From contig NZ_CP021731.1 of assembly GCF_003628555.1 (NCBI RefSeq), positions 3,224,001 through 3,288,000 on the forward strand: a stretch of DNA of 64,000 bases, written 5' to 3'. The position numbers were made by a program, and so were the translations under genes. The DNA is from Azoarcus sp. DN11. GTDB taxonomy: Bacteria > Pseudomonadota > Gammaproteobacteria > Burkholderiales > Rhodocyclaceae. Below the pieces are notes generated by a model, which did not search any database, had not been told where the DNA came from, and saw only the letters and a list, made by a program, of their open reading frames with translations. Positions 1-64,000 of this stretch are shown one piece after another; position 1 is the stretch's first letter, and every line of letters starts with the position of its first letter.

Positions 1-1
1 G

Positions 2-922
2 AAGTCGCGCAACATGCTCGTTCGCGTCGAGGGCCGGCTCGCGGCGGGCGTGACGCCCAAGGACGTCGCGCTGCACGTCATCGGCCGTATCGGCACGGCG
101 GGCGGGACGGGGCACACGATCGAGTTCGCCGGCAACGTCTTCCGCAAGATGTCGATGGAAGGCCGGATGACGGTCTGCAACATGGCGATCGAAGCCGGTG
201 CGCGGGCGGGGCTGGTGGCGGTCGACGACACGACGATCGACTACCTCAAGGGGCGCCCCTACGCGCCCTGCAGCAGCAAGTGGGATGACGCGGTCAAGGT
301 GTGGAAGACACTGCATTCCGATCCGGATGCGGTCTTCGATCGCGTGGTCGAGATCGACGCCGCCGCCATCGAACCACAGATCACCTGGGGCACCTCGCCT
401 GAGATGGTCGTGCCCGTCGGCGGCCGCACGCCGGACCCGTCCGCCGAAAGCGATCCGATCAAGCGCGATGCGATCGAACGCGCGCTCGCCTACATGGGCC
501 TCGCGCCGCTCACGCTGATTACGGACGTCGCGATCGACAAGGTCTTCATCGGCTCCTGCACCAATTCGCGCATCGAAGACCTCCGCGCCGCGGCCAAGGT
601 CGTCGAGGGGCGCAGCATCGCGGCCAACGTGAAGCTCGCGATCGTCGTCCCCGGTTCGGGGCTCGTGAAGGAGCAGGCCGAGCGCGAGGGGCTGGACCAA
701 ATCTTCGTACGTGCAGGCTTCGAGTGGCGCGAGCCGGGCTGTTCGATGTGCCTGGGCATGAACAACGACCGCCTCGGCGCCGGCGAGCGCTGTGCGTCGA
801 CGTCGAACCGCAACTTCGAAGGACGTCAGGGGGCAGGTGGACGCACCCACCTCGTGAGCCCGGAAATGGCCGCTGCGGCCGCCGTCGCCGGTCGCTTCGT
901 CGATGTCCGCGAATTGAACTAA
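2..922 (+). CDS. leuC: 3-isopropylmalate dehydratase large subunit, 5' end outside window
   Basis: Aconitase-family large subunit that, with LeuD, isomerises 2-isopropylmalate to 3-isopropylmalate in leucine synthesis. The frame is open from base 2, so about 305 C-terminal residues of a normally ~470-residue protein are visible; the ATG at 14 is internal. The 4Fe-4S ligand motifs are present: FIGSCTNSR and further on GCSMC, followed by the conserved [16 protein letters not shown] block and [13 protein letters not shown] near the end. Stop at 920-922 and leuD starts 10 bp later, so the two subunits are co-transcribed. Identity is certain from motif content; only the start is missing. Confidence 0.97.
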
Positions 923-931
923 AGGGAAATC

Positions 932-1579
932 ATGAACAAATTCACCGTCCTCAACGGCCTCGTCGCGCCGCTTGACCGGGAAAACGTCGACACCGACGCG
1001 ATCATCCCGAAACAGTTCCTGAAATCCATCCACCGCAGCGGCTTCGGGCCGCATTGCTTCGACGAGTGGCGCTACCTCGATACGGGCTACATCGGCATCG
1101 ACCCGGCGAGCCGCAAGCTCAACCCGGATTTCGAGCTGAATCAGCCGCGCTATGAAGGCGCGAGCATCCTGCTGACGCGCGAGAACTTCGGCTGCGGCTC
1201 GTCACGCGAGCATGCGCCGTGGGCGCTCGAACAGTACGGTATCCGTGCACTGATCGGGCCGAGCTTCGCCGACATCTTCTTCAACAACTGCTTCAAGAAC
1301 GGCCTCCTGCCGATCACGCTGCCGGTCGAGGTGATCGACCGTCTTTTCGACGAAGTCGCAGCGACCGAGGGCTATCGCCTGACGATCGACCTGGAGAAGC
1401 AGGCTGTCGTGACGCCTTCGGGCGAGGCGATCCCGTTCGACATCGATCCCTTCCGGCGCCACCGGCTGCTGAGCGGACTCGACGATATCGGCGAGACGCT
1501 GCTCCACTCGGCCGAAATCGCGGCGTTCGAACGGGCGCATCTTGCGACCTCGCCCTGGCTCGGCAAACGCGTGGAGTAA
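932..1579 (+). CDS. leuD: 3-isopropylmalate dehydratase small subunit
   Basis: Swivelling small subunit of isopropylmalate isomerase, 215 aa, the usual length of proteobacterial LeuD. The N-terminus carries the family block [18 protein letters not shown], and the middle has the conserved [16 protein letters not shown] and [16 protein letters not shown] motifs. The start ATG at 932 is preceded by AAAGGGAAATC. The gene follows leuC directly. No small entericidin-like gene separates leuC and leuD here. No clear terminator is visible in the 52 bp before the convergent Rieske gene. Confidence 0.98.
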
Positions 1580-1631
1580 CTGCCTCCAGGTGTTAAGCGC
1601 TTTCGGCCGGCAGCCCCCGGGCGCGTCGGCA

Positions 1632-1955
1632 TCAGCCAGCCGACGCCGCATCGACCTGCACGACGCCCCCTTCCACGCGCACCGCGAAGGTCGCAACCGG
1701 TTCGCACGCGGGCGGCGTGAGCGCAGCCCCCGTCACCAGCGAAAATCGCGAGCCGTGGCGCGGGCAGATCACCTCCTCGCCCTCGACGGCCCCCCACGAC
1801 AGGACCTCGTCTTCGTGGCTGCAGCGATCCTCGATCGCCAGGAAGCGCCCGCCGACGTTGAACACCGCCACTTCGCGCCCGTCCTCGAGCGCAACGACGC
1901 GGACCGTGTCGTCGGCGAAATCGTCCGCTTTCGCAACATCCATCCACTCGGCCAT
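1632..1955 (-). CDS. Rieske 2Fe-2S ferredoxin-like protein (NirD-type)
   Basis: Predicted 107-residue cytoplasmic Rieske domain. The paired motifs CSHED and CPRHGSRF supply the two Cys and two His ligands of a 2Fe-2S cluster. It resembles ferredoxins that accompany suf genes or the NirD/BphF group; its electron partner is unknown. It is the last gene of the suf run: its ATG (1953-1955) overlaps the stop of the DUF59 gene by one base (TGATG), implying translational coupling. A longer frame upstream exists but the MAEWMDV start fits the family and the overlap. The position suggests a role in electron supply or repair for Fe-S assembly, which is inference. Confidence 0.88.
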   Translation of the reverse strand: MAEWMDVAKADDFADDTVRVVALEDGREVAVFNVGGRFLAIEDRCSHEDEVLSWGAVEGEEVICPRHGSRFSLVTGAALTPPACEPVATFAVRVEGGVVQVDAASAG

Positions 1956-2335
1956 CACAGCAACCCCAGTTCCAGGCGCGCGGCCTCGCTCATGCGCGCG
2001 GCGGACCACTGCGGTTCCCACACCAGCTCTACGCTCGCCTCGCTGACGCCGGCCACGTCCTCGATCACGCACTGCACGGTGCGGGGAAAGCTCGCCGCGA
2101 CCGGGCAGCCCGGCGCCGTGAGCGTCATGCGGACGGCGACCTTGCCGGCCTCCTCGTCGACGTCGAGCCCGTAGATCAGGCCCAGATCGTAGATATTGAC
2201 CGGGATCTCGGGGTCGTAGATGGTGCGCAATGCAGCGATGACGTCCGACCGCAGGCCCGGCCCTTCCGGCGCCGGGGCCTGCACCTCGTTCGCTTTCGCC
2301 TGCTCGGCGCGGTGCAGCCAGTCGAAGATGCTCAT
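1955..2335 (-). CDS. DUF59/MIP18-family Fe-S maturation factor (SufT-like)
   Basis: 126-residue protein starting MSIFDWLHRAEQAK. It contains the DUF59 fold typical of SufT/PaaD/MIP18: YDPEIPVNIYDLGLIYG, then MTLTAPGCPVA with the conserved Cys, ending in VELVWEPQWSAARMSEAAR. Family members help deliver Fe-S clusters to client proteins. An upstream in-frame ATG exists, but the start at 2335 has GAGG upstream and gives the family length. It lies 10 bp after sufU and is coupled to the Rieske gene. I avoid a firm sufT symbol because naming varies between subfamilies. Confidence 0.9.
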   Translation of the reverse strand: MSIFDWLHRAEQAKANEVQAPAPEGPGLRSDVIAALRTIYDPEIPVNIYDLGLIYGLDVDEEAGKVAVRMTLTAPGCPVAASFPRTVQCVIEDVAGVSEASVELVWEPQWSAARMSEAARLELGLL

Positions 2336-2345
2336 TTCCCGCCTC

Positions 2346-2864
2346 TTACCCTTGCGTTCCCGCTTGTCCATCTGCCGCTCGTCCCGTCGAAACCGGTTCC
2401 GCCTGCTCATCCGGTTCGGTCGTTACCGGCGCAAGCCTGTCCTGCAGGGCGGCGACCAGCGTGTGCCACGCGAGCGTCGCGCACTTCACCCGCGCGGGGA
2501 ACTCCGCGACACCGGCCAGCACTTCCAGCTTGCCCAGCGGCGGCCCTGCCCCTGCGGCGCCCTCGTGTCCGGTGACCAGCGCATGGAAGCCGTCGAACAG
2601 CGCCCGCGCCTCGGCCTCGGTCCTGCCCTTCAGCGCCTCGCTCATCAGCGAGGCGGACGCCGTGGAGATCGCGCAACCGGTCCCCTCGAAACGCACGTCC
2701 TCGATCACGCCGTCGCGGGTCTTCACGAACAGCCTGATGCGGTCGCCGCACAGCGGGTTGAAGCCCTCGGCCTGATGGTTCGCATCCGCGAGCACGCCGT
2801 AATTGCGCGGCCGTCGGCCGTGGTCGATGATGAGTTCCTGGTACAGGTCGCGCAGCTCAGGCAT
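2346..2864 (-). CDS. sufU: SufU-type iron-sulfur scaffold / sulfur acceptor protein
   Basis: 172 aa from MPELRDLYQ. Has the IscU/SufU fold with ligand residues Cys39 and Asp41 (NPLCGD), Cys64 (GTGCAIS) and Cys128 (KCATL). The roughly 20-residue segment between the second and third Cys regions is longer than in IscU, as in SufU, which accepts sulfur from SufS via zinc. About 35 extra residues rich in Pro/Glu/Gln follow the core and look poorly ordered. The start overlaps the end of sufS by 8 bp, so translation is coupled to its partner. Present in addition to a separate IscU at 38.7-39.1 kb. Confidence 0.93.
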   Translation of the reverse strand: MPELRDLYQELIIDHGRRPRNYGVLADANHQAEGFNPLCGDRIRLFVKTRDGVIEDVRFEGTGCAISTASASLMSEALKGRTEAEARALFDGFHALVTGHEGAAGAGPPLGKLEVLAGVAEFPARVKCATLAWHTLVAALQDRLAPVTTEPDEQAEPVSTGRAADGQAGTQG

Positions 2865-4134
2865 CGCCGAACACCTCCCGCACCTTCTCCAGCGCGGCGA
2901 ACAGGGCGGCGACGTCCTCATGCGTGTTGTACAGCGCGAACGACGCCCGCACCGTCGCCGCGACGCCGAAGCGCTCCATCAGCGGCATCGCGCAGTGGTG
3001 TCCGGTGCGCACCGCGACCCCCTCGTGGTCGAGGATGGAGCCGACATCGTGCGCGTGCACGTCCTCCAGCACGAAGGACAGGATCGCGGCCTTCTCGCGC
3101 GCCGTGCCGATCAGCCGCAGCCCCGGAAACGCCTGCGCCCGCTCCGTCGCATCACGCAACAATGCGTGTTCGTGTGCCGCGATCACGTCGAAGCCGACGC
3201 CCCGGACGTAGCGCATCGCCTCGGCGAGCGCGATTGCGCCGGCGATGTTGGGCGTGCCCGCCTCGAACTTGTACGGCAGGTCGTTGTAGGTCGTGCGCGC
3301 GAAACTCACCTGGCGGATCATGTCGCCGCCCCCCTGCCACGGCGGCATCGCCTCCAGCAGCGCGCGCCGCCCGTACAGCACCCCGGTGCCGGTCGGCCCG
3401 TAGAGCTTGTGGCCGGAGAAGGCGTAGAAATCGCAATCGAGCGCCTGCACGTCGATCGCCACATGCGGCACCGCCTGCGCGCCGTCGAGCAGCACCGGCA
3501 CGCCGCGCGCATGCGCCTGCGCGATCAGCTCACGCACCGGGTTGATCGTGCCCAGCGCGTTCGACACGTGCGTCAGCGCGACGATGCGCGTGCGCGGCGA
3601 CAGCAGCGTCCCGAAGGCCTCGACGTCCAGCTCGCCGCGCTCATCCACCGGCACGACCTTCAGCACCGCGCCGCTGCGCTCGCACGCGAGCTGCCACGGC
3701 ACGATGTTGGAATGGTGCTCCATGCCGGTGATGAGGATCTCGTCGCCAGCGCGGAAATGGGCACCGAAACTGTTGGCGACGAGATTGATCGCCTCGGTGG
3801 TGCCGCGCACGAACACGATCTCCTCGCGCTGCGCGGCGTTGAGGAATTCCCGCGCGGTGTCGCGCGCACCCTCGTAGGCGTCGGTCGCCTCCTGGCTCAG
3901 TCGATGCACGCCGCGATGCACGTTCGCGTTGAGGTGTTCGTAGTAGTGCGCCTCCACGTCGATCACGCACCGGGGCTTCTGGCTGGTCGCGCCGTTGTCG
4001 AGGTAGACCAGCGGACGACCATTCACCGCGCGCGCGAGGATGGGAAAGTCCGCACGCCGGCGCGCGATGTCGCCCGCTGCGTCGGTGTCCGCCACCCTGC
4101 CCAGCGCCGCACGTTCCTTCGGGTCGTCGCGCAT
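2857..4134 (-). CDS. sufS: Cysteine desulfurase, SufS class
   Basis: PLP-dependent class V aminotransferase-fold enzyme, 425 aa, that removes sulfur from cysteine for cluster assembly. Visible are the N-terminal YLDNGATSQKP, the PLP-lysine motif FSGHKLYGPTG, and the catalytic cysteine Cys381 in VRTGHHCAMPLMERF, the RxGHHC signature of group II (SufS) enzymes. It sits in sufB-C-D-S-U order, 20 bp after sufD, and overlaps sufU by 8 bp, which matches the known SufS-SufU pairing. An N-terminal extension of about 25 residues precedes the core. Confidence 0.96.
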   Translation of the reverse strand: MRDDPKERAALGRVADTDAAGDIARRRADFPILARAVNGRPLVYLDNGATSQKPRCVIDVEAHYYEHLNANVHRGVHRLSQEATDAYEGARDTAREFLNAAQREEIVFVRGTTEAINLVANSFGAHFRAGDEILITGMEHHSNIVPWQLACERSGAVLKVVPVDERGELDVEAFGTLLSPRTRIVALTHVSNALGTINPVRELIAQAHARGVPVLLDGAQAVPHVAIDVQALDCDFYAFSGHKLYGPTGTGVLYGRRALLEAMPPWQGGGDMIRQVSFARTTYNDLPYKFEAGTPNIAGAIALAEAMRYVRGVGFDVIAAHEHALLRDATERAQAFPGLRLIGTAREKAAILSFVLEDVHAHDVGSILDHEGVAVRTGHHCAMPLMERFGVAATVRASFALYNTHEDVAALFAALEKVREVFGDA

Positions 4135-4154
4135 CGTCGATCTCCTGTATCACC

Positions 4155-5470
4155 TCAAGCGGCTTCGGGCAGCGCGCCCGGCAGCAGCGATTCGAGCCGC
4201 GCCCGCAGCGGGCCGTGTTCGATGCCGGCCAGCGCGTCGGCGGCAAAGGCGCGGATCAGCAGCGCCCGCGCGTCGCTTTCGCCGATGCCGCGCGCGCGCA
4301 GGTAATGCAGCTGGTCCGCGTCGAGCTGACCGACCGTCGCACCATGCGCGCACTTCACGTCGTCCGCCCAGATTTCCAATTGCGGCTTGGTGTCGACTTC
4401 GGCCTCTTCGGACAGCAGCAGGTTCCGGTTCGATTGCAGCGCATCGGTGCGCTGCGCATCCGGTCGCACGATCACGCGGCCGTTGAACACCGCCCGCGCC
4501 GCGCCGTCGAGCACGCCCTTGTAAAGCTCGCGGCTCGTGCCGTGCGGACTGGCGTGGTCGATGCACGTGTGATGGTCGATGTGCTGCCGCGCGCTGCCGA
4601 CGTACAGGCCCGAGAGCCGCGCCTCGCAGCCTTCCGCAGCGAGGCGCGTCGCAATCGCGGCGCGCGCGAGTTGCCCGCCGAAGGCGAACGCGTGCGACAC
4701 GAAGGCGCTGTCCTGCCCCTGCTCCGCCGCGACGTCCGCGACATGGAATCCCTTGCGCCCCTCCTGCTGCAGTTTCGTGTGCGCGATGCGTGCGCCGCGA
4801 CCGAGCACGATGCGCGTCACCGTATCGCTCAGATAGCCCGCGCCGTCCGGCCCGACGTGGTGCTCAATCACGGTCGCCCGGGCGCCGGCCCCGACCCGGA
4901 TCAGGTTGCGCGGAAACACCGCGAGATCGCTGCGCGTCGTGACGAACAGCAGATGCACCGGCGTGTCGAGTTCGACGCCGGGCGCCAGATCGATCCACGC
5001 GCCGTCGCACCACAACGCGTCGTTGACCAGCCTGAAGCCGTCCGCCCCCTCGCTGCCGTCGGCGAACCACTCTTCCGCGTCGCCGCCACCTTCAGCGACA
5101 ATCGCCGCGAGGCTTCCGACCCTGGCCCCGGCCGGCAAGCGCCCCGGATCCGACAGCCCCGCCACGAGACGTCCATCGACGAACACCAGTCGCCGCGTCC
5201 CGCCGATTGCATGGCGCTGCACCACGGCGCGCACTGCGTCGGGTGCAACGGTCTCGCTCTCGACCCCGAACGCCCGCCGCGCGATCGCGGCGACGCTCGT
5301 GTATTTCCACTCTTCGTCACGCGTCGTCGGCAGGCCCCGCGCCGCAAGGCGCTCGATCGCCTCGTCGCGCCGGCGCCGCAGCCACGGCAACGTGGCCCCA
5401 GGGAGTCGCGCCGCGAGCGACGGGTAGGCCGACAGCAATCCCGGCACGCAGGGTTCATCCGGGCCGATTC

Positions 5471-5474
<4 letters not shown>
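4155..5474 (-). CDS. sufD: Fe-S cluster assembly protein SufD
   Basis: 439 aa, right-handed beta-helix SufB/SufD family. The C-terminal half carries characteristic text: FNGRVIVRPDAQRTDALQSN, then LLLSEEAEVDTKPQLEIWADDVKCAHGATVGQLD, and a terminal helical segment (YLRARGIGESDARALLIRAF). Forms the SufBC2D scaffold complex with SufB and SufC. The start overlaps the sufC stop by 4 bp (5471-5474, ATGA). The N-terminal third is divergent, as is usual for SufD. Confidence 0.96.
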
Positions 5475-6253
<779 letters not shown>

Positions 6254-6275
6254 GGCGGCCCCTCAGTTGCGTTCC

Positions 6276-7724
<1,449 letters not shown>

Positions 7725-7757
7725 CCTGCGATCCTCCATGGCCGGAACACGCGGCCA

Positions 7758-7773
7758 TCCTGACTAGTTAGGA
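7758..7773. promoter_or_regulatory. Near-palindromic candidate operator upstream of sufB
   Basis: TCCTGACTAGTTAGGA matches its own reverse complement in seven of eight base pairs. It lies 34 bp upstream of the sufB start in the 208-bp divergent gap before the Lon-family gene. The spacing of its CC and GG pairs does not fit the IscR type 2 consensus as I recall it. The binding protein is unknown; operator function is inference from symmetry and position. Confidence 0.4.
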
Positions 7774-7932
7774 CCCGCACACCGGGGTTTCGTTCCGGGC
7801 CATTCCCACGCCAATGGCATGGTTTTTCCCGTGCGCGAACAAATGTCTCGCAAACTGCCGCCTCATCCAGTTTAATGATGAATGAAGCACCGGGAATCCG
7901 GAGCGAATATCTGGATGCAGGAGATCGTGACC

Positions 7933-10380
7933 ATGCCCGCAGTCCCCCCGCTCGAACCGCAACAGTTGTGCACCCGCTGCGCCCCCGAACTTCTCGACTT
8001 CGACACGACCGACGCCCTCCCCGAATCCGACGCGATCTTCGGCCAGGAACGCGCCGTCGAGGCCGTGCGGCTGGCGCTGGAGATCGACGCCCCCGGCTAC
8101 AACCTGTTCGTGCTCGGCGAACCTGGCGGCGGCCGCCACGCCACCGTCCGCCGCCTGCTGGAAGCCCACGCCGGCACGCTGCCGCCGCCCGGCGACTGGA
8201 TCTACATCAACAATTTCGCCGAACCCAACCATCCCCACTCGCTGCAGCTGCCCGCAGGGCGCGGCGCACAGCTGCGCGACGACATGCAGCAGTTCGTCTC
8301 CGAACTGGGCCAGGCCATCACCGCCGGCTTCGACAGCGACGAATATCGCGCGCGTACCGAGGCGATCCAGGAGGAATTCAAGCAGCGCGAGGAAAGCGAA
8401 CTGCGTGCGCTGGGCGACGAGGCGAGCGACAAGGGCGTCGCCTTCCTGCGCACCCCCCAGGGATTCGCCTTCGTGCCGATGAAGGGCGAAGAGAGCCTGG
8501 ACCCGGAAGCGTTCAACGCCCTGCCTGAAGAGGAACGCGAGCGCATCAGCAAGATCATCGAGGCGTTGCGCGAAAAGCTGCACAGGCTGCTGCAGCATTT
8601 CCCCCGCCAGCGCCGCGAAATGCAGGCGCGCATGCGCGCCGCCAGCCGCGAGACGCTGGAACTCGCAGTCGGCCATCTGATCGAGGAACTGAAGGAACGC
8701 CACGCCGACCTGCCCGCGATCGAGGCCTTCCTCGACAAGGTCCTGCGCGACGTCGTCGAGGTCGGCCAGGAACTGCGCGAACAGGCGAGCAAGAGCGATT
8801 CGTCCGGCCCCGGCGAAGGCGGCATCTCGGCACAGCGCTACCAGGTCAATCTGCTCGTCGACCAGGACGGACGCAGCACCGCGCCAATCGTGTTCGAGGA
8901 TCACCCGACCTTCCCCAACCTCGTCGGCCGAGTCGATCAGGTCGCCCACATGGGCACCCTGGTCACCAACTTCACCCTCATCCGCGCCGGCGCCCTGCAC
9001 CGCGCCAACGGCGGCTACCTGATCCTCGACGCCGAAAAGATCCTGGTTCAGCCCTACGCCTGGGAAGGGCTGAAGCGCTCGCTCAAATCCGGGCAGGTAC
9101 GCATCGAGTCGCTCGCCCAGGTGTTCGGCTGGGTCGGCTCGCTGCCCCTCGAACCCGATCCGATCCCGCTCTCGGTCAAGGTGGTCCTCGTCGGCCAGCC
9201 CCGCCACTACTACCTGCTGAAGGCGCTCGACCCCGAGTTCGACGAGCTCTTCAAGATCGGCGCCGATTTCGAGGACGTCGTCGAGCGCACGCCCGACAAC
9301 ACGCGCCGCTACCTGCACAAGGCCGCGTCGCTCGCCCGCCAGCAGGGCCTGCTGCCGCTCGACCGCGATGCGGCCGGCCGCCTCGTCGAATACGCCTCGC
9401 GCCTTGCCGAGGACGCTGGCAAGCTGTCGACGCGCACCCGCGAACTCGCCGACCTGCTGCGCGAAGCGGACCACGCAGCACGCGCGGCCGGGCAGCGCGC
9501 GATGCGGCGCGCGGACATCGAAGCGGCGCTGGCCGCCCGCATCGAGCGCGCCGACCGTCTGCGCGACGCCGTCCACGACGCCGTGCTGCGCGACACCCTG
9601 CTGATCTCCACGACCGGTGCCGAAGTCGGCCAGATCAACGGCCTCGCCGTCATCGACCTGGGCGACTTCCGCTTCGGACGGCCCACGCGCATCACCGCCA
9701 CTGCCCGCCTCGGCGACGGCGACGTCATCGACATCGAGCGCAAGGCCGAGCTCGGGCGAGCCATCCACACCAAGGGCGTGATGATCCTGTCCGCCTTCCT
9801 CGCCTCGCGCTACGCCTCGAACCGCCCCCTGTCGCTGTCGGCGAGCCTGGTGTTCGAGCAATCCTACGGCCCGGTCGAAGGCGACAGCGCCTCGCTCGCC
9901 GAACTGTGCGCGCTGTTCTCGGCGCTCTCCGGCCTGCCCATCCTGCAGTCGCTGGCGATTACCGGCTCGATCAACCAGCACGGCAAGGTCCAGGCGATCG
10001 GCGGCGTCAACGAGAAGATCGAGGGCTTCTTCGACATCTGCAAGGCGCGCGGCCTCACCGGCGAGCAGGGCGTGCTGATCCCGCAGTCCAACGTCAAGCA
10101 CCTGATGCTGCGCGACGACATCGTGCAGGCCGCCACGGCCGGACGCTTCCACATCTACCCCATCGCCACCGTCGACGAGGCGATCACGCGCCTCACCGGC
10201 GTCGCCGCCGGCGAAGCCGACGCAAAAGGCGCCTACCCCGAAGGCAGCGTCAACCAGCGCATCGAAGCGCGTATCGAAGAACTCATCGCCCTGCGCAAGG
10301 AATTCGCCAACGGCAAACGCGGCGCGAAGGGCAACGGCAAGGCGACGCGGACCCGGGAGCCGAATGACGGTCTAAAGTAA
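7933..10380 (+). CDS. Lon-family ATP-dependent protease (LonB/YcbZ-like AAA_32 type)
   Basis: 815 aa from the ATG at 7933, which has AGGAG nine bases upstream; two upstream in-frame ATGs lack a ribosome site. N-terminal region has a P-loop variant GEPGGGRHAT, a long helical insert (about residues 110-270), and an AAA module including FPNLVGRVDQVAHMG and GGYLILDAEKIL. The C-terminal Lon protease domain has the catalytic serine in EGDSASLAE and the lysine in INQHGKVQAIGGVNEKIEGF. Members act in heat or aminoglycoside stress proteolysis. The C-terminal 50 residues are Lys/Arg/Gly rich. Divergent from sufB. Confidence 0.92.
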   Translation: MPAVPPLEPQQLCTRCAPELLDFDTTDALPESDAIFGQERAVEAVRLALEIDAPGYNLFVLGEPGGGRHATVRRLLEAHAGTLPPPGDWIYINNFAEPNHPHSLQLPAGRGAQLRDDMQQFVSELGQAITAGFDSDEYRARTEAIQEEFKQREESELRALGDEASDKGVAFLRTPQGFAFVPMKGEESLDPEAFNALPEEERERISKIIEALREKLHRLLQHFPRQRREMQARMRAASRETLELAVGHLIEELKERHADLPAIEAFLDKVLRDVVEVGQELREQASKSDSSGPGEGGISAQRYQVNLLVDQDGRSTAPIVFEDHPTFPNLVGRVDQVAHMGTLVTNFTLIRAGALHRANGGYLILDAEKILVQPYAWEGLKRSLKSGQVRIESLAQVFGWVGSLPLEPDPIPLSVKVVLVGQPRHYYLLKALDPEFDELFKIGADFEDVVERTPDNTRRYLHKAASLARQQGLLPLDRDAAGRLVEYASRLAEDAGKLSTRTRELADLLREADHAARAAGQRAMRRADIEAALAARIERADRLRDAVHDAVLRDTLLISTTGAEVGQINGLAVIDLGDFRFGRPTRITATARLGDGDVIDIERKAELGRAIHTKGVMILSAFLASRYASNRPLSLSASLVFEQSYGPVEGDSASLAELCALFSALSGLPILQSLAITGSINQHGKVQAIGGVNEKIEGFFDICKARGLTGEQGVLIPQSNVKHLMLRDDIVQAATAGRFHIYPIATVDEAITRLTGVAAGEADAKGAYPEGSVNQRIEARIEELIALRKEFANGKRGAKGNGKATRTREPNDGLK

Positions 10381-10406
10381 GTAGGCAGACGAACCGGAGG
10401 CGTGCG

Positions 10407-12368
10407 ATGGCAAGTCCCGCCGCACTGAACACCCTGCAGCCCGGCGATGCCCTGGTCATCGTGGACGTGCAGAACGACTTTCTCCCCGGCGGCAGCCTCG
10501 CGGTGCCCTCGGGTGACGAGGTCGTGCCGGCGCTCAACGCACTGATCGCCCGCTTCGCGCGTCTCGGCCTCCCCGTTGTCGCCACCCGCGACTGGCATCC
10601 GCCGGGGCATTGCTCCTTCCGCGAGCGCGGCGGCCCGTGGCCCCCGCACTGCGTCGCCGGCACGCCCGGCGCGGCCTTCGCCGCGGGACTCGCGCTGTCC
10701 GCGTCGGCAATCGTCATCTCCAAGGCCGACACCGCGGACCGCGACGCCTACTCGGGCTTCGGCGGCACCGACCTTCACGCCCGCCTGCGCGATGCCGGCG
10801 TGCGGCGCCTCTTCGTCGGCGGCCTCGCGACCGACTACTGCGTGCTCAACACCGTGCGCGACGGCCTCGCGCACGGCTACGCGGTGATCCTCCTCACCGA
10901 CGCGATACGCCCCGTGGACCTCGCACCCGGCGACGGCGAACGCGCCATCGCCGAGATGGCGCGCCACGGCGCCCTCCTCCTCACTTCCGGCGACATCAGG
11001 GGATCCCGCATGACCGCCTCCACCTCCGCCCTGCTCACCGACCTCTACCAGCTCACCATGCTGCAGGCCTACTTCGACGGCGGCATGACGAAGACGGCGT
11101 CCTTCGAATTCTTCGTGCGGCGGCTGCCGCAGCAGCGCAACTTCCTCGTCGCCGCCGGCCTCGAGCAGGTGCTCGACTACCTCGAAACCCTGCGCTTCTC
11201 CGACGCCGAACTCGAGTGGCTCGCGGGCAGCGGCCGCTTCCACCGCCGCTTCATCGACTGGCTCGCGACGCTGCGCTTCACCGGCGACATCGACGCGATG
11301 CCGGAAGGCACCGTGTTCTTCGCCGACGAGCCCATCCTGCGCGTCACCGCCCCTCTGCCGCAGGCCCAGCTCGTCGAGACGCGCATCATCAACCTGCTGC
11401 AGTTCCAGACGATGGTCGCCGCCAAGGCCGCGCGCTGCACGCTCGCCGCGCAGGGCCGCCTGCTGGTCGACTTCGGCCTGCGCCGCGCCCACGGCGCCGA
11501 AGCCGGGCTGCTGTCCGCCCGCGCCAGCTACCTCGCGGGATTCGACGGCACGGCGACGGTCGAGGCCGGCATGCGCTGGGGCGTCCCGCTGTACGGCACG
11601 ATGGCCCACTCCTTCATCCAGGCGCACGACGACGAAGCCGCCGCCTTCGAGCATTTCGCCCGCTCGCAGCCCTTGGCGAACACGATGCTCATCGACACCT
11701 ACGACACCGAATCCGCCGCGTGCAAGCTTGCGGGCCTCACCGCCCGCCTCGCACGCGACGGCATCGCGATCCAGGCCGTGCGCATCGACAGCGGCGACCT
11801 CGCCGAAAACGCCCGCCGCGTGCGTACGATCCTCGACGGCGAAGGCCTGCCCGGGGTACGCATCTTCGTCAGCGGCAACCTCGACGAATACGCCGTGCGC
11901 GATCTCGTCGCCGCCGGCGCACCGATCGACGGCTTCGGCGTCGGCACCCGCATGAACACCTCGGCCGACCAGCCGTGGCTCGACTGCGCATACAAGCTGC
12001 AGGAATACGACGGACAGCCGCGCCGCAAGCGTTCGGAAGGCAAGGCGACCTGGCCCGGGCGCAAGCAGGTCTATCGACGGCGCGACGCCGCCGGCCACCT
12101 CGCGGGCGACCTCCTCACGCTGCTGGAGGACAGGGCCGCGGGCGAAGCCCTGCTCGCCCCGGCGATGCGGGCCGGCCGGCGCCTCGCGGCGTCACCGCCC
12201 CTCGCCGCGGTGCGCGCCCACGCCGCCGCCAACCTCGCGGCGCTTCCCCCCGCCCTGCGGGAGATTGCGCCCGTCGAAACGCCTCCCGTCACCGTATCGG
12301 CCTCCCTGCGCGAGCTGGCCGACGCGGTGGACCGGAGGCAGGAAGCAAGCACCCCGGCAACGTACTGA
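10407..12368 (+). CDS. Fused nicotinamidase / nicotinate phosphoribosyltransferase
   Basis: 653-residue two-domain NAD-salvage enzyme. Residues 1-199 form a complete nicotinamidase: catalytic Asp20 (VDVQNDF), Lys106 (ISKAD), Cys145 (ATDYCV) and metal ligands Asp62, His64 and His81. From Met202 (MTASTSALLTDLYQLTM) to the end is a nicotinate phosphoribosyltransferase with the phospho-acceptor His401 in GTMAHSFIQ, RIDSGDLAE, and VGTRMNTS. The first domain turns nicotinamide into nicotinate, the second nicotinate plus PRPP into nicotinate mononucleotide. GGAGG lies 6 bp before the start. An internal ATG (11010) has AGGGG 7 bp upstream, so a free second domain could also be made. The two activities are separate genes (pncA, pncB) in most bacteria. 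Confidence 0.93.
   Translation: MASPAALNTLQPGDALVIVDVQNDFLPGGSLAVPSGDEVVPALNALIARFARLGLPVVATRDWHPPGHCSFRERGGPWPPHCVAGTPGAAFAAGLALSASAIVISKADTADRDAYSGFGGTDLHARLRDAGVRRLFVGGLATDYCVLNTVRDGLAHGYAVILLTDAIRPVDLAPGDGERAIAEMARHGALLLTSGDIRGSRMTASTSALLTDLYQLTMLQAYFDGGMTKTASFEFFVRRLPQQRNFLVAAGLEQVLDYLETLRFSDAELEWLAGSGRFHRRFIDWLATLRFTGDIDAMPEGTVFFADEPILRVTAPLPQAQLVETRIINLLQFQTMVAAKAARCTLAAQGRLLVDFGLRRAHGAEAGLLSARASYLAGFDGTATVEAGMRWGVPLYGTMAHSFIQAHDDEAAAFEHFARSQPLANTMLIDTYDTESAACKLAGLTARLARDGIAIQAVRIDSGDLAENARRVRTILDGEGLPGVRIFVSGNLDEYAVRDLVAAGAPIDGFGVGTRMNTSADQPWLDCAYKLQEYDGQPRRKRSEGKATWPGRKQVYRRRDAAGHLAGDLLTLLEDRAAGEALLAPAMRAGRRLAASPPLAAVRAHAAANLAALPPALREIAPVETPPVTVSASLRELADAVDRRQEASTPATY
10998..11012 (+). 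promoter_or_regulatory. Internal ribosome binding site and ATG at the pncA/pncB domain junction
   Basis: AGGGG at 10998-11002 is followed after 7 bases by an in-frame ATG (11010-11012) exactly where the phosphoribosyltransferase domain begins. This looks like the former start site of a separate pncB gene, and may still give a standalone ~452-aa product. Usage is inference. Confidence 0.5.
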
Positions 12369-12396
12369 TGCCGGCGACCGACTGGAGGACCCGAAG

Positions 12397-12870
12397 ATGC
12401 CCCTGACGCTGATGTCGACCGCTTTCGAACATGGTCACGCGATCCCCGCCGCCTACACCTGCGACGGCCGCAACGTGTCGCCGCCGCTGGCGTGGAGCGG
12501 CCTCCCCCCGGCCACCCGCAGCCTTGCGCTGATCGTCGACGACCCCGACGCGCCCGATCCCGCCGCACCGAAGATGACCTGGGTGCACTGGGTGCTGTAC
12601 AACATCCCCGCTCAGGCTGCGGGCCTGCCCGAAGGCGTCGCGCCGGCCGCACTGCCGGCGGGCACGCTCGAAGGCCTGAACGACTGGAAACGCACCGGCT
12701 ACGGCGGCCCCTGCCCGCCAATCGGCCGCCATCGCTACTTCCACAAGCTCTATGCGTTGGACGTCGTGCTGCCGGCGCTCGCTCCCGCCACCAAGTCCGG
12801 CCTCGAAGCCGCCATGCGCGGCCACATCCTCACGCAGACCGAACTCATCGGCACCTTCCAGCGCCACTAG
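12397..12870 (+). CDS. YbhB/YbcL family PEBP-like protein
   Basis: 157 aa, phosphatidylethanolamine-binding-protein (Raf kinase inhibitor-like) family. The ATG at 12397 has GGAGG 8 bp upstream. Typical blocks are TCDGRNVSPPLAW, LALIVDDPDAP, WVHWVLYNIP, and GYGGPCPPIGRHRYFHKLYALD. Function in bacteria is poorly defined. The 3' 204 bp (12667-12870) recur 5.66 kb downstream as a detached copy, with the curli locus between them. The full gene is intact. Confidence 0.93.
   Translation: MPLTLMSTAFEHGHAIPAAYTCDGRNVSPPLAWSGLPPATRSLALIVDDPDAPDPAAPKMTWVHWVLYNIPAQAAGLPEGVAPAALPAGTLEGLNDWKRTGYGGPCPPIGRHRYFHKLYALDVVLPALAPATKSGLEAAMRGHILTQTELIGTFQRH
12667..12870 (+). repeat. Direct repeat copy 1 (3' end of the YbhB-family gene)
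   Basis: 204 bp matching 18326-18529 with 7 mismatches by my count (197/204) and no gaps. Six of the seven differences are silent and one changes the antepenultimate codon (Gln to Glu). Similarity stops at the stop codon on one side and near CTCGAAGG on the other. The two copies bracket the curli genes. Confidence 0.93.
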
Positions 12871-12881
12871 TGCGAGGACGA

Positions 12882-13274
12882 TCAGTCAGGCAACTGCAGA
12901 CTCAGATCGCCGACCGGCACGTCCCCATCGAGCACGCGGACTGCCACTTTGCAGTGATCGTGCCCCCCGAGTTCGATCTGCACGGTAGCCAAGGGACGAG
13001 CGGCGTCCCCTTGAGTTACCACCCGCCCGCCTTGGCGTGTGCTTGATCGACCGGAGGGGCCTTCCTTGCTCGTGCTCATTTCGTACCGGAGCACGCGGCC
13101 CGCATCCGCGGCAACGTGGGGCGCCACGGTCCACCGGTTGCCGTCCCGCGTCACCTCTGCCCAGACACGCACCCCGGAAGAAGCAGCCATGGCGTCACCC
13201 ACCCCAGCCAACAGCATGATCAGAGCATATCCCCACCAAGGCACATACATGGAATAATCGCCGACAGACTTCAT
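12882..13274 (-). CDS. csgH: CsgH-like curli assembly / amyloid chaperone protein
   Basis: 130 aa with an N-terminal hydrophobic signal (WWGYALIMLLAGVGDAMA) and a small beta-rich domain. The core, RVWAEVTRDGNRWTVAPHVAADAGRVLRYEMSTSKEG followed by QGGRVVTQGDAARPLATVQIEL, has the CsgH-type pattern of a periplasmic immunoglobulin-like protein that blocks premature curlin aggregation. It is third in a csgB-csgA-csgH order, where E. coli has csgC. A weak GGAG about 10 bp before the start lies inside a strong hairpin (13281-13313). Assignment rests on pattern and position. Confidence 0.75.
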   Translation of the reverse strand: MKSVGDYSMYVPWWGYALIMLLAGVGDAMAASSGVRVWAEVTRDGNRWTVAPHVAADAGRVLRYEMSTSKEGPSGRSSTRQGGRVVTQGDAARPLATVQIELGGHDHCKVAVRVLDGDVPVGDLSLQLPD

Positions 13275-13280
13275 TGCTCA

Positions 13281-13313
13281 GGTGCTCCCGGGAGCAAATC
13301 CCCCGGGAGCACC
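13281..13313 (-). promoter_or_regulatory. Stem-loop between csgA and csgH covering the csgH ribosome site
   Basis: Perfect 12-bp inverted repeat, GGTGCTCCCGGG and its complement, with a 9-nt loop. It begins 17 bp after the csgA stop and ends 6 bp before the csgH start. No T-run follows. It could attenuate, protect the csgA mRNA 3' end, or mask the GGAG used by csgH, keeping chaperone output below curlin output. The mechanism is inference. Confidence 0.7.
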
Positions 13314-13330
13314 CTCCGGATCACGAAAGA

Positions 13331-14446
13331 TCAGTTCTGCACAACCTTCGCGAAGTTGCCGCCACCACCCGACTGGTTGACGGTCGCGACATGGTTGAAA
13401 CCGCTCTGATCGACGATCGCCAGATTATGGTTGGACGATCCCCCGAAGCCGGACTGGTTGATGGTTGCCACCAGCAGGGTTCCGTTTTGCGAAATCTCCG
13501 CGTCATTGAACGCACCGTTCTGGTTGACCTTTGCCAGGTTATCCGTGCCAATCTGGGTGATCTGGGCCGTCGAAGCGAAAGCCCCGGCCTGGTTCACCTC
13601 CGCGCCGTTGAGATCTCCCGTCTGAACGATCGAGGCACTCGAACGGTCGCTGATCGCAGTCTGCGACACCGACGCGTTGTTGTCGGTCCCCGTCTGCGAG
13701 ATGGAGGCGGAGGAGAACCACGAATCATCCTGGAGCGTCGACGCATGCTGGTTGGCGCCCATCTGGTTGATGGTTGCGCTATCCCCCTGCGTCACATTCT
13801 GGGCGATCGTCGCCGAACTGTCCGGTCCCGTCTGGTTGATCAGCGCCGTATTGGTCGCCGTGCCTCCGCCGAATGCTACGCCACTCTGAATGATCGAAGC
13901 GGTCGAGCGCTGCGAGAGATCGATCTGGTTGATCGTACCTACCGCATTCGTCACCCCGTTCACTTGACTGATGCTCGCGATGGCGCCGTCCGTCGTTGCG
14001 CCACCGGTATTGGTACCCTTTTGGTTGATCGTGGCGCTGTCGTTGCTGCCCTGCTGAAGGATGGTCGCGCTGGCCACGTTCGCCCAACCGGCGGGAGAAT
14101 TGTCCTGCGTGATCGCCGCAGTATTCGCCGTTCCCTCCTGGCCGATCGAGGCCTTGGCGGCAATCAGATCATGCTGATCGATGGTCGCGTTGTTGAAGGA
14201 ACCCGTGCTTGACACGGCCGCCGCCGGACCATTCACGAAAATCTGATTCACTGCCGCGTTATTGGCTGTACCGTCCTGCTTTACCGTTGCCGTCGTCAGC
14301 AAACCAAAATTCGCACCGCTCTGCGTAACATTGGCCACGTTGTCGGAACCGTTCTGGCTCACCGTCGTTTCCGCCGCCCAGGCGGACGAAGCTAGGCCAT
14401 AGGCGGCAAGAATGCCGAATGCGATCGTGCTGAGTTTCCTCTTCAT
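13331..14446 (-). CDS. csgA: Major curlin subunit, CsgA-like, with expanded repeats
   Basis: 371 aa. The start at 14446 (MKRKLSTIAFG) has GGAG 8 bp upstream and gives a classic Sec signal ending at SSAWA. The rest is almost wholly curlin repeats of the type SxxxxxQxGxxNxAxxxQ; I count about 28 strand units, or about 14 repeats, against five in the 151-aa E. coli CsgA. Such units stack into a cross-beta amyloid helix after export by CsgG. Composition is rich in Ala, Thr, Asn, Gln, Ser and poor in charge and Cys. Preceded by csgB and followed by a hairpin then csgH. Confidence 0.92.
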   Translation of the reverse strand: MKRKLSTIAFGILAAYGLASSAWAAETTVSQNGSDNVANVTQSGANFGLLTTATVKQDGTANNAAVNQIFVNGPAAAVSSTGSFNNATIDQHDLIAAKASIGQEGTANTAAITQDNSPAGWANVASATILQQGSNDSATINQKGTNTGGATTDGAIASISQVNGVTNAVGTINQIDLSQRSTASIIQSGVAFGGGTATNTALINQTGPDSSATIAQNVTQGDSATINQMGANQHASTLQDDSWFSSASISQTGTDNNASVSQTAISDRSSASIVQTGDLNGAEVNQAGAFASTAQITQIGTDNLAKVNQNGAFNDAEISQNGTLLVATINQSGFGGSSNHNLAIVDQSGFNHVATVNQSGGGGNFAKVVQN

Positions 14447-14522
14447 GGTTTGATCTCCAGACCTTCGTTGACTCACTGCTCACGTTGCGAGGAAGACCGT
14501 AATCCCGCCTCTCCCGCCCCCT

Positions 14523-14544
14523 TGCTCGATACGAGGGTCGAGCA
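14523..14544 (-). promoter_or_regulatory. Small inverted repeat between csgB and csgA
   Basis: TGCTCGA and TCGAGCA flank an 8-nt loop in the 106-bp gap between the csgB stop and csgA start. It might attenuate or stabilise the transcript. The 7-bp stem is modest and the function is unproved. Confidence 0.35.
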
Positions 14545-14552
14545 CCCCTTGT

Positions 14553-15053
14553 TCAGTTCCGTTGCGTGACCCGTGACACGTTGTTGTTCCCGCTCTGCGT
14601 GACAACCGCCCGCAAGCCCTCGCCCAATTGAATGATCTGCACGAAGTTGTTGACGCCCCGCTGCGTCACAATCGCCTCGTCGCCCGAACCCGCCTGGACG
14701 ATACCCGCCCGGTTGGCGCGCCCGTCCTGCGAAAGAAATCCCCTGTTGAACTCCCCCGACTGGACGATTTCCGCGAGGTTGCCGCCACCCACCTGCCGCG
14801 CGGCAATCACGTGCTGCTCGCCCGTCTGCATTGCGGAGAGCCCATTGGCCTGCCCCGCCTGCAGGATGTCGGCCACACTTCGGGCCGACGAAACGCTGCC
14901 GGAGAGTTTTGCCGCCTGCAAGCTTGCGGCGACTGTCAGTTCATCATCGGGTGCCAGATCGCTCAGCCCCCCTGCTGCGCCCGGGCGCGATGCGACCAGC
15001 AAGGCCACTACCGTGCCGAAGAGCATCGCGTGCCGAACGAAAGAAAGAATCAC
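14553..15053 (-). CDS. csgB: Minor curlin / nucleator, CsgB-like
   Basis: 166 aa from a GTG at 15053, chosen because AGGGGG lies 6 bp upstream and the product then opens with a signal segment (MLFGTVVALLVASRPGAAGG). An ATG further in lacks a ribosome site, and the frame also extends upstream. After a short spacer, about ten curlin strands (five repeats) follow, with units such as LAEIVQSGEFN and RAVVTQSGNNN. The arginines and closing VSRVTQRN resemble CsgB, which anchors CsgA fibres at the surface. First gene of the minus-strand operon, divergent from csgD. Confidence 0.85.
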   Translation of the reverse strand: MILSFVRHAMLFGTVVALLVASRPGAAGGLSDLAPDDELTVAASLQAAKLSGSVSSARSVADILQAGQANGLSAMQTGEQHVIAARQVGGGNLAEIVQSGEFNRGFLSQDGRANRAGIVQAGSGDEAIVTQRGVNNFVQIIQLGEGLRAVVTQSGNNNVSRVTQRN

Positions 15054-15694
15054 GGGGAGCCCCCTGCACAAATGCGATGGGGCGCAGCTTGCTCCGCCCT
15101 CGCCTCCCCGCACAATCAGGCAAGCAGCTGTGTAAACCGGATGGCCGTCGCTACGAAAATCTTCCTAATTGCGGAAATACCACTCGGAAATAGGGATGAG
15201 GCGATCCGTCCGCCGGGAATACCCCCCGTTTACGCAAAAGTGTCGAATTTCGCCGGCACGGACGCCTTGGTCGACCGCCCAACCTCCCCCTTTCGGAGTA
15301 AGAAGATCGGATGAAGCCTCAGCGTCACCCTTTCCCGATGTCGACGAGCAGAGAAAGAAAAGCGCAAAACATTGCCTTATTGGAACCGTGACCCATGTCA
15401 CGCACATATTTAAGAAATCTCCACCGATCCGGCCCGACGCACTAATGTTTATCAAACTGTATCGCATCTGGTCTCAATCCCCTGCCGGGACAGACCATTC
15501 CCGCAACAGCTCGACGCAAGAGGCTGGCAAGTGCTCCGCGCGAGTTCCTTGCCCATTTCCCGCGGAAGGGGCGACGGGAAGATCGAAAAGGAATTGCGCC
15601 CCCCGAGGGCAAGATCTGGTTTTTGTGACTGGAATATGATGATCTGGAACGGGAAGCCAGACCGGGGACGGCCATCGATGTAAACAGGAGAATC
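15054..15694. other. Divergent intergenic control region between csgB and csgD
   Basis: 641 bp with no convincing gene in either direction. It is more AT-rich than its neighbours, as expected for a divergent curli promoter region. It contains a CRP-like palindrome at 15387-15402. The csgD ribosome site AGGAG lies at the right end. I could not assign -35/-10 boxes with confidence. Confidence 0.7.
15387..15402. promoter_or_regulatory. CRP-like palindrome in the curli control region
   Basis: CGTGACCCATGTCACG has the GTGA-N6-TCAC core of CRP/Vfr-type sites with perfect 6-bp arms. It sits 293 bp upstream of csgD and 334 bp upstream of csgB. Cyclic-AMP-linked control of curli is known in enterics; here it is inference from sequence alone. 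Confidence 0.4.
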
Positions 15695-16378
15695 ATGTCG
15701 AAGCTTGCGCCCCAAACCGCCCTCCAGGCGATCAAAGGCGTCCTAATCGTCGGCCATCCCAGCATGCAGAACAAACTGCTGGCCGCGCTCCTTGAGCGCC
15801 GCCTGGGAAGTCGGTGCGTGGTTGCCACACTTGATGAACCCGGATGGCCGCAACATTCGGCCGAGTCGGTCGCGCTGCTGGATATCGGACTGTCGGTGGA
15901 CGAACAGATAGACACCCACATGATGACCCTGGGCGGCGACGCGCTGGTCACTGCCATAGCGCTCTTCAACGCCGATCGCGACGTATCGAGCGCACGGCTG
16001 CTCCGCTGGCCCAAGTTCAAGGGCCTGTTCCACCGCGACACGTCGGAGGAACAGCTCCTCAAGGGCGTGCAGGCCATCAGCAACAACGACTGGTGGGTCC
16101 CGCGCAAGATGCTGACCGACTACGTCGAAGACACGCGGCCGGCAAGGCACCTGCAGGCAGGCGATGATCCCTCCCTCACCCCCAAGGAGTTGCAAAGCCT
16201 GCGCCTGATGAGCGATGGCGCCAGCAATGCGGACATCGCCCGCAGCCTGAACGTCAGTCCCCATACGGTGAAGACCCACATCTACAACCTCTTCAGGAAG
16301 ATCAAGGTCACCAACCGCGTGCAGGCGGCGTCCTGGGCCATGAAGAACCTCGAACCAATGACACGGGATGGCAAATGA
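15695..16378 (+). CDS. csgD: LuxR-type curli regulator CsgD
   Basis: 227 aa. The N-terminal half is a receiver-like domain without an evident phospho-Asp site, as in CsgD. The C-terminal LuxR/FixJ HTH runs from LTPKELQSLRLMSDGASNAD to HTVKTHIYNLFRKIKV. Start ATG at 15695 with AGGAG just upstream. Heads the plus-strand csgDEFG operon and is expected to activate csgBA divergently. Stop overlaps csgE by 4 bp. Confidence 0.9.
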   Translation: MSKLAPQTALQAIKGVLIVGHPSMQNKLLAALLERRLGSRCVVATLDEPGWPQHSAESVALLDIGLSVDEQIDTHMMTLGGDALVTAIALFNADRDVSSARLLRWPKFKGLFHRDTSEEQLLKGVQAISNNDWWVPRKMLTDYVEDTRPARHLQAGDDPSLTPKELQSLRLMSDGASNADIARSLNVSPHTVKTHIYNLFRKIKVTNRVQAASWAMKNLEPMTRDGK

Positions 16379-16833
16379 TCAGGATCCTCCGCATCGGAGC
16401 GCTGCTGATCGGCTTGTGCCCGCCGCTTCCCGCGACCGCAGCGGACGACGATGGGCCGATCGACGGCGATGCCCTTACCGAATTGGCAAACGGCACGCTA
16501 GAGCAAGCCACCGGGTTCATTGTCGACCGCACGATCACCCATTTCGGCGGTGAATTCGTAAGGCAATTCGCGCAGTTCTGGCGCGCCCAGCCGGATACCG
16601 GCTCGGTCGACCTCACCATCGTCGAGAAACCGTCCGCCCGCTGGGGCAGCACGGTCTTCGTCGAGCACAACAACCGGCCTGTCGCACGGGTGTTCCTGCA
16701 GGCCGGCAGCAGCAACTCCATCCGGCCGCTGGCGCAGAACACCGCGCAGTACATGGCGGGGCGCATCGCCAGCATCACCCTGCTGAACCGCCTGACAGCC
16801 GATCCGGATCTCGGAAAAGAAGAACTGCCGTAA
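16375..16833 (+). CDS. csgE: Curli assembly/transport component CsgE
   Basis: 152 aa with a cleavable signal (about 22 residues, ending PATA). The mature part has CsgE features: FIVDRTITHFGGEFVRQFAQFW, ENPSARWG-like VEKPSARWGSTVFVEHNN, and VARVFLQAG. CsgE caps the CsgG pore in the periplasm and gives substrate specificity. Start overlaps the csgD stop (ATGA). Confidence 0.92.
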   Translation: MIRILRIGALLIGLCPPLPATAADDDGPIDGDALTELANGTLEQATGFIVDRTITHFGGEFVRQFAQFWRAQPDTGSVDLTIVEKPSARWGSTVFVEHNNRPVARVFLQAGSSNSIRPLAQNTAQYMAGRIASITLLNRLTADPDLGKEELP

Positions 16834-16879
16834 GCCCCCCTCAGCGACACGGCACTTGTCATTCTCCAGGAGACCAAAC

Positions 16880-17332
16880 ATGAAGCACCGCCAGAGTAAA
16901 GGCACGGCGCAGATATTCGCGGTCATGAGCCTGTGCGGCCTTCCGTCTGCCGTACTGGCAACGAACCTCGTCTATACGCCGGTCAACCCGGCGTTCGGCG
17001 GCAATCCTATCAACGGATCCGTACTGCTGAACAACGCAAATGCCCAGAATCGCCATACGGATCCATCGGCGAAAAAGGGCGCCTCGGGCTTCAAGCCACC
17101 CACGGCGCTGGAAACGTTCAACCAGCGGCTGCAATCGATGATCCTTGATCGCATCGCCACGAGCGTTACCGGGAGCATCTTCGACAGCAATGGCAAACTG
17201 AAGGCCGGCACCGTGGAGACAGACGCCTTCAGCGTTTCCATCGTGGACCTCGGTGGAGGTATGCTGAAGATCACCACCATGGACAAGGCGACCGGAGCAT
17301 CGTCGACATTCGAAATCGGCACGGCGCCTTGA
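16880..17332 (+). CDS. csgF: Curli assembly/transport component CsgF
   Basis: 150 aa. The start at 16880 has AGGAG 7 bp upstream. After a signal ending at VLA comes the CsgF signature NLVYTPVNPAFGGNPINGS followed by LLNNANAQN; this N-terminal segment docks in the CsgG barrel. The C-terminal part includes IFDSNGKLKAGTVETD. CsgF sits at the surface face of the pore and couples export to CsgB nucleation. Followed 11 bp later by csgG. Confidence 0.94.
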   Translation: MKHRQSKGTAQIFAVMSLCGLPSAVLATNLVYTPVNPAFGGNPINGSVLLNNANAQNRHTDPSAKKGASGFKPPTALETFNQRLQSMILDRIATSVTGSIFDSNGKLKAGTVETDAFSVSIVDLGGGMLKITTMDKATGASSTFEIGTAP

Positions 17333-17343
17333 GGATGAGGGCC

Positions 17344-18291
17344 ATGAACGAAAGAAAGACCCCCCGCTTGCAGGCTCGGCTACGGCCCCTTCTGGCAACC
17401 ATCGCCGGCGTACTCCTGCTTTCGGGGTGCACCATCCTCGATACGCAACGCCAAGCGGTTCTCGACGCCAGGGGACAACCGGCCGAACTCACACCAGGCA
17501 CCGGGATGAGCCGCGACCTAGCCAGCCTGCCGCCTCCCAAAGGAAAGATTGCCGCCGCAGTCTATGGATTCCGGGACCAGACCGGTCAATACAAACCCAC
17601 CCCTGACAGTTCCTTCTCCACGGCAGTGACGCAGGGCGCAGCGTCCTTGCTGATCAAGGCAATGATGGACTCGAACTGGTTCATTCCTGTCGAGCGCGAG
17701 GGTTTGCAGAACGTCCTCACGGAACGCCGAATCGTCCGGGCCCTCGACACGCAGCAGGCCAACGGCGCCAATCTGGTGGGATTATTGCCGGCCAGCATTC
17801 TCCTCGAAGGCGGCATCATCACCTACGAGACGAATGTGCGAACCGGTGGAGCCGGCGCCCGCTACATGGGCGTCGGAGCGTCGGAGGAATACCGCACCGA
17901 CCAGGTGACACTCAACCTGCGCGCCGTCGATATCCGCACCAGTCAAATCCTCGTGAGCACATCCACGACCAAGACGATCTATTCTTACAAACTGAGTGCC
18001 GATGTATTTCGCTTCGTATCCTTCAAACGACTGCTTGAAGGGGAAATCGGATACACGCGCAACGAGCCGGCTCAGCTATGTGTCCAGGAAGCCATCGAGG
18101 CAGCGCTGGTCAACCTGATCGTCCAAGGCGTCAAGGACAATCACTGGTCGCTGAAAAATCCGGAGGACATCAATTCGCCACTACTCCAGCACTATCTGGC
18201 AACCCAGAACTGGTGGCTCGACAGGGCCGAGGAAGACCGCCTGTCACGGCCCCGGGAGGAGCCGGCGATTCTGCCGCCTTACGGCAGTTAG
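17344..18291 (+). CDS. csgG: Curli secretion channel lipoprotein CsgG
   Basis: 315 aa. The ATG at 17344 is chosen because GAGG lies 9 bp upstream; TTG and ATG codons just before lack one. The lipobox LLLSGC places acylated Cys near residue 27. Conserved text includes IAAAVYGFRDQTGQYKP, SLLIKAMMDSNWFIPVEREGLQNVLTERRI, and RYMGVGASEEYRTDQVTLNLRAVD, the region forming the nonameric outer-membrane pore. Last gene of csgDEFG. The detached YbhB-family fragment begins 34 bp after it. Confidence 0.96.
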   Translation: MNERKTPRLQARLRPLLATIAGVLLLSGCTILDTQRQAVLDARGQPAELTPGTGMSRDLASLPPPKGKIAAAVYGFRDQTGQYKPTPDSSFSTAVTQGAASLLIKAMMDSNWFIPVEREGLQNVLTERRIVRALDTQQANGANLVGLLPASILLEGGIITYETNVRTGGAGARYMGVGASEEYRTDQVTLNLRAVDIRTSQILVSTSTTKTIYSYKLSADVFRFVSFKRLLEGEIGYTRNEPAQLCVQEAIEAALVNLIVQGVKDNHWSLKNPEDINSPLLQHYLATQNWWLDRAEEDRLSRPREEPAILPPYGS

Positions 18292-18325
18292 GATGTCGGG
18301 CGGGCTGAGCGCGGCCATCCCGGCG

Positions 18326-18529
18326 CTCGAAGGCCTGAACGACTGGAAACGCACCGGCTACGGCGGCCCCTGCCCGCCGATCGGCCGCCACCGCTATTTC
18401 CACAAGCTCTATGCGCTGGACGTCGTGCTGCCGGCGCTCGCTCCCGCCACCAAGTCCGGCCTCGAAGCCGCCATGCGCGGCCACATCCTCACGCAGACCG
18501 AACTCATCGGCACCTTCGAGCGTCATTAG
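18326..18529 (+). pseudogene. Detached 3' fragment of the YbhB-family gene (direct repeat copy 2)
   Basis: 204 bp encoding the last 67 residues of the YbhB-family protein, from LEGLNDWKRTGYGG to GTFERH, with no 5' half. Nearly identical to 12667-12870. No ribosome site precedes it, so it is probably silent. Its placement right after csgG, with the intact gene right before csgH, marks the ends of the curli cassette. The mostly silent differences suggest that one copy arrived from a relative's allele or that both have drifted. Confidence 0.9.
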
Positions 18530-18582
18530 CATATGGGGGCGCCGCACGCTGCGGCCCCTCATGCTCGAAGGAGGTAATTACC

Positions 18583-18990
18583 GTGAAACAAGGATCGATC
18601 ATTGCGACGCTCCTCACCCTTGCCACCGCCTTGTCGGCAACGACGGCGAACGCGGGGTCTGCCCCGCTGCAGGGCAAGTTCGAGGGCGTACCCTACCTGT
18701 CGGGCGGCGTGAGTCTCGACGAACGCGAGCAGCTCCTGTCCGCCGCGCCCGACTACAACCTGGAACTCATCTTCGCCCGGAAGGACGGCTCCTATCTCGC
18801 CGACACCAACGTCGTCGTGACCAATCCCGACGGCCGCAAGGTGCTCGAACTGAAGGGGCAAGGTCCGTTCGTCCTCGCCCGCCTGCCGACCGGCAAATAT
18901 CACGTCACGGTGGCAAGCGCCGGCAAGGAGCAGATGCGCGACACGCAGATTCCGGCGAAGGGCCAGCGCCAGCTGCCGTTCTACTGGTAG
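18583..18990 (+). CDS. Secreted protein with a carboxypeptidase-regulatory-like beta fold
   Basis: 135 aa starting at GTG 18583, which has a near-perfect AAGGAGGT eight bases upstream, implying strong translation. A Sec signal ends near TTANAG. The mature part, DYNLELIFARKDGSYLADTNVVVTNPDG followed by GPFVLARLPTGKYHVTVASAGK, looks like a small transthyretin-like/CarboxypepD_reg sandwich. Function unknown. It is just outside the curli repeat and may be an old chromosomal neighbour of the YbhB-family gene rather than part of the curli set. Confidence 0.8.
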   Translation: MKQGSIIATLLTLATALSATTANAGSAPLQGKFEGVPYLSGGVSLDEREQLLSAAPDYNLELIFARKDGSYLADTNVVVTNPDGRKVLELKGQGPFVLARLPTGKYHVTVASAGKEQMRDTQIPAKGQRQLPFYW

Positions 18991-19039
18991 CCCCGGGTAG
19001 CCCCGCAACACACCGCGGCCGCCCGGCGGCCGACGACGC

Positions 19040-19780
19040 TCAGAAGGTGCGGCAGAGCTCTTCGAGAACGCGCCGCACCCGCACCATGGCTTCCTGCAGC
19101 ACCACCTCGATGCTGCTGAACTGAATCCCCGTCTCGCTCGCCCCGCGGCCCGCGGCAAAGTTCGCGACGACGTTGATCGCGGCGTACGGCAGGTTCAGCT
19201 CGCGCGCCAGCGCAGCCTCGGGCATGCCCGTCATGCCCACCAGGTCCGCGCCATCGCCCTCCATCCGGTTGATTTCCGCCGCCGTCTCGAGTCGCGGCCC
19301 CTGGGTTGCCGCATACACGCCGCCGTCGTACATCGCCTCGCCGACCACGGCAGCCGCCGCCAGGATGCGCTGGCGCAGGGGTTCGTCGTAAGGATGGGTG
19401 AAATCGATATGGTGCACCGCGGACTCGCCGCCGTCGAAATACGTGCTCTTGCGGCCCCACGTGTAGTCGATGATCTGGTTCGGCACCACCATCGCGCCCG
19501 GCCCGAATTCCGGCCGGATACCGCCGACCGACGCGACCGACACGATCGCCGAGACCTTCGCCTCCTTCAGCGCCCAGATGTTCGCGCGGTAATTCACCTG
19601 GTGCGGCGGGATCGTGTGACCATAGCCGTGCCGCGCGAGGAACACCACCGGCTTCTCCGCCAGCTTGCCGAAAGTGAGCGCCCCCGACGGTTCGCCGTAG
19701 GGCGTGCGGGCAACTTCACGTCGGGTGATTTCGAGCGTCGAAAGCTGGGTGAGTCCGGTCCCGCCGATGATCGCGAGCAT
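19040..19780 (-). CDS. S-methyl-5'-thioinosine / 5'-methylthioadenosine phosphorylase
   Basis: 246 aa; ATG at 19780 with AAGGAG upstream. Purine nucleoside phosphorylase class II fold: IGGTGLTQL at the N-terminus, HGYGHTIPPHQVNYRANIWAL, SVGGIRPEFGPG, QGPRLETAAEI, and VGMTGMPEAALARE. Recycles methylthioadenosine or its deaminated form for purine and methionine salvage. The exact base preference (MTI as in Pseudomonas, or MTA) cannot be settled by eye. The frame continues far upstream antisense to typA, which is a compositional artefact. Confidence 0.9.
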   Translation of the reverse strand: MLAIIGGTGLTQLSTLEITRREVARTPYGEPSGALTFGKLAEKPVVFLARHGYGHTIPPHQVNYRANIWALKEAKVSAIVSVASVGGIRPEFGPGAMVVPNQIIDYTWGRKSTYFDGGESAVHHIDFTHPYDEPLRQRILAAAAVVGEAMYDGGVYAATQGPRLETAAEINRMEGDGADLVGMTGMPEAALARELNLPYAAINVVANFAAGRGASETGIQFSSIEVVLQEAMVRVRRVLEELCRTF

Positions 19781-19972
19781 GAAGCCTGTCTCCTTGGAAA
19801 ACGGCGCCGATTCTAGCACGCAGCCACGGCACCGCCTCGGCCGCAGGACCCGAACCACCCGCGCCGCGCGGCCTCCGCCGCGCCGCCACGCCCCCCGTTC
19901 GATCGACGTTCCCTGCTGCGATGCCGCATCGCGTGCTAAAATTAAAAACTTTTCAAAGACTTCCGCCCCCAA

Positions 19973-21790
<1,818 letters not shown>

Positions 21791-21822
21791 CGTGCGCCCC
21801 GGCAGCTGCCGGGGTCGCCAAG

Positions 21823-21852
21823 AAAAAGGCGCTGCCGCGGCAGCGCCTTTTT
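21823..21852. terminator. Bidirectional intrinsic terminator between typA and galU
   Basis: AAAAAGGCGCTGCC, two bases, then the perfect complement GGCAGCGCCTTTTT: a 9-bp GC stem flanked by A5 and T5, so it works in both directions. Located 33 bp after typA and about 50 bp beyond the galU stop on the other strand. Confidence 0.93.
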
Positions 21853-21900
21853 CGTTTCGGGGAGCGAGCGAAACGTTCCGCCCTCTCCCGTCAGCCGTGC

Positions 21901-22773
21901 TTACGCACGCGCGGCCAGATAGGCGGCGAAGTCCGCGCCGGTTTCCGGATGGCGCAAGCCGAACTCGACGGTCGCCTTCAGGTAACCGAGCTTCGAACCG
22001 CAGTCGTAGCGCACGCCCTGGAACTGATAGGACAGCACGGCCTCCTCCTTCAGCAGCGAGGCGATCGCGTCGGTGAGCTGCAGCTCGCCGCCCGCGCCCG
22101 GCTTGATCGAGCGCAGGTGGTCGAAGATGTGCGGCGTCAGGATGTAGCGGCCGACCACCGCCTGCGTCGTCGGCGCGTCCTCGGGCTTCGGCTTCTCGAT
22201 GATGCCGGTCACGCGCTGCACGTTGCCCTGCTGGCTGTCCGTGGAGACGATACCGTACTGGCGGGTGTCCTCGCGCGGCACGTTCATCGTGCCGAGCACC
22301 GAGCAGCGGTGGTAGTTGTACACGCCCACCATCTGCTGCATGATCGGCTCCGCCCCGTGGTTGTCCAGCAGGTCGTCCGCCAGCATCACCGCGAAGGGCT
22401 CGTCGCCGACCACCGGCGCCGCGCACAGCACCGCATGGCCGAGACCGAGCGCCTCCGACTGGCGGATATACACGCAGTTCACGCCCTTCGGCACCGTTCT
22501 CTTGACCATCTCCAGCAATTCCTTCTTGCCGCGCGCCTCGAGCTCGGTTTCCAGTTCGTAGGCCTTGTCGAAGTGGTCCTCGATGGAACGCTTCGTGCGG
22601 CCGGTGATGAAGATCATGTCAGTGATGCCGGCCGCGACCGCTTCCTCGACCGCGTACTGGATCAACGGCTTGTCGACGATCGGCAGCATTTCCTTCGGGC
22701 TGGCCTTGGTGGCCGGCAGGAAGCGCGTGCCCATGCCGGCAACCGGGAATACCGCCTTGGTGACCTTTTTCAT
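21901..22773 (-). CDS. galU: UTP-glucose-1-phosphate uridylyltransferase
   Basis: 290 aa. The start at 22773 ([13 protein letters not shown]) has GGGAG 9 bp upstream. The nucleotide-binding motif [19 protein letters not shown] is followed by [18 protein letters not shown]; the middle has [11 protein letters not shown] and [10 protein letters not shown]. Makes UDP-glucose for surface polysaccharides. Separated from ligA by about 60 bp on the same strand. Confidence 0.97.
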
Positions 22774-22834
22774 TGGATGACTCTCCCTTGTTTCATCTTT
22801 CGGTTCAGCGCGGCGTCTGGTCCGTGCCATATCT

Positions 22835-25974
<3,140 letters not shown>

Positions 25975-26086
25975 CTTCCTTCCCGTTGTGGTCCCGCTGC
26001 GTCAGGCAGCGGGCTTCGCAACCCATTGGACGTCGCAATCAAAATCCCTGCCGCGGCGCCCGTTCGGGACGGCGCGGCGCTCATGT

Positions 26087-29000
26087 TCAGGCCGCCGCCG
26101 GCTCCGCCAGGCGCAGCGCTTCCTCGATATCCACTTCCACGACGCGCGAGACGCCCTGCTCCTGCATCGTCACGCCCACCAGCTGTTGTGCGATCTCCAT
26201 CGTGATCTTGCTGTGGCTGATGAAGACGAACTGCGTCTGCGATGACATCCGCTTCACCATCTGGCAATAACGCTCGGTATTCGTATCGTCCAGCGGCGCG
26301 TCGACCTCGTCAAGCATGCAGAACGGCGCCGGGTTCAACTGGAACATCGAGAACACCAGCGCGATCGCCGTGAGCGCCTTCTCGCCGCCCGACAGCAGGT
26401 GGATCGAGCTGTTCTTCTTGCCCGGCGGCTGCGCCACGATCTGGATGCCCGCGTCGAGGATCTCGTCCCCGGTGAGCACCAGCCGCGCCTGCCCGCCGCC
26501 GAAAAGCTGCGGGAACAGCGTGCTGAAATGCTGCGTCACGGTATTGTAGGTTTCCTGCAGCTGTTCGCGCGTCTCGCGGTCGATGCGCCGGATCGCATCC
26601 TCCAGCGTGTCGATCGCCTGCGTCAGGTCCTCGAATTGCGCATCGAGATAGCCCTTGCGCTCCTGCGCGCTACGCAACTCGTCGAGCGCCGCGAGGTTCA
26701 CCTGCCCGAGTTCGGCGATCTCGCGCGCGAGCCGCGCGACTTCGCGCACCAGCGAATTTTCCCGCAGCTCCGGCGTGAGCAGCGGCTGCAGCACCGCCTC
26801 GTCGGCCTGCGCCTCGACCAGCCGTTCATCCAGCTGCGCCGCGGCGAGCTCCGCCGCCTGCACCGCCAGGCGCAGTTCGGCGACCCGCCCGCGTGCGGGC
26901 GCCGCCTCCTGCTCGGTGCGCAGGCGCAGCTCCTCGGTCTGCTTCAGCCCCATCGCCGCCGTTTCCAGCGCATCGCGCCGCGCCGCCAGCGCGGCCTCGC
27001 GGTTCCCTCGCAGTTCGAGCGCCGCCTGCAACGCGTCGCGGCTGCGGCCGCTGTCGGTCGCCTCCAGCTCGTGCCCGCGCGCCTCGATTTCGGTGACGAT
27101 CCGCCCGATCTGCTCGGCCGCCAGTTGCAGGTTACGCGCGATATCGTCGAGCTTGCCTGCGCACTCGCGCTCGGAGAAGCGCGCTTCCTGCCGATCCCGG
27201 GCCAGCGCCTGCTCGAGCGAGCGCGTCTCCCGCAGCGCGTTGTCGCGCTCGGTCAGCACTTCCAGCGCGCCGTCGAGACGTTCGCGCTGCAGCTCGGCGA
27301 GTTCCTCCGCGCGAGCCTGCTCCATCTCCGCGCGGGCAAGGTGTTCGCGTTCGGTCGCTTCGAGGTGCTCGATGTCGTCGAGGTCGCGCGCGAGCTGCGC
27401 ACGCCGCTCCTCCGCGCGCTGCCGTGCCTGCGTGAGCTTGAGGAGTTCGACCTGCTCCGCATGCACCTGTTGCTGCGCCGCCTGCAGTTCGCGCCGCAGC
27501 GCGTTGCCGCGCTCCTGCAACTCGGCCGCGACCCCTTCGGCCGCAATCAGCGCGTCGTGCGCGATACTGGCGTCCGTTTCGAGACTGCGCTGCTGCTCGG
27601 CCAGCCCGTCGATCTCGCGCTGGCGCTCCATCACGCCGTGCGTGCGGCTGTCCGGCGCGTAATGCACCAGCGCGTGCCGGGTCAGGATCTGACCCCGGGG
27701 TCCGACGATGCACTGGCCGGCCGGAATCTCGCCACGCCGCTCGACCCATGGCTCCAGCTCGTCGGCGGCCAGGCAGCCGCGCAGCCAGTCGGCGACGACC
27801 GGCCGCAGGCGTTCGTCGACGAAGCTGATCCTGTCCAGCAGCGCGAACGCCCCCGGCAGGGGCCCGGGCGCATCGACCGGAACCACCCCGTCGCCGAAGG
27901 CCAGCGCAAAGGAACTGGGCGGCGCGTCGCCGAACATCGCGCGCGCGGCTTCGCCCACGTCGCCGGTCAGCGCCGCGAGCCGCTCGCGCAGCATGGCCTC
28001 GACCGCCATCTCCCAGCCCGGCTCGACGCGCAGATCGCGCCACAACGGCGGCAGCTCCGTCAGCTTGTGGCGTTTCAGCCAGTCGCCGAGCTGCCCCTGC
28101 GACTGGACCTTGGCCTGCAGCTGGACGAGCGCATCGCGGCGTGCCCGCAGTTCCGTGAGGCGCCGCTGTACCTGCCGTTCGTGCTCGAGTGCGGCTTTCA
28201 GCGCGGCCTGCGCCTCCGGCAGCCGCGCCTGGGCGGTGCCGAGTTCTTCCTGGCACCGCTCCTGCTCCTCGCACAGGGCCTCGACGCGCCCCTCCTGCTG
28301 CGCGACGACGGCCTCGTCGGGGCCCTCGACGCCGCCCGATTCGCTCGCCAGGCGCCCGCGGCGCTGATTCAGCGCATCGATGGCGCGCACCGCACTCGCG
28401 CGATTCGCCTCCTCGACGCGCAGCTGCTGCTCGGTCTGCGCGAGCTCGCGCCGCGCCGACGCAACCGTCGTATCCGCCGCCTGCCGGGCGGATTCCGCCT
28501 CGGGCAGCCGGTCGGCGATCTCCGCGTGCCGCGCCTCGGCCTGCTCCGCGCGCAGCGCCGCGTTCTCCAGCAGCCCGCTCCAGCGCTCACGCTCCGCCCC
28601 CAGCGCCTCCTCGCGCGCACGCCAGTGCGCCTCGTCGGTCGCAAGCTGGGCAAGCCGCGCTTCGAGGCGCTTGCGCGCATCGTCCAGATGCCGCAGCTCC
28701 GCTTCCAGGCGCGTGACCTCGGCCGACACCGCGAAGAGGTCCGACTGCGCCGCGTGCGTCGCCTCGGACGCCTCGAAATGCCCCGCGCGCGCCTCCTCGA
28801 CGGCGTTCTCCAGCTCCTGCAGGCGGGCGCTGTCGGCCTCCATCTTCGACGACAGCTGATTGAGCTCGCCCTCCAGCCGCGCCTGCCCGGCCCGCGCCTC
28901 GTTGCGCTTGAGCAGCCACAGGAGCTGCTGGCGCTGCGTGTGCGCGGCGTTCAGGTCGCGGTAGCGCGCAGCGATCTCCGCCTGCACCCCCAGATGGCCG

Positions 29001-29614
29001 ATGCGTTCGCCCAGCTCCATGCGGATGTCTTCGAGGCGGGCGAGGTTGTCGCGCGCATCCGACAGCCGTCCTTCGGTTTCGCGGCGCCGCTCCCTGTACT
29101 TCGTGACGCCCGCGGCCTCCTCCAGGAAGCCGCGCACCTCTTCGGGGCGCGCCTCGATGATGCGCGAGATCATGCCCTGCTCGATGATCGCGTAGGCGCG
29201 CGGACCAAGGCCGGTGCCGAGGAACAGGTCGATGACGTCCTTGCGCCGGACCTGGACGTTATTCAGAAAGTAGGTGGACTCGCCGCTGCGGTCGAGCACG
29301 CGCTTGACCGAGATTTCCGCGTAGCGCGACCACTGCCCCGCCGCGCGCCCTTCCGCATTGTCGAACACGAGCTCCACGCTCGCGCGCGACACGGGTTTAC
29401 GCGTCGTCGAACCGTTGAAGATGACGTCCTGCATCGACTCGCCGCGCAGGGCGCTGGCGCGCGTCTCGCCCAGCACCCAGCGCACCGCGTCGATGATGTT
29501 GGACTTGCCGCAGCCGTTCGGCCCCACCACGCCGACGAGATTGCCGGGCGTGAGCACCGTGGTCGGATCGACAAAGGTCTTGAAACCGGCGAGTTTGAGC
29601 TTGGAAAGACGCAC
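26087..29614 (-). CDS. smc: Chromosome segregation protein SMC
   Basis: 1175 aa from a GTG at 29614, giving the usual N-terminus RLSKLKLAGFKTFVDP; the open frame runs 30 residues further but that part is low-quality. Walker A GPNGCGKSNIIDAVRW, two long coiled coils with a hinge around residues 500-640, signature LSGGEKALTAIALVFSMF, and Walker B FCMLDEVDAPLDD. Condenses and segregates DNA with ScpA/ScpB (not in the window). The start lacks a clear ribosome site. Confidence 0.96.
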   Translation of the reverse strand: MRLSKLKLAGFKTFVDPTTVLTPGNLVGVVGPNGCGKSNIIDAVRWVLGETRASALRGESMQDVIFNGSTTRKPVSRASVELVFDNAEGRAAGQWSRYAEISVKRVLDRSGESTYFLNNVQVRRKDVIDLFLGTGLGPRAYAIIEQGMISRIIEARPEEVRGFLEEAAGVTKYRERRRETEGRLSDARDNLARLEDIRMELGERIGHLGVQAEIAARYRDLNAAHTQRQQLLWLLKRNEARAGQARLEGELNQLSSKMEADSARLQELENAVEEARAGHFEASEATHAAQSDLFAVSAEVTRLEAELRHLDDARKRLEARLAQLATDEAHWRAREEALGAERERWSGLLENAALRAEQAEARHAEIADRLPEAESARQAADTTVASARRELAQTEQQLRVEEANRASAVRAIDALNQRRGRLASESGGVEGPDEAVVAQQEGRVEALCEEQERCQEELGTAQARLPEAQAALKAALEHERQVQRRLTELRARRDALVQLQAKVQSQGQLGDWLKRHKLTELPPLWRDLRVEPGWEMAVEAMLRERLAALTGDVGEAARAMFGDAPPSSFALAFGDGVVPVDAPGPLPGAFALLDRISFVDERLRPVVADWLRGCLAADELEPWVERRGEIPAGQCIVGPRGQILTRHALVHYAPDSRTHGVMERQREIDGLAEQQRSLETDASIAHDALIAAEGVAAELQERGNALRRELQAAQQQVHAEQVELLKLTQARQRAEERRAQLARDLDDIEHLEATEREHLARAEMEQARAEELAELQRERLDGALEVLTERDNALRETRSLEQALARDRQEARFSERECAGKLDDIARNLQLAAEQIGRIVTEIEARGHELEATDSGRSRDALQAALELRGNREAALAARRDALETAAMGLKQTEELRLRTEQEAAPARGRVAELRLAVQAAELAAAQLDERLVEAQADEAVLQPLLTPELRENSLVREVARLAREIAELGQVNLAALDELRSAQERKGYLDAQFEDLTQAIDTLEDAIRRIDRETREQLQETYNTVTQHFSTLFPQLFGGGQARLVLTGDEILDAGIQIVAQPPGKKNSSIHLLSGGEKALTAIALVFSMFQLNPAPFCMLDEVDAPLDDTNTERYCQMVKRMSSQTQFVFISHSKITMEIAQQLVGVTMQEQGVSRVVEVDIEEALRLAEPAAA

Positions 29615-29780
29615 GTCGGAACGGGGCCGGGTCGGATCGGAGCAGGAGTTAGGGCTGGCGTTGGAGCTGGAACTGGCCGGCCGGGGCCGGCGAAAGCGCG
29701 TCATGATACCATCGCGCGCTCGATGCCCCTGCCTTCAGACACAGGCGCATACCCACCGATACAAGCCGAAACAGTCCGCC

Positions 29781-30974
29781 GTGAATCCGAACCTCGACCG
29801 CCTCCAGCCCTATCCCTTCGAAAAACTGCGTGCGCTGCTCGACGGCGTCGTGCCTCCGGCCGACCTGAAGCTGATCCGCCTGTCGATCGGCGAGCCGCAG
29901 CACCCCACCCCGCCCTTCATCATGCAGGCCCTCACCGACAACCTGCAGGGGCTCGCGAACTACCCCGCGACGATCGGCGGAGACCCGCTGCGCGCGGCGA
30001 TCGCCGGTTGGCTGGAGCGCCGCTTCGGCCTGCCGAAAGTCGATCCGGCGACCCAGGTCCTGCCCGTCAACGGCTCGCGCGAGGCGCTGTTCGCGTTCGC
30101 CCAGGCCGTGATCGACTCCGGCCGCCCCGGTGCCAAGGTGCTGAGCCCGAACCCCTTTTACCAGATCTACGAAGGCGCGGCCCTGCTCGCGGGCGCGGAA
30201 CCGGTGTTCCTCAACAACCTGCCGGAAAACGGCTTCGGCTCGGATTTCGACGGCATTCCCGAGGCGGTGTGGCGCGACATCCAGCTCGTGTTCGTGTGCT
30301 CGCCGGGCAACCCGACCGGCCGCATGCTCTCGCAGTCGGAGTGGGCACGTCTCTTCGAACTGTCCGACCGCTACTGCTTCGTGATCGCCGCCGACGAGTG
30401 CTATTCCGAGATCTACTTTGACGACGACGCGCCCCCGATCGGCGCGCTGCAGGCCGCCCACGCGCTCGGGCGCACGGATTTCCGCAACCTGGTGATGTTC
30501 TCGAGCCTGTCCAAGCGCTCGAACGTGCCGGGCATGCGCTCCGGTTTCGTCGCCGGCGACGCAAAGGTGCTGAAGGCCTTCCTGCGCTACCGCACCTACC
30601 ACGGCTGCGCGATGAGCCTGCCGATCCAGGCCGCCTCGGTCGCCGCGTGGAACGACGAGGCGCACGTGGTCGAAAACCGCCGCCTGTACCGCGAGAAGTT
30701 CGACCGCGCGATGCCGATCATCGCGCAGCACCTCAAGGTGCAGAAGCCCGACGCCGGTTTCTACCTGTGGGCGCAGACGCCCATCGCCGACACCGAGTTC
30801 GCCCGCCGCCTGCAGGCTGCATATAATGTCACGGTTCTGCCGGGCAGCTTCCTCGCCCGCGAATCGAACGGCGTCAATCCGGGCGCCGGGTTCGTGCGCA
30901 TCGCCCTCGTGGCCGAAACGGCCGAATGCGTCGAGGCCGCCGAGCGCATCGCCGCCTTCTGCCAAACTCTTTGA
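29781..30974 (+). CDS. dapC: Succinyldiaminopimelate transaminase
   Basis: 397 aa from a GTG at 29781 ([20 protein letters not shown]), the family N-terminus; no strong ribosome site is visible. Fold-type I PLP aminotransferase with [10 protein letters not shown] and the PLP lysine in [17 protein letters not shown]. Converts N-succinyl-2-amino-6-oxopimelate to N-succinyl-DAP in the lysine/peptidoglycan route. dapD follows after 20 bp and dapE is nearby. Confidence 0.93.
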
Positions 30975-30994
30975 AATACAAACGGACATCCCCC

Positions 30995-31816
<822 letters not shown>

Positions 31817-31898
31817 TCGCCTGACTTGCTTTTCCGGGCGGCCACGGACGGCCGCCCGACACCGAAGCCCGCCCAATCACGCTCAGGAGAATCCCCGG

Positions 31899-33086
31899 AT
31901 GATTTTCGACAAGCTGTTCCAACTGATGGCGGAAAAGCTCGCTTCGGACATCTTCGTCTCGGCCGGCGCACCGATCCACATCAAGATCCAGGGCATCACG
32001 ATGCCGATCAACCAGCAGGTCATGGACCCCACCATGATCAAGCGGATGATCTACGAGATGATGAGCCCGGAGCAGATCGAGACCTTCGAGCGCGAGAAGG
32101 AGCTCAACCTGTCCTTCGGACGGCGCGACTTCGGCAACTTCCGGGTCAACGTGTTCTGGCAGCGGCACAGCATCGCGATCGTGGTGCGCTACATCCAGGG
32201 CGAGATCCCGTCGCTGGATTCGCTGGGCCTGCCGCCGGTGCTGTCCGAAGTCGTCACCGAGAAGCGCGGCCTGATCCTCGTCGTCGGTGCGACCGGTTCG
32301 GGCAAGTCGACGACGCTCGCGTCGATGATCGACCACCGCAACCGCAACCGCTCCGGCCACATCCTCACCGTCGAGGACCCGATCGAATACCTGTTCAAGC
32401 ACCGCAAGTCGGTCGTGAACCAGCGCGAAGTCGGCATCGACACCCTCGGCTGGCACGAGGCGCTGCGCAACGCGATGCGCCAGGCGCCCGACTGCATCCT
32501 GATCGGTGAAATCCGCGACCGCGAGACGATGCAGGCCGCCCTGTCCTATTCGCAGACCGGCCACCTGTGCCTCGCGACGCTGCACGCGAACAACGCCTAT
32601 CACGCGTTGAACCGCATCGTGAACTTCTTCCCGCTCGAGAACCGCTCGCTGCTGTATCTCGACCTCGCGGTCGCGCTGAAATGCATCATCTCGCAGCGCC
32701 TCGTGCGCAAGCCCGACGGCATGCGCATCCCGGCGGTCGAGATCCTCATGAACACCCGTCACGTCGCCGAGCTCGTCGAGCGCGGCGAACTGAACGAGGT
32801 CAAGGAAGCGATGCAGCAGAGCCTCGCCCCCGGGTCGCAGACCTTCGAGCAGGACCTCCACCGCCTGTACCGCGAAGGCATCATCACCTTCGACGAGGCA
32901 CTCGCGAACGCCGATTCGCCGACCAACCTTGCCTGGCTGATCAACAACGCCCAGATCAACGCCGCGCCGAGCGCCGAGGGGGACGAACCTCCGCCGTCGG
33001 TCGATTTCGATTCGCAGAACAAGAGCACCGACGGCGCCTCGTTCAGCGAATTCGCGCTGCACCTCGACGATGATCCGGCGCGCTGA
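31899..33086 (+). CDS. pilU: Type IV pilus retraction ATPase, PilT/PilU family (PilU-like)
   Basis: 395 aa; ATG with AGGAG 9 bp upstream. VirB11-like secretion ATPase: Walker A GATGSGKST, Asp box TVEDPIEYLFKH, Walker B region ILIGEIRDRETM, His box HLCLATLHANNAYHALNRI. The acidic/Ser-rich C-terminal tail beyond 350 fits PilU more than PilT. It drives twitching motility. Oddly placed among dap genes, but this insertion is frequent in the group. Confidence 0.9.
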   Translation: MIFDKLFQLMAEKLASDIFVSAGAPIHIKIQGITMPINQQVMDPTMIKRMIYEMMSPEQIETFEREKELNLSFGRRDFGNFRVNVFWQRHSIAIVVRYIQGEIPSLDSLGLPPVLSEVVTEKRGLILVVGATGSGKSTTLASMIDHRNRNRSGHILTVEDPIEYLFKHRKSVVNQREVGIDTLGWHEALRNAMRQAPDCILIGEIRDRETMQAALSYSQTGHLCLATLHANNAYHALNRIVNFFPLENRSLLYLDLAVALKCIISQRLVRKPDGMRIPAVEILMNTRHVAELVERGELNEVKEAMQQSLAPGSQTFEQDLHRLYREGIITFDEALANADSPTNLAWLINNAQINAAPSAEGDEPPPSVDFDSQNKSTDGASFSEFALHLDDDPAR

Positions 33087-35266
<2,180 letters not shown>

Positions 35267-35307
35267 GGCCGGCTGGCAACACCGAGCCCCCGCCCGGGCG
35301 CACGAAT

Positions 35308-35334
35308 GCGGGCGATCGACGACGGATCGCCCGC
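35308..35334. terminator. Stem-loop between convergent prmB and iscX
   Basis: GCGGGCGATC and its complement GATCGCCCGC around a 7-nt loop, in the 136-bp gap between two converging operons. No T-run, so either a factor-assisted terminator or mRNA-end hairpin. Confidence 0.5.
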
Positions 35335-35402
35335 TACCGGTCGGAATTGAACTAACCTGCGGAAGGCGACGCCGGTTTCCGACGCCGCCGCGACGCCGCG
35401 GC

Positions 35403-35597
35403 TCAGGCCACTTCGTCGATCCAGGCCTGCTGGATGGCCTCGAGGACGCGCTCGCCGCAGTGCGTGGGATCGTCATCGAACTCGGGCAGGCCCATCACCC
35501 AGTTCATCAGGTCGACGAAATTCACGCGCGTCGGATCGGCTTCGGGAAACTTGTCCGCGAGCTGGATCGCGATTTCCTGCACCTCGGTCCACTTCAT
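35403..35597 (-). CDS. iscX: IscX, Fe-S assembly regulator
   Basis: 64 aa, the standard IscX length: KWTEVQEIAIQLADKFPEADP, then FVDLMNWVMGLPEFDDDP and IQQAWIDEV. Small acidic protein that binds IscS and modulates its activity, perhaps as an iron adaptor. Start overlaps the fdx stop by one base; last gene of the isc operon. Confidence 0.96.
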   Translation of the reverse strand: MKWTEVQEIAIQLADKFPEADPTRVNFVDLMNWVMGLPEFDDDPTHCGERVLEAIQQAWIDEVA

Positions 35598-35938
35598 CAG
35601 TGCTTGCCCTCCCGGGCCATGTTGATGGTGTAGCGCGGAATCTCGACCACGAGCGGCGTTTCGCCGACCACCGCCTGGCAGGACAGGCGCGACTGCGGTT
35701 CCAGCCCCCACGCCTTGTCGAGGAGATCCTCCTCCTCTTCCTCCGCCTCGTTGAGCGAATCGAAACCTTCGCGCACGATCACGTGACAGGTCGTGCAGGC
35801 ACAGGACTGCTCGCAGGCATGCTCGATCTCGACGCCGTTGCGCAGCAGCGCCTCGCAGATGGACGTGCCGGGTTCTGCCTCGATCACCGTCCCGTCGGGA
35901 CAAAGTTCCACGTGCGGCAATACGATGATCTGCGTCAT
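35597..35938 (-). CDS. fdx: ISC-type 2Fe-2S ferredoxin
   Basis: 113 aa. Cluster ligands Cys42, Cys48, Cys51 and Cys87 match the C-x5-C-x2-C...C pattern of E. coli Fdx. An acidic stretch ([11 protein letters not shown]) mediates contact with IscS. Supplies electrons for cluster assembly on IscU. Overlaps hscA by 4 bp and iscX by 1 bp. Confidence 0.97.
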
Positions 35939-37803
35939 ACCTGAATCTCATCCACCTTGTGACCCGCCAGCGCCTGACGGATGCTCTTGTCCATGCGGCG
36001 GGCGGCAAATTCGTTGGTAGCACGGGACAGCGCTTCCGTGCTGCGCTTGATGGCACGCGGATCGTGGCCGGCGGCCATGTCGCGCGTTTCGGCGATCGCG
36101 GCCTCGATGGCGGCACGCTCCTCGTCGCTCAGCAGGCCGCCATCCTGCTCCAGCGCGGCGAGCGTCGCCTCGATCACGCGATCGGCCTCGACCTGCTGCT
36201 CGCGCAGCGCGCGCACGTCGATGTCCTCGGACGCACGCTCGACGCCGTCGCGCAGCATACCGGCGATCTCGTCGTCGGTCAGCCCGTAGGACGGCTTCAC
36301 CAGCACGCTGGCCTCGACGCCCGACGACATCTCGCGTGCCGACACCGACAGCAGACCGTCCGCATCGACCTGGAACGTCACGCGGATACGTGCCGCACCG
36401 GCCGCCATCGGCGGAATGCCGCGCAGCTCGAAGCGCGCCAGCGAGCGACAGTCGGCGACGAGTTCGCGTTCACCCTGCACGACGTGGAAGGCCATCGCCG
36501 TCTGGCCGTCCTTGTAGGTCGTGAATTCCTGCCCACGGGCGATCGGCAGCGTCGAGTTGCGCGGCACGACCTTCTCGGTCAGCCCACCCATCGTCTCGAG
36601 GCCGAGCGACAGCGGGATCACGTCGAGCAGCAGCCAGTCGTCGTCTTCCTTGCGGTTGCCTGCGAGCACGTTCGCCTGGATCGCCGCGCCCAGCGCGACG
36701 ACCTTGTCCGGATCGAGGTTGGTGAGCGGCTCCTGGCCGAAGAAATCCGCCACCGCGCGCTGGATATGCGGCATGCGGGTCGCACCGCCGACCATCACGA
36801 CGCCCTTGACGTCCTCGGGAGCGAGGCCGGCATCGCGCAGCACCTTGCGCATCGGTGCGACGGTCTTCTGCACGAGGTGCCTCGTCATGTCGGCGAACTG
36901 TTCGCGCGTCACGACCAGATCCACCTTCTCGCCGGTCGACAGCACCGCCTTGATCGTCGCCTCCTCGCAGGCGGTCAGCAATTCCTTGGCTTCGCGCGCC
37001 TTCATCAGCAGGCGTCGGGCGTCCTCGCTCGTGGGCGGATCGATCTCGCTCTGGTCCAGCGCCCAGCAGAACAGGCGGTGATCGAAGTCGTCGCCGCCCA
37101 GCGCCGCATCGCCGTTGGTCGCCAGCACCTCGAAAATGCCGTGCGAGAGCTTCAGGATGGACAGGTCGAAGGTGCCGCCGCCGAGGTCGTACACCGCATA
37201 GACGCCCTCCGCCGCGTTGTCGAGGCCGTACGCCACCGCGGCGGCGGTCGGCTCGTTGAGCAGCCGCAACACGTTGAGTCCGGCCAGCTTTGCCGCGTCC
37301 TTGGTCGCCTGCCGCTGCGCGTCGTCGAAATAGGCCGGCACGGTGATCACCGCGCCGGTGAGTTCGCCCCCCAGGCTCGCCTTCCCGCGCTCGCCGAGCA
37401 CCTTGAGGATTTCGGCCGAGATTTCCACCGGGGACTTGATGCCCTGCACCGTGCGCAGGCGCAGCATTCCGCCCGCATCGACGAAGTCGTAGGGCATCGA
37501 TTCGATGTAGGCGACATCCTTGAGGCCACGCCCCATGAAGCGCTTGACCGACATGATCGTGTTCTTCGGATCCGTCGCATGCGCGACCGCCGCACTGCGG
37601 CCGACCTCGACTTTGCCATCGGTGTGGTAGCGGACGATGGACGGAACCATTGACCGCCCCTCCTCATCCACCAGACACACCGCGATACCGTTGCGCACCG
37701 TCGCCACCAGCGAATTCGTGGTGCCGAGGTCGATGCCGACGGCAAGGCGGTGCTTGTGCGGCTCGGTCGACAGACCGGGCTCGGCAATCTGCAAAAGGGC
37801 CAT
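35935..37803 (-). CDS. hscA: Fe-S assembly chaperone HscA (Hsp70 family)
   Basis: 622 aa. Nucleotide-binding domain with [28 protein letters not shown] and [14 protein letters not shown]; substrate domain and helical lid follow. Residues of the ISC-dedicated Hsp70 rather than DnaK: no long acidic tail, and it is paired with hscB. Releases clusters from IscU via the LPPVK motif. Overlaps hscB by one base. Confidence 0.97.
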
Positions 37804-38336
37804 CAGCTCTCCAGCGCCTCCAGGGCGTCGTCGATCTCGTGTTGGAGTTTTTCCATGAACATCAGGCGACGCACGGTCTCTGCGGCGCTCGCGTAGTCCT
37901 GCTCGTCGTCACACTGCCGCGCCAGTTCGTCGAAGACCTCGCGCGAATGCTGGCGCAGCCGCGCATGCAGTTGCGTGAGCTCCTCGGATTCACGCGCCGC
38001 GCGTGCTTCCTCGACCGCCTCGCGCCATTCCATCTGCTCCATCAGGAAGGCCGGGGACATCGCCGTATTCGTGTGCAGCCCGGCATCGACACCCATCAGC
38101 TCGAGCAGGTAGGTCGCACGCGGCAGGGGCTTGCGCAGCGTGCGGAAGCCCTCGTTCACCTGCGTCGCCCACTGCATCGACAGGCGCTTCTCGCTGTCGG
38201 GCAGATGCGCGAAGCGGTCGGGATGCACCCGCCCTTGCAGGTCATGGAAGGCGAGTTCCAGCGCGGCCTCGTCGATGCGAAACCGCCGCGGCAGCCCGAA
38301 CAGTTCGAAGAAGTCCTGCTGGAAATCGATGCTCAT
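37803..38336 (-). CDS. hscB: Fe-S assembly J-domain co-chaperone HscB
   Basis: 177 aa. N-terminal J domain with the HPD tripeptide in [13 protein letters not shown], and a C-terminal three-helix domain that binds IscU. Stimulates HscA ATPase. Nineteen bases after iscA. Confidence 0.95.
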
Positions 38337-38355
38337 CGGATCCGCGCTCGCCGCC

Positions 38356-38679
38356 TCAGACGTTGAAGCTCTCGCCGCAGCCGCACGAGTCCTTGACGTT
38401 CGGGTTGTTGAACTTGAAGCCTTCGTTCAGGCCCTCGCGCACGAAGTCGAGCTCGGTGCCATCGAGGTAAGCCAGGCTTTTCTGGTCGACGATGACCTTC
38501 ACGCCGTTGCTCTCGAACACCACGTCGTCGTCATGCGTCTCATCGACGAACTCCAGACGGTAGGCCATGCCTGAACACCCCGAGGTCCGCACCCCGAGAC
38601 GGATCCCCAAGCCCTTGCCGCGCTTGGCGATGAAGTTCGAAACGTGCTTGGCCGCGCTCGTGCTCACAGTGACGCTCAT
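38356..38679 (-). CDS. iscA: Fe-S assembly A-type carrier IscA
   Basis: 107 aa. Three conserved cysteines: Cys35 (SGCSGMAY) and Cys99/Cys101 (DSCGCGESF). Carries iron or a cluster to target proteins. Fits the A-type family length and the isc gene order. Confidence 0.97.
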
Positions 38680-38696
38680 GATTCCGCCTCCCGATG

Positions 38697-39080
38697 TCAG
38701 CCTTCGTGCTTCTTCTTGTAGTCCGCCACTGCCGCCTTGATCGCGTCTTCCGCGAGGATCGAGCAGTGGATTTTAACCGGCGGCAGCGCAAGCTCGTCCG
38801 CGATCTGGGTGTTCTTGATCTCGAGCGCCTGTTCGACGGTCTTGCCCTTGACCCACTCGGTCACGAGCGAGCTCGACGCGATCGCCGAGCCGCAGCCGTA
38901 AGTCTTGAACTTCGCGTCCTCGATGACGCCGTCCTTGCCCACCTTGATCTGCAGCTTCATCACGTCGCCACAGGCCGGCGCGCCCACCATGCCGGTGCCC
39001 ACGCCTTCGTCGTCCTTCGAGAACGCGCCGACGTTGCGGGGATTCTCGTAGTGATCGAGCACTTTTTCGCTGTATGCCAT
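38697..39080 (-). CDS. iscU: Fe-S cluster scaffold IscU
   Basis: 127 aa. Ligands Cys37, Asp39 (ACGD), Cys63 (GCGSA) and Cys106 (HCSILAEDA), with the HscA recognition motif LPPVK just before Cys106. Assembles 2Fe-2S and 4Fe-4S clusters with IscS. Distinct from SufU at 2.3-2.9 kb. Confidence 0.98.
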
Positions 39081-39103
39081 TTTCGTTCTCCTGTCTCAAG
39101 TGC

Positions 39104-40315
39104 TCAGTGGGCTGCCCACTGCACGCTATTCAGATCGACGCCTTCCTGCACCATTTCCCACAGCGGCGACAGTTCGCGCAGCTTGCCGATCTTCTCGTGC
39201 AGCAGGCGGATCGCGTAATCGACTTCCTCTTCGGTCGTGAAGCGGCCGATCGTGAAGCGGATCGAGCTGTGCGCCAGCTCGTCGTTGCGCCCCAGCGCGC
39301 GCAGCACATAGGACGGCTCCAGGCTCGCCGAAGTACAGGCGGAGCCGCTCGACACCGCGATGTCCTTGACCGCCATGATCAGCGATTCGCCCTCGACGTA
39401 GGCGAAGGAGATGTTGAGGTTGTGCGGAACGCGCTGCTCGAGGTCGCCGTTCACATAGGTCGCATCGAGATCCTGCAGGCCCTTCAGCAGGCGGTCGCGC
39501 AGCATGCGGATGCGCTCGTTCTCGACTTTCATCTCCTCGCGCGCGATGCGGAAAGCCTCACCCATGCCGACGATCTGGTGCGTCGCCAGCGTGCCCGAGC
39601 GCAGACCGCGCTCGTGGCCGCCGCCATGCATCTGCGCCTCGAGGCGCGCGCGCGGCTTGCGGCGCACGTACAGCGCGCCGATGCCCTTCGGGCCGTAGGT
39701 CTTGTGCGCCGAGAAGGACATCAGGTCGACCTTCAGCGTCTGCAGGTCGATGTCGACCTTGCCCGTCGCCTGCGCGGCATCGACGTGGAAAGTGATGCCC
39801 TTCTCGCGGCAGATCTCGCCGATCTCCGCGATCGGCTGGATCACGCCGATCTCGTTATTCACGAACATCGCCGACACGAGGATCGTGTCCGGGCGCAGCG
39901 CGTCCCTGAACGCGGCCAGATCGATCAGGCCGTTCTCCTGCACGTCGAGATAAGTCGCCTCGAAGCCCTGGCGCTCGAGCTCGCGGAAGGTGTCGAGCAC
40001 GGCCTTGTGCTCGGTCTTCACCGTAATGATGTGCTTGCCCTTGCCCTTGTAGAACTGCGCGGCACCCTTGATTGCGAGGTTGTTCGATTCGGTCGCGCCC
40101 GACGTCCACACGATTTCCTTTGCGTCCGCATTGACCAGCGCAGCGACCTGCTCGCGCGCGTCCTCGACCGCCTTCTCGGCTTCCCAGCCGTAGGCATGCG
40201 AGCGGCTCGCCGGGTTGCCGAAATGTTCGGTAAGCCAGGGAATCATCGCCTGAGCGACGCGCGGATCGACCGGCGTTGTGGCGGAGTAGTCCAGGTAGAT
40301 CGGAAACTTCAGCAT
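39104..40315 (-). CDS. iscS: Cysteine desulfurase IscS
   Basis: 403 aa. PLP lysine in [23 protein letters not shown]; catalytic Cys327 in [17 protein letters not shown], in the long mobile loop of group I enzymes, one residue off the E. coli number. C-terminal [13 protein letters not shown] binds partner proteins. Provides sulfur for Fe-S, tRNA thiolation and other pathways. Preceded by a second desulfurase gene. Confidence 0.98.
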
Positions 40316-40340
40316 CGGTATTCCTCCGTCGGTCGTTCGA

Positions 40341-41492
40341 TTATTGGACCGCCACCGCGGTCAGGTTATTCAGTTCAGCGATCTGCCGGCCCAGGCAGGC
40401 CAGGAAATCGGTCACATCGTTTTCGCGCGTGTCGCGCCCCAGGCTGACCCGCACGGCGCCGCGCGCAATCTCGCGCTCGACCCCCATCGCGAGCAAGGTG
40501 TGCGACGGCTCCGGATTCGCGCTCGAACACGCGGAACCGCTCGCGCACGCGAACCCGGCGCGATCGAGCTTCGCCACCAGCGTTTCGCCGTCCAGACCCT
40601 GGGCGGCGAAGAATACGGTATTCGGCAGGCGCGGCACACCCGCGGAAAAAATCCGCATGCCATGCCCGGCCAATCCTGCCTCAAGACGATCGCGCAGCGC
40701 GGACAGCCGCGCATTCTCCTCGGACACGCGCGCCGCCGCCAGTTCGCAGGCGAGGCCGAAGCCGACGATCGCCGCAACGTTCTCGGTGCCGGAGCGCAAA
40801 CCACGCTCCTGACCGCCGCCGGCAAGCAGCGGCGCAAGCTCCAGCCGCTTGTCGACCACCAGCGCACCGGCGCCCAGCGGACCGCCCACCTTGTGCGCCG
40901 ACAGCGTCATCGCATTGACGCCCAGCGCGCGAAAATCAACGCCGATCTTGCCCAGGGCCTGCACCGCGTCAGTGTGAAACCAGGCGCCCGCTTCCCTCGC
41001 TTCGCGCGCCAGCGCCACGACATCCTGCAGCACGCCGGTCTCGTTGTTCGCGAGCATCACCGACACGAGCGCCGGCTTTGCCGCCAGCACAGCCTGCCAG
41101 TCGGAACTCTTGACCAGCCCCGTGCGGTCCACCGCGATCTCGCGCACCGTCCAGTCGGCGCGCCGCAACTGCTTCGCCGGCTCGCGCACACAGGGATGCT
41201 CGATCGCGCTGATCGCAATCAGCCCGGGCTTCATCAGGCCCGCAGCGCCCTTCACGAACAGGTTGTTCGCTTCGGTACCGCCGCTCGTGAAGATCACTTC
41301 GGTCGCATGGGCACCAACTGCGGCCGCCACCTTCGCGCGCGCCTCGTCGATCGCCGCGCGCGCCTGACGGCCATATTCATGCCGGCTCGACGCATTGCCG
41401 AAGCGGCTGCCCAGCCACGGCAGCATCGCCTCGCGCACCGCCGCATCGAGCGGTGCGGTAGCGTTCCAGTCGAGATAGACGGGGGCGAACAC
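40341..41492 (-). CDS. Second NifS/IscS-like cysteine desulfurase in the isc operon
   Basis: 383 aa, group I class V aminotransferase fold: [11 protein letters not shown] at the N-terminus, the PLP lysine in [15 protein letters not shown], and a catalytic Cys322 in [18 protein letters not shown]. All key residues are kept, so it should be active. It lies between iscR (17 bp) and iscS (25 bp), where most isc operons have nothing. It lacks the IscS C-terminal partner-binding tail and ends [10 protein letters not shown], so it may serve a different acceptor. NifS- or IscS2-type naming is uncertain. Confidence 0.9.
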
Positions 41493-41509
41493 GCTGACGC
41501 GATCCCGTG

Positions 41510-41992
41510 TCAGGCCGCAGCCGCCTCGCGCATCGCAACCATCGCGCGCCGGCGCACGTCCTTGAGCACGCTCATGTCCGGATCCGCCTTGACCTCGCGA
41601 TGGACCAACGCATTCAGCGTCACCGAGTCGAGATACTCATACATGCGCTTGTTGAGGTTCGCCCACAGGTCGTGGGTCAGGCAGCGATGCTCGTCCTGAC
41701 AGTTCTGCTTTCCGCCGCACTGCGTCGCGTCGAGCGGCTCATCCACGGCGACGATGATGTCGGCGACGGTGATGCGCGACATGTCGCGCGCCAGCCGATA
41801 ACCGCCACCCGGCCCCCGCACGCTGGAGACCAGCTTGTGACGACGCAGTTTGCCGAACAGCTGCTCGAGATACGACAGCGAGATCTTCTGCCGATCGGCA
41901 ATACCCGCCAGCGTCACCGGACCCTCACTCTGGCGCGATGCCAGATCGATCATGGCGGTAACGGCAAATCGTCCTTTGGTGGTCAGTCTCAT
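41510..41992 (-). CDS. iscR: Fe-S cluster regulator IscR
   Basis: 160 aa Rrf2-family regulator. Winged helix with MRLTTKGRFAVTAMIDLA and RQKISLSYLEQLF; 2Fe-2S ligands Cys92, Cys98, Cys104 and His107 match E. coli IscR exactly. As holo-protein it should repress its own operon through type 1 sites. Ribosome site AAGGAG 7 bp upstream. Two sites overlapping a strong promoter lie 41-93 bp upstream. Confidence 0.98.
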   Translation of the reverse strand: MRLTTKGRFAVTAMIDLASRQSEGPVTLAGIADRQKISLSYLEQLFGKLRRHKLVSSVRGPGGGYRLARDMSRITVADIIVAVDEPLDATQCGGKQNCQDEHRCLTHDLWANLNKRMYEYLDSVTLNALVHREVKADPDMSVLKDVRRRAMVAMREAAAA

Positions 41993-42032
41993 GTTGGAGC
42001 TCCTTCTATCGCGGAGATTCTCGCCCAGGGAA

Positions 42033-42057
42033 ATACCCGAACGTTTCGCTCAACTAT
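42033..42057 (-). promoter_or_regulatory. IscR type 1 binding site, proximal
   Basis: Matches the 25-bp type 1 consensus ATASYYGACTRWWWYAGTCRRSTAT at 21 of 25 positions by my alignment; the mismatches lie in the inner GACT/AGTC positions. It covers the -10 box of the iscR promoter, consistent with repression by holo-IscR. Confidence 0.75.
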
Positions 42058-42081
42058 ACGGAGCCCGACAAAATCAGTCAA
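42053..42081 (-). promoter_or_regulatory. Sigma-70 promoter of the isc operon
   Basis: On the minus strand TTGACT (42076-42081), a 17-bp spacer and TATAGT (42053-42058). Near-consensus and overlapped by both IscR sites; the start of transcription would fall near 42045, about 50 bp before iscR. Confidence 0.85.
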
Positions 42082-42085
42082 CTAC
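42061..42085 (-). promoter_or_regulatory. IscR type 1 binding site, distal
   Basis: Matches the type 1 consensus at 20 of 25, with the YYGAC and AGTCRRSTA halves nearly complete. It covers the -35 box. A third, weaker AGTCAACCAT half-site follows at 42099-42108, inside the 3' end of cysE. Confidence 0.75.
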
Positions 42086-42096
42086 TCGGATGTCAC

Positions 42097-42864
42097 TCAG
42101 TCAACCATCTTCGATAGACGTTGCGCGTCGAACTCGTCGCTCTTCTCGATCGTCGCATCGAGGCTGAAACCCGCCTTCTCGAGCCGCTCGACCAGCAACT
42201 GGATGCGGCGATCGGTTTCCACCGCGTGATCGAGCAGGCCATGCAGCGCCTTCGTCAGCGGATCATCCATCTGCTTCGTCACGCCATAGGCCGAGAATCC
42301 CATCTGCTCGGCCTTCTGCTCGCGCGCACGGTCACGCGCGTTGTCACGGTCCGGCTCGATGACCCGCGCCGGGTTGCCCACGGCGGTCGCACCCGCCGGC
42401 ACCGGTTTCACGACGACAGCGTTGGAGCCGACGCGCGCGCCATCCCCGACCGTGAAGCCCCCCAGCACCTTGGCGCCCGCGCCGATCACGACGCCCTTTC
42501 CCAGCGTCGGATGACGCTTGGTGCCGCGATAGAGCGAGGTGCCGCCCAGCGTCACCGCCTGATAGATCGTGCAGTCGTCGCCGATCTCCGCCGTCTCGCC
42601 GATCACCACGCCCATGCCATGATCGATGAAGACCCGCCTGCCGATCGTGGCCCCCGGGTGGATCTCGATCCCGGTAAGGAAACGGCTGACGTGGCTGACG
42701 AAACGCCCGACCCAGTAGAACCCGCGCGTCCACGCCGCATGCGCGAACCGGTGCATGAAGAGCGCATGCACGCCCGGGTAGCAGGTCAGCACTTCCCAGG
42801 TCGAGCGGGCCGCGGGGTCGCGCTCGCGAACGCTGGCCAGATCTTCGCGCAGACGTCTGAACAT
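42097..42864 (-). CDS. cysE: Serine O-acetyltransferase
   Basis: 255 aa. Short N-terminal helical domain, then a left-handed beta-helix with [25 protein letters not shown], the catalytic His in HGMG, and [24 protein letters not shown]. Of the epsilon/CysE short type with a long charged C-tail. Makes O-acetylserine for cysteine, the sulfur donor of IscS next door. The stop abuts the iscR control region. Confidence 0.93.
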
Positions 42865-42905
42865 GAATGATTGCTCCGGTGTCCGAATGTCAATTCCCGA
42901 CGATT

Positions 42906-43634
42906 TTAGTCAGCTTTGCGTTCAAACGCACTAATAATGCCGCGAAGGATGTTTACTTCCTCCCTTTCGAGCCGGACGCGACCGAACAGGCGCCGCAAAC
43001 GCTGCAACAGACGTTTCGGATTGGCGGGATCGTAGAAACCGCTGACCGTCATCGCCCTTTCCAGGTGGCGATGAAAACCTTCCACGTCCTCAAACGGCGC
43101 CAGGTCGGGCAGCGACTCCGCGGGCGGCGCCGGATCCAGCGCCGTCATCCGCAGCTCATAGCACAGCAACTGCACCGCGGCACCAAGGTTGAGCGACGAA
43201 AAACCGGGGTTGGCCGGAATCGTCACCGGCATCGAGCAGAGCCCGACCTCGTCGTTCGTGAGCCCGCTCGTTTCGTTGCCGAACACCAGCGCCACCTCGC
43301 CCTTACCGGCGAACGACACCAGCTCCGGAGCGGCCTCGCGCGCGTTGCGCACCGGCACCGAGCGCTCGCGCCGTCGTGCCGTGACGGCGGCCGACAGGAT
43401 CGTGCCTTCGAGCGCCTCCTCGAGCGAGCCGACAACCCGCGCGGCCGCCAGGAGGTCGCCGGCCCCGGAGGCGCGCGCGTCCGCCACCGGATCGGGGAAG
43501 GAGGCGGGCTCGACCAGCCACAGCCGGCTCAGCCCCATCGTCTTCATCGCGCGCGCAGCGGCGCCGATGTTGCCGGGATGGCTGGTACGGGAAAGTACGA
43601 TACGGATGCGGTCGAGCGCGATGGCGCCGTTCAT
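42906..43634 (-). CDS. trmJ: tRNA (cytidine/uridine-2'-O-)-methyltransferase TrmJ
   Basis: 242 aa from ATG 43634 ([30 protein letters not shown]). SPOUT fold; SAM knot motifs are [16 protein letters not shown] and [27 protein letters not shown]. Methylates position 32 of several tRNAs. The long upstream frame overlaps the divergent suhB and is rejected. Common neighbour of cysE-iscR. Confidence 0.94.
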
Positions 43635-43712
43635 ATTAAAATACTTCGTTTTATTGGAATTCTTTCGAGCGGGGCGCTCACCGGGCGCCCCGCTCCAACG
43701 AGACCGACGCGC

Positions 43713-44519
43713 ATGCACCCCACCCTCAACATCGCAGTGAAAGCCGCCCGCCGCGCGGGCTCCATCATCAATCGCGCCTCGCTGCAGCTGGACCAGGTGT
43801 CGGTCCAGGCGAAGTCTCCGAACGATTTCGTCACCGAGGTCGACCAGGCTGCCGAAGCCGCCATCATCGAGGTCCTGCGCGAGGCATACCCGGAGCACGG
43901 CATTCTAGCAGAGGAGTCCGGCGTGTCCGCGGAGTCGTCCGACAGCGAATACCAGTGGATCATCGACCCGATCGACGGCACGACGAACTTCATCCATGGC
44001 TTCCCGCAGTATGCGATCTCGATCGCCCTCGCAAAAGGCGGCGTGCTCGAGCAGGCCGTCATCTATGACGTCACGCGCAACGAACTCTTCACAGCCACCA
44101 AGGGGCGCGGCGCCTTCCTCAACGACCGCCGCATCCGCGTCTCGAAGCGCGTGCGCCTGAACGAATCGCTGATCGGCACGGGTTTCCCGTTCCGCGAATT
44201 CGACAATGTCGACGCCTATCTCGGGATGTTCAAGGACCTCACGCAGAAAACCGCCGGCATCCGCCGCCCCGGCGCGGCGTCGCTCGACCTCGCCTACGTC
44301 GCCTGCGCCCGTCTCGACGGCTTCTGGGAAATGGGGCTGCAACCCTGGGACATGGCGGCCGGCGTGCTGCTGATCCAGGAAGCCGGCGGACTCGTCAGCG
44401 ACCTGGCCGGTGAAACGGCCTTCATGGAAACCGGCAACGTCGTCGCCGGCACGCCGAAGATCTTCGGGCAGCTGCTGCCCATCATCCAGGCCCACCGCAC
44501 GGCGACGCTGCGCGCCTGA
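43713..44519 (+). CDS. suhB: Inositol-1-monophosphatase family protein SuhB
   Basis: 268 aa from ATG 43713. Metal-binding motifs EESG (residues near 68), [17 protein letters not shown] and [17 protein letters not shown] define the Li-sensitive phosphatase family. SuhB also binds the rRNA antitermination complex in enterics. Divergent from trmJ with a 78-bp AT-rich gap that probably holds both promoters. Confidence 0.95.
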
Positions 44520-44640
44520 GCAGGCCCAAGCGGACCGGGCAATCCGGTCCGCATTCGCCGGTCGACGCCACAACGGGCGAATTCGGTACGATGCACGCAC
44601 AACCGGCACGTCCTCCCATCCTTCCCACTCCCGGACGCCC

Positions 44641-46536
44641 ATGAATCCCACCGCCGAATCCTTTGCCCAGCTCGAGCTGAGCCCCGCCATCCTCGAAGCC
44701 CTGGCCGACATCGGATATGAGACTCCGTCGCCCATTCAGGCCGCCTGCATCCCGCACCTGCTCGCGGGCGACGACCTGCTGGGCGAAGCCCAGACCGGCA
44801 CCGGCAAGACGGCGGCGTTCGCCCTGCCCCTACTCGACCGCCTTGACCTCGCCGTGCGGCAGCCACAGGTCCTGGTGCTCGCGCCCACGCGCGAACTCGC
44901 CATCCAGGTCGCCGAGGCGTTTCAGCGCTATGCGAAGAACCTGCCCGGCTTCCATGTGCTGCCGATCTACGGCGGCCAGAGCATGGTCGTGCAGCTGCGC
45001 CAGCTGAGCCGCGGCGCGCACGTCGTGGTGGGCACCCCGGGGCGCGTGATGGACCACATCGAGCGCCGCAGCCTCAACCTCGACGGCCTCAGGACCCTCG
45101 TGCTCGACGAGGCCGACGAGATGCTGCGCATGGGCTTCATCGACGATGTCGAGTGGATCCTCGAGCACGTGCCGGCAGAGCGGCAGACGGCGCTGCTCTC
45201 CGCGACCATGCCCGATGCAATCCGGCGCGTCGCGCACCGCTACCTGAGCGAGCCGCGGGAAGTGAAGATCAAGGCCGCCACCGCGACGGTCACGACGATC
45301 CGCCAACGTTTCTGCCAGATCGCGGTCGCGCACAAGCTCGACGCGCTCACGCGCATCCTCGAGGTCGAGGAGGATTTCGATGCCGCCATCGTGTTCGTGC
45401 GCACCAAGACCGCGACCGTCGAGCTCGCCGAGAAGCTCGAAGCACGCGGCTATGCGGCGGCGGCACTGAACGGCGACATGACCCAGCAGCTGCGCGAGCG
45501 CGTGATCGAGCAGCTCAAGGGCGGCAGCCTCGACATCGTCGTCGCGACCGACGTCGCCGCCCGCGGCCTGGACGTACCGCGCATCAGCCACGTCATCAAC
45601 TACGACATTCCGTACGACACCGAGGCCTACGTTCACCGCATCGGCCGCACCGGACGCGCGGGCCGCACCGGCACCGCCATCCTCTTCGTCGCACCGCGCG
45701 AGGCGCGCATGCTGAAGGTCATCGAGCGGGCGACGCGCCAGCCGATCGAGCCGCTGCAACTGCCGTCGCGCGAAGCGGTCGCGGACAAGCGGGTTGCCGC
45801 CTTCCGCCAGCAGGTCGCCACGGTGCTCGAATCCGAGGACCTCGACTTCTTCCACGAGGTCGTCGCCGGCATCGAAGACAGCCACGCTGCGGACATCCAC
45901 GACATCGCCGCCGCGCTCGCCTTCCTCGCACAGCGCGAACGCCCCCTGCAGCTGCCTGGCAGCGGACCGGACATCGCGATGCAATCGGTCCCGCGCCCGG
46001 AGCGCCCGCCGCGCGAGAACCGCGACGCGATCCTGCAGCGCCGGCGCGAATTCTCGGACGGCCACCTGCAGCGCTACCGCATCGAGGTCGGCCGCAACCA
46101 GCAGGCAACCCCGAAGGACATCGTCGGCGCGATCGCGAACGAAGCCGGCATCGAAAGCCGCTTCATCGGCCAGATCAACCTCTACGAGGATTACAGCACC
46201 GTAGAGCTGCCGAGCGATTTGCCGCAGGACATGCTCGAAATCCTGCGCCGCGTGCGCATCAGGCAGCGTCAGCTCAACATCCGCCCGCTCGACTACGACG
46301 AGGCGCAGCGCGACGCCGCCCGCCCGCGCCCGGGCCCCGGCCCGCGCTTCGGCACGAAGCCCGACCACCGCCGCGACGACGCCCCCCGCAAGCCCTTCGC
46401 GAAGCCTTGGGACAAGCCCGCAGGCAAGCCGGCCGGCGATCGCCCGCATGCGGACAAATCCTTCCACGGCGAGCGCCGCGACACGCGCAGCACAGGCTTC
46501 AAGCCGGGCAAGAAAAAACCCCAGCGCGATCGCTGA
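44641..46536 (+). CDS. DEAD-box ATP-dependent RNA helicase, DeaD/CsdA-like
   Basis: 631 aa. Q motif FAQLELSPAILEALADIGYETPSPIQ in pieces, motif I AQTGTGKT, II LDEADEML, III SAT, VI HRIGRTGRAGRTG. After the helicase core comes a DbpA/CsdA-type RNA-binding region (YRIEVGRNQQATPKDIVGAIANEAGI) and a basic Pro/Arg/Lys tail. Likely cold or ribosome-assembly helicase. Start at 44641 rather than the longer frame that overlaps suhB. Confidence 0.92.
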   Translation: MNPTAESFAQLELSPAILEALADIGYETPSPIQAACIPHLLAGDDLLGEAQTGTGKTAAFALPLLDRLDLAVRQPQVLVLAPTRELAIQVAEAFQRYAKNLPGFHVLPIYGGQSMVVQLRQLSRGAHVVVGTPGRVMDHIERRSLNLDGLRTLVLDEADEMLRMGFIDDVEWILEHVPAERQTALLSATMPDAIRRVAHRYLSEPREVKIKAATATVTTIRQRFCQIAVAHKLDALTRILEVEEDFDAAIVFVRTKTATVELAEKLEARGYAAAALNGDMTQQLRERVIEQLKGGSLDIVVATDVAARGLDVPRISHVINYDIPYDTEAYVHRIGRTGRAGRTGTAILFVAPREARMLKVIERATRQPIEPLQLPSREAVADKRVAAFRQQVATVLESEDLDFFHEVVAGIEDSHAADIHDIAAALAFLAQRERPLQLPGSGPDIAMQSVPRPERPPRENRDAILQRRREFSDGHLQRYRIEVGRNQQATPKDIVGAIANEAGIESRFIGQINLYEDYSTVELPSDLPQDMLEILRRVRIRQRQLNIRPLDYDEAQRDAARPRPGPGPRFGTKPDHRRDDAPRKPFAKPWDKPAGKPAGDRPHADKSFHGERRDTRSTGFKPGKKKPQRDR

Positions 46537-46557
46537 AGACAGAATGATTACAGGTAG

Positions 46558-46585
46558 TTGACGCCATCAAAATACGACCTATAAT
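46558..46585 (+). promoter_or_regulatory. Promoter of the tRNA cluster
   Basis: TTGACG (46558-46563), 16 bp, TATAAT (46580-46585); 11 bp later the first tRNA-Gly begins. A GC-rich stretch (GGCGG) between the -10 box and the tRNA resembles a stringent discriminator. Confidence 0.85.
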
Positions 46586-46596
46586 GGCGGTCTTTC

Positions 46597-46672
46597 GCGG
46601 GAATAGCTCAGTTGGTAGAGCGCAACCTTGCCAAGGTTGAGGTCGCGAGTTCGAGACTCGTTTCCCGCTCCA
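46597..46672 (+). tRNA. tRNA-Gly(GCC), first copy
   Basis: 76 nt with encoded CCA. Acceptor GCGGGAA/TTCCCGC, D-arm AGCTCAGTTGGTAGAGC, anticodon stem-loop CCTTGCCAAGG giving GCC, T-arm with GTTCGAGAC. Sequence identical to the copy at 46825. Confidence 0.97.
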
Positions 46673-46741
46673 GATTTTCGGAAAGGCTCCGTAAAGCCTT
46701 TTCCCCGATCGAGACGCATCGGAAAGTCAGGCCAGACAAGT

Positions 46742-46815
46742 GGCGCGATAGCAAAGCGGTTATGCACCGGATTGCAAATCCGTGTAGGTCGGTTCGACTC
46801 CGGCTCGCGCCTCCA
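46742..46815 (+). tRNA. tRNA-Cys(GCA)
   Basis: 74 nt with CCA. Acceptor GGCGCGA/TCGCGCC; anticodon arm GGATTGCAAATCC with anticodon GCA; T-loop GGTTCGACTCC. Lies between two identical tRNA-Gly genes in one transcript. Confidence 0.97.
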
Positions 46816-46824
46816 GAAGTACAT

Positions 46825-46900
46825 GCGGGAATAGCTCAGTTGGTAGAGCGCAACCTTGCCAAGGTTGAGGTCGCGAGTTCGAGACTCGTTTCCCGCTCCA
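46825..46900 (+). tRNA. tRNA-Gly(GCC), second copy
   Basis: 76 nt, base-for-base the same as 46597-46672, including CCA. Nine bp after tRNA-Cys and followed by an intrinsic terminator. Confidence 0.97.
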
Positions 46901-46909
46901 GCATTTGAC

Positions 46910-46941
46910 AAAGGGAAGGTGCCGATGCACCTTCCCTTTTT
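46910..46941 (+). terminator. Intrinsic terminator of the tRNA operon
   Basis: AAAGGGAAGGTGC, loop CGAT, then its complement ending in TTTTT: a 13-bp stem with a U-tract, ten bases after the last tRNA. Confidence 0.93.
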
Positions 46942-46962
46942 GTCTTTTGCAGAGCGCTCGCC

Positions 46963-48177
46963 ATGCCCCGCGTCCGTCACTCCGATTTTGCCGATCCGGA
47001 AAGGATCGCTCTCCCGCAGCACGCCGTGCTCCCGGATTACCGTGACGGCGGCCTCTTCGCCCTGATCCGGCAACTCCGCGACTATCTCGACGGCCGACCG
47101 TGGCAGCCGCCCGGGGCGCCCGCCGCCTCCCGTGTCGACACAGGTCCGCGCAAGCTTGTCTTCATCCTGATCGACGGCCTGGGCGACATGTTCCTGCAGC
47201 GCACCGGCACAAACGGCGCCCTGCTCGCACACCGCACCGGCCGGCTCACCTCGGTATTCCCGAGCACCACCGCGAGCGCCGTCACGACGACGATGACGGG
47301 CCTCGCACCAGCCCGCCACGGTCTCACCGGGTGGTTCATTCGCGACCGGCGCTTCGGTGGCGTCATCGCGCCGCTGCCGACCATGCGCCGCGATCGCTCC
47401 CCGATCAGGGCACCCCTCACCGTACCCCGCCTGTTTTCCTACCGCACGCTCTTCCAGCGACGCAAACATCCCTCGGTCTTCGTCTCGCCCCGCGATCTCG
47501 CCTTTTCCCCCTACTCGTCCCGCCACAGCCGCGGTGCCGATACGGTCGCGTACAAGGGCCTGCAAGGGATGATCGACGCCATCGTCGAGACGATCGCGGC
47601 GAGCGGAACCGGGCGGATGCTGGTGCACGCCTACTATCCGACGTTCGACGGCCTCAGCCACGCCTACGGCTGCAATTCCAACGAAGTCATCACGCACTTC
47701 GGACGCATCGACGCCGCGTTCAACCAGCTCATCGAGCGGCTCCGGGGCAGCAATACGGACATCGTCCTGACCGCCGACCACGGCTTCATCGATTCGCCGC
47801 CCGAATGCGCGATGGACCTCGACACGCTGCCCGGTTTGCACGGCATGCTCACGGCCCCGCTGTTCGGCGAGCGGCGCGCGACCTTCTGTGCCGTGCGTCA
47901 GGGCGCCGATCGGGACTTCGAGCAGATGGCGCGTGAATGCCTGGCAGGCAAGGCCACCGTGTCGCGCTCGGCCGACCTGATCGGCTTCGGCCTGTTCGGG
48001 CCGGGGAAGCCCCATCCGCGACTGCAGGAACGGGTCGGCAGCCATGCCCTGCTGATGGAGACGGGCTGGACGCTGCGCGACCACGTCCCGGGCGAGCAGG
48101 AACACGCGATGATCGGTGTCCACGGCGGACTGTCGGCCGACGAAATGTGGATTCCCCTGGTCGAGGCGCGCTGCTGA
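46963..48177 (+). CDS. Alkaline-phosphatase-superfamily protein (nucleotide pyrophosphatase/phosphodiesterase type)
   Basis: 404 aa, no signal peptide. Metal-site residues of the superfamily are seen: Asp in FILIDGLGD, the nucleophile region FPSTTASAVTTTMTG, YYPTFDGLSHAYG with Asp/His, and TADHGFID plus a late His in GVHGGLSADEMW. Such cytosolic members hydrolyse phosphodiesters or pyrophosphates; the substrate here is unknown. Starts 21 bp after the tRNA terminator. Confidence 0.88.
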   Translation: MPRVRHSDFADPERIALPQHAVLPDYRDGGLFALIRQLRDYLDGRPWQPPGAPAASRVDTGPRKLVFILIDGLGDMFLQRTGTNGALLAHRTGRLTSVFPSTTASAVTTTMTGLAPARHGLTGWFIRDRRFGGVIAPLPTMRRDRSPIRAPLTVPRLFSYRTLFQRRKHPSVFVSPRDLAFSPYSSRHSRGADTVAYKGLQGMIDAIVETIAASGTGRMLVHAYYPTFDGLSHAYGCNSNEVITHFGRIDAAFNQLIERLRGSNTDIVLTADHGFIDSPPECAMDLDTLPGLHGMLTAPLFGERRATFCAVRQGADRDFEQMARECLAGKATVSRSADLIGFGLFGPGKPHPRLQERVGSHALLMETGWTLRDHVPGEQEHAMIGVHGGLSADEMWIPLVEARC

Positions 48178-48197
48178 AGATCCGCCGGCCCCCCGGC

Positions 48198-48653
48198 TCA
48201 GTGCAGATCCTCGTCCGCCGGCAACGGCAGCACGGCGATGCCCTCGTCGAGCAATTCGCCGACATCGTCGCGCGTCGCGCGGCCGCGGATGTTGCGCGCC
48301 TGGCTCTCGCCGTGATGAATGCGGCGCGCCTCGTCGGCAAAACGGTCGCCCACATCCTCGGATTCGCGCCCCAGGCGGCGGAGCATCGCCACCGCGGCCG
48401 CCACGACATCCGGCTCGGCCGCGGCCGGTGCTGGCCGGGTCATCGCAGGCTGAGTGGGCGCTCCTCGATCGCGCACCGGCGCCGAGGCGCCAGTATTCAC
48501 GTAGGGCGCGGAGGGGCGGCGCGAGATGGCCGTCGACCCGCACACCGGACAGGAGATCAGTTCCCTCTCGCGCTGGTCCTCGAAAGCTGCGGACGAAGCG
48601 AACCACCCCTCGAAGAGGTGCTCATGCTCGCAACTGAGGTTGAGAACGATCAC
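48198..48653 (-). CDS. DUF1178 family protein
   Basis: 151 aa from GTG 48653 with GGAAG upstream. N-terminus CEHEHLFEGWFASSAAFEDQ followed by CPVCGSTAISRRPSAP is the DUF1178 zinc-ribbon-like signature. A Pro/Ala-rich linker precedes a helical C-terminus ending in IAVLPLPADEDLH. Function unknown. Last chromosomal gene before the integrated element. Confidence 0.92.
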   Translation of the reverse strand: MIVLNLSCEHEHLFEGWFASSAAFEDQRERELISCPVCGSTAISRRPSAPYVNTGASAPVRDRGAPTQPAMTRPAPAAAEPDVVAAAVAMLRRLGRESEDVGDRFADEARRIHHGESQARNIRGRATRDDVGELLDEGIAVLPLPADEDLH

Positions 48654-48704
48654 GTGAACTTCCGGAGTCGGACAACTATGAGACAGACACGTGCCGACGC
48701 GCGG

Positions 48705-48756
48705 TGGTGCCGGGAACGGGACTCGAACCCGTACGCCAAGGGCCGCAGATTTTAAG
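48705..48756 (-). other. 3' half of tRNA-Leu(UAA): attachment-site remnant
   Basis: 52 nt on the minus strand from the anticodon loop (CTTAAAA) through variable arm, T-arm (ACGGGTTCGAGTCCCGT) and acceptor strand to CCA. The 5' half is missing: the bases before CTTAAAA are TCTGG, not the GCAGA needed to pair with TCTGC. This is the usual scar of an integrative element that uses a tRNA 3' end as att. The intact tRNA-Leu should lie at the other element end, outside the window. Confidence 0.85.
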
Positions 48757-48888
48757 CCAGAGCATGGAGTCCGCACCGGGGTAACGCTGGGCTTGGATAC
48801 AGCTTGCTGTGGCAGGTTTTCCGTAGAGCCAACGTCTTGGATCATATGCCGGTGCGCGATGCAAACCGCCCCGGTTCTCTTTTGCTTG

Positions 48889-48927
48889 GCTCCTAGCCGG
48901 CTCCTGGAATCGGTGGACTCTAGGAGC
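48889..48927 (+). promoter_or_regulatory. Inverted repeat overlapping the integrase ribosome site
   Basis: GCTCCTAG (48889-48896) pairs perfectly with CTAGGAGC (48920-48927); the second arm contains the AGGAG used by the integrase. GGCTCCTRG also occurs as a tandem direct repeat (48888-48896, 48899-48907). Could be a translational switch or a recombinase/excisionase arm site. Confidence 0.55.
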
Positions 48928-48932
48928 GACAA

Positions 48933-50135
48933 ATGGCAAAGATCAAGCTAACCAAAAGCGTTGTTGACGCGGCTCAGGCACAGACCTGCGACCTTGAACT
49001 CCGGGACACGATCGTTCCGGGCTTCTTGTGCAAGGTTACACCAACCGGCCGCAAAGTATTCATGCTTCAGTACCGAACGAACTCCGGCGTTCGCCGCAAG
49101 CCGGCGCTGGGCCAGTTCGGTGAACTGACCGTCGAACAGGCGCGGTCGCTGGCACAGGACTGGCTGGCTGAAGTCCGGCGCGGCGGCGACCCCGGCCACG
49201 ACAAGGGCGAAGCCCGCAAGGCACCGACGGTCAGGGAACTGTGCGGCCGGTTCATGGAAGACCACTCCAAGCTGCACAACAAACCGAGTACGCAGGACGG
49301 CTACCAGTACCAGATCGACAACTTCGTCATCCCAGCCTTCGGAACGAAAAAGGTCCACGAGGTTACCCGCCACGACATCACCGCGCTGATGAAGCGCATG
49401 GAGAAGTCCCCCACGCAGGCCAACCGCGTGCTGTCGCTCGTTCGCAAGATGTTCAACCTGGCTGAACTGTGGGGCTACCGTCCCGACGGCTCTAATCCTT
49501 GTCGCCACGTACCCAAGTACCCGGAGAAAGGGTCGACCCGCCTCATCACCGACGAGCAGATGGTCAGCCTGTTCGCCTACTTGGACAAGGCCGAGGCCAA
49601 GGGGCTGGAGCATCCGATCTATCTGCTGGCCGTCCGGCTGCAATTCGAGTTCGCAGCCCGCATGTCGGAAATCCTGCTGTTGCAGTGGGATTGGCTCGAC
49701 TTGCCCAATGGCCGGGTTGTCTGGCCGGACAGCAAGACGGGCGATATGTCGAAGCCGTTGAGCGAGGAAGCCCGTCGGCTGCTGACGAACGCGCCTCGCT
49801 ATGGCAAATCGCCCTACGTCTGCCCTGCTATCAACGATCACGACAAACCACTCGGCCCCCATTCCTACTACCAGGCATGGCGCCGCATTCTCGACCGCGC
49901 CGGCGTGCCGAAGGTTGGCACCCATGGCATCCGCCACCGCTCGGCGACCGATATTGCCAACTCCGGTATCCCGGTCAAGGTTGGCATGGTGCTGACCGCG
50001 CACAAGACCGTGGCGATGTTCATGCGCTACGTCCATACCGAGGACGACCCCGTGCGCAAGGCGGCCGAATTGGTGGCGAGCAGGCGCAAGTCGGTCGTCG
50101 GTACGCGCCAAGAACCGAAGGAGGTGACCACATGA
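48933..50135 (+). CDS. Tyrosine recombinase / integrase of an integrative element
   Basis: 400 aa, P4/CP4-57-like. N-terminal DUF4102-type domain (ELRDTIVPGFLCKVTPTGRKVF), SAM-like core-binding domain (about 100-190) and catalytic domain with Arg in FEFAARMSEILLLQW, HGIRHRS, TAHKT and the nucleophile Tyr in FMRYVHTED. Starts 177 bp from the split tRNA-Leu, the usual place for an integrase. The ribosome site AGGAG is inside an inverted repeat. Confidence 0.95.
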   Translation: MAKIKLTKSVVDAAQAQTCDLELRDTIVPGFLCKVTPTGRKVFMLQYRTNSGVRRKPALGQFGELTVEQARSLAQDWLAEVRRGGDPGHDKGEARKAPTVRELCGRFMEDHSKLHNKPSTQDGYQYQIDNFVIPAFGTKKVHEVTRHDITALMKRMEKSPTQANRVLSLVRKMFNLAELWGYRPDGSNPCRHVPKYPEKGSTRLITDEQMVSLFAYLDKAEAKGLEHPIYLLAVRLQFEFAARMSEILLLQWDWLDLPNGRVVWPDSKTGDMSKPLSEEARRLLTNAPRYGKSPYVCPAINDHDKPLGPHSYYQAWRRILDRAGVPKVGTHGIRHRSATDIANSGIPVKVGMVLTAHKTVAMFMRYVHTEDDPVRKAAELVASRRKSVVGTRQEPKEVTT

Positions 50136-50245
50136 CCAGTGGCCAGCGATCAACCCAGTCGGCCCGGCGCCCCTCCCCACCCGTGCATCGCGCGGCGGCC
50201 TGGAAAAGTGTGCCCGTTTCGGGTATAGTTTGGAGGTCAAGATGA
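50132..50245 (+). CDS. Possible 37-aa leader peptide between integrase and toxin
   Basis: ATG 50132 overlaps the integrase stop (ATGA) and has an excellent AAGGAGG 7 bp upstream. The product is a short Ser/Arg/Pro-rich peptide with no recognised motif; its 3' end overlaps the toxin start (ATG 50242). It may simply couple translation. Low confidence as a functional protein. Confidence 0.3.
   Translation: MTSGQRSTQSARRPSPPVHRAAAWKSVPVSGIVWRSR
50201..50229 (+). promoter_or_regulatory. Promoter/operator of the toxin-antitoxin pair
   Basis: TGGAAA (50201-50206), 17 bp, TATAGT (50224-50229), with a small inverted repeat CCCG-TTT-CGGG at 50213-50223 abutting the -10 box. A GTGCCC...GGGTATA arrangement of this kind is typical of autoregulated toxin-antitoxin promoters. 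GGAGG follows for the toxin. Confidence 0.5.
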
Positions 50246-50625
50246 CGCGCGTTCTCAAGCGAAAGGACTTTGCGCGGTGGCAGGCGAGCGAAAAGCTGCC
50301 TGATGCCGCCTTGTGCAAGGCGGTTCAGGAGATGGAAAGCGGTCTGATTGACGCGGACTTGGGCGGCTTCCTCTACAAGAAGCGGGTTGCCCGCCCCGGC
50401 GGCGGCAAGAGCGGTGGTTACCGCACGTTGCTGTCGGCTCGGATCGGTAGCCGCTACGTGTTCCTGCATGGGTTCCCCAAGAGTGACAAGGCGAACATCA
50501 CGCAGGACGAAAAGAAAGCGCTGCAATTCGCCGGTAAGGTGTTTCTGGAACTGTCCGCCGAGGCTTTGTCGAAGGCGCTGCAGTCGGGCGTGTTATTGGA
50601 GGTGCATTGTGAGCAAGATCATTGA
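50242..50625 (+). CDS. Type II toxin, RelE/HigB-like (PF06296 type)
   Basis: 127 aa; ATG 50242 with GGAGG 5 bp upstream. Fold features of the RelE/ParE superfamily HigB group: TRVLKRKDFARWQASEKLPDAAL, GFLYKKRVARPGGGKSGGYRTLLSAR, YVFLHGFPKSDKANIT. Expected to cleave mRNA at the ribosome. Toxin-first order with the antitoxin overlapping by 17 bp. Confidence 0.88.
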   Translation: MTRVLKRKDFARWQASEKLPDAALCKAVQEMESGLIDADLGGFLYKKRVARPGGGKSGGYRTLLSARIGSRYVFLHGFPKSDKANITQDEKKALQFAGKVFLELSAEALSKALQSGVLLEVHCEQDH

Positions 50626-50911
50626 ATCCCTGCGTGGCGACCTGGCTGCGCTCCACGAAGCAGGAGCGATCAGTAAGGTGACGATGCGCGAGTTCGACGC
50701 GATCTGCCCGCCGCCGGTGCGGGAGTTCAGCGCTGCCGACATCAAACGCCTGCGCGAAGCCTTGAAGTTCAGCCAGCCGGTGTTCGCTCTGCATTTGCAC
50801 ACGTCGACCTCGACCGTGCGCAAATGGGAGCAAGGCGACACCCATCCCACGGGGCCGGCACTCAAACTGCTGAACGTCATCGCCGACAAGGGCCTGCAGG
50901 CCATCATCTGA
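50609..50911 (+). CDS. Antitoxin, HigA-like with XRE-type HTH
   Basis: 100 aa from GTG 50609, GGAGG 6 bp upstream. Helical N-terminus, then a helix-turn-helix: FSAADIKRLREALKFSQPVFA and STSTVRKWEQGDTHPTGPAL. Neutralises the preceding toxin and represses the promoter. Overlaps the toxin by 17 bp. Confidence 0.88.
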   Translation: MSKIIESLRGDLAALHEAGAISKVTMREFDAICPPPVREFSAADIKRLREALKFSQPVFALHLHTSTSTVRKWEQGDTHPTGPALKLLNVIADKGLQAII

Positions 50912-50933
50912 CGCTTGACGAGGGAGACTGGCA

Positions 50934-51752
50934 TTGGCGACGCGAATTGACCCTTTCAGCTCACAGCATCTTGAAGCTGCGTGCCGCGTGCTCGCCGATA
51001 CCGAGCACGGCTTGAGCGGCACGCAGATCGAACGCCTGCTGCAAGAAATCGAGATTGCCGACACGTCACCCGGCATGACCAAGTGGAAGCGGTTGTTCAA
51101 TGCGCTGGCCGGTGCACAGAACCAGCATCAGATCGGCAACCATCTCATCATGTTCATCAACCGTGCGATGAACCCGGTGAACTACGCCCGTGACCCAGCG
51201 ACGTTCGCCTGGCGGCGCGACGAACTCAATGTCGTCCTTGCCTTCTCCGGTTTCTACGTGCGCGACGACGGCAAGGTCGCGCATGCCGACAAGGCCACGA
51301 CGCTTGATGCCGCGCGCGCACGAGCTGGACGACTCAAGGCCGCGCTGGAAAGCCGCGTCGTCCACGCGGAAGTGCTGAACTATTGCCGCGCCGAGCTGCT
51401 GGATGAAAACTACTTCCATGCCGTGTTCGAGGCAACGAAAGGCGTTGCGGAGCGGATTCGCCTGCTGTCGGGCCTGAACGGCGATGGCGCGGACTTGGTG
51501 AATAAGGCATTCGCTGGCCAGCAGCCCGTTCTCGCCTTGGGACCGCTCACCACCGAGTCCGAGAAGAGCGAGCAGAAAGGCTTTGCCAATCTGCTGATCG
51601 GCCTGTTCGGCGCCGTGCGCAATCCGCTGGCGCATGCACCCAAGACGAATTGGCCCATGTCCGAACAGGACGCACTGGACATCCTGACGCTGGTATCGCT
51701 GATTCACCGCAAGCTGGATGGCACCACGAAACTAGCGGCCGTATCGCCATAA
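50934..51752 (+). CDS. TIGR02391/Ymh-type protein
   Basis: 272 aa from a TTG at 50934 with AGGGAG 7 bp upstream. The N-terminal ~130 residues are unassigned; the C-terminal region has the Ymh-like pattern FEATKGVAERIRLLSGLNGDG, then GFANLLIGLFGAVRNPLAH and ALDILTLVSLIHRKLD. Such domains recur in defence islands, but their activity is not known. Follows the antitoxin by 22 bp and precedes the nuclease-like gene by 13 bp. Confidence 0.72.
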   Translation: MATRIDPFSSQHLEAACRVLADTEHGLSGTQIERLLQEIEIADTSPGMTKWKRLFNALAGAQNQHQIGNHLIMFINRAMNPVNYARDPATFAWRRDELNVVLAFSGFYVRDDGKVAHADKATTLDAARARAGRLKAALESRVVHAEVLNYCRAELLDENYFHAVFEATKGVAERIRLLSGLNGDGADLVNKAFAGQQPVLALGPLTTESEKSEQKGFANLLIGLFGAVRNPLAHAPKTNWPMSEQDALDILTLVSLIHRKLDGTTKLAAVSP

Positions 51753-51765
51753 GGGAAAGACAGGA

Positions 51766-53049
51766 ATGGACGAGGCGATCGTTGTCTTCTCTCGAAAAGG
51801 GATTTTCCAGACCATGATCGCCGCGCGTGACGTTCGCAGCCGGGAACATGCACGCAAGCTGTGGCCCCTGGTGTCTCCCGGCGCATCACGACAGATGGTG
51901 ACATGGGTCAGCCCCTCCTTTGAGAGCGGGAAGTTGCGTCGGCGATCCCACTTCCGCGTGCTTCCTGCCCAGCACACCTTTAATCCCAAAGCGCACTTCG
52001 ACGATGAAGAAGCCAGCCGGTGGCACGCCGTACAGGAAAGCTCCGAACACCGGCAGGCGAAAGAACTGGTCGCGGCCGAACTCTCCCGACGCTTGAATGC
52101 GGGGCTTGCGATGCCGTGGGCGTTCAAGGATGCGGATGCGTCGGACTATCCGCTGGAAGGCAACTTGTTGCTCGGCGCCGACCGGGTGGCAACCGAGCAT
52201 CCCCTGGAGACGCCTTTCGGCAGCAAATTCCGGCTTGACGTTGCCGTGCTCGGGCCGCCGGTCCAGGCCGAGCCGATGGTGCTGGGCGGCGTTGAAATCG
52301 AACTTGGCCACGCTTTCGATGGACGCAAGGCGCTGATCGGGAAGTCGCTCGGATTCCCGCTCATCTCCATCGACATCACCGAGATGACGCTGGCCGAACT
52401 CACGCCGGAATGGGCACAGCAGGTATTGACCGCAACCACGCGGAGCCACGAGCAAGGGCGCAGGCAGACCTACGTCTATCTCCACGACCTGCTGTATCCC
52501 CTCTACGCGCAATTGCCGGCGTTTCTCGACGACGAGCAGCGGCATCAATTTCTTGTGTTTGCGGACGATGAGACCCTGAACAAGTTGGTGCGCTGGATGA
52601 ACCTGCTCGCCGAAAAGCTGGAGTACCCGAAGGGTGCGGTCGCCGTTGCCCTGGTCAATGGCAAGAACGAACAGTCGCGCAAGATGCTGGAGCGTGCTGG
52701 ACAGGTCGTTGGCCCCGACTGGAGTGAGTTCAACGGCCAGCGATGCCTACGGCTGACCTTGCCGCGCCCCAAAGGCCCGGCTGATCTCCAAGCCCATCGC
52801 TTCCACATGACGATGGCGCGCATCCTGCTGTCGCACACTGATGCGCTCGTTGGCTACAAATACTGCAACGGCGTGGACAACAACCACCCCGAAGAAGACG
52901 TGTGGGTAGCACATCGCTGGATCGCCGACCTGAAAACTCATACCCAGCACCGCGTATTGCCGAAGCGGCTGGCCGAACCGATCAACAGGTTGATCGCGGT
53001 GGTTTCGGACCTGCATCGCAATCGAGTTGAAACTGGCCAAGAGGCGTGA
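51766..53049 (+). CDS. CoiA-like protein with a PD-(D/E)XK nuclease-like core
   Basis: 427 aa. Residues 90-200 show a CoiA/restriction-endonuclease pattern: ESSEHRQAKELVAAEL, then FRLDVAVLG with Asp158, and GGVEIELGH with Glu177/Glu179, followed by KALIGKSLGFPLISIDITE. The C-terminal ~220 residues are unassigned. Could act on foreign DNA; this is inference from motif and location. No signal or membrane segment. Confidence 0.6.
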   Translation: MDEAIVVFSRKGIFQTMIAARDVRSREHARKLWPLVSPGASRQMVTWVSPSFESGKLRRRSHFRVLPAQHTFNPKAHFDDEEASRWHAVQESSEHRQAKELVAAELSRRLNAGLAMPWAFKDADASDYPLEGNLLLGADRVATEHPLETPFGSKFRLDVAVLGPPVQAEPMVLGGVEIELGHAFDGRKALIGKSLGFPLISIDITEMTLAELTPEWAQQVLTATTRSHEQGRRQTYVYLHDLLYPLYAQLPAFLDDEQRHQFLVFADDETLNKLVRWMNLLAEKLEYPKGAVAVALVNGKNEQSRKMLERAGQVVGPDWSEFNGQRCLRLTLPRPKGPADLQAHRFHMTMARILLSHTDALVGYKYCNGVDNNHPEEDVWVAHRWIADLKTHTQHRVLPKRLAEPINRLIAVVSDLHRNRVETGQEA

Positions 53050-53132
53050 CCGTGACCATCCCGAATGTCGGAATCACCTTGCGGGCAAACACTACAGCGG
53101 AGCCAGGCGCCTGTTTGCTAGTTGGACAGATC

Positions 53133-53921
53133 TCAGTCCGTCGTCGGTTTTGGTGCTCTTTTTCGCGGGGCCGAAGAAGGCAAAGACGGCAAGCACTCGA
53201 ATAGGCGTTCTGCATAGACGAACCCCATCCGCCTGACTGCGCTCTGATCGAAATACAGTAGCCAAGCGGCCAGTAACGCCAGCGAAATGAGCAGCGTTAG
53301 GCCTGCAGCGAGCCCCGGATCAGCAAAATGCACAGGTTCAAAATGTGGAGGCGCAACCTGCAAGATTTTTGCAATCAACAATCCATAAAGGATACCCAAG
53401 AGGCACGACAAAATGCCAACGGGTTTCATCGCTAACATATTGCGATGGAATCCGTATGCAATATTCTCTTTGAGTAGGAGCTGCTTGTTGGAACGGGTGA
53501 GTTCGCGGAGTCGCTTGGTTGCCCCAATGTAGGTATCGTCCGCCTTGTCCTGATCTGCTGATTCCTCTTCTGCGTTCGGCATGGCAATACCCAGCTTAGC
53601 TGTAATCGCGGTGTGATATCGCTGCTTGCTGACGCTATCCAGAAATTTGTCACGATGGCGCAGGGCGATGGTTGTTGGCATTCCGCCCCATTTTTTCACT
53701 AGGGACTCTTCCAACTTTTTTCCCCGTCCACGGGCTACGCTTGCGAGCGCATAAATGGCACCGCAGCCACCCAGCAGTCCGATCACGCCTGTAAGTACCG
53801 GGTGCTTTGCGCCGTAGACACACAACAAGGGAACGAGCAGCGGCAAAGCTACAAGAAGTCCTGGAATTACGCGCGCCTTGCGCTCGTAGGGGTCTTTGAC
53901 CAGTTCAAAAATATTCGTCAT
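53133..53921 (-). CDS. Membrane protein with two TM hairpins (S-4TM/SLATT-like architecture)
   Basis: 262 aa. TM pair at about 18-62, a cytosolic middle (ALRHRDKFLD ... KRLRELTRSNKQLLLKENIAYGFHRNM), and a second pair at about 170-230, then a basic tail. This 2+2 layout is like the four-TM effectors found beside nucleotide or ubiquitin-like defence systems. No recognised enzyme motif. Directly downstream (6 bp) of the WYL regulator in one minus-strand unit. Confidence 0.6.
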   Translation of the reverse strand: MTNIFELVKDPYERKARVIPGLLVALPLLVPLLCVYGAKHPVLTGVIGLLGGCGAIYALASVARGRGKKLEESLVKKWGGMPTTIALRHRDKFLDSVSKQRYHTAITAKLGIAMPNAEEESADQDKADDTYIGATKRLRELTRSNKQLLLKENIAYGFHRNMLAMKPVGILSCLLGILYGLLIAKILQVAPPHFEPVHFADPGLAAGLTLLISLALLAAWLLYFDQSAVRRMGFVYAERLFECLPSLPSSAPRKRAPKPTTD

Positions 53922-53927
53922 AGGTGC

Positions 53928-54830
53928 TTAGCTTTGGGCCGACAAGGCATCAATATAGGGTTGAATTTCATCGCGGTTTTTCAAAGTGATCTGCTGCGCG
54001 AGGGGGTCGGGTGCTTCCTTGGTATGCAAGCCCAAACGCCTCAGTGTGTAGTACAGAAACGCTTGGCGGCATGGAAGTTTGACCTGTCCACCCTCCATTC
54101 CATAGTCCAACTCCAGGACTCGTTTCTTGGCAGCGGGCAAATCGGGATGCGGTGCAAGCACCAGCGTCAATACAGTTTGCCAATGCGAATCCTGGCTGGA
54201 GTCCACTTGGCTCGCCTCGAAGCCATCGATGCGCAGGATTCGGGCGAGGACAAAATCGCTGAAGCGCTGGCGCTTATGGCAAAACGCGCGCATGTGCCAG
54301 CGAAAACCGTCGTTGCCCAGAGCGTGCGGCGACAGCAGACGAACCGATTCGTCCAAGGACGTCATGGACTGGTAGCTCACCCAAATGGCTTCCTGCTGCC
54401 GAATTGCCCGGACCACTGCTTCGACGGCCTGTTCATTGATCGTGCGCCAAGGGGACGGTGCCCAATCTGCCTCAGGCGCTGAGCCAATAAAGCTGGCCGC
54501 TGGTTCGATGACTCCCATCTTGGTGGCCAGCAGCTCAGCTAGATAGTGTTGCGCCGAACTTCGCTGGTAAAGCGGATGAAAACTCGGTGCTGCCGTGTAC
54601 GTCTTGGAACTGCGGTCATAAATCAGGTTGTTCGGCGCCAACTCCGTGTACTTGGCAATGTCCAGTGAGGCCTGTGGGACCGATATGCCGAAGTGCTCGG
54701 TGAGATCCATTCGATTGATACGCCGCTCCCAGCGCAAACGGAAATCGATGAATTGAAGTCTGCTCTCCAACCCCCAACTTAGTCCCTTGGGCTCAGCAGG
54801 ATCGGCGGCAGTGGCAGGAGGCTCTTGCAT
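53928..54830 (-). CDS. WYL-domain transcription regulator, CapW-like
   Basis: 300 aa. N-terminal winged helix (RINRMDLTEHFGISVPQASLDIAKY), then a WYL domain (AIWVSYQSMTS, RLLSPHALGNDGFRWHMRAF, RFSDFVLARI) and a C-terminal extension. The RWHxRA and DFVLxR blocks fit WYL proteins that autoregulate CBASS-type systems. It diverges from the MBL/E2-E1-JAB genes across an 89-bp gap with repeats, as expected for a repressor of both sides. Confidence 0.85.
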   Translation of the reverse strand: MQEPPATAADPAEPKGLSWGLESRLQFIDFRLRWERRINRMDLTEHFGISVPQASLDIAKYTELAPNNLIYDRSSKTYTAAPSFHPLYQRSSAQHYLAELLATKMGVIEPAASFIGSAPEADWAPSPWRTINEQAVEAVVRAIRQQEAIWVSYQSMTSLDESVRLLSPHALGNDGFRWHMRAFCHKRQRFSDFVLARILRIDGFEASQVDSSQDSHWQTVLTLVLAPHPDLPAAKKRVLELDYGMEGGQVKLPCRQAFLYYTLRRLGLHTKEAPDPLAQQITLKNRDEIQPYIDALSAQS

Positions 54831-54846
54831 TATTTACGCCTAAAAA

Positions 54847-54907
54847 GTAGACGGATATAAAAAATCGTCGTACATTAACTATACGCGATCATCCTTCGGT
54901 CGTCTAC
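54847..54907. promoter_or_regulatory. Candidate WYL operator array in the divergent promoter
   Basis: GTAGACG (54847-54853) is matched by CGTCTAC (54901-54907), with a related CGTCGTAC at 54866-54873 between them. TATAC near 54881 could be part of a -10 box for the plus strand. The spacing covers promoters of both directions. Function is inference. Confidence 0.4.
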
Positions 54908-54919
54908 CCGGAGACCCCA

Positions 54920-56112
54920 ATGCCTACTACCATCACGTTTTTCCCCGTCGACAACGGGGACATGACTCTCATCAAATTCGGCGACCTCGACGCAACGACG
55001 CTGCTGATCGACGTAAACATTCGGCAGGACGCCGACAACCCCGAAAAGGACGTGCGCGACGTTGCCAAGGATCTGCGTGAACGGCTGAAAAAGGATGAGA
55101 ACGGCAGGCCGTATGTCGATGCCTTCCTGTTGAGCCACCCGGACCAGGATCATTGCCGTGGCCTGACGCGCCATTTCTACCTGGGACCGCTGGACAAGTA
55201 CCCGGATGACAAGAAGGACGACAAGGACAAGAAAATCGTGATCCGCGAGATGTGGTCGTCCCCGATCGTGTTTCGACGCGCCAGCAAGACGCACACTTTG
55301 AGCGACGACGCCAAAGCATTCAACACGGAGGCACGTCGGCGGGTACAACTGAACCGCGACAAGAACTTCGCCGTCGGAAACGGCGACCGCATCCAGATCA
55401 TGGGCGAGGACATCGACGGAAAAACCGTGATCTCACCTCAATTGTGCGGAAGGTGGACACGCGTTTCTCGACGATCAACGGCAAGAGTTCCGCATTCTTC
55501 TCTGCGTTTCTTTTGGCACCCCTGGATGCCCAGGACGACGAAGAAGAGGAAGAGTGCCTGGTCAAGAACCAGTCCAGCGTGATCCTGAACATCACATTGG
55601 CCGCTGATGCTCAGACGCCGGATGGCGCAAAGTTCCTTACTGGGGGCGATGCTGAGGTGTTCATCTGGAACCGCCAGTGGCAGCGTCACGAGGCCGAAAC
55701 CGATGTACTTGAGTACGACATCATGCAGGCACCGCATCACTGTTCCTGGCATTCGCTGTCCTATGACAGTTGGTCCGACTACGGTGAGAAGGCCGAACTC
55801 GATGCCGATGCCCGCAAGGCGCTTTCGCAGACCCGTGACGGCGCCGTCATCGTCGCTAGTTGCAAGCCGATTGCAGACGACGACAGTGATCCACCCTGCA
55901 TCCGCGCAAAGCGTGAGTACGTGGCAATCGTGGACGAAGCAAAGGGCGAGTTCTACTGCACGGGCGAATACCCGAGCGAGAAGTCCGTGGAACCCCTCGT
56001 TTTCACCGTCACCGCTCAGGGTGTGCAGCCTCCCTCGAAGAAGGAGTCCGGATCGAAGGCCGCTGCCGTGATCACCTCCGCGCGCACTCCGATGCCGCAC
56101 GGGGCATCATGA
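54920..56112 (+). pseudogene. Metallo-beta-lactamase-fold protein, frameshifted
   Basis: ATG 54920 with GGAG 6 bp upstream. The first part has the metal motif SHPDQDHCRGL (His73, Asp75, Asp77, His78). At the A5 run 55420-55424 the frame changes; the rest continues one base back through VRKVDTRFSTINGKSSAFF, FLTGGDAEVF and IMQAPHHCSWHS, ending at 56112. With one more A in the run the reading is continuous (about 397 aa). Either a real inactivating deletion, a slippage site or a base-call error. Coupled to the E2-E1-JAB gene by ATGA. Confidence 0.82.
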
Positions 56113-58253
56113 CGGGCGCCATCGCAGACGCACTACATCAACTTCAGCGGCATCGGGGCCTGATTCGCGTTGGCGAGCCAAAGGCAAGCGGTGCATCGAC
56201 GCAAATAGAAGTCGATGTTGCCGTCCAACTGCCAAACAGGTCACGACGTAACGGCGTCTCCGAAACCGGAGTGCGCGCTGTCGAGACATGCGTGCTGGCA
56301 TTCGGCAGTGATTGGCCCCTGTCTGCGCCCAATCCTTTCTTACGTGCGGACTTCCCGCTCAATTTGCCGCACATCAACCCCCATCGCGAAGGTGAGCTGG
56401 TCTCGCCTTGCCTGTTCGAGGGGTCGTTGGACGAGTTACTGCATCGGTTTGGCCTGGACGCCATTGTCGATCAGTTGGTCGATTGGCTCCACAAAGCCGC
56501 AGCCGGAACATTGCTGGACTTGGAACAGGGGTGGGAGCCGACGCGCCGAGACAGTTGTCCCTCGACCATTGTATTCAGTGCCGAGAAGGTCGCGGCTGCC
56601 GCACCCGCTGACGGCACGATTCTGGTAGTTCCGGCAGGCTACGTGACCATTGATGGCGGGCTATACGCCATCATCAATGCCGAACTGACCGCACAAATCG
56701 ATGCAGTGTTCTTTCAGGAAGTTCACAACGACAAGTTGGGCAAGTGGGGAAATGGTCGTACTGCGGCCTTCATTGCGCGGGCTCCAATAACCGGCGGCCA
56801 CCCGTATGTCGTCGGACACTATCAACCGGAGACGGTTGTCGATCTCGCTACGCTGCTTGATCGAGCAGCGGAACTCGGCATTGATCGCGACGCTTTGGCC
56901 CAAGGCTTGGATGGTTATTACGGACGCTCGATCCTGGATATGCAGCAGGACTCGCGCGGCTGGGTGCATGGCTTGTACGCGATTGTGATTCTGACTGTAC
57001 AACGGCCAGCTTCGCTTGTGGGTTCACCAGGGAGAAGTATCGAGGTATTGCCCTATGTGGTGCGCTATGAACTCAATACCCAATCACTCCTAGAGCGAAA
57101 CGCCACGGTTCACCCGGCCTTTCATGCGCATGCGCTGTCCCCCGAGCTATTGGCAAGAACGTCCGGCATTCCATCAGCAGCCACATCGCAGCCGCTGGTC
57201 ATACTGGGCTGCGGAAGTGTGGGATCGAAAATCGCGATGCAACTGGGGCGAGCAGGTTTCGGCTCAATGACTTTCGTCGACAACGAATCCATGTCGCCTC
57301 ACAACGCGGCGCGGCATGCACTCATTGAGCGGGCATCGGTACTGGTTCCACCTCGGAAGTCGGCACTGATGAAGACGGCCTTTGAGGAGCTGTCGCATCT
57401 TCAATCGCGCGCGTTCGACACCGACGCCGTGACCCTTCTGGTCGATCCGGCACAGTTCGCCACAGTCGTTCCGCAGGATGCGGCCCTCATCGTGGACGCG
57501 ACGGCCTCACTTCAGGTGCTGGCCGCAGAAACACAATCAGCAGCACTGAACCAGTCTCCTGCCCGCCTGGTACGGATCGCGATGTATGGTCAGGGCCGCT
57601 GTGTCGCGGTTTTGCTCGAAGGGCCTGGTCGCGCCGGCCGCATTGACGACCTTACAGCATTCTTGTTCGAGTGCTGTCGGTTTGTGCCGGAACTGCGGGC
57701 ATCGATTGCCGGGGATACGTCGGAGCCGACGCGCATTTTTGTGGGCGACAACTGCCGTTCACTGACGATGCCAATGTCTGATGCCGTTGTTTCGCGTTCT
57801 TCGTCACTGGCCGGCATGCAACTGGAACGCTGGCTCGTTGGCGGGCTTCCGAAGGAGGCAATGCTTTGCGCCGGGGTCTCGGATGCCGAAGGCCTCGGTA
57901 TGGCATGGACCCGCGCCAACCTTGGCCCGACCACTGTGCTCGAAGTAGCTGACGATGGTGGCTGGAACATTCGGATTCTGCACCCGGTCGCGCAAGCGAT
58001 CCATGCTGATGCGCTGCACTGGGGTTCCCTGGAAACAGGCGGAGCCTTGGTCGGCCGCATCTCGTTTGAAAATCGAACCATCACCATTGCGGGCATCGTG
58101 GACGCTCCGCCTGACAGCATTCGAGAGGCCGCCCGCTTCGTCCTCGGAACGGATGGACTTGTTCAGAATTTGCGCACGGCAAATGGAGCCTCTTTGGGGT
58201 ATCTCGCCTTCATCGGAACTTGGCATAGCCTGTCCGCGCGCGTTGAATTTTGA
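56109..58253 (+). CDS. E2-E1-JAB ubiquitin-like conjugation fusion, truncated in JAB
   Basis: 714 aa visible. Residues about 20-150 form an E2-like domain with candidate catalytic Cys101 (LVSPCLFEG) after FPLNLPHINPH; a linker follows. Residues 360-560 are a ThiF/E1 Rossmann domain: LVILGCGSVGSKIAMQLGRA and FVDNE with Asp391. Residues about 635-706 start a JAB/JAMM peptidase: ETGGALVGR (Glu642) and FIGTWHS (His706). The expected second His and Asp of HxH...D are gone because the frame runs into IS21 sequence (LSARVEF, stop). So E1 and E2 may be intact but the isopeptidase is lost. Confidence 0.85.
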   Translation: MTGAIADALHQLQRHRGLIRVGEPKASGASTQIEVDVAVQLPNRSRRNGVSETGVRAVETCVLAFGSDWPLSAPNPFLRADFPLNLPHINPHREGELVSPCLFEGSLDELLHRFGLDAIVDQLVDWLHKAAAGTLLDLEQGWEPTRRDSCPSTIVFSAEKVAAAAPADGTILVVPAGYVTIDGGLYAIINAELTAQIDAVFFQEVHNDKLGKWGNGRTAAFIARAPITGGHPYVVGHYQPETVVDLATLLDRAAELGIDRDALAQGLDGYYGRSILDMQQDSRGWVHGLYAIVILTVQRPASLVGSPGRSIEVLPYVVRYELNTQSLLERNATVHPAFHAHALSPELLARTSGIPSAATSQPLVILGCGSVGSKIAMQLGRAGFGSMTFVDNESMSPHNAARHALIERASVLVPPRKSALMKTAFEELSHLQSRAFDTDAVTLLVDPAQFATVVPQDAALIVDATASLQVLAAETQSAALNQSPARLVRIAMYGQGRCVAVLLEGPGRAGRIDDLTAFLFECCRFVPELRASIAGDTSEPTRIFVGDNCRSLTMPMSDAVVSRSSSLAGMQLERWLVGGLPKEAMLCAGVSDAEGLGMAWTRANLGPTTVLEVADDGGWNIRILHPVAQAIHADALHWGSLETGGALVGRISFENRTITIAGIVDAPPDSIREAARFVLGTDGLVQNLRTANGASLGYLAFIGTWHSLSARVEF

Positions 58254-58258
58254 CCCCC
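58239..58258. repeat. IS21 terminal inverted repeat, istB end
   Basis: 20 bp pairing with 60785-60804 at 17 positions, including the TTGACCCCC core. It lies within the last codons of the truncated JAB frame. Confidence 0.75.
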
Positions 58259-58334
58259 CGTGTGCACCGAATTCTGACCCCGGGGGTTTAGCCGTTCATC
58301 ATTGATTGGCTGTATTGAAGTGTAGTCGTATCGA

Positions 58335-58389
58335 CCGAGGGGGAGGAAGCGGCGAAGGGCGTAGCCCGCAGCCGCTTCCTCCCCCTCGG
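58335..58389. repeat. 19-bp perfect hairpin inside the IS, downstream of istB
   Basis: CCGAGGGGGAGGAAGCGGC and its exact complement separated by 17 nt, with no T-run. It lies between the istB stop and the IS end. May block read-through into the IS or form a stable transcript end. Confidence 0.8.
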
Positions 58390-58486
58390 CTCAGAATGGC
58401 GCGTCCGGCTCCGCGGTCACATCCAGGGACTCGACGGGCCGCGTCGCCCGGCTCGCCTCGCGCGCCCGGACGCGCGCCTTGGCCGT

Positions 58487-59212
58487 CTAACTGCTTTGCT
58501 GGAAACGGAAGGATTCGTTGCCCGTTTCCACGATGTGGCAGTGGTGCGTGAGACGGTCGAGGAGCGCAGTCGTCATCTTCGCGTCGCCGAACACGGAGGG
58601 CCATTCGGCAAAGGTCAGGTTCGTCGTGATGATCACGCTGGTGCGCTCGTAGAGCTTGGAGATCAGGTGGAAGAGCAAGGCGCCGCCGGCCTGGCTGAAG
58701 GGCAGATAGCCCAGCTCGTCGAGGATCACGAGGTCGACGTGCATCAGCGCGTGCGCGAGCCGCCCCTGTTTGCCGGCGGCCTTCTCCAGTTCCAGACTGT
58801 TGGCGAGCTCGACGGTGGAGAAGAAGCGCACCCGCTTGCCCTGCTCGGTGATCGCCTTCACACCCAAGGCGGTCGCGAGATGCGTCTTGCCGGTCCCGGT
58901 TCCGCCGATGAACACGACGTTGGCGGCGGCGTCGGTGAAGGCCGCGGTGGCGAGTTCATCGATCAATTTTGCATCGACTTTCGACTTGTCGAAGTCGAAG
59001 CCGGCCAGATCGCGGTGCATGGGGAAACGCGCCGCCCCCATCTGATAGCGGATCGAACGCACATGGCGGTCGGTGACTTCAGCCTCGAGCAGACACTGCA
59101 TGAGCCAGCCGGCACTCTGGATGCCGACGCCGCCTTCCGCGAGCAATTCCTCGTAACGCTGGGCCATGCCGTGCAACCGCAGCGATTTCAGTTCGGCGAC
59201 GATCTCACGCAT
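58487..59212 (-). CDS. istB: IS21 helper ATPase IstB
   Basis: 241 aa from ATG 59212 ([17 protein letters not shown]) with GGAG 8 bp upstream. DnaC/IstB AAA+ fold: Walker [12 protein letters not shown], Walker [14 protein letters not shown], and [16 protein letters not shown]. Regulates target choice and IstA activity. Overlaps the istA stop by 8 bp. Full length. Confidence 0.95.
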
Positions 59213-60698
59213 GATCGTTCTCCGCGTGCAGACGGTCGTAGCGGCCGGCGTCGGCAAGCGGTGCCTCGGTCACCGCGAGTGCCGTGTCGAGGGGTGTCGG
59301 TGGGGGTGCCTGGCGCAGGCGGGCGAGCACATTCTTGACGTGCTCGGCGCTGGGCGAGCCGGATTCGAGGATCACTTCGACCGCCACCAGCACGTTCTCC
59401 AGGCCATGCCGGGGGACGTGCGCCAGAATGTCGGCCATCAGGCGGTCGCCGCCCGGGCGTTTGACGAGCAGCGCCCGCAGTTGCTGCAGCGGCGCCGGCA
59501 AGCCCTCGAAGGGTGCTCCGTTGCGCAACGCGCCCGGCTTGCGTTCGAGCAGCGGCAGGTAGTGCTGCCAGTCGTAGATGACCTGGCCACGCTCGAAGCT
59601 ACGCGCATGGGTGGCGACGAGACCGTCCTCGGCATGGATCTCGATCCGCTCGGGGTACAGCCGCAGGCTCACCTTCTGGTTGGCGAAGGCGCACGGGACC
59701 GAGTAGCGATTGCGCTCGTTCGTCACGAGACTGGTACTGGACACCGGTACGATCGCCTCCACGTAGCCATCGAAGCTCGGCACCATCGGCATCAAGGCAT
59801 CGCGCTCAAGCGTGAGGGCGTCGGCGATGGTGAGGTGCTCGGCGTCCGGGTACGCCAGTTCCGACCACAGCGCCTGGCAGCGCACCTCAAGCCAGGCGTT
59901 CAGTTCGGTGAAACTGCCGAAGCGCCGTTGTAGCGCCTCCTGCCACAGGCGCCGCCGGCTGTCCTGCACGTTCTTCTCGACGACCCCTTTCTCCCAGCCG
60001 CTGGCAACGTTGCAGAAGTCCGGATCGAACAGGTAGTGCGCCGCCATCGCCGCGAAGCGCGTATTGACGATGCGCCGCTTGCCCACGCCAACCTTGTCGA
60101 CGGCGGTCTTCATGTTGTCGTAGATGCCACGCCGGGGAATGCCGCCGAACACCCGGAACGCACGCGTGTGCGCATCGAACAGCATCTCATGGCTCTGCGT
60201 CGGGTAGGCCGCGAGCATGAAGGCGCGGCTCGCACAGAGCTTCGTATGGGCGAGCAGCACCTTGCGATGGAAGCCGCCGATCACCAGCGATTCCTCGCTC
60301 CAGTCAAACTGGAAGGCCTCGCCGAATTCGAATTTGAGCGGGATGAAGCTCGATTTCGCAGGCTTCCCACCGGCCTCGCGCCAGCGTCGCACGTACTCGC
60401 TCACCCGCGAGTAGCTGCCCGTGAAGCCCAACTCCTTCAACTGCCGAAACAGCACCAGCGCCGTGCGCCGCTCCCGCTTCGCCCGTCGGGCGTCCGCCTC
60501 GAGCCACTGCACGAGCCGCGTCTCGAAGGGCGCCAGTACCGTCTCCCGCGCCGTTCGCCGGTACTTCGGTTCGGCTCCCTCGCCAGCCCTCAGCCATTGC
60601 CGCACGGTGTTGCGTGCCAGCCCCGTGCGCCGGCAGATCTCCTTGATCGACAGACCGTCGCGAAAGTGCAACCGCCGAATCTTGCCCAGCATGTTCAT
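59205..60698 (-). CDS. istA: IS21 transposase IstA
   Basis: 497 aa from ATG 60698, which has GAGGAG 9 bp upstream; an ATG three codons earlier abuts the ribosome site. HTH ([20 protein letters not shown]), then an rve/DDE core with Asp in [21 protein letters not shown] and Glu in [12 protein letters not shown], and a C-terminal beta domain ([16 protein letters not shown]). All catalytic residues are present, so the element may be active. Confidence 0.96.
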
Positions 60699-60784
60699 GG
60701 TGATCATCTCCTCGAACCCTGCTCAAACATCGAGCAGGCAGGTTAATCACCAGGGTCAATTTTCAGCGCGCACAACCCGCGAAA

Positions 60785-60804
60785 GGGGGTCAATTTTCAA
60801 TGCG
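60785..60804. repeat. IS21 terminal inverted repeat, istA end
   Basis: Complement of CGCATTGAAAATTGACCCCC. A second copy of CTGAAAATTGACCC lies inward at 60753-60766, giving the multiple-repeat end typical of the family. Confidence 0.75.
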
Positions 60805-60839
60805 TAGCAACAACTCTCCCCTGACCAGAAAGGATCGCC

Positions 60840-61061
60840 ATGCCGTTCATCACCATAACCACTTGGCCGACTTTGGGCGACCAAAAGAGTCAGGCTTTGA
60901 TCGAAGCGCTGACGAAGGTCGTCCACGAGATTGCAGGCGTGCCCATGGACAAAATCGTCGTGATCATCAACGAAATCCCCCAGAACCGCTGGGGAGAAGG
61001 AGGCGTGCTGGGCTCGAACCCGGATTTCCCGGAGTTGAGTCGGCGCCGTACTGCGACCTGA
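60840..61061 (+). CDS. 4-oxalocrotonate tautomerase-family protein
   Basis: 73 aa: the N-terminal Pro after Met (MPFITITTWP) is the catalytic base of the family; KIVVIINEIPQNRWGEGG fits the second strand. Isomerises enol/keto acids in aromatic breakdown; the substrate is unknown here. First gene after the IS, with AAGGA upstream; may be read from an IS-borne promoter. Confidence 0.9.
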   Translation: MPFITITTWPTLGDQKSQALIEALTKVVHEIAGVPMDKIVVIINEIPQNRWGEGGVLGSNPDFPELSRRRTAT

Positions 61062-61103
61062 CTGTCCAAAGTCCGCGACCCTTTTACAGAGAGGACCCCT
61101 GAA

Positions 61104-61841
61104 ATGAAACACACCTACGCATTTTTCGACGTCGATGGCACCCTGCTGAACATGAAGAGCATGTTCAGCTTCCACGACTATTGGTATCGCCGATGGAATC
61201 GCGTGAACGGCCAGGCAGTGTCGGAAGAGTTCGAAGACGTGACGGCCATTCTGCGTGGCCTTGCAGAAAGCGGCGCACTGCGCGAACTTATCAATCGCCG
61301 TTACTACGAGTTCTTCGCTGGCCGCTCTGTGGATGCCGTGACCGCCTGCGCGCAGGCTTGGTCTCGTAGTGCGTTGGCCGATCCGAACCTTTTTGTCACC
61401 GAAGTAGTGGACGAACTCGATGGCCTGCGCGCAAAGGGTGTCGAGCCGGTGTTTGTCTCCGGCTCATTCAAGGAAATCCTGGTACCTATTGCGGACCATC
61501 TTGGTGTGCAAGAAGTGCTCGCCACTAGCCTGCTTCATGCCAACGGCAAATACACCGGGCGCTTCGAAGCACCACAGACGATCGGTGACGGAAAGGCCGT
61601 AGCTATCGCGGAATTCCTCGCTCATCGTGCGGCAAGGGCGGACGACTGCTGGGCGTTCGGCGACGATGTTTCTGACGTTCCCATGTTGAGCGCCGTTGGT
61701 CATCCTGTGGCCGTCATCGGCGACCGCGCACTCGACTCCGTTGCGCTCAGCCGTGGGTGGCGTCGCCTGCATCTGGCAGCCCCCGAAGACCTGTCACTTG
61801 TCCATACGGACCTGTCCGCACTCGTCGGGGAGGCAATATGA
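61104..61841 (+). CDS. HAD-superfamily hydrolase, subfamily IB (SerB-like)
   Basis: 245 aa. Nucleophile motif FFDVDGTLL, motif II FVSGSF, and motif III-IV GDGKAVAIA and FGDDVSDVPML. The subfamily includes phosphoserine phosphatase and phosphatases of lipid or sugar phosphates. Overlaps the next gene by 4 bp. Starts 42 bp after the tautomerase, one operon. Confidence 0.9.
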   Translation: MKHTYAFFDVDGTLLNMKSMFSFHDYWYRRWNRVNGQAVSEEFEDVTAILRGLAESGALRELINRRYYEFFAGRSVDAVTACAQAWSRSALADPNLFVTEVVDELDGLRAKGVEPVFVSGSFKEILVPIADHLGVQEVLATSLLHANGKYTGRFEAPQTIGDGKAVAIAEFLAHRAARADDCWAFGDDVSDVPMLSAVGHPVAVIGDRALDSVALSRGWRRLHLAAPEDLSLVHTDLSALVGEAI

Positions 61842-62659
61842 TCACACGGCGCAAGGCAATGGCAATGATGGCAGCAATCGTGCCTGCACTTGGCGTACCT
61901 GCTTTCGGCGCTCCACTGCGCTGGAATCGCGATCGCATCATCGCCAGGGGCCTTTCCTCACCGGTGGGTATGGCGGTCGATCGCGAGGGCCGTCTGCTTG
62001 TGGCCAACTGGAGTGCCGGCACAGTGGTAAGCGTTGCCGCCACCGGCGATGTATCGGTGCTCGCTGCCGATCTGAACGGTCCGTCAGGTCTGGCGCTCGG
62101 ACCGGACGGAGATCTCTACGTCGCCTCCTACAGCGGCGATTTGATCTGGAGGATCAGCCGCTCAGGTCAGAGGGAAGTTTTTGTGCGCGGACTCGGTACA
62201 CCGGCAGGTCTCTCTTTCGATCTTCGCGGACGCCTGTTGATCGCAAACCGAAGAACCAACCAAATCCTCGCAGCGGATACAAAGGGACGTCTCGCCATCG
62301 CAGTGGAAGGGGATCTACAGACGCCGGTGGGTGCCGTCCAACTTGCGGACGGCAGCTACTTCGTGTCGAACATCAACGGAGGTGTTGCCTTTGCTGGCTC
62401 CGACGGGCGCACTCGAACGGTTTCAAGGGAATTTGTGCAGCCGGGCCCCGGCATCGCCATTGCGGACGAAGAATCCGTCTACGTGGTCGACTACGGTGGT
62501 ACCGAGGTCAAGCAAGTGCGCAAAGATGGGAACACGCTAGTCGTCGCCAACGGCCTCAGAAGCCCCGTCGGACTCGTTGTCTCTGCCGACCGTTCAACGG
62601 CTGTCGTTGCCGACTGGGGTACGAACACGGCCTACGGATTCCGTGTTGCCACGACTTGA
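61838..62659 (+). CDS. SMP-30/NHL-type beta-propeller protein, exported
   Basis: 273 aa from ATG 61838, inside the HAD stop. Twin-Arg-like N-terminus (MITRRKAMAMMAAIVPALG) suggests export. Six or so blades with the motif GxxxPxGLAxxxxGxLYVA: LSSPVGMAVDREGRLLVANW, GPSGLALGPDGDLYVASY, GTPAGLSFDLRGRLLIANR, GLRSPVGLVVSADRS. Could be a lactonase or a binding scaffold. Confidence 0.82.
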   Translation: MITRRKAMAMMAAIVPALGVPAFGAPLRWNRDRIIARGLSSPVGMAVDREGRLLVANWSAGTVVSVAATGDVSVLAADLNGPSGLALGPDGDLYVASYSGDLIWRISRSGQREVFVRGLGTPAGLSFDLRGRLLIANRRTNQILAADTKGRLAIAVEGDLQTPVGAVQLADGSYFVSNINGGVAFAGSDGRTRTVSREFVQPGPGIAIADEESVYVVDYGGTEVKQVRKDGNTLVVANGLRSPVGLVVSADRSTAVVADWGTNTAYGFRVATT

Positions 62660-62968
62660 GTAGGTCAGCAGTACACGCCCTCTGTCGAATCGACGAGAAG
62701 CCATCGCGATTGCCCATGACGCGCTCTCCGGGCTTTCCGGCGGCGCTTCGAGCGACGACGAAGCCAAGGCGCCGGAAGTTGCACGGTAAAGCAGGAGCGG
62801 CATGGTGACAGTGAAAGGCCAAATTATTGCGCCACCATTCGGTCGGTCAAGCAAAGCGATATCGGCAGCGTGTCCGGGCCGAAGTTATTTCCGCACATCT
62901 TCAACGGCTGAGCATTCCTGAACTGGAGGGAAGGCCGCCCAAATCGAACAGGGATGGACGGACGCAAC
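62660..62968. other. Intergenic region with a possible gene remnant
   Basis: 309 bp. Bases 62664-62789 form a 41-codon open stretch on the plus strand whose product (REAIAIAHDALSGLSGG, then SSDDEAKAPEVAR) looks protein-like but has no start or ribosome site; it may be the 3' end of a lost gene. The rest should hold the LysR promoter. No clear terminator. Confidence 0.45.
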
Positions 62969-63913
62969 ATGGAACTACGCCATCTACGCTGCTTTCTCGC
63001 GGTCGCTGAGGAACTGCATTTCGCGCGAGCGGCCGAGCGGCTGCACATCGAACAGTCCCCGTTATCGCGTGCCATTAAAGAACTTGAGGAAGATCTTGGC
63101 GCGCAACTGTTCGCGCGAACCACTCGCAGCACCCGACTGACTCGCACGGGTCGGTTGTTCCTAGCCCACGTACCGCGGGTCTTCGCAGCCTTGCAGCAGG
63201 CACGGGACAGTGTGAAGGCAGCAGCCAACGGTTTTCATGGCCAGCTTCGCATCGCTTTGTCCGACGGCATCACGTCGTCTCGCCTGCCGAGCCTGTTAGC
63301 ACTGTGCCGGCAAGAAGAACCCGAGGTCGAAATCCGTCTGTTCGAAACTTCCCTGTCACAGCAGATCAAGGGATTGCATGACGACCTATACGACGTCGGG
63401 TTCGCACTGTCTGACGAGGTCGGCGATGGCATCCTTGCCGAGCCGGTATGGAGTGATCCGCTGATGGTGGCAGTCCCCGCGCGGCATCCTTTGCTCGCTT
63501 ACAAACGCATTCCGTTGGACGAATTGCTGCGCTACCCGCTGGTACTGTGCAATCCGCAGATATGCGAAGGCTACGCGCGCCAGGTAGATCGAGTGCTACG
63601 CGGTGTGGATCGGGAGCCGATGGTTGCCGAGCAGGTGGCGTCATTCGACCTGATGATGGCGCTGGTGTCGGCGGGGTTCGCCTTGGGGTTGGCCGGTTCG
63701 TCGCACATCCTCACCTGCCGCAAATCTGACGTCGTCGCGCGGCCACTGGCAGGAAGATCGCCAATGCTCACAACCTATCTGCTTCGTTTGGACGGAGAAC
63801 AATCGGAGGCGTTGGCCTGCTTCATCGAAAGAGTACGTTCCATCGGATCTCATGAGAACGAAGAGCCAACGAAGTCCGCGCAATCCGATTCCCCGGAGGA
63901 AATCGAACCATGA
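62969..63913 (+). CDS. LysR-family transcriptional regulator
   Basis: 314 aa from ATG 62969 (MELRHLRCFLAVAEELHFARAAERLHI). Standard LysR HTH (QSPLSRAIKELEEDLG) and periplasmic-binding-like effector domain (GQLRIALSDGITSSRLPSLL). An upstream ATG five codons earlier has no ribosome site. The acidic tail overlaps the following lipoprotein start by 4 bp, suggesting the two are linked. Confidence 0.9.
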   Translation: MELRHLRCFLAVAEELHFARAAERLHIEQSPLSRAIKELEEDLGAQLFARTTRSTRLTRTGRLFLAHVPRVFAALQQARDSVKAAANGFHGQLRIALSDGITSSRLPSLLALCRQEEPEVEIRLFETSLSQQIKGLHDDLYDVGFALSDEVGDGILAEPVWSDPLMVAVPARHPLLAYKRIPLDELLRYPLVLCNPQICEGYARQVDRVLRGVDREPMVAEQVASFDLMMALVSAGFALGLAGSSHILTCRKSDVVARPLAGRSPMLTTYLLRLDGEQSEALACFIERVRSIGSHENEEPTKSAQSDSPEEIEP

Positions 63914-64000
63914 AGAAGATTGTTCCGTCTCTACTTGTTGCAGTTCTGGTCGCCTGCGGCAAGTCCGAGCCAAGCAGAACGGTCACCACGACCGCCACGC
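63910..64000 (+). CDS. Small lipoprotein, EexN/TrbK-like, 3' end outside window
   Basis: Thirty residues visible from ATG 63910: a lipoprotein signal with lipobox VLVACG. Small lipoproteins of this kind downstream of a LysR gene occur in Tn4371-type integrative conjugative elements as entry-exclusion proteins. That identity is inference from 30 residues and position. Confidence 0.5.
   Translation, partial: MKKIVPSLLVAVLVACGKSEPSRTVTTTAT

Follow-up and report, generated by a model that had tools for sequence, protein, structure and literature searches.

A damaged 6A-MBL cassette in Azoarcus sp. DN11 and the possible use of its MBL-fold enzyme as a conjugated modifier

The locus of Azoarcus sp. 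DN11 analysed here, part of a 64,000-nucleotide stretch of DNA (the window), carries 6A-MBL, a known but poorly understood anti-phage cassette, in a damaged copy, with a CapW-type regulator and a four-TM gene diverging from an MBL gene and an E2-E1-JAB fusion. We think it rather probable that, in the cassette that has decayed here, the MBL is itself the modifier, being matured by JAB, conjugated by E2-E1 and so switching on a membrane effector. The core pair has been described before; what is new is mechanistic, namely the tail of the MBL as a putative conjugation site. A literature search found no paper under the term 6A-MBL and, within the portions of sources available to us, no statement of MBL conjugation. 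The features discussed below are as follows.

About 48705-48756, minus strand: apparent 3' half of tRNA-Leu(UAA), read by eye, beside the integrase; probable attachment scar
48933-50135, plus strand: tyrosine integrase (Pfam Phage_integrase, E 4.9e-18)
53133-53921, minus strand: four-TM (two-hairpin) membrane protein, 262 aa; proposed effector
53928-54830, minus strand: CapW-type WYL regulator (Pfam WYL), 300 aa, 6 bp upstream of the four-TM gene
54831-54919, no strand: shared divergent control region, 89 bp, with a candidate CapW operator inside
54920-55582, plus strand: 6A-MBL gene, first piece, frame 2; homology to about 55440 (NF058524 positions 1-182, E 5.5e-60)
55420-56112, plus strand: 6A-MBL gene, second piece, frame 1 (NF058524 positions 158-346, E 2e-65)
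56041-56109, plus strand: MBL C-terminal tail, ending ...RTPMPHGAS; conserved Gly codon at 56101-56103
56109-58253, plus strand: E2-E1-JAB fusion, 714 aa; homology to relatives ends at 58229 (residue 707)
About 56121-56603, plus strand: E2 part of the fusion, with Cys101
About 57195-57515, plus strand: ThiF match of the fusion (E1; Cys549 in the fusion)
From about 57984, plus strand: JAB part of the fusion; second histidine and Ser/Asp lost
58230-60812, minus strand: IS21-family element, 2583 bp (istB 58487-59257, istA 59205-60707), terminating the JAB reading frame

The initial annotation had placed two divergent units around an 89-bp control region, with ATGA coupling of the MBL gene to the fusion, and both the spacing from 54830 to 54920 and the overlap at 56109-56112 bear this out, the reading frames lying where it put them. 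Two lesions mark the window copy: the MBL gene is frameshifted, and the JAB active site is cut by the IS21-family element, which has five copies in the genome. Ubiquitin-like conjugation enzymes, as claimed, are present. Profile matches and conserved residues identify E2, E1 and JAB within a single protein (Prok-E2_A, E 1.2e-56; ThiF, E 1.7e-11; NCBIfam 6A-MBL_cap2_3, E 1.7e-156, 523 bits against a cut-off of 320), and Cys101 of the E2, Cys549 of the E1 and Glu642 of the JAB part are invariant in 16 fusion sequences. The Prok-JAB score (21.2 bits) lies below the cut-off of 25, perhaps because this domain, whole in relatives, is cut short in the window.

The MBL gene changes frame at about 55420-55440. 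Against 6A-MBL_enzyme (NF058524), with a cut-off of 220 bits, the first piece falls under at 203.3 and the second is just over at 221.2; the second is also 96.5% identical to residues 168-397 of the intact relative L039. The MBL-fold enzyme of the initial annotation is thus present in both pieces, as a gene split over two frames. A programmed frameshift was rejected, since the gene is a single reading frame in relatives such as L039, and the change may be a sequencing error.

Both genes match the NCBIfam 6A-MBL profiles (NF058523 and NF058524), and one polypeptide ordered E2, E1, JAB beside a specialised MBL is the arrangement of operon type 6a (Iyer et al. 2006, PMC1779556). The core is therefore already on record, as row 6a of that paper and as NCBIfam 6A-MBL, and the earlier proposal of a distinct type is not upheld; a new type on grounds of the missing cyclase was likewise rejected, type 6a having been known since 2006. 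The locus differs from these descriptions in its CapW, its four-TM protein, the second MBL of relatives and the glycine tail, which go unmentioned in the available parts of both sources.

The body of the MBL resembles ComEC. The HxDxDH residues H73, D75, D77 and H78 are invariant in 20 MBL sequences, and the structural model matches the ComEC MBL domain 9ic4 (E 3e-13) as well as the choline esterase Pce (E 3.8e-11), so that a nuclease activity is a prediction. The L039 MBL had no match in phage records. This body and its invariant motif would suit an MBL that is solely a nuclease effector, with E2-E1-JAB conjugating an unlinked protein and the tail serving localisation or binding. MBL hydrolases of AVAST, Lamassu, Hachiman and DRT, which share the ComEC-like superfamily and whose LmuA and RTasMBL profiles are matched by the L039 MBLs, have been described as gated DNases, as shown for Hachiman and AVAST (PMC12799240, in the part available). 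They differ from the present case in that conjugation is proposed here and that no trypsin-like protease partner was noticed in reading the loci. We regard the nuclease-only explanation as unlikely, because the residues beyond the conserved Gly are variable and the tail follows the E2-E1-JAB lineage, which would be unexpected of a localisation signal, and also because an informal reading of the loci brought no gene for a ubiquitin-like protein to notice.

The tail evidence is as follows. In 147 of 149 distinct 6A-MBL tails a conserved Gly is followed by 0-6 variable residues, such residues being present in 101 of the 149; among 135 tails of the PHG and PRAG types, 41 end at the Gly and 94 extend past it. 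One of the 120 listed homologues (P0219) has no Gly tail. The last 23 residues of intact L039 (375-397) have pLDDT below 50 in a model with a mean of 89, indicating disorder. When sequences were clustered at 60% identity, [AHFY]G occurred within the last eight residues in 13/14 6A-MBL clusters (shuffle mean 2.4, maximum 8 in 2000 shuffles), compared with 0/14 second-MBL, 0/11 four-TM and 1/9 WYL clusters; this motif was chosen post hoc, after inspection of the data, and the shuffles therefore offer guidance and do not test a hypothesis set beforehand. A Gly anywhere within the last eight residues, found in 14/14 6A-MBL clusters, is only modestly above chance (shuffle mean 8.4, maximum 13) and is also seen in 7/14 second-MBL clusters.

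Covariation was examined in 11 loci whose E2-E1-JAB belongs to a distant lineage, and tail type goes with this protein and not with the MBL body. In the five of these loci taken for comparison, identity to L039 and L106 is 57-62% and 26-28%, respectively, for the MBL body, and 23-26% and 34-35% for E2-E1-JAB. Tail type changes four times on the E2-E1-JAB tree, the minimum possible, and six times on the MBL-body tree, both being quick trees with long branches. That a conserved Gly tail tracks the E2-E1-JAB lineage is the reason for reading the MBL as a modifier, ubiquitin-like in function as judged from its tail. The tail-coding stretch adjoins the start of E2, and physical linkage alone might make tail and enzyme travel together, which could mimic this covariation.

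In the proposed mechanism, the JAB domain would trim the few residues after the tail Gly, and would also reverse conjugation; the E1 domain would activate the tail glycine and the E2 domain would join the MBL to a target. Conjugation would then turn on the membrane effector, which would here be the four-TM protein, together with a second MBL, and elsewhere a patatin phospholipase or another two-hairpin protein. From the observed gene content, catalytic residues, tail conservation and covariation we infer conjugation, a target, activation and killing. It is plausible, and we propose it tentatively, that the modifier is a ComEC-like metallo-enzyme with no ubiquitin fold, loaded through its Gly, attached to infection-specific targets and serving interchangeable membrane effectors. 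If true, type II CBASS would have an MBL counterpart here, and whole-enzyme conjugation, known for bacterial cGAS, would reach a second class of enzyme unrelated to the first; the gene pair of 2006 would become a pathway directly testable by changing a single glycine, two cysteines and a glutamate of the JAB part.

Judged from sequence, the locus appears to work like type II CBASS and is not a member of it. Both combine E2-E1 and JAB chemistry with a partner enzyme bearing a conserved C-terminal Gly, and the type II CBASS cyclase ends in G/A only with full-length Cap2 and Cap3 (PMC10097602, in the part available). Here E2, E1 and JAB are fused, an MBL carrying the comparable Gly tail stands in place of the cyclase, and the Gly is mostly followed by extra residues. 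A Pfam scan of ten window proteins (48.9-59.3 kb) gave no match to a cGAS-like nucleotidyltransferase (CD-NTase), in agreement with the initial annotation. Bil and Bub operons differ in using a ubiquitin-like protein. They resemble the locus in their E1, E2 and JAB conjugation in bacterial immunity and, for Bub, in control by CapW or CapK/CapS (PMC13373217, in the part available).

The membrane protein has the four hydrophobic segments of a two-hairpin protein, as annotated, at residues 18-63 and 168-222. The hydropathy rule of the analysis, a mean of 1.4 across 19 residues, over-calls and marks stretches in some E2-E1-JAB proteins too. The four-TM protein is likely the killing arm of the cassette. 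It has 474 homologues at E<=0.001, of which the best 120 are listed, and finds nothing over cut-off in Pfam or NCBIfam and no PADLOC profile; fold searches of PDB and BFVD with its model (mean pLDDT 78) gave nothing at E<=0.001. The co-occurrence below ties this unnamed family to MBL enzymes and defence. The view that it is provably homologous to the small two-hairpin family was rejected (hhalign probability 0.7%, E 0.075), a shared topology being what the two have in common; against solved structures one of these two family profiles matched nothing and the other matched, over short stretches, only two proteins that by their names are designed.

Among 60 four-TM loci (dereplication was also applied), MBL and E2-E1-JAB occur in 45, a second MBL in 50 and any MBL in 56. 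WYL, MBL and E2-E1-JAB are all present in 42, so the four genes do co-occur elsewhere, a point on which the initial annotation had staked its proposal. It overlooked a fifth gene of intact relatives such as Herbaspirillum sp. CF444 (L056), the second MBL (PADLOC PDC-M48B; 234-515 bits in ten scanned), which is without the Gly-tail motif and is absent beyond the IS21-family element in the window. In 11/60 loci the four-TM gene and the second MBL (gap 0-225 bp) stand without the conjugation core, and the four-TM gene is thus a swappable module and not the mark of a distinct type. These 11 loci, and the PADLOC listing of the second MBL as a component of candidate PDC-M48, would also fit two separate systems, a 6A-MBL core and a PDC-M48-like pair, held together by the defence island, with the CapW promoter as all that they share. 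We consider two systems rather unlikely. Of the 17 loci that came up independently of the four-TM query, 14 hold both core genes, and in every one of these the core adjoins a gene for a patatin or a two-hairpin membrane protein, which usually runs the same way; in two others (L107 and L108) no MBL was detected alongside the E2-E1-JAB gene. L127, moreover, retains a closely related core and regulator with a different membrane module in the four-TM place, as in an effector slot. Type II CBASS likewise has patatin-type effectors such as CapV. We infer from these gene neighbourhoods that the membrane effector is interchangeable between four-TM, small two-hairpin TM and patatin proteins.

The regulator was correctly recognised as CapW-like. 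It matches Pfam WYL (E 6.9e-12), the WYL protein 7tb5 and S. maltophilia CapW 7tb6 (about E 1e-71; 7tb6, E 1.4e-71) and BrxR (E 4.5e-43), and adjoins a defence operon. CapW proteins repress by binding a palindrome over the -10 site, and the near-palindrome CGTACATTAACTATACG at 54869-54885 is a candidate operator for CapW at the shared promoter. The pattern CGTAYATTAANTATACG is exact in 7/11 aligned control regions and in 28/122 loci, three of those being copies of the window, with a chance expectation in the window of 0.07 (<=3 mismatches); another inverted repeat, with arms at 54847-54853 and 54901-54907, shows weaker conservation. CapW/BrxR regulators thus share sequence and a predicted near-palindromic site with this one and differ in their operon, the three CapW studied having stood with type III CBASS (PMC9122588, in the part available) and this one with 6A-MBL. 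By analogy with work on the CapW family, CapW in intact copies would keep the genes on both sides of the control region repressed until the cell meets damage or infection. As CapW/BrxR regulators answer DNA damage, and related Bub operons are without shown phage protection (PMC13373217, 2026, in the part available), the cassette could serve a general stress response and not anti-phage immunity. We hold this to be improbable, given that the cassette adjoins PD-Lambda-3 genes and is found on 12 plasmids and in two viral contigs, and that NCBIfam names the pair anti-phage, the one source from which an anti-phage role of 6A-MBL is predicted.

The earlier placement of the locus on a tRNA-Leu element holds in part. 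Only the 3' half of the tRNA is apparent, ARAGORN and Rfam call none at 48705-48756, and the genome has no second identical copy and one 80% match; the tyrosine integrase does adjoin this apparent half tRNA-Leu(UAA).

The four ORFs described in the initial annotation were found in the window at the coordinates claimed, and are listed here with the insertion element that follows them.

53133-53921, minus strand (leftward): two-hairpin membrane protein of 262 aa (four-TM), 6 bp beyond the WYL gene
53928-54830, minus strand (leftward): CapW-like WYL protein of 300 aa
from 54920, plus strand (rightward): gene for an MBL-fold enzyme (6A-MBL), 89 bp from the WYL gene and overlapping the E2-E1-JAB gene by ATGA
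56109-58253, plus strand (rightward): protein of 714 aa with E2, E1 and JAB domains (E2-E1-JAB)
58230-60812: IS21-family element of 2583 bp, starting where E2-E1-JAB homology stops

The locus had been put forward for examination as a distinct type, an idea that does not hold for its core of 6A-MBL and E2-E1-JAB: row 6a of Table 1 in Iyer et al. 2006 gives an E2-E1-JAB triple-module protein almost always beside an MBL (PMC1779556), and in NCBIfam 2026 both genes carry the name 'anti-phage 6A-MBL system'. The predicted co-occurrence of all four genes elsewhere was borne out. A four-TM alignment scan of one genome per species gave 58 loci and viral contigs a further 2, and the gene content of these 60 was scored with profiles built from the same loci. 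Four-TM, WYL, 6A-MBL and E2-E1-JAB were accompanied by a second MBL in 37/60; 6A-MBL occurred together with E2-E1-JAB in 45, the second MBL in 50 and any MBL in 56. Of the other four, L057 has a regulator that a transposase appears to interrupt, L087 and L091 lie at contig ends, and L092 is a partial match. Four-TM and the second MBL alone, spaced 0-225 bp, made up 11/60 loci. Merging four-TM at 95% identity left 37 representatives (core in 23, second MBL in 29, no MBL in 3) and at 80% identity 21 (9, 18 and 2, respectively). The second MBL is PDC-M48B according to PADLOC, whose profiles are independent of these loci (234-515 bits in ten scanned). This naming and the gene content of relatives indicate that the full cassette has five genes, the fifth being missing from the window. 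Among 72,556 plasmid records, 12 (H1-H12), all from Acinetobacter, also carry the four-gene stretch 53100-58229, at 95.5-95.6% identity. At one relative (L077:10758-11789), a HEAAH-motif protein, metallopeptidase-like by eye and without a PADLOC match at E<=0.1, overlaps a four-TM gene, itself preceded by a second-type MBL.

The window copy is decayed at two points. Its MBL reading frame shifts at ~55420-55440, and in relatives such as L039 6A-MBL is a single ORF of 397 aa. E2-E1-JAB matches relatives up to residue 707 (58229), and homology does not resume to the right of the IS21-family element; thus the JAB end, including the second His of HxH, has been lost together with the gene that comes next in relatives. 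At >=96% identity the genome contains this element five times, and the identity of the four further copies (96-99.8%) suggests recent spread. No close copy of the second MBL was detected elsewhere in the genome, the only match (34% across 62 residues) being the other 6A-MBL of this genome.

The AlphaFold model of the intact L039 MBL was confident overall (mean pLDDT 89, pTM 0.90), with tail residues 375-397 below 50; its closest structures were the ComEC MBL domain (9ic4, E 3e-13) and then the choline esterase Pce (2bib, E 3.8e-11), and the metal motif of the family was invariant in 20/20 aligned sequences. The C-termini are flexible, mostly A/S-rich, and end in PHG, PRAG, xHG, GFG/GYG or YG plus 0-6 residues. 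Among 192 sequences (the best 120 of 3163 database matches and 72 from loci, some fetched twice from the same place), 191 had a Gly within the last 8 residues, and 147 of the 149 distinct tails fitted the Gly-tail pattern. The exceptions were P0219 and L121, the latter without an adjoining E2-E1-JAB. This last place, also fetched as L130 (7215-8456), holds a 6A-like MBL lacking both E2-E1-JAB and the Gly-tail motif, with neighbours resembling sugar-nucleotide genes by eye. PHG-type tails (n=74) carry 0-2 variable residues after the Gly; 28 of the 61 PRAG-type tails stop at the Gly and the rest carry 2-6. The motif [AHFY]G, defined only after the tails had been seen, fell within the last 8 residues in 13/14 6A-MBL clusters at 60% identity (shuffle mean 2.4, most 8 in 2000), compared with 0/14 for the second MBL, 0/11 for four-TM and 1/9 for WYL. 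Any Gly in this stretch is weaker evidence (14/14 versus a mean of 8.4; second MBL 7/14).

Tail type was then compared with gene lineage in 41 loci with both core genes whole, using quick trees with long branches; the E2-E1-JAB tree accounted for it with 4 changes, the minimum possible, and the MBL-body tree with 6. In eleven loci the MBL body groups with the window lineage and E2-E1-JAB with that of L106, and all 11 end, like the L106 lineage, in a RAG-type tail. Identities were compared for five of them (L052, L112, L059, L060, L073): to L039, 57-62% for the MBL body and 23-26% for E2-E1-JAB; to L106, 26-28% and 34-35%, respectively. Judged from these sequences, tail type follows the conjugating enzyme, with the caveat of linkage, as the tail codons lie beside the start of E2. 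In these eleven (L052, L059-L061, L063-L066, L073, L095, L112) the E2-E1-JAB gene has apparently been swapped for a distant lineage; identities to the window are 52-66% for MBL, 61-85% for four-TM (L112 36%) and 43-63% for WYL where present.

Across 16 divergent E2-E1-JAB proteins, Cys101, Cys549, Gly367/369/372 of the nucleotide site and Glu642 are invariant; from position and known motifs, we take Cys101, Cys549 and Glu642 to be the E2, E1 and JAB catalytic residues. In type II CBASS, Cap2 is described as conjugating the cyclase via a C-terminal Gly/Ala, a residue restricted to operons in which both Cap2 and Cap3 are full-length (PMC10097602). By analogy, we infer that E2-E1 would conjugate 6A-MBL through the tail Gly, that JAB would mature 6A-MBL and remove it again, and that conjugation would license a membrane effector. 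Some other defence systems have MBL enzymes that are reported to be pro-DNases gated by proteolysis (PMC12799240), which makes gating by conjugation plausible for 6A-MBL. With MBL and JAB both broken, the window copy is unlikely to carry out such a mechanism.

Membrane-type neighbours were also sought with wider flanks in 17 6A-type loci found without the four-TM query (16 above the family cut-off, L121/L130 under it). Setting aside L107 and L108 (MBL not detected) and L130 (without E2-E1-JAB), such a neighbour was present in 14/14: a patatin in five (L105, L109, L117, L128 and, fused, L111) and, in the other nine, a two-hairpin membrane protein (L106, L110, L112-L116, L127, L129), called from hydropathy alone in L116 and with three of four segments marked in L129. 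In L127 the core and the regulator are close to those of the window and the PHGAS tail is kept, and a different membrane protein with another PDC-M48B-type MBL occupies the place of four-TM. Homology between four-TM and the small two-hairpin families was not demonstrable. The L111 fusion (8469-12005), with patatin domain and E2-E1-JAB in one ORF, is a direct link from conjugation to phospholipase. L105, in the same genome (C1:4750000-4766000) and 1.5 Mb from the window copy, is a second, apparently intact 6A-MBL core with a patatin gene; its MBL has a VGFG tail and is ~30% identical to that of the window.

The CapW-like assignment of the regulator was upheld by matches to S. maltophilia CapW (7tb6, E 1.4e-71) and BrxR (4.5e-43). 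Reported CapW binding sites are palindromes over the -10 site (PMC9122588), and the near-palindrome CGTACATTAACTATACG at 54869-54885, inside the 89-bp control region, is a candidate CapW binding site. The pattern CGTAYATTAANTATACG is exact in 7/11 aligned control regions and in 28/122 loci, three of these being overlapping copies of the window itself; with <=3 mismatches allowed, chance alone would give 0.07 matches in the window. Beside the cassette, 50934-53049 encodes PD-Lambda-3_B (PADLOC E 1.5e-179), then an unnamed 427-aa protein, a pair that adjoins the cassette in 11/60 four-TM loci by tblastn (first gene partial in L036 and L037); PD-Lambda-3 has been described as abortive infection (PMC13190303). 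At 50230-50911 lie a RelE-type toxin (Pfam E 5.6e-45) and then an ORF resembling, by eye, an HTH antitoxin.
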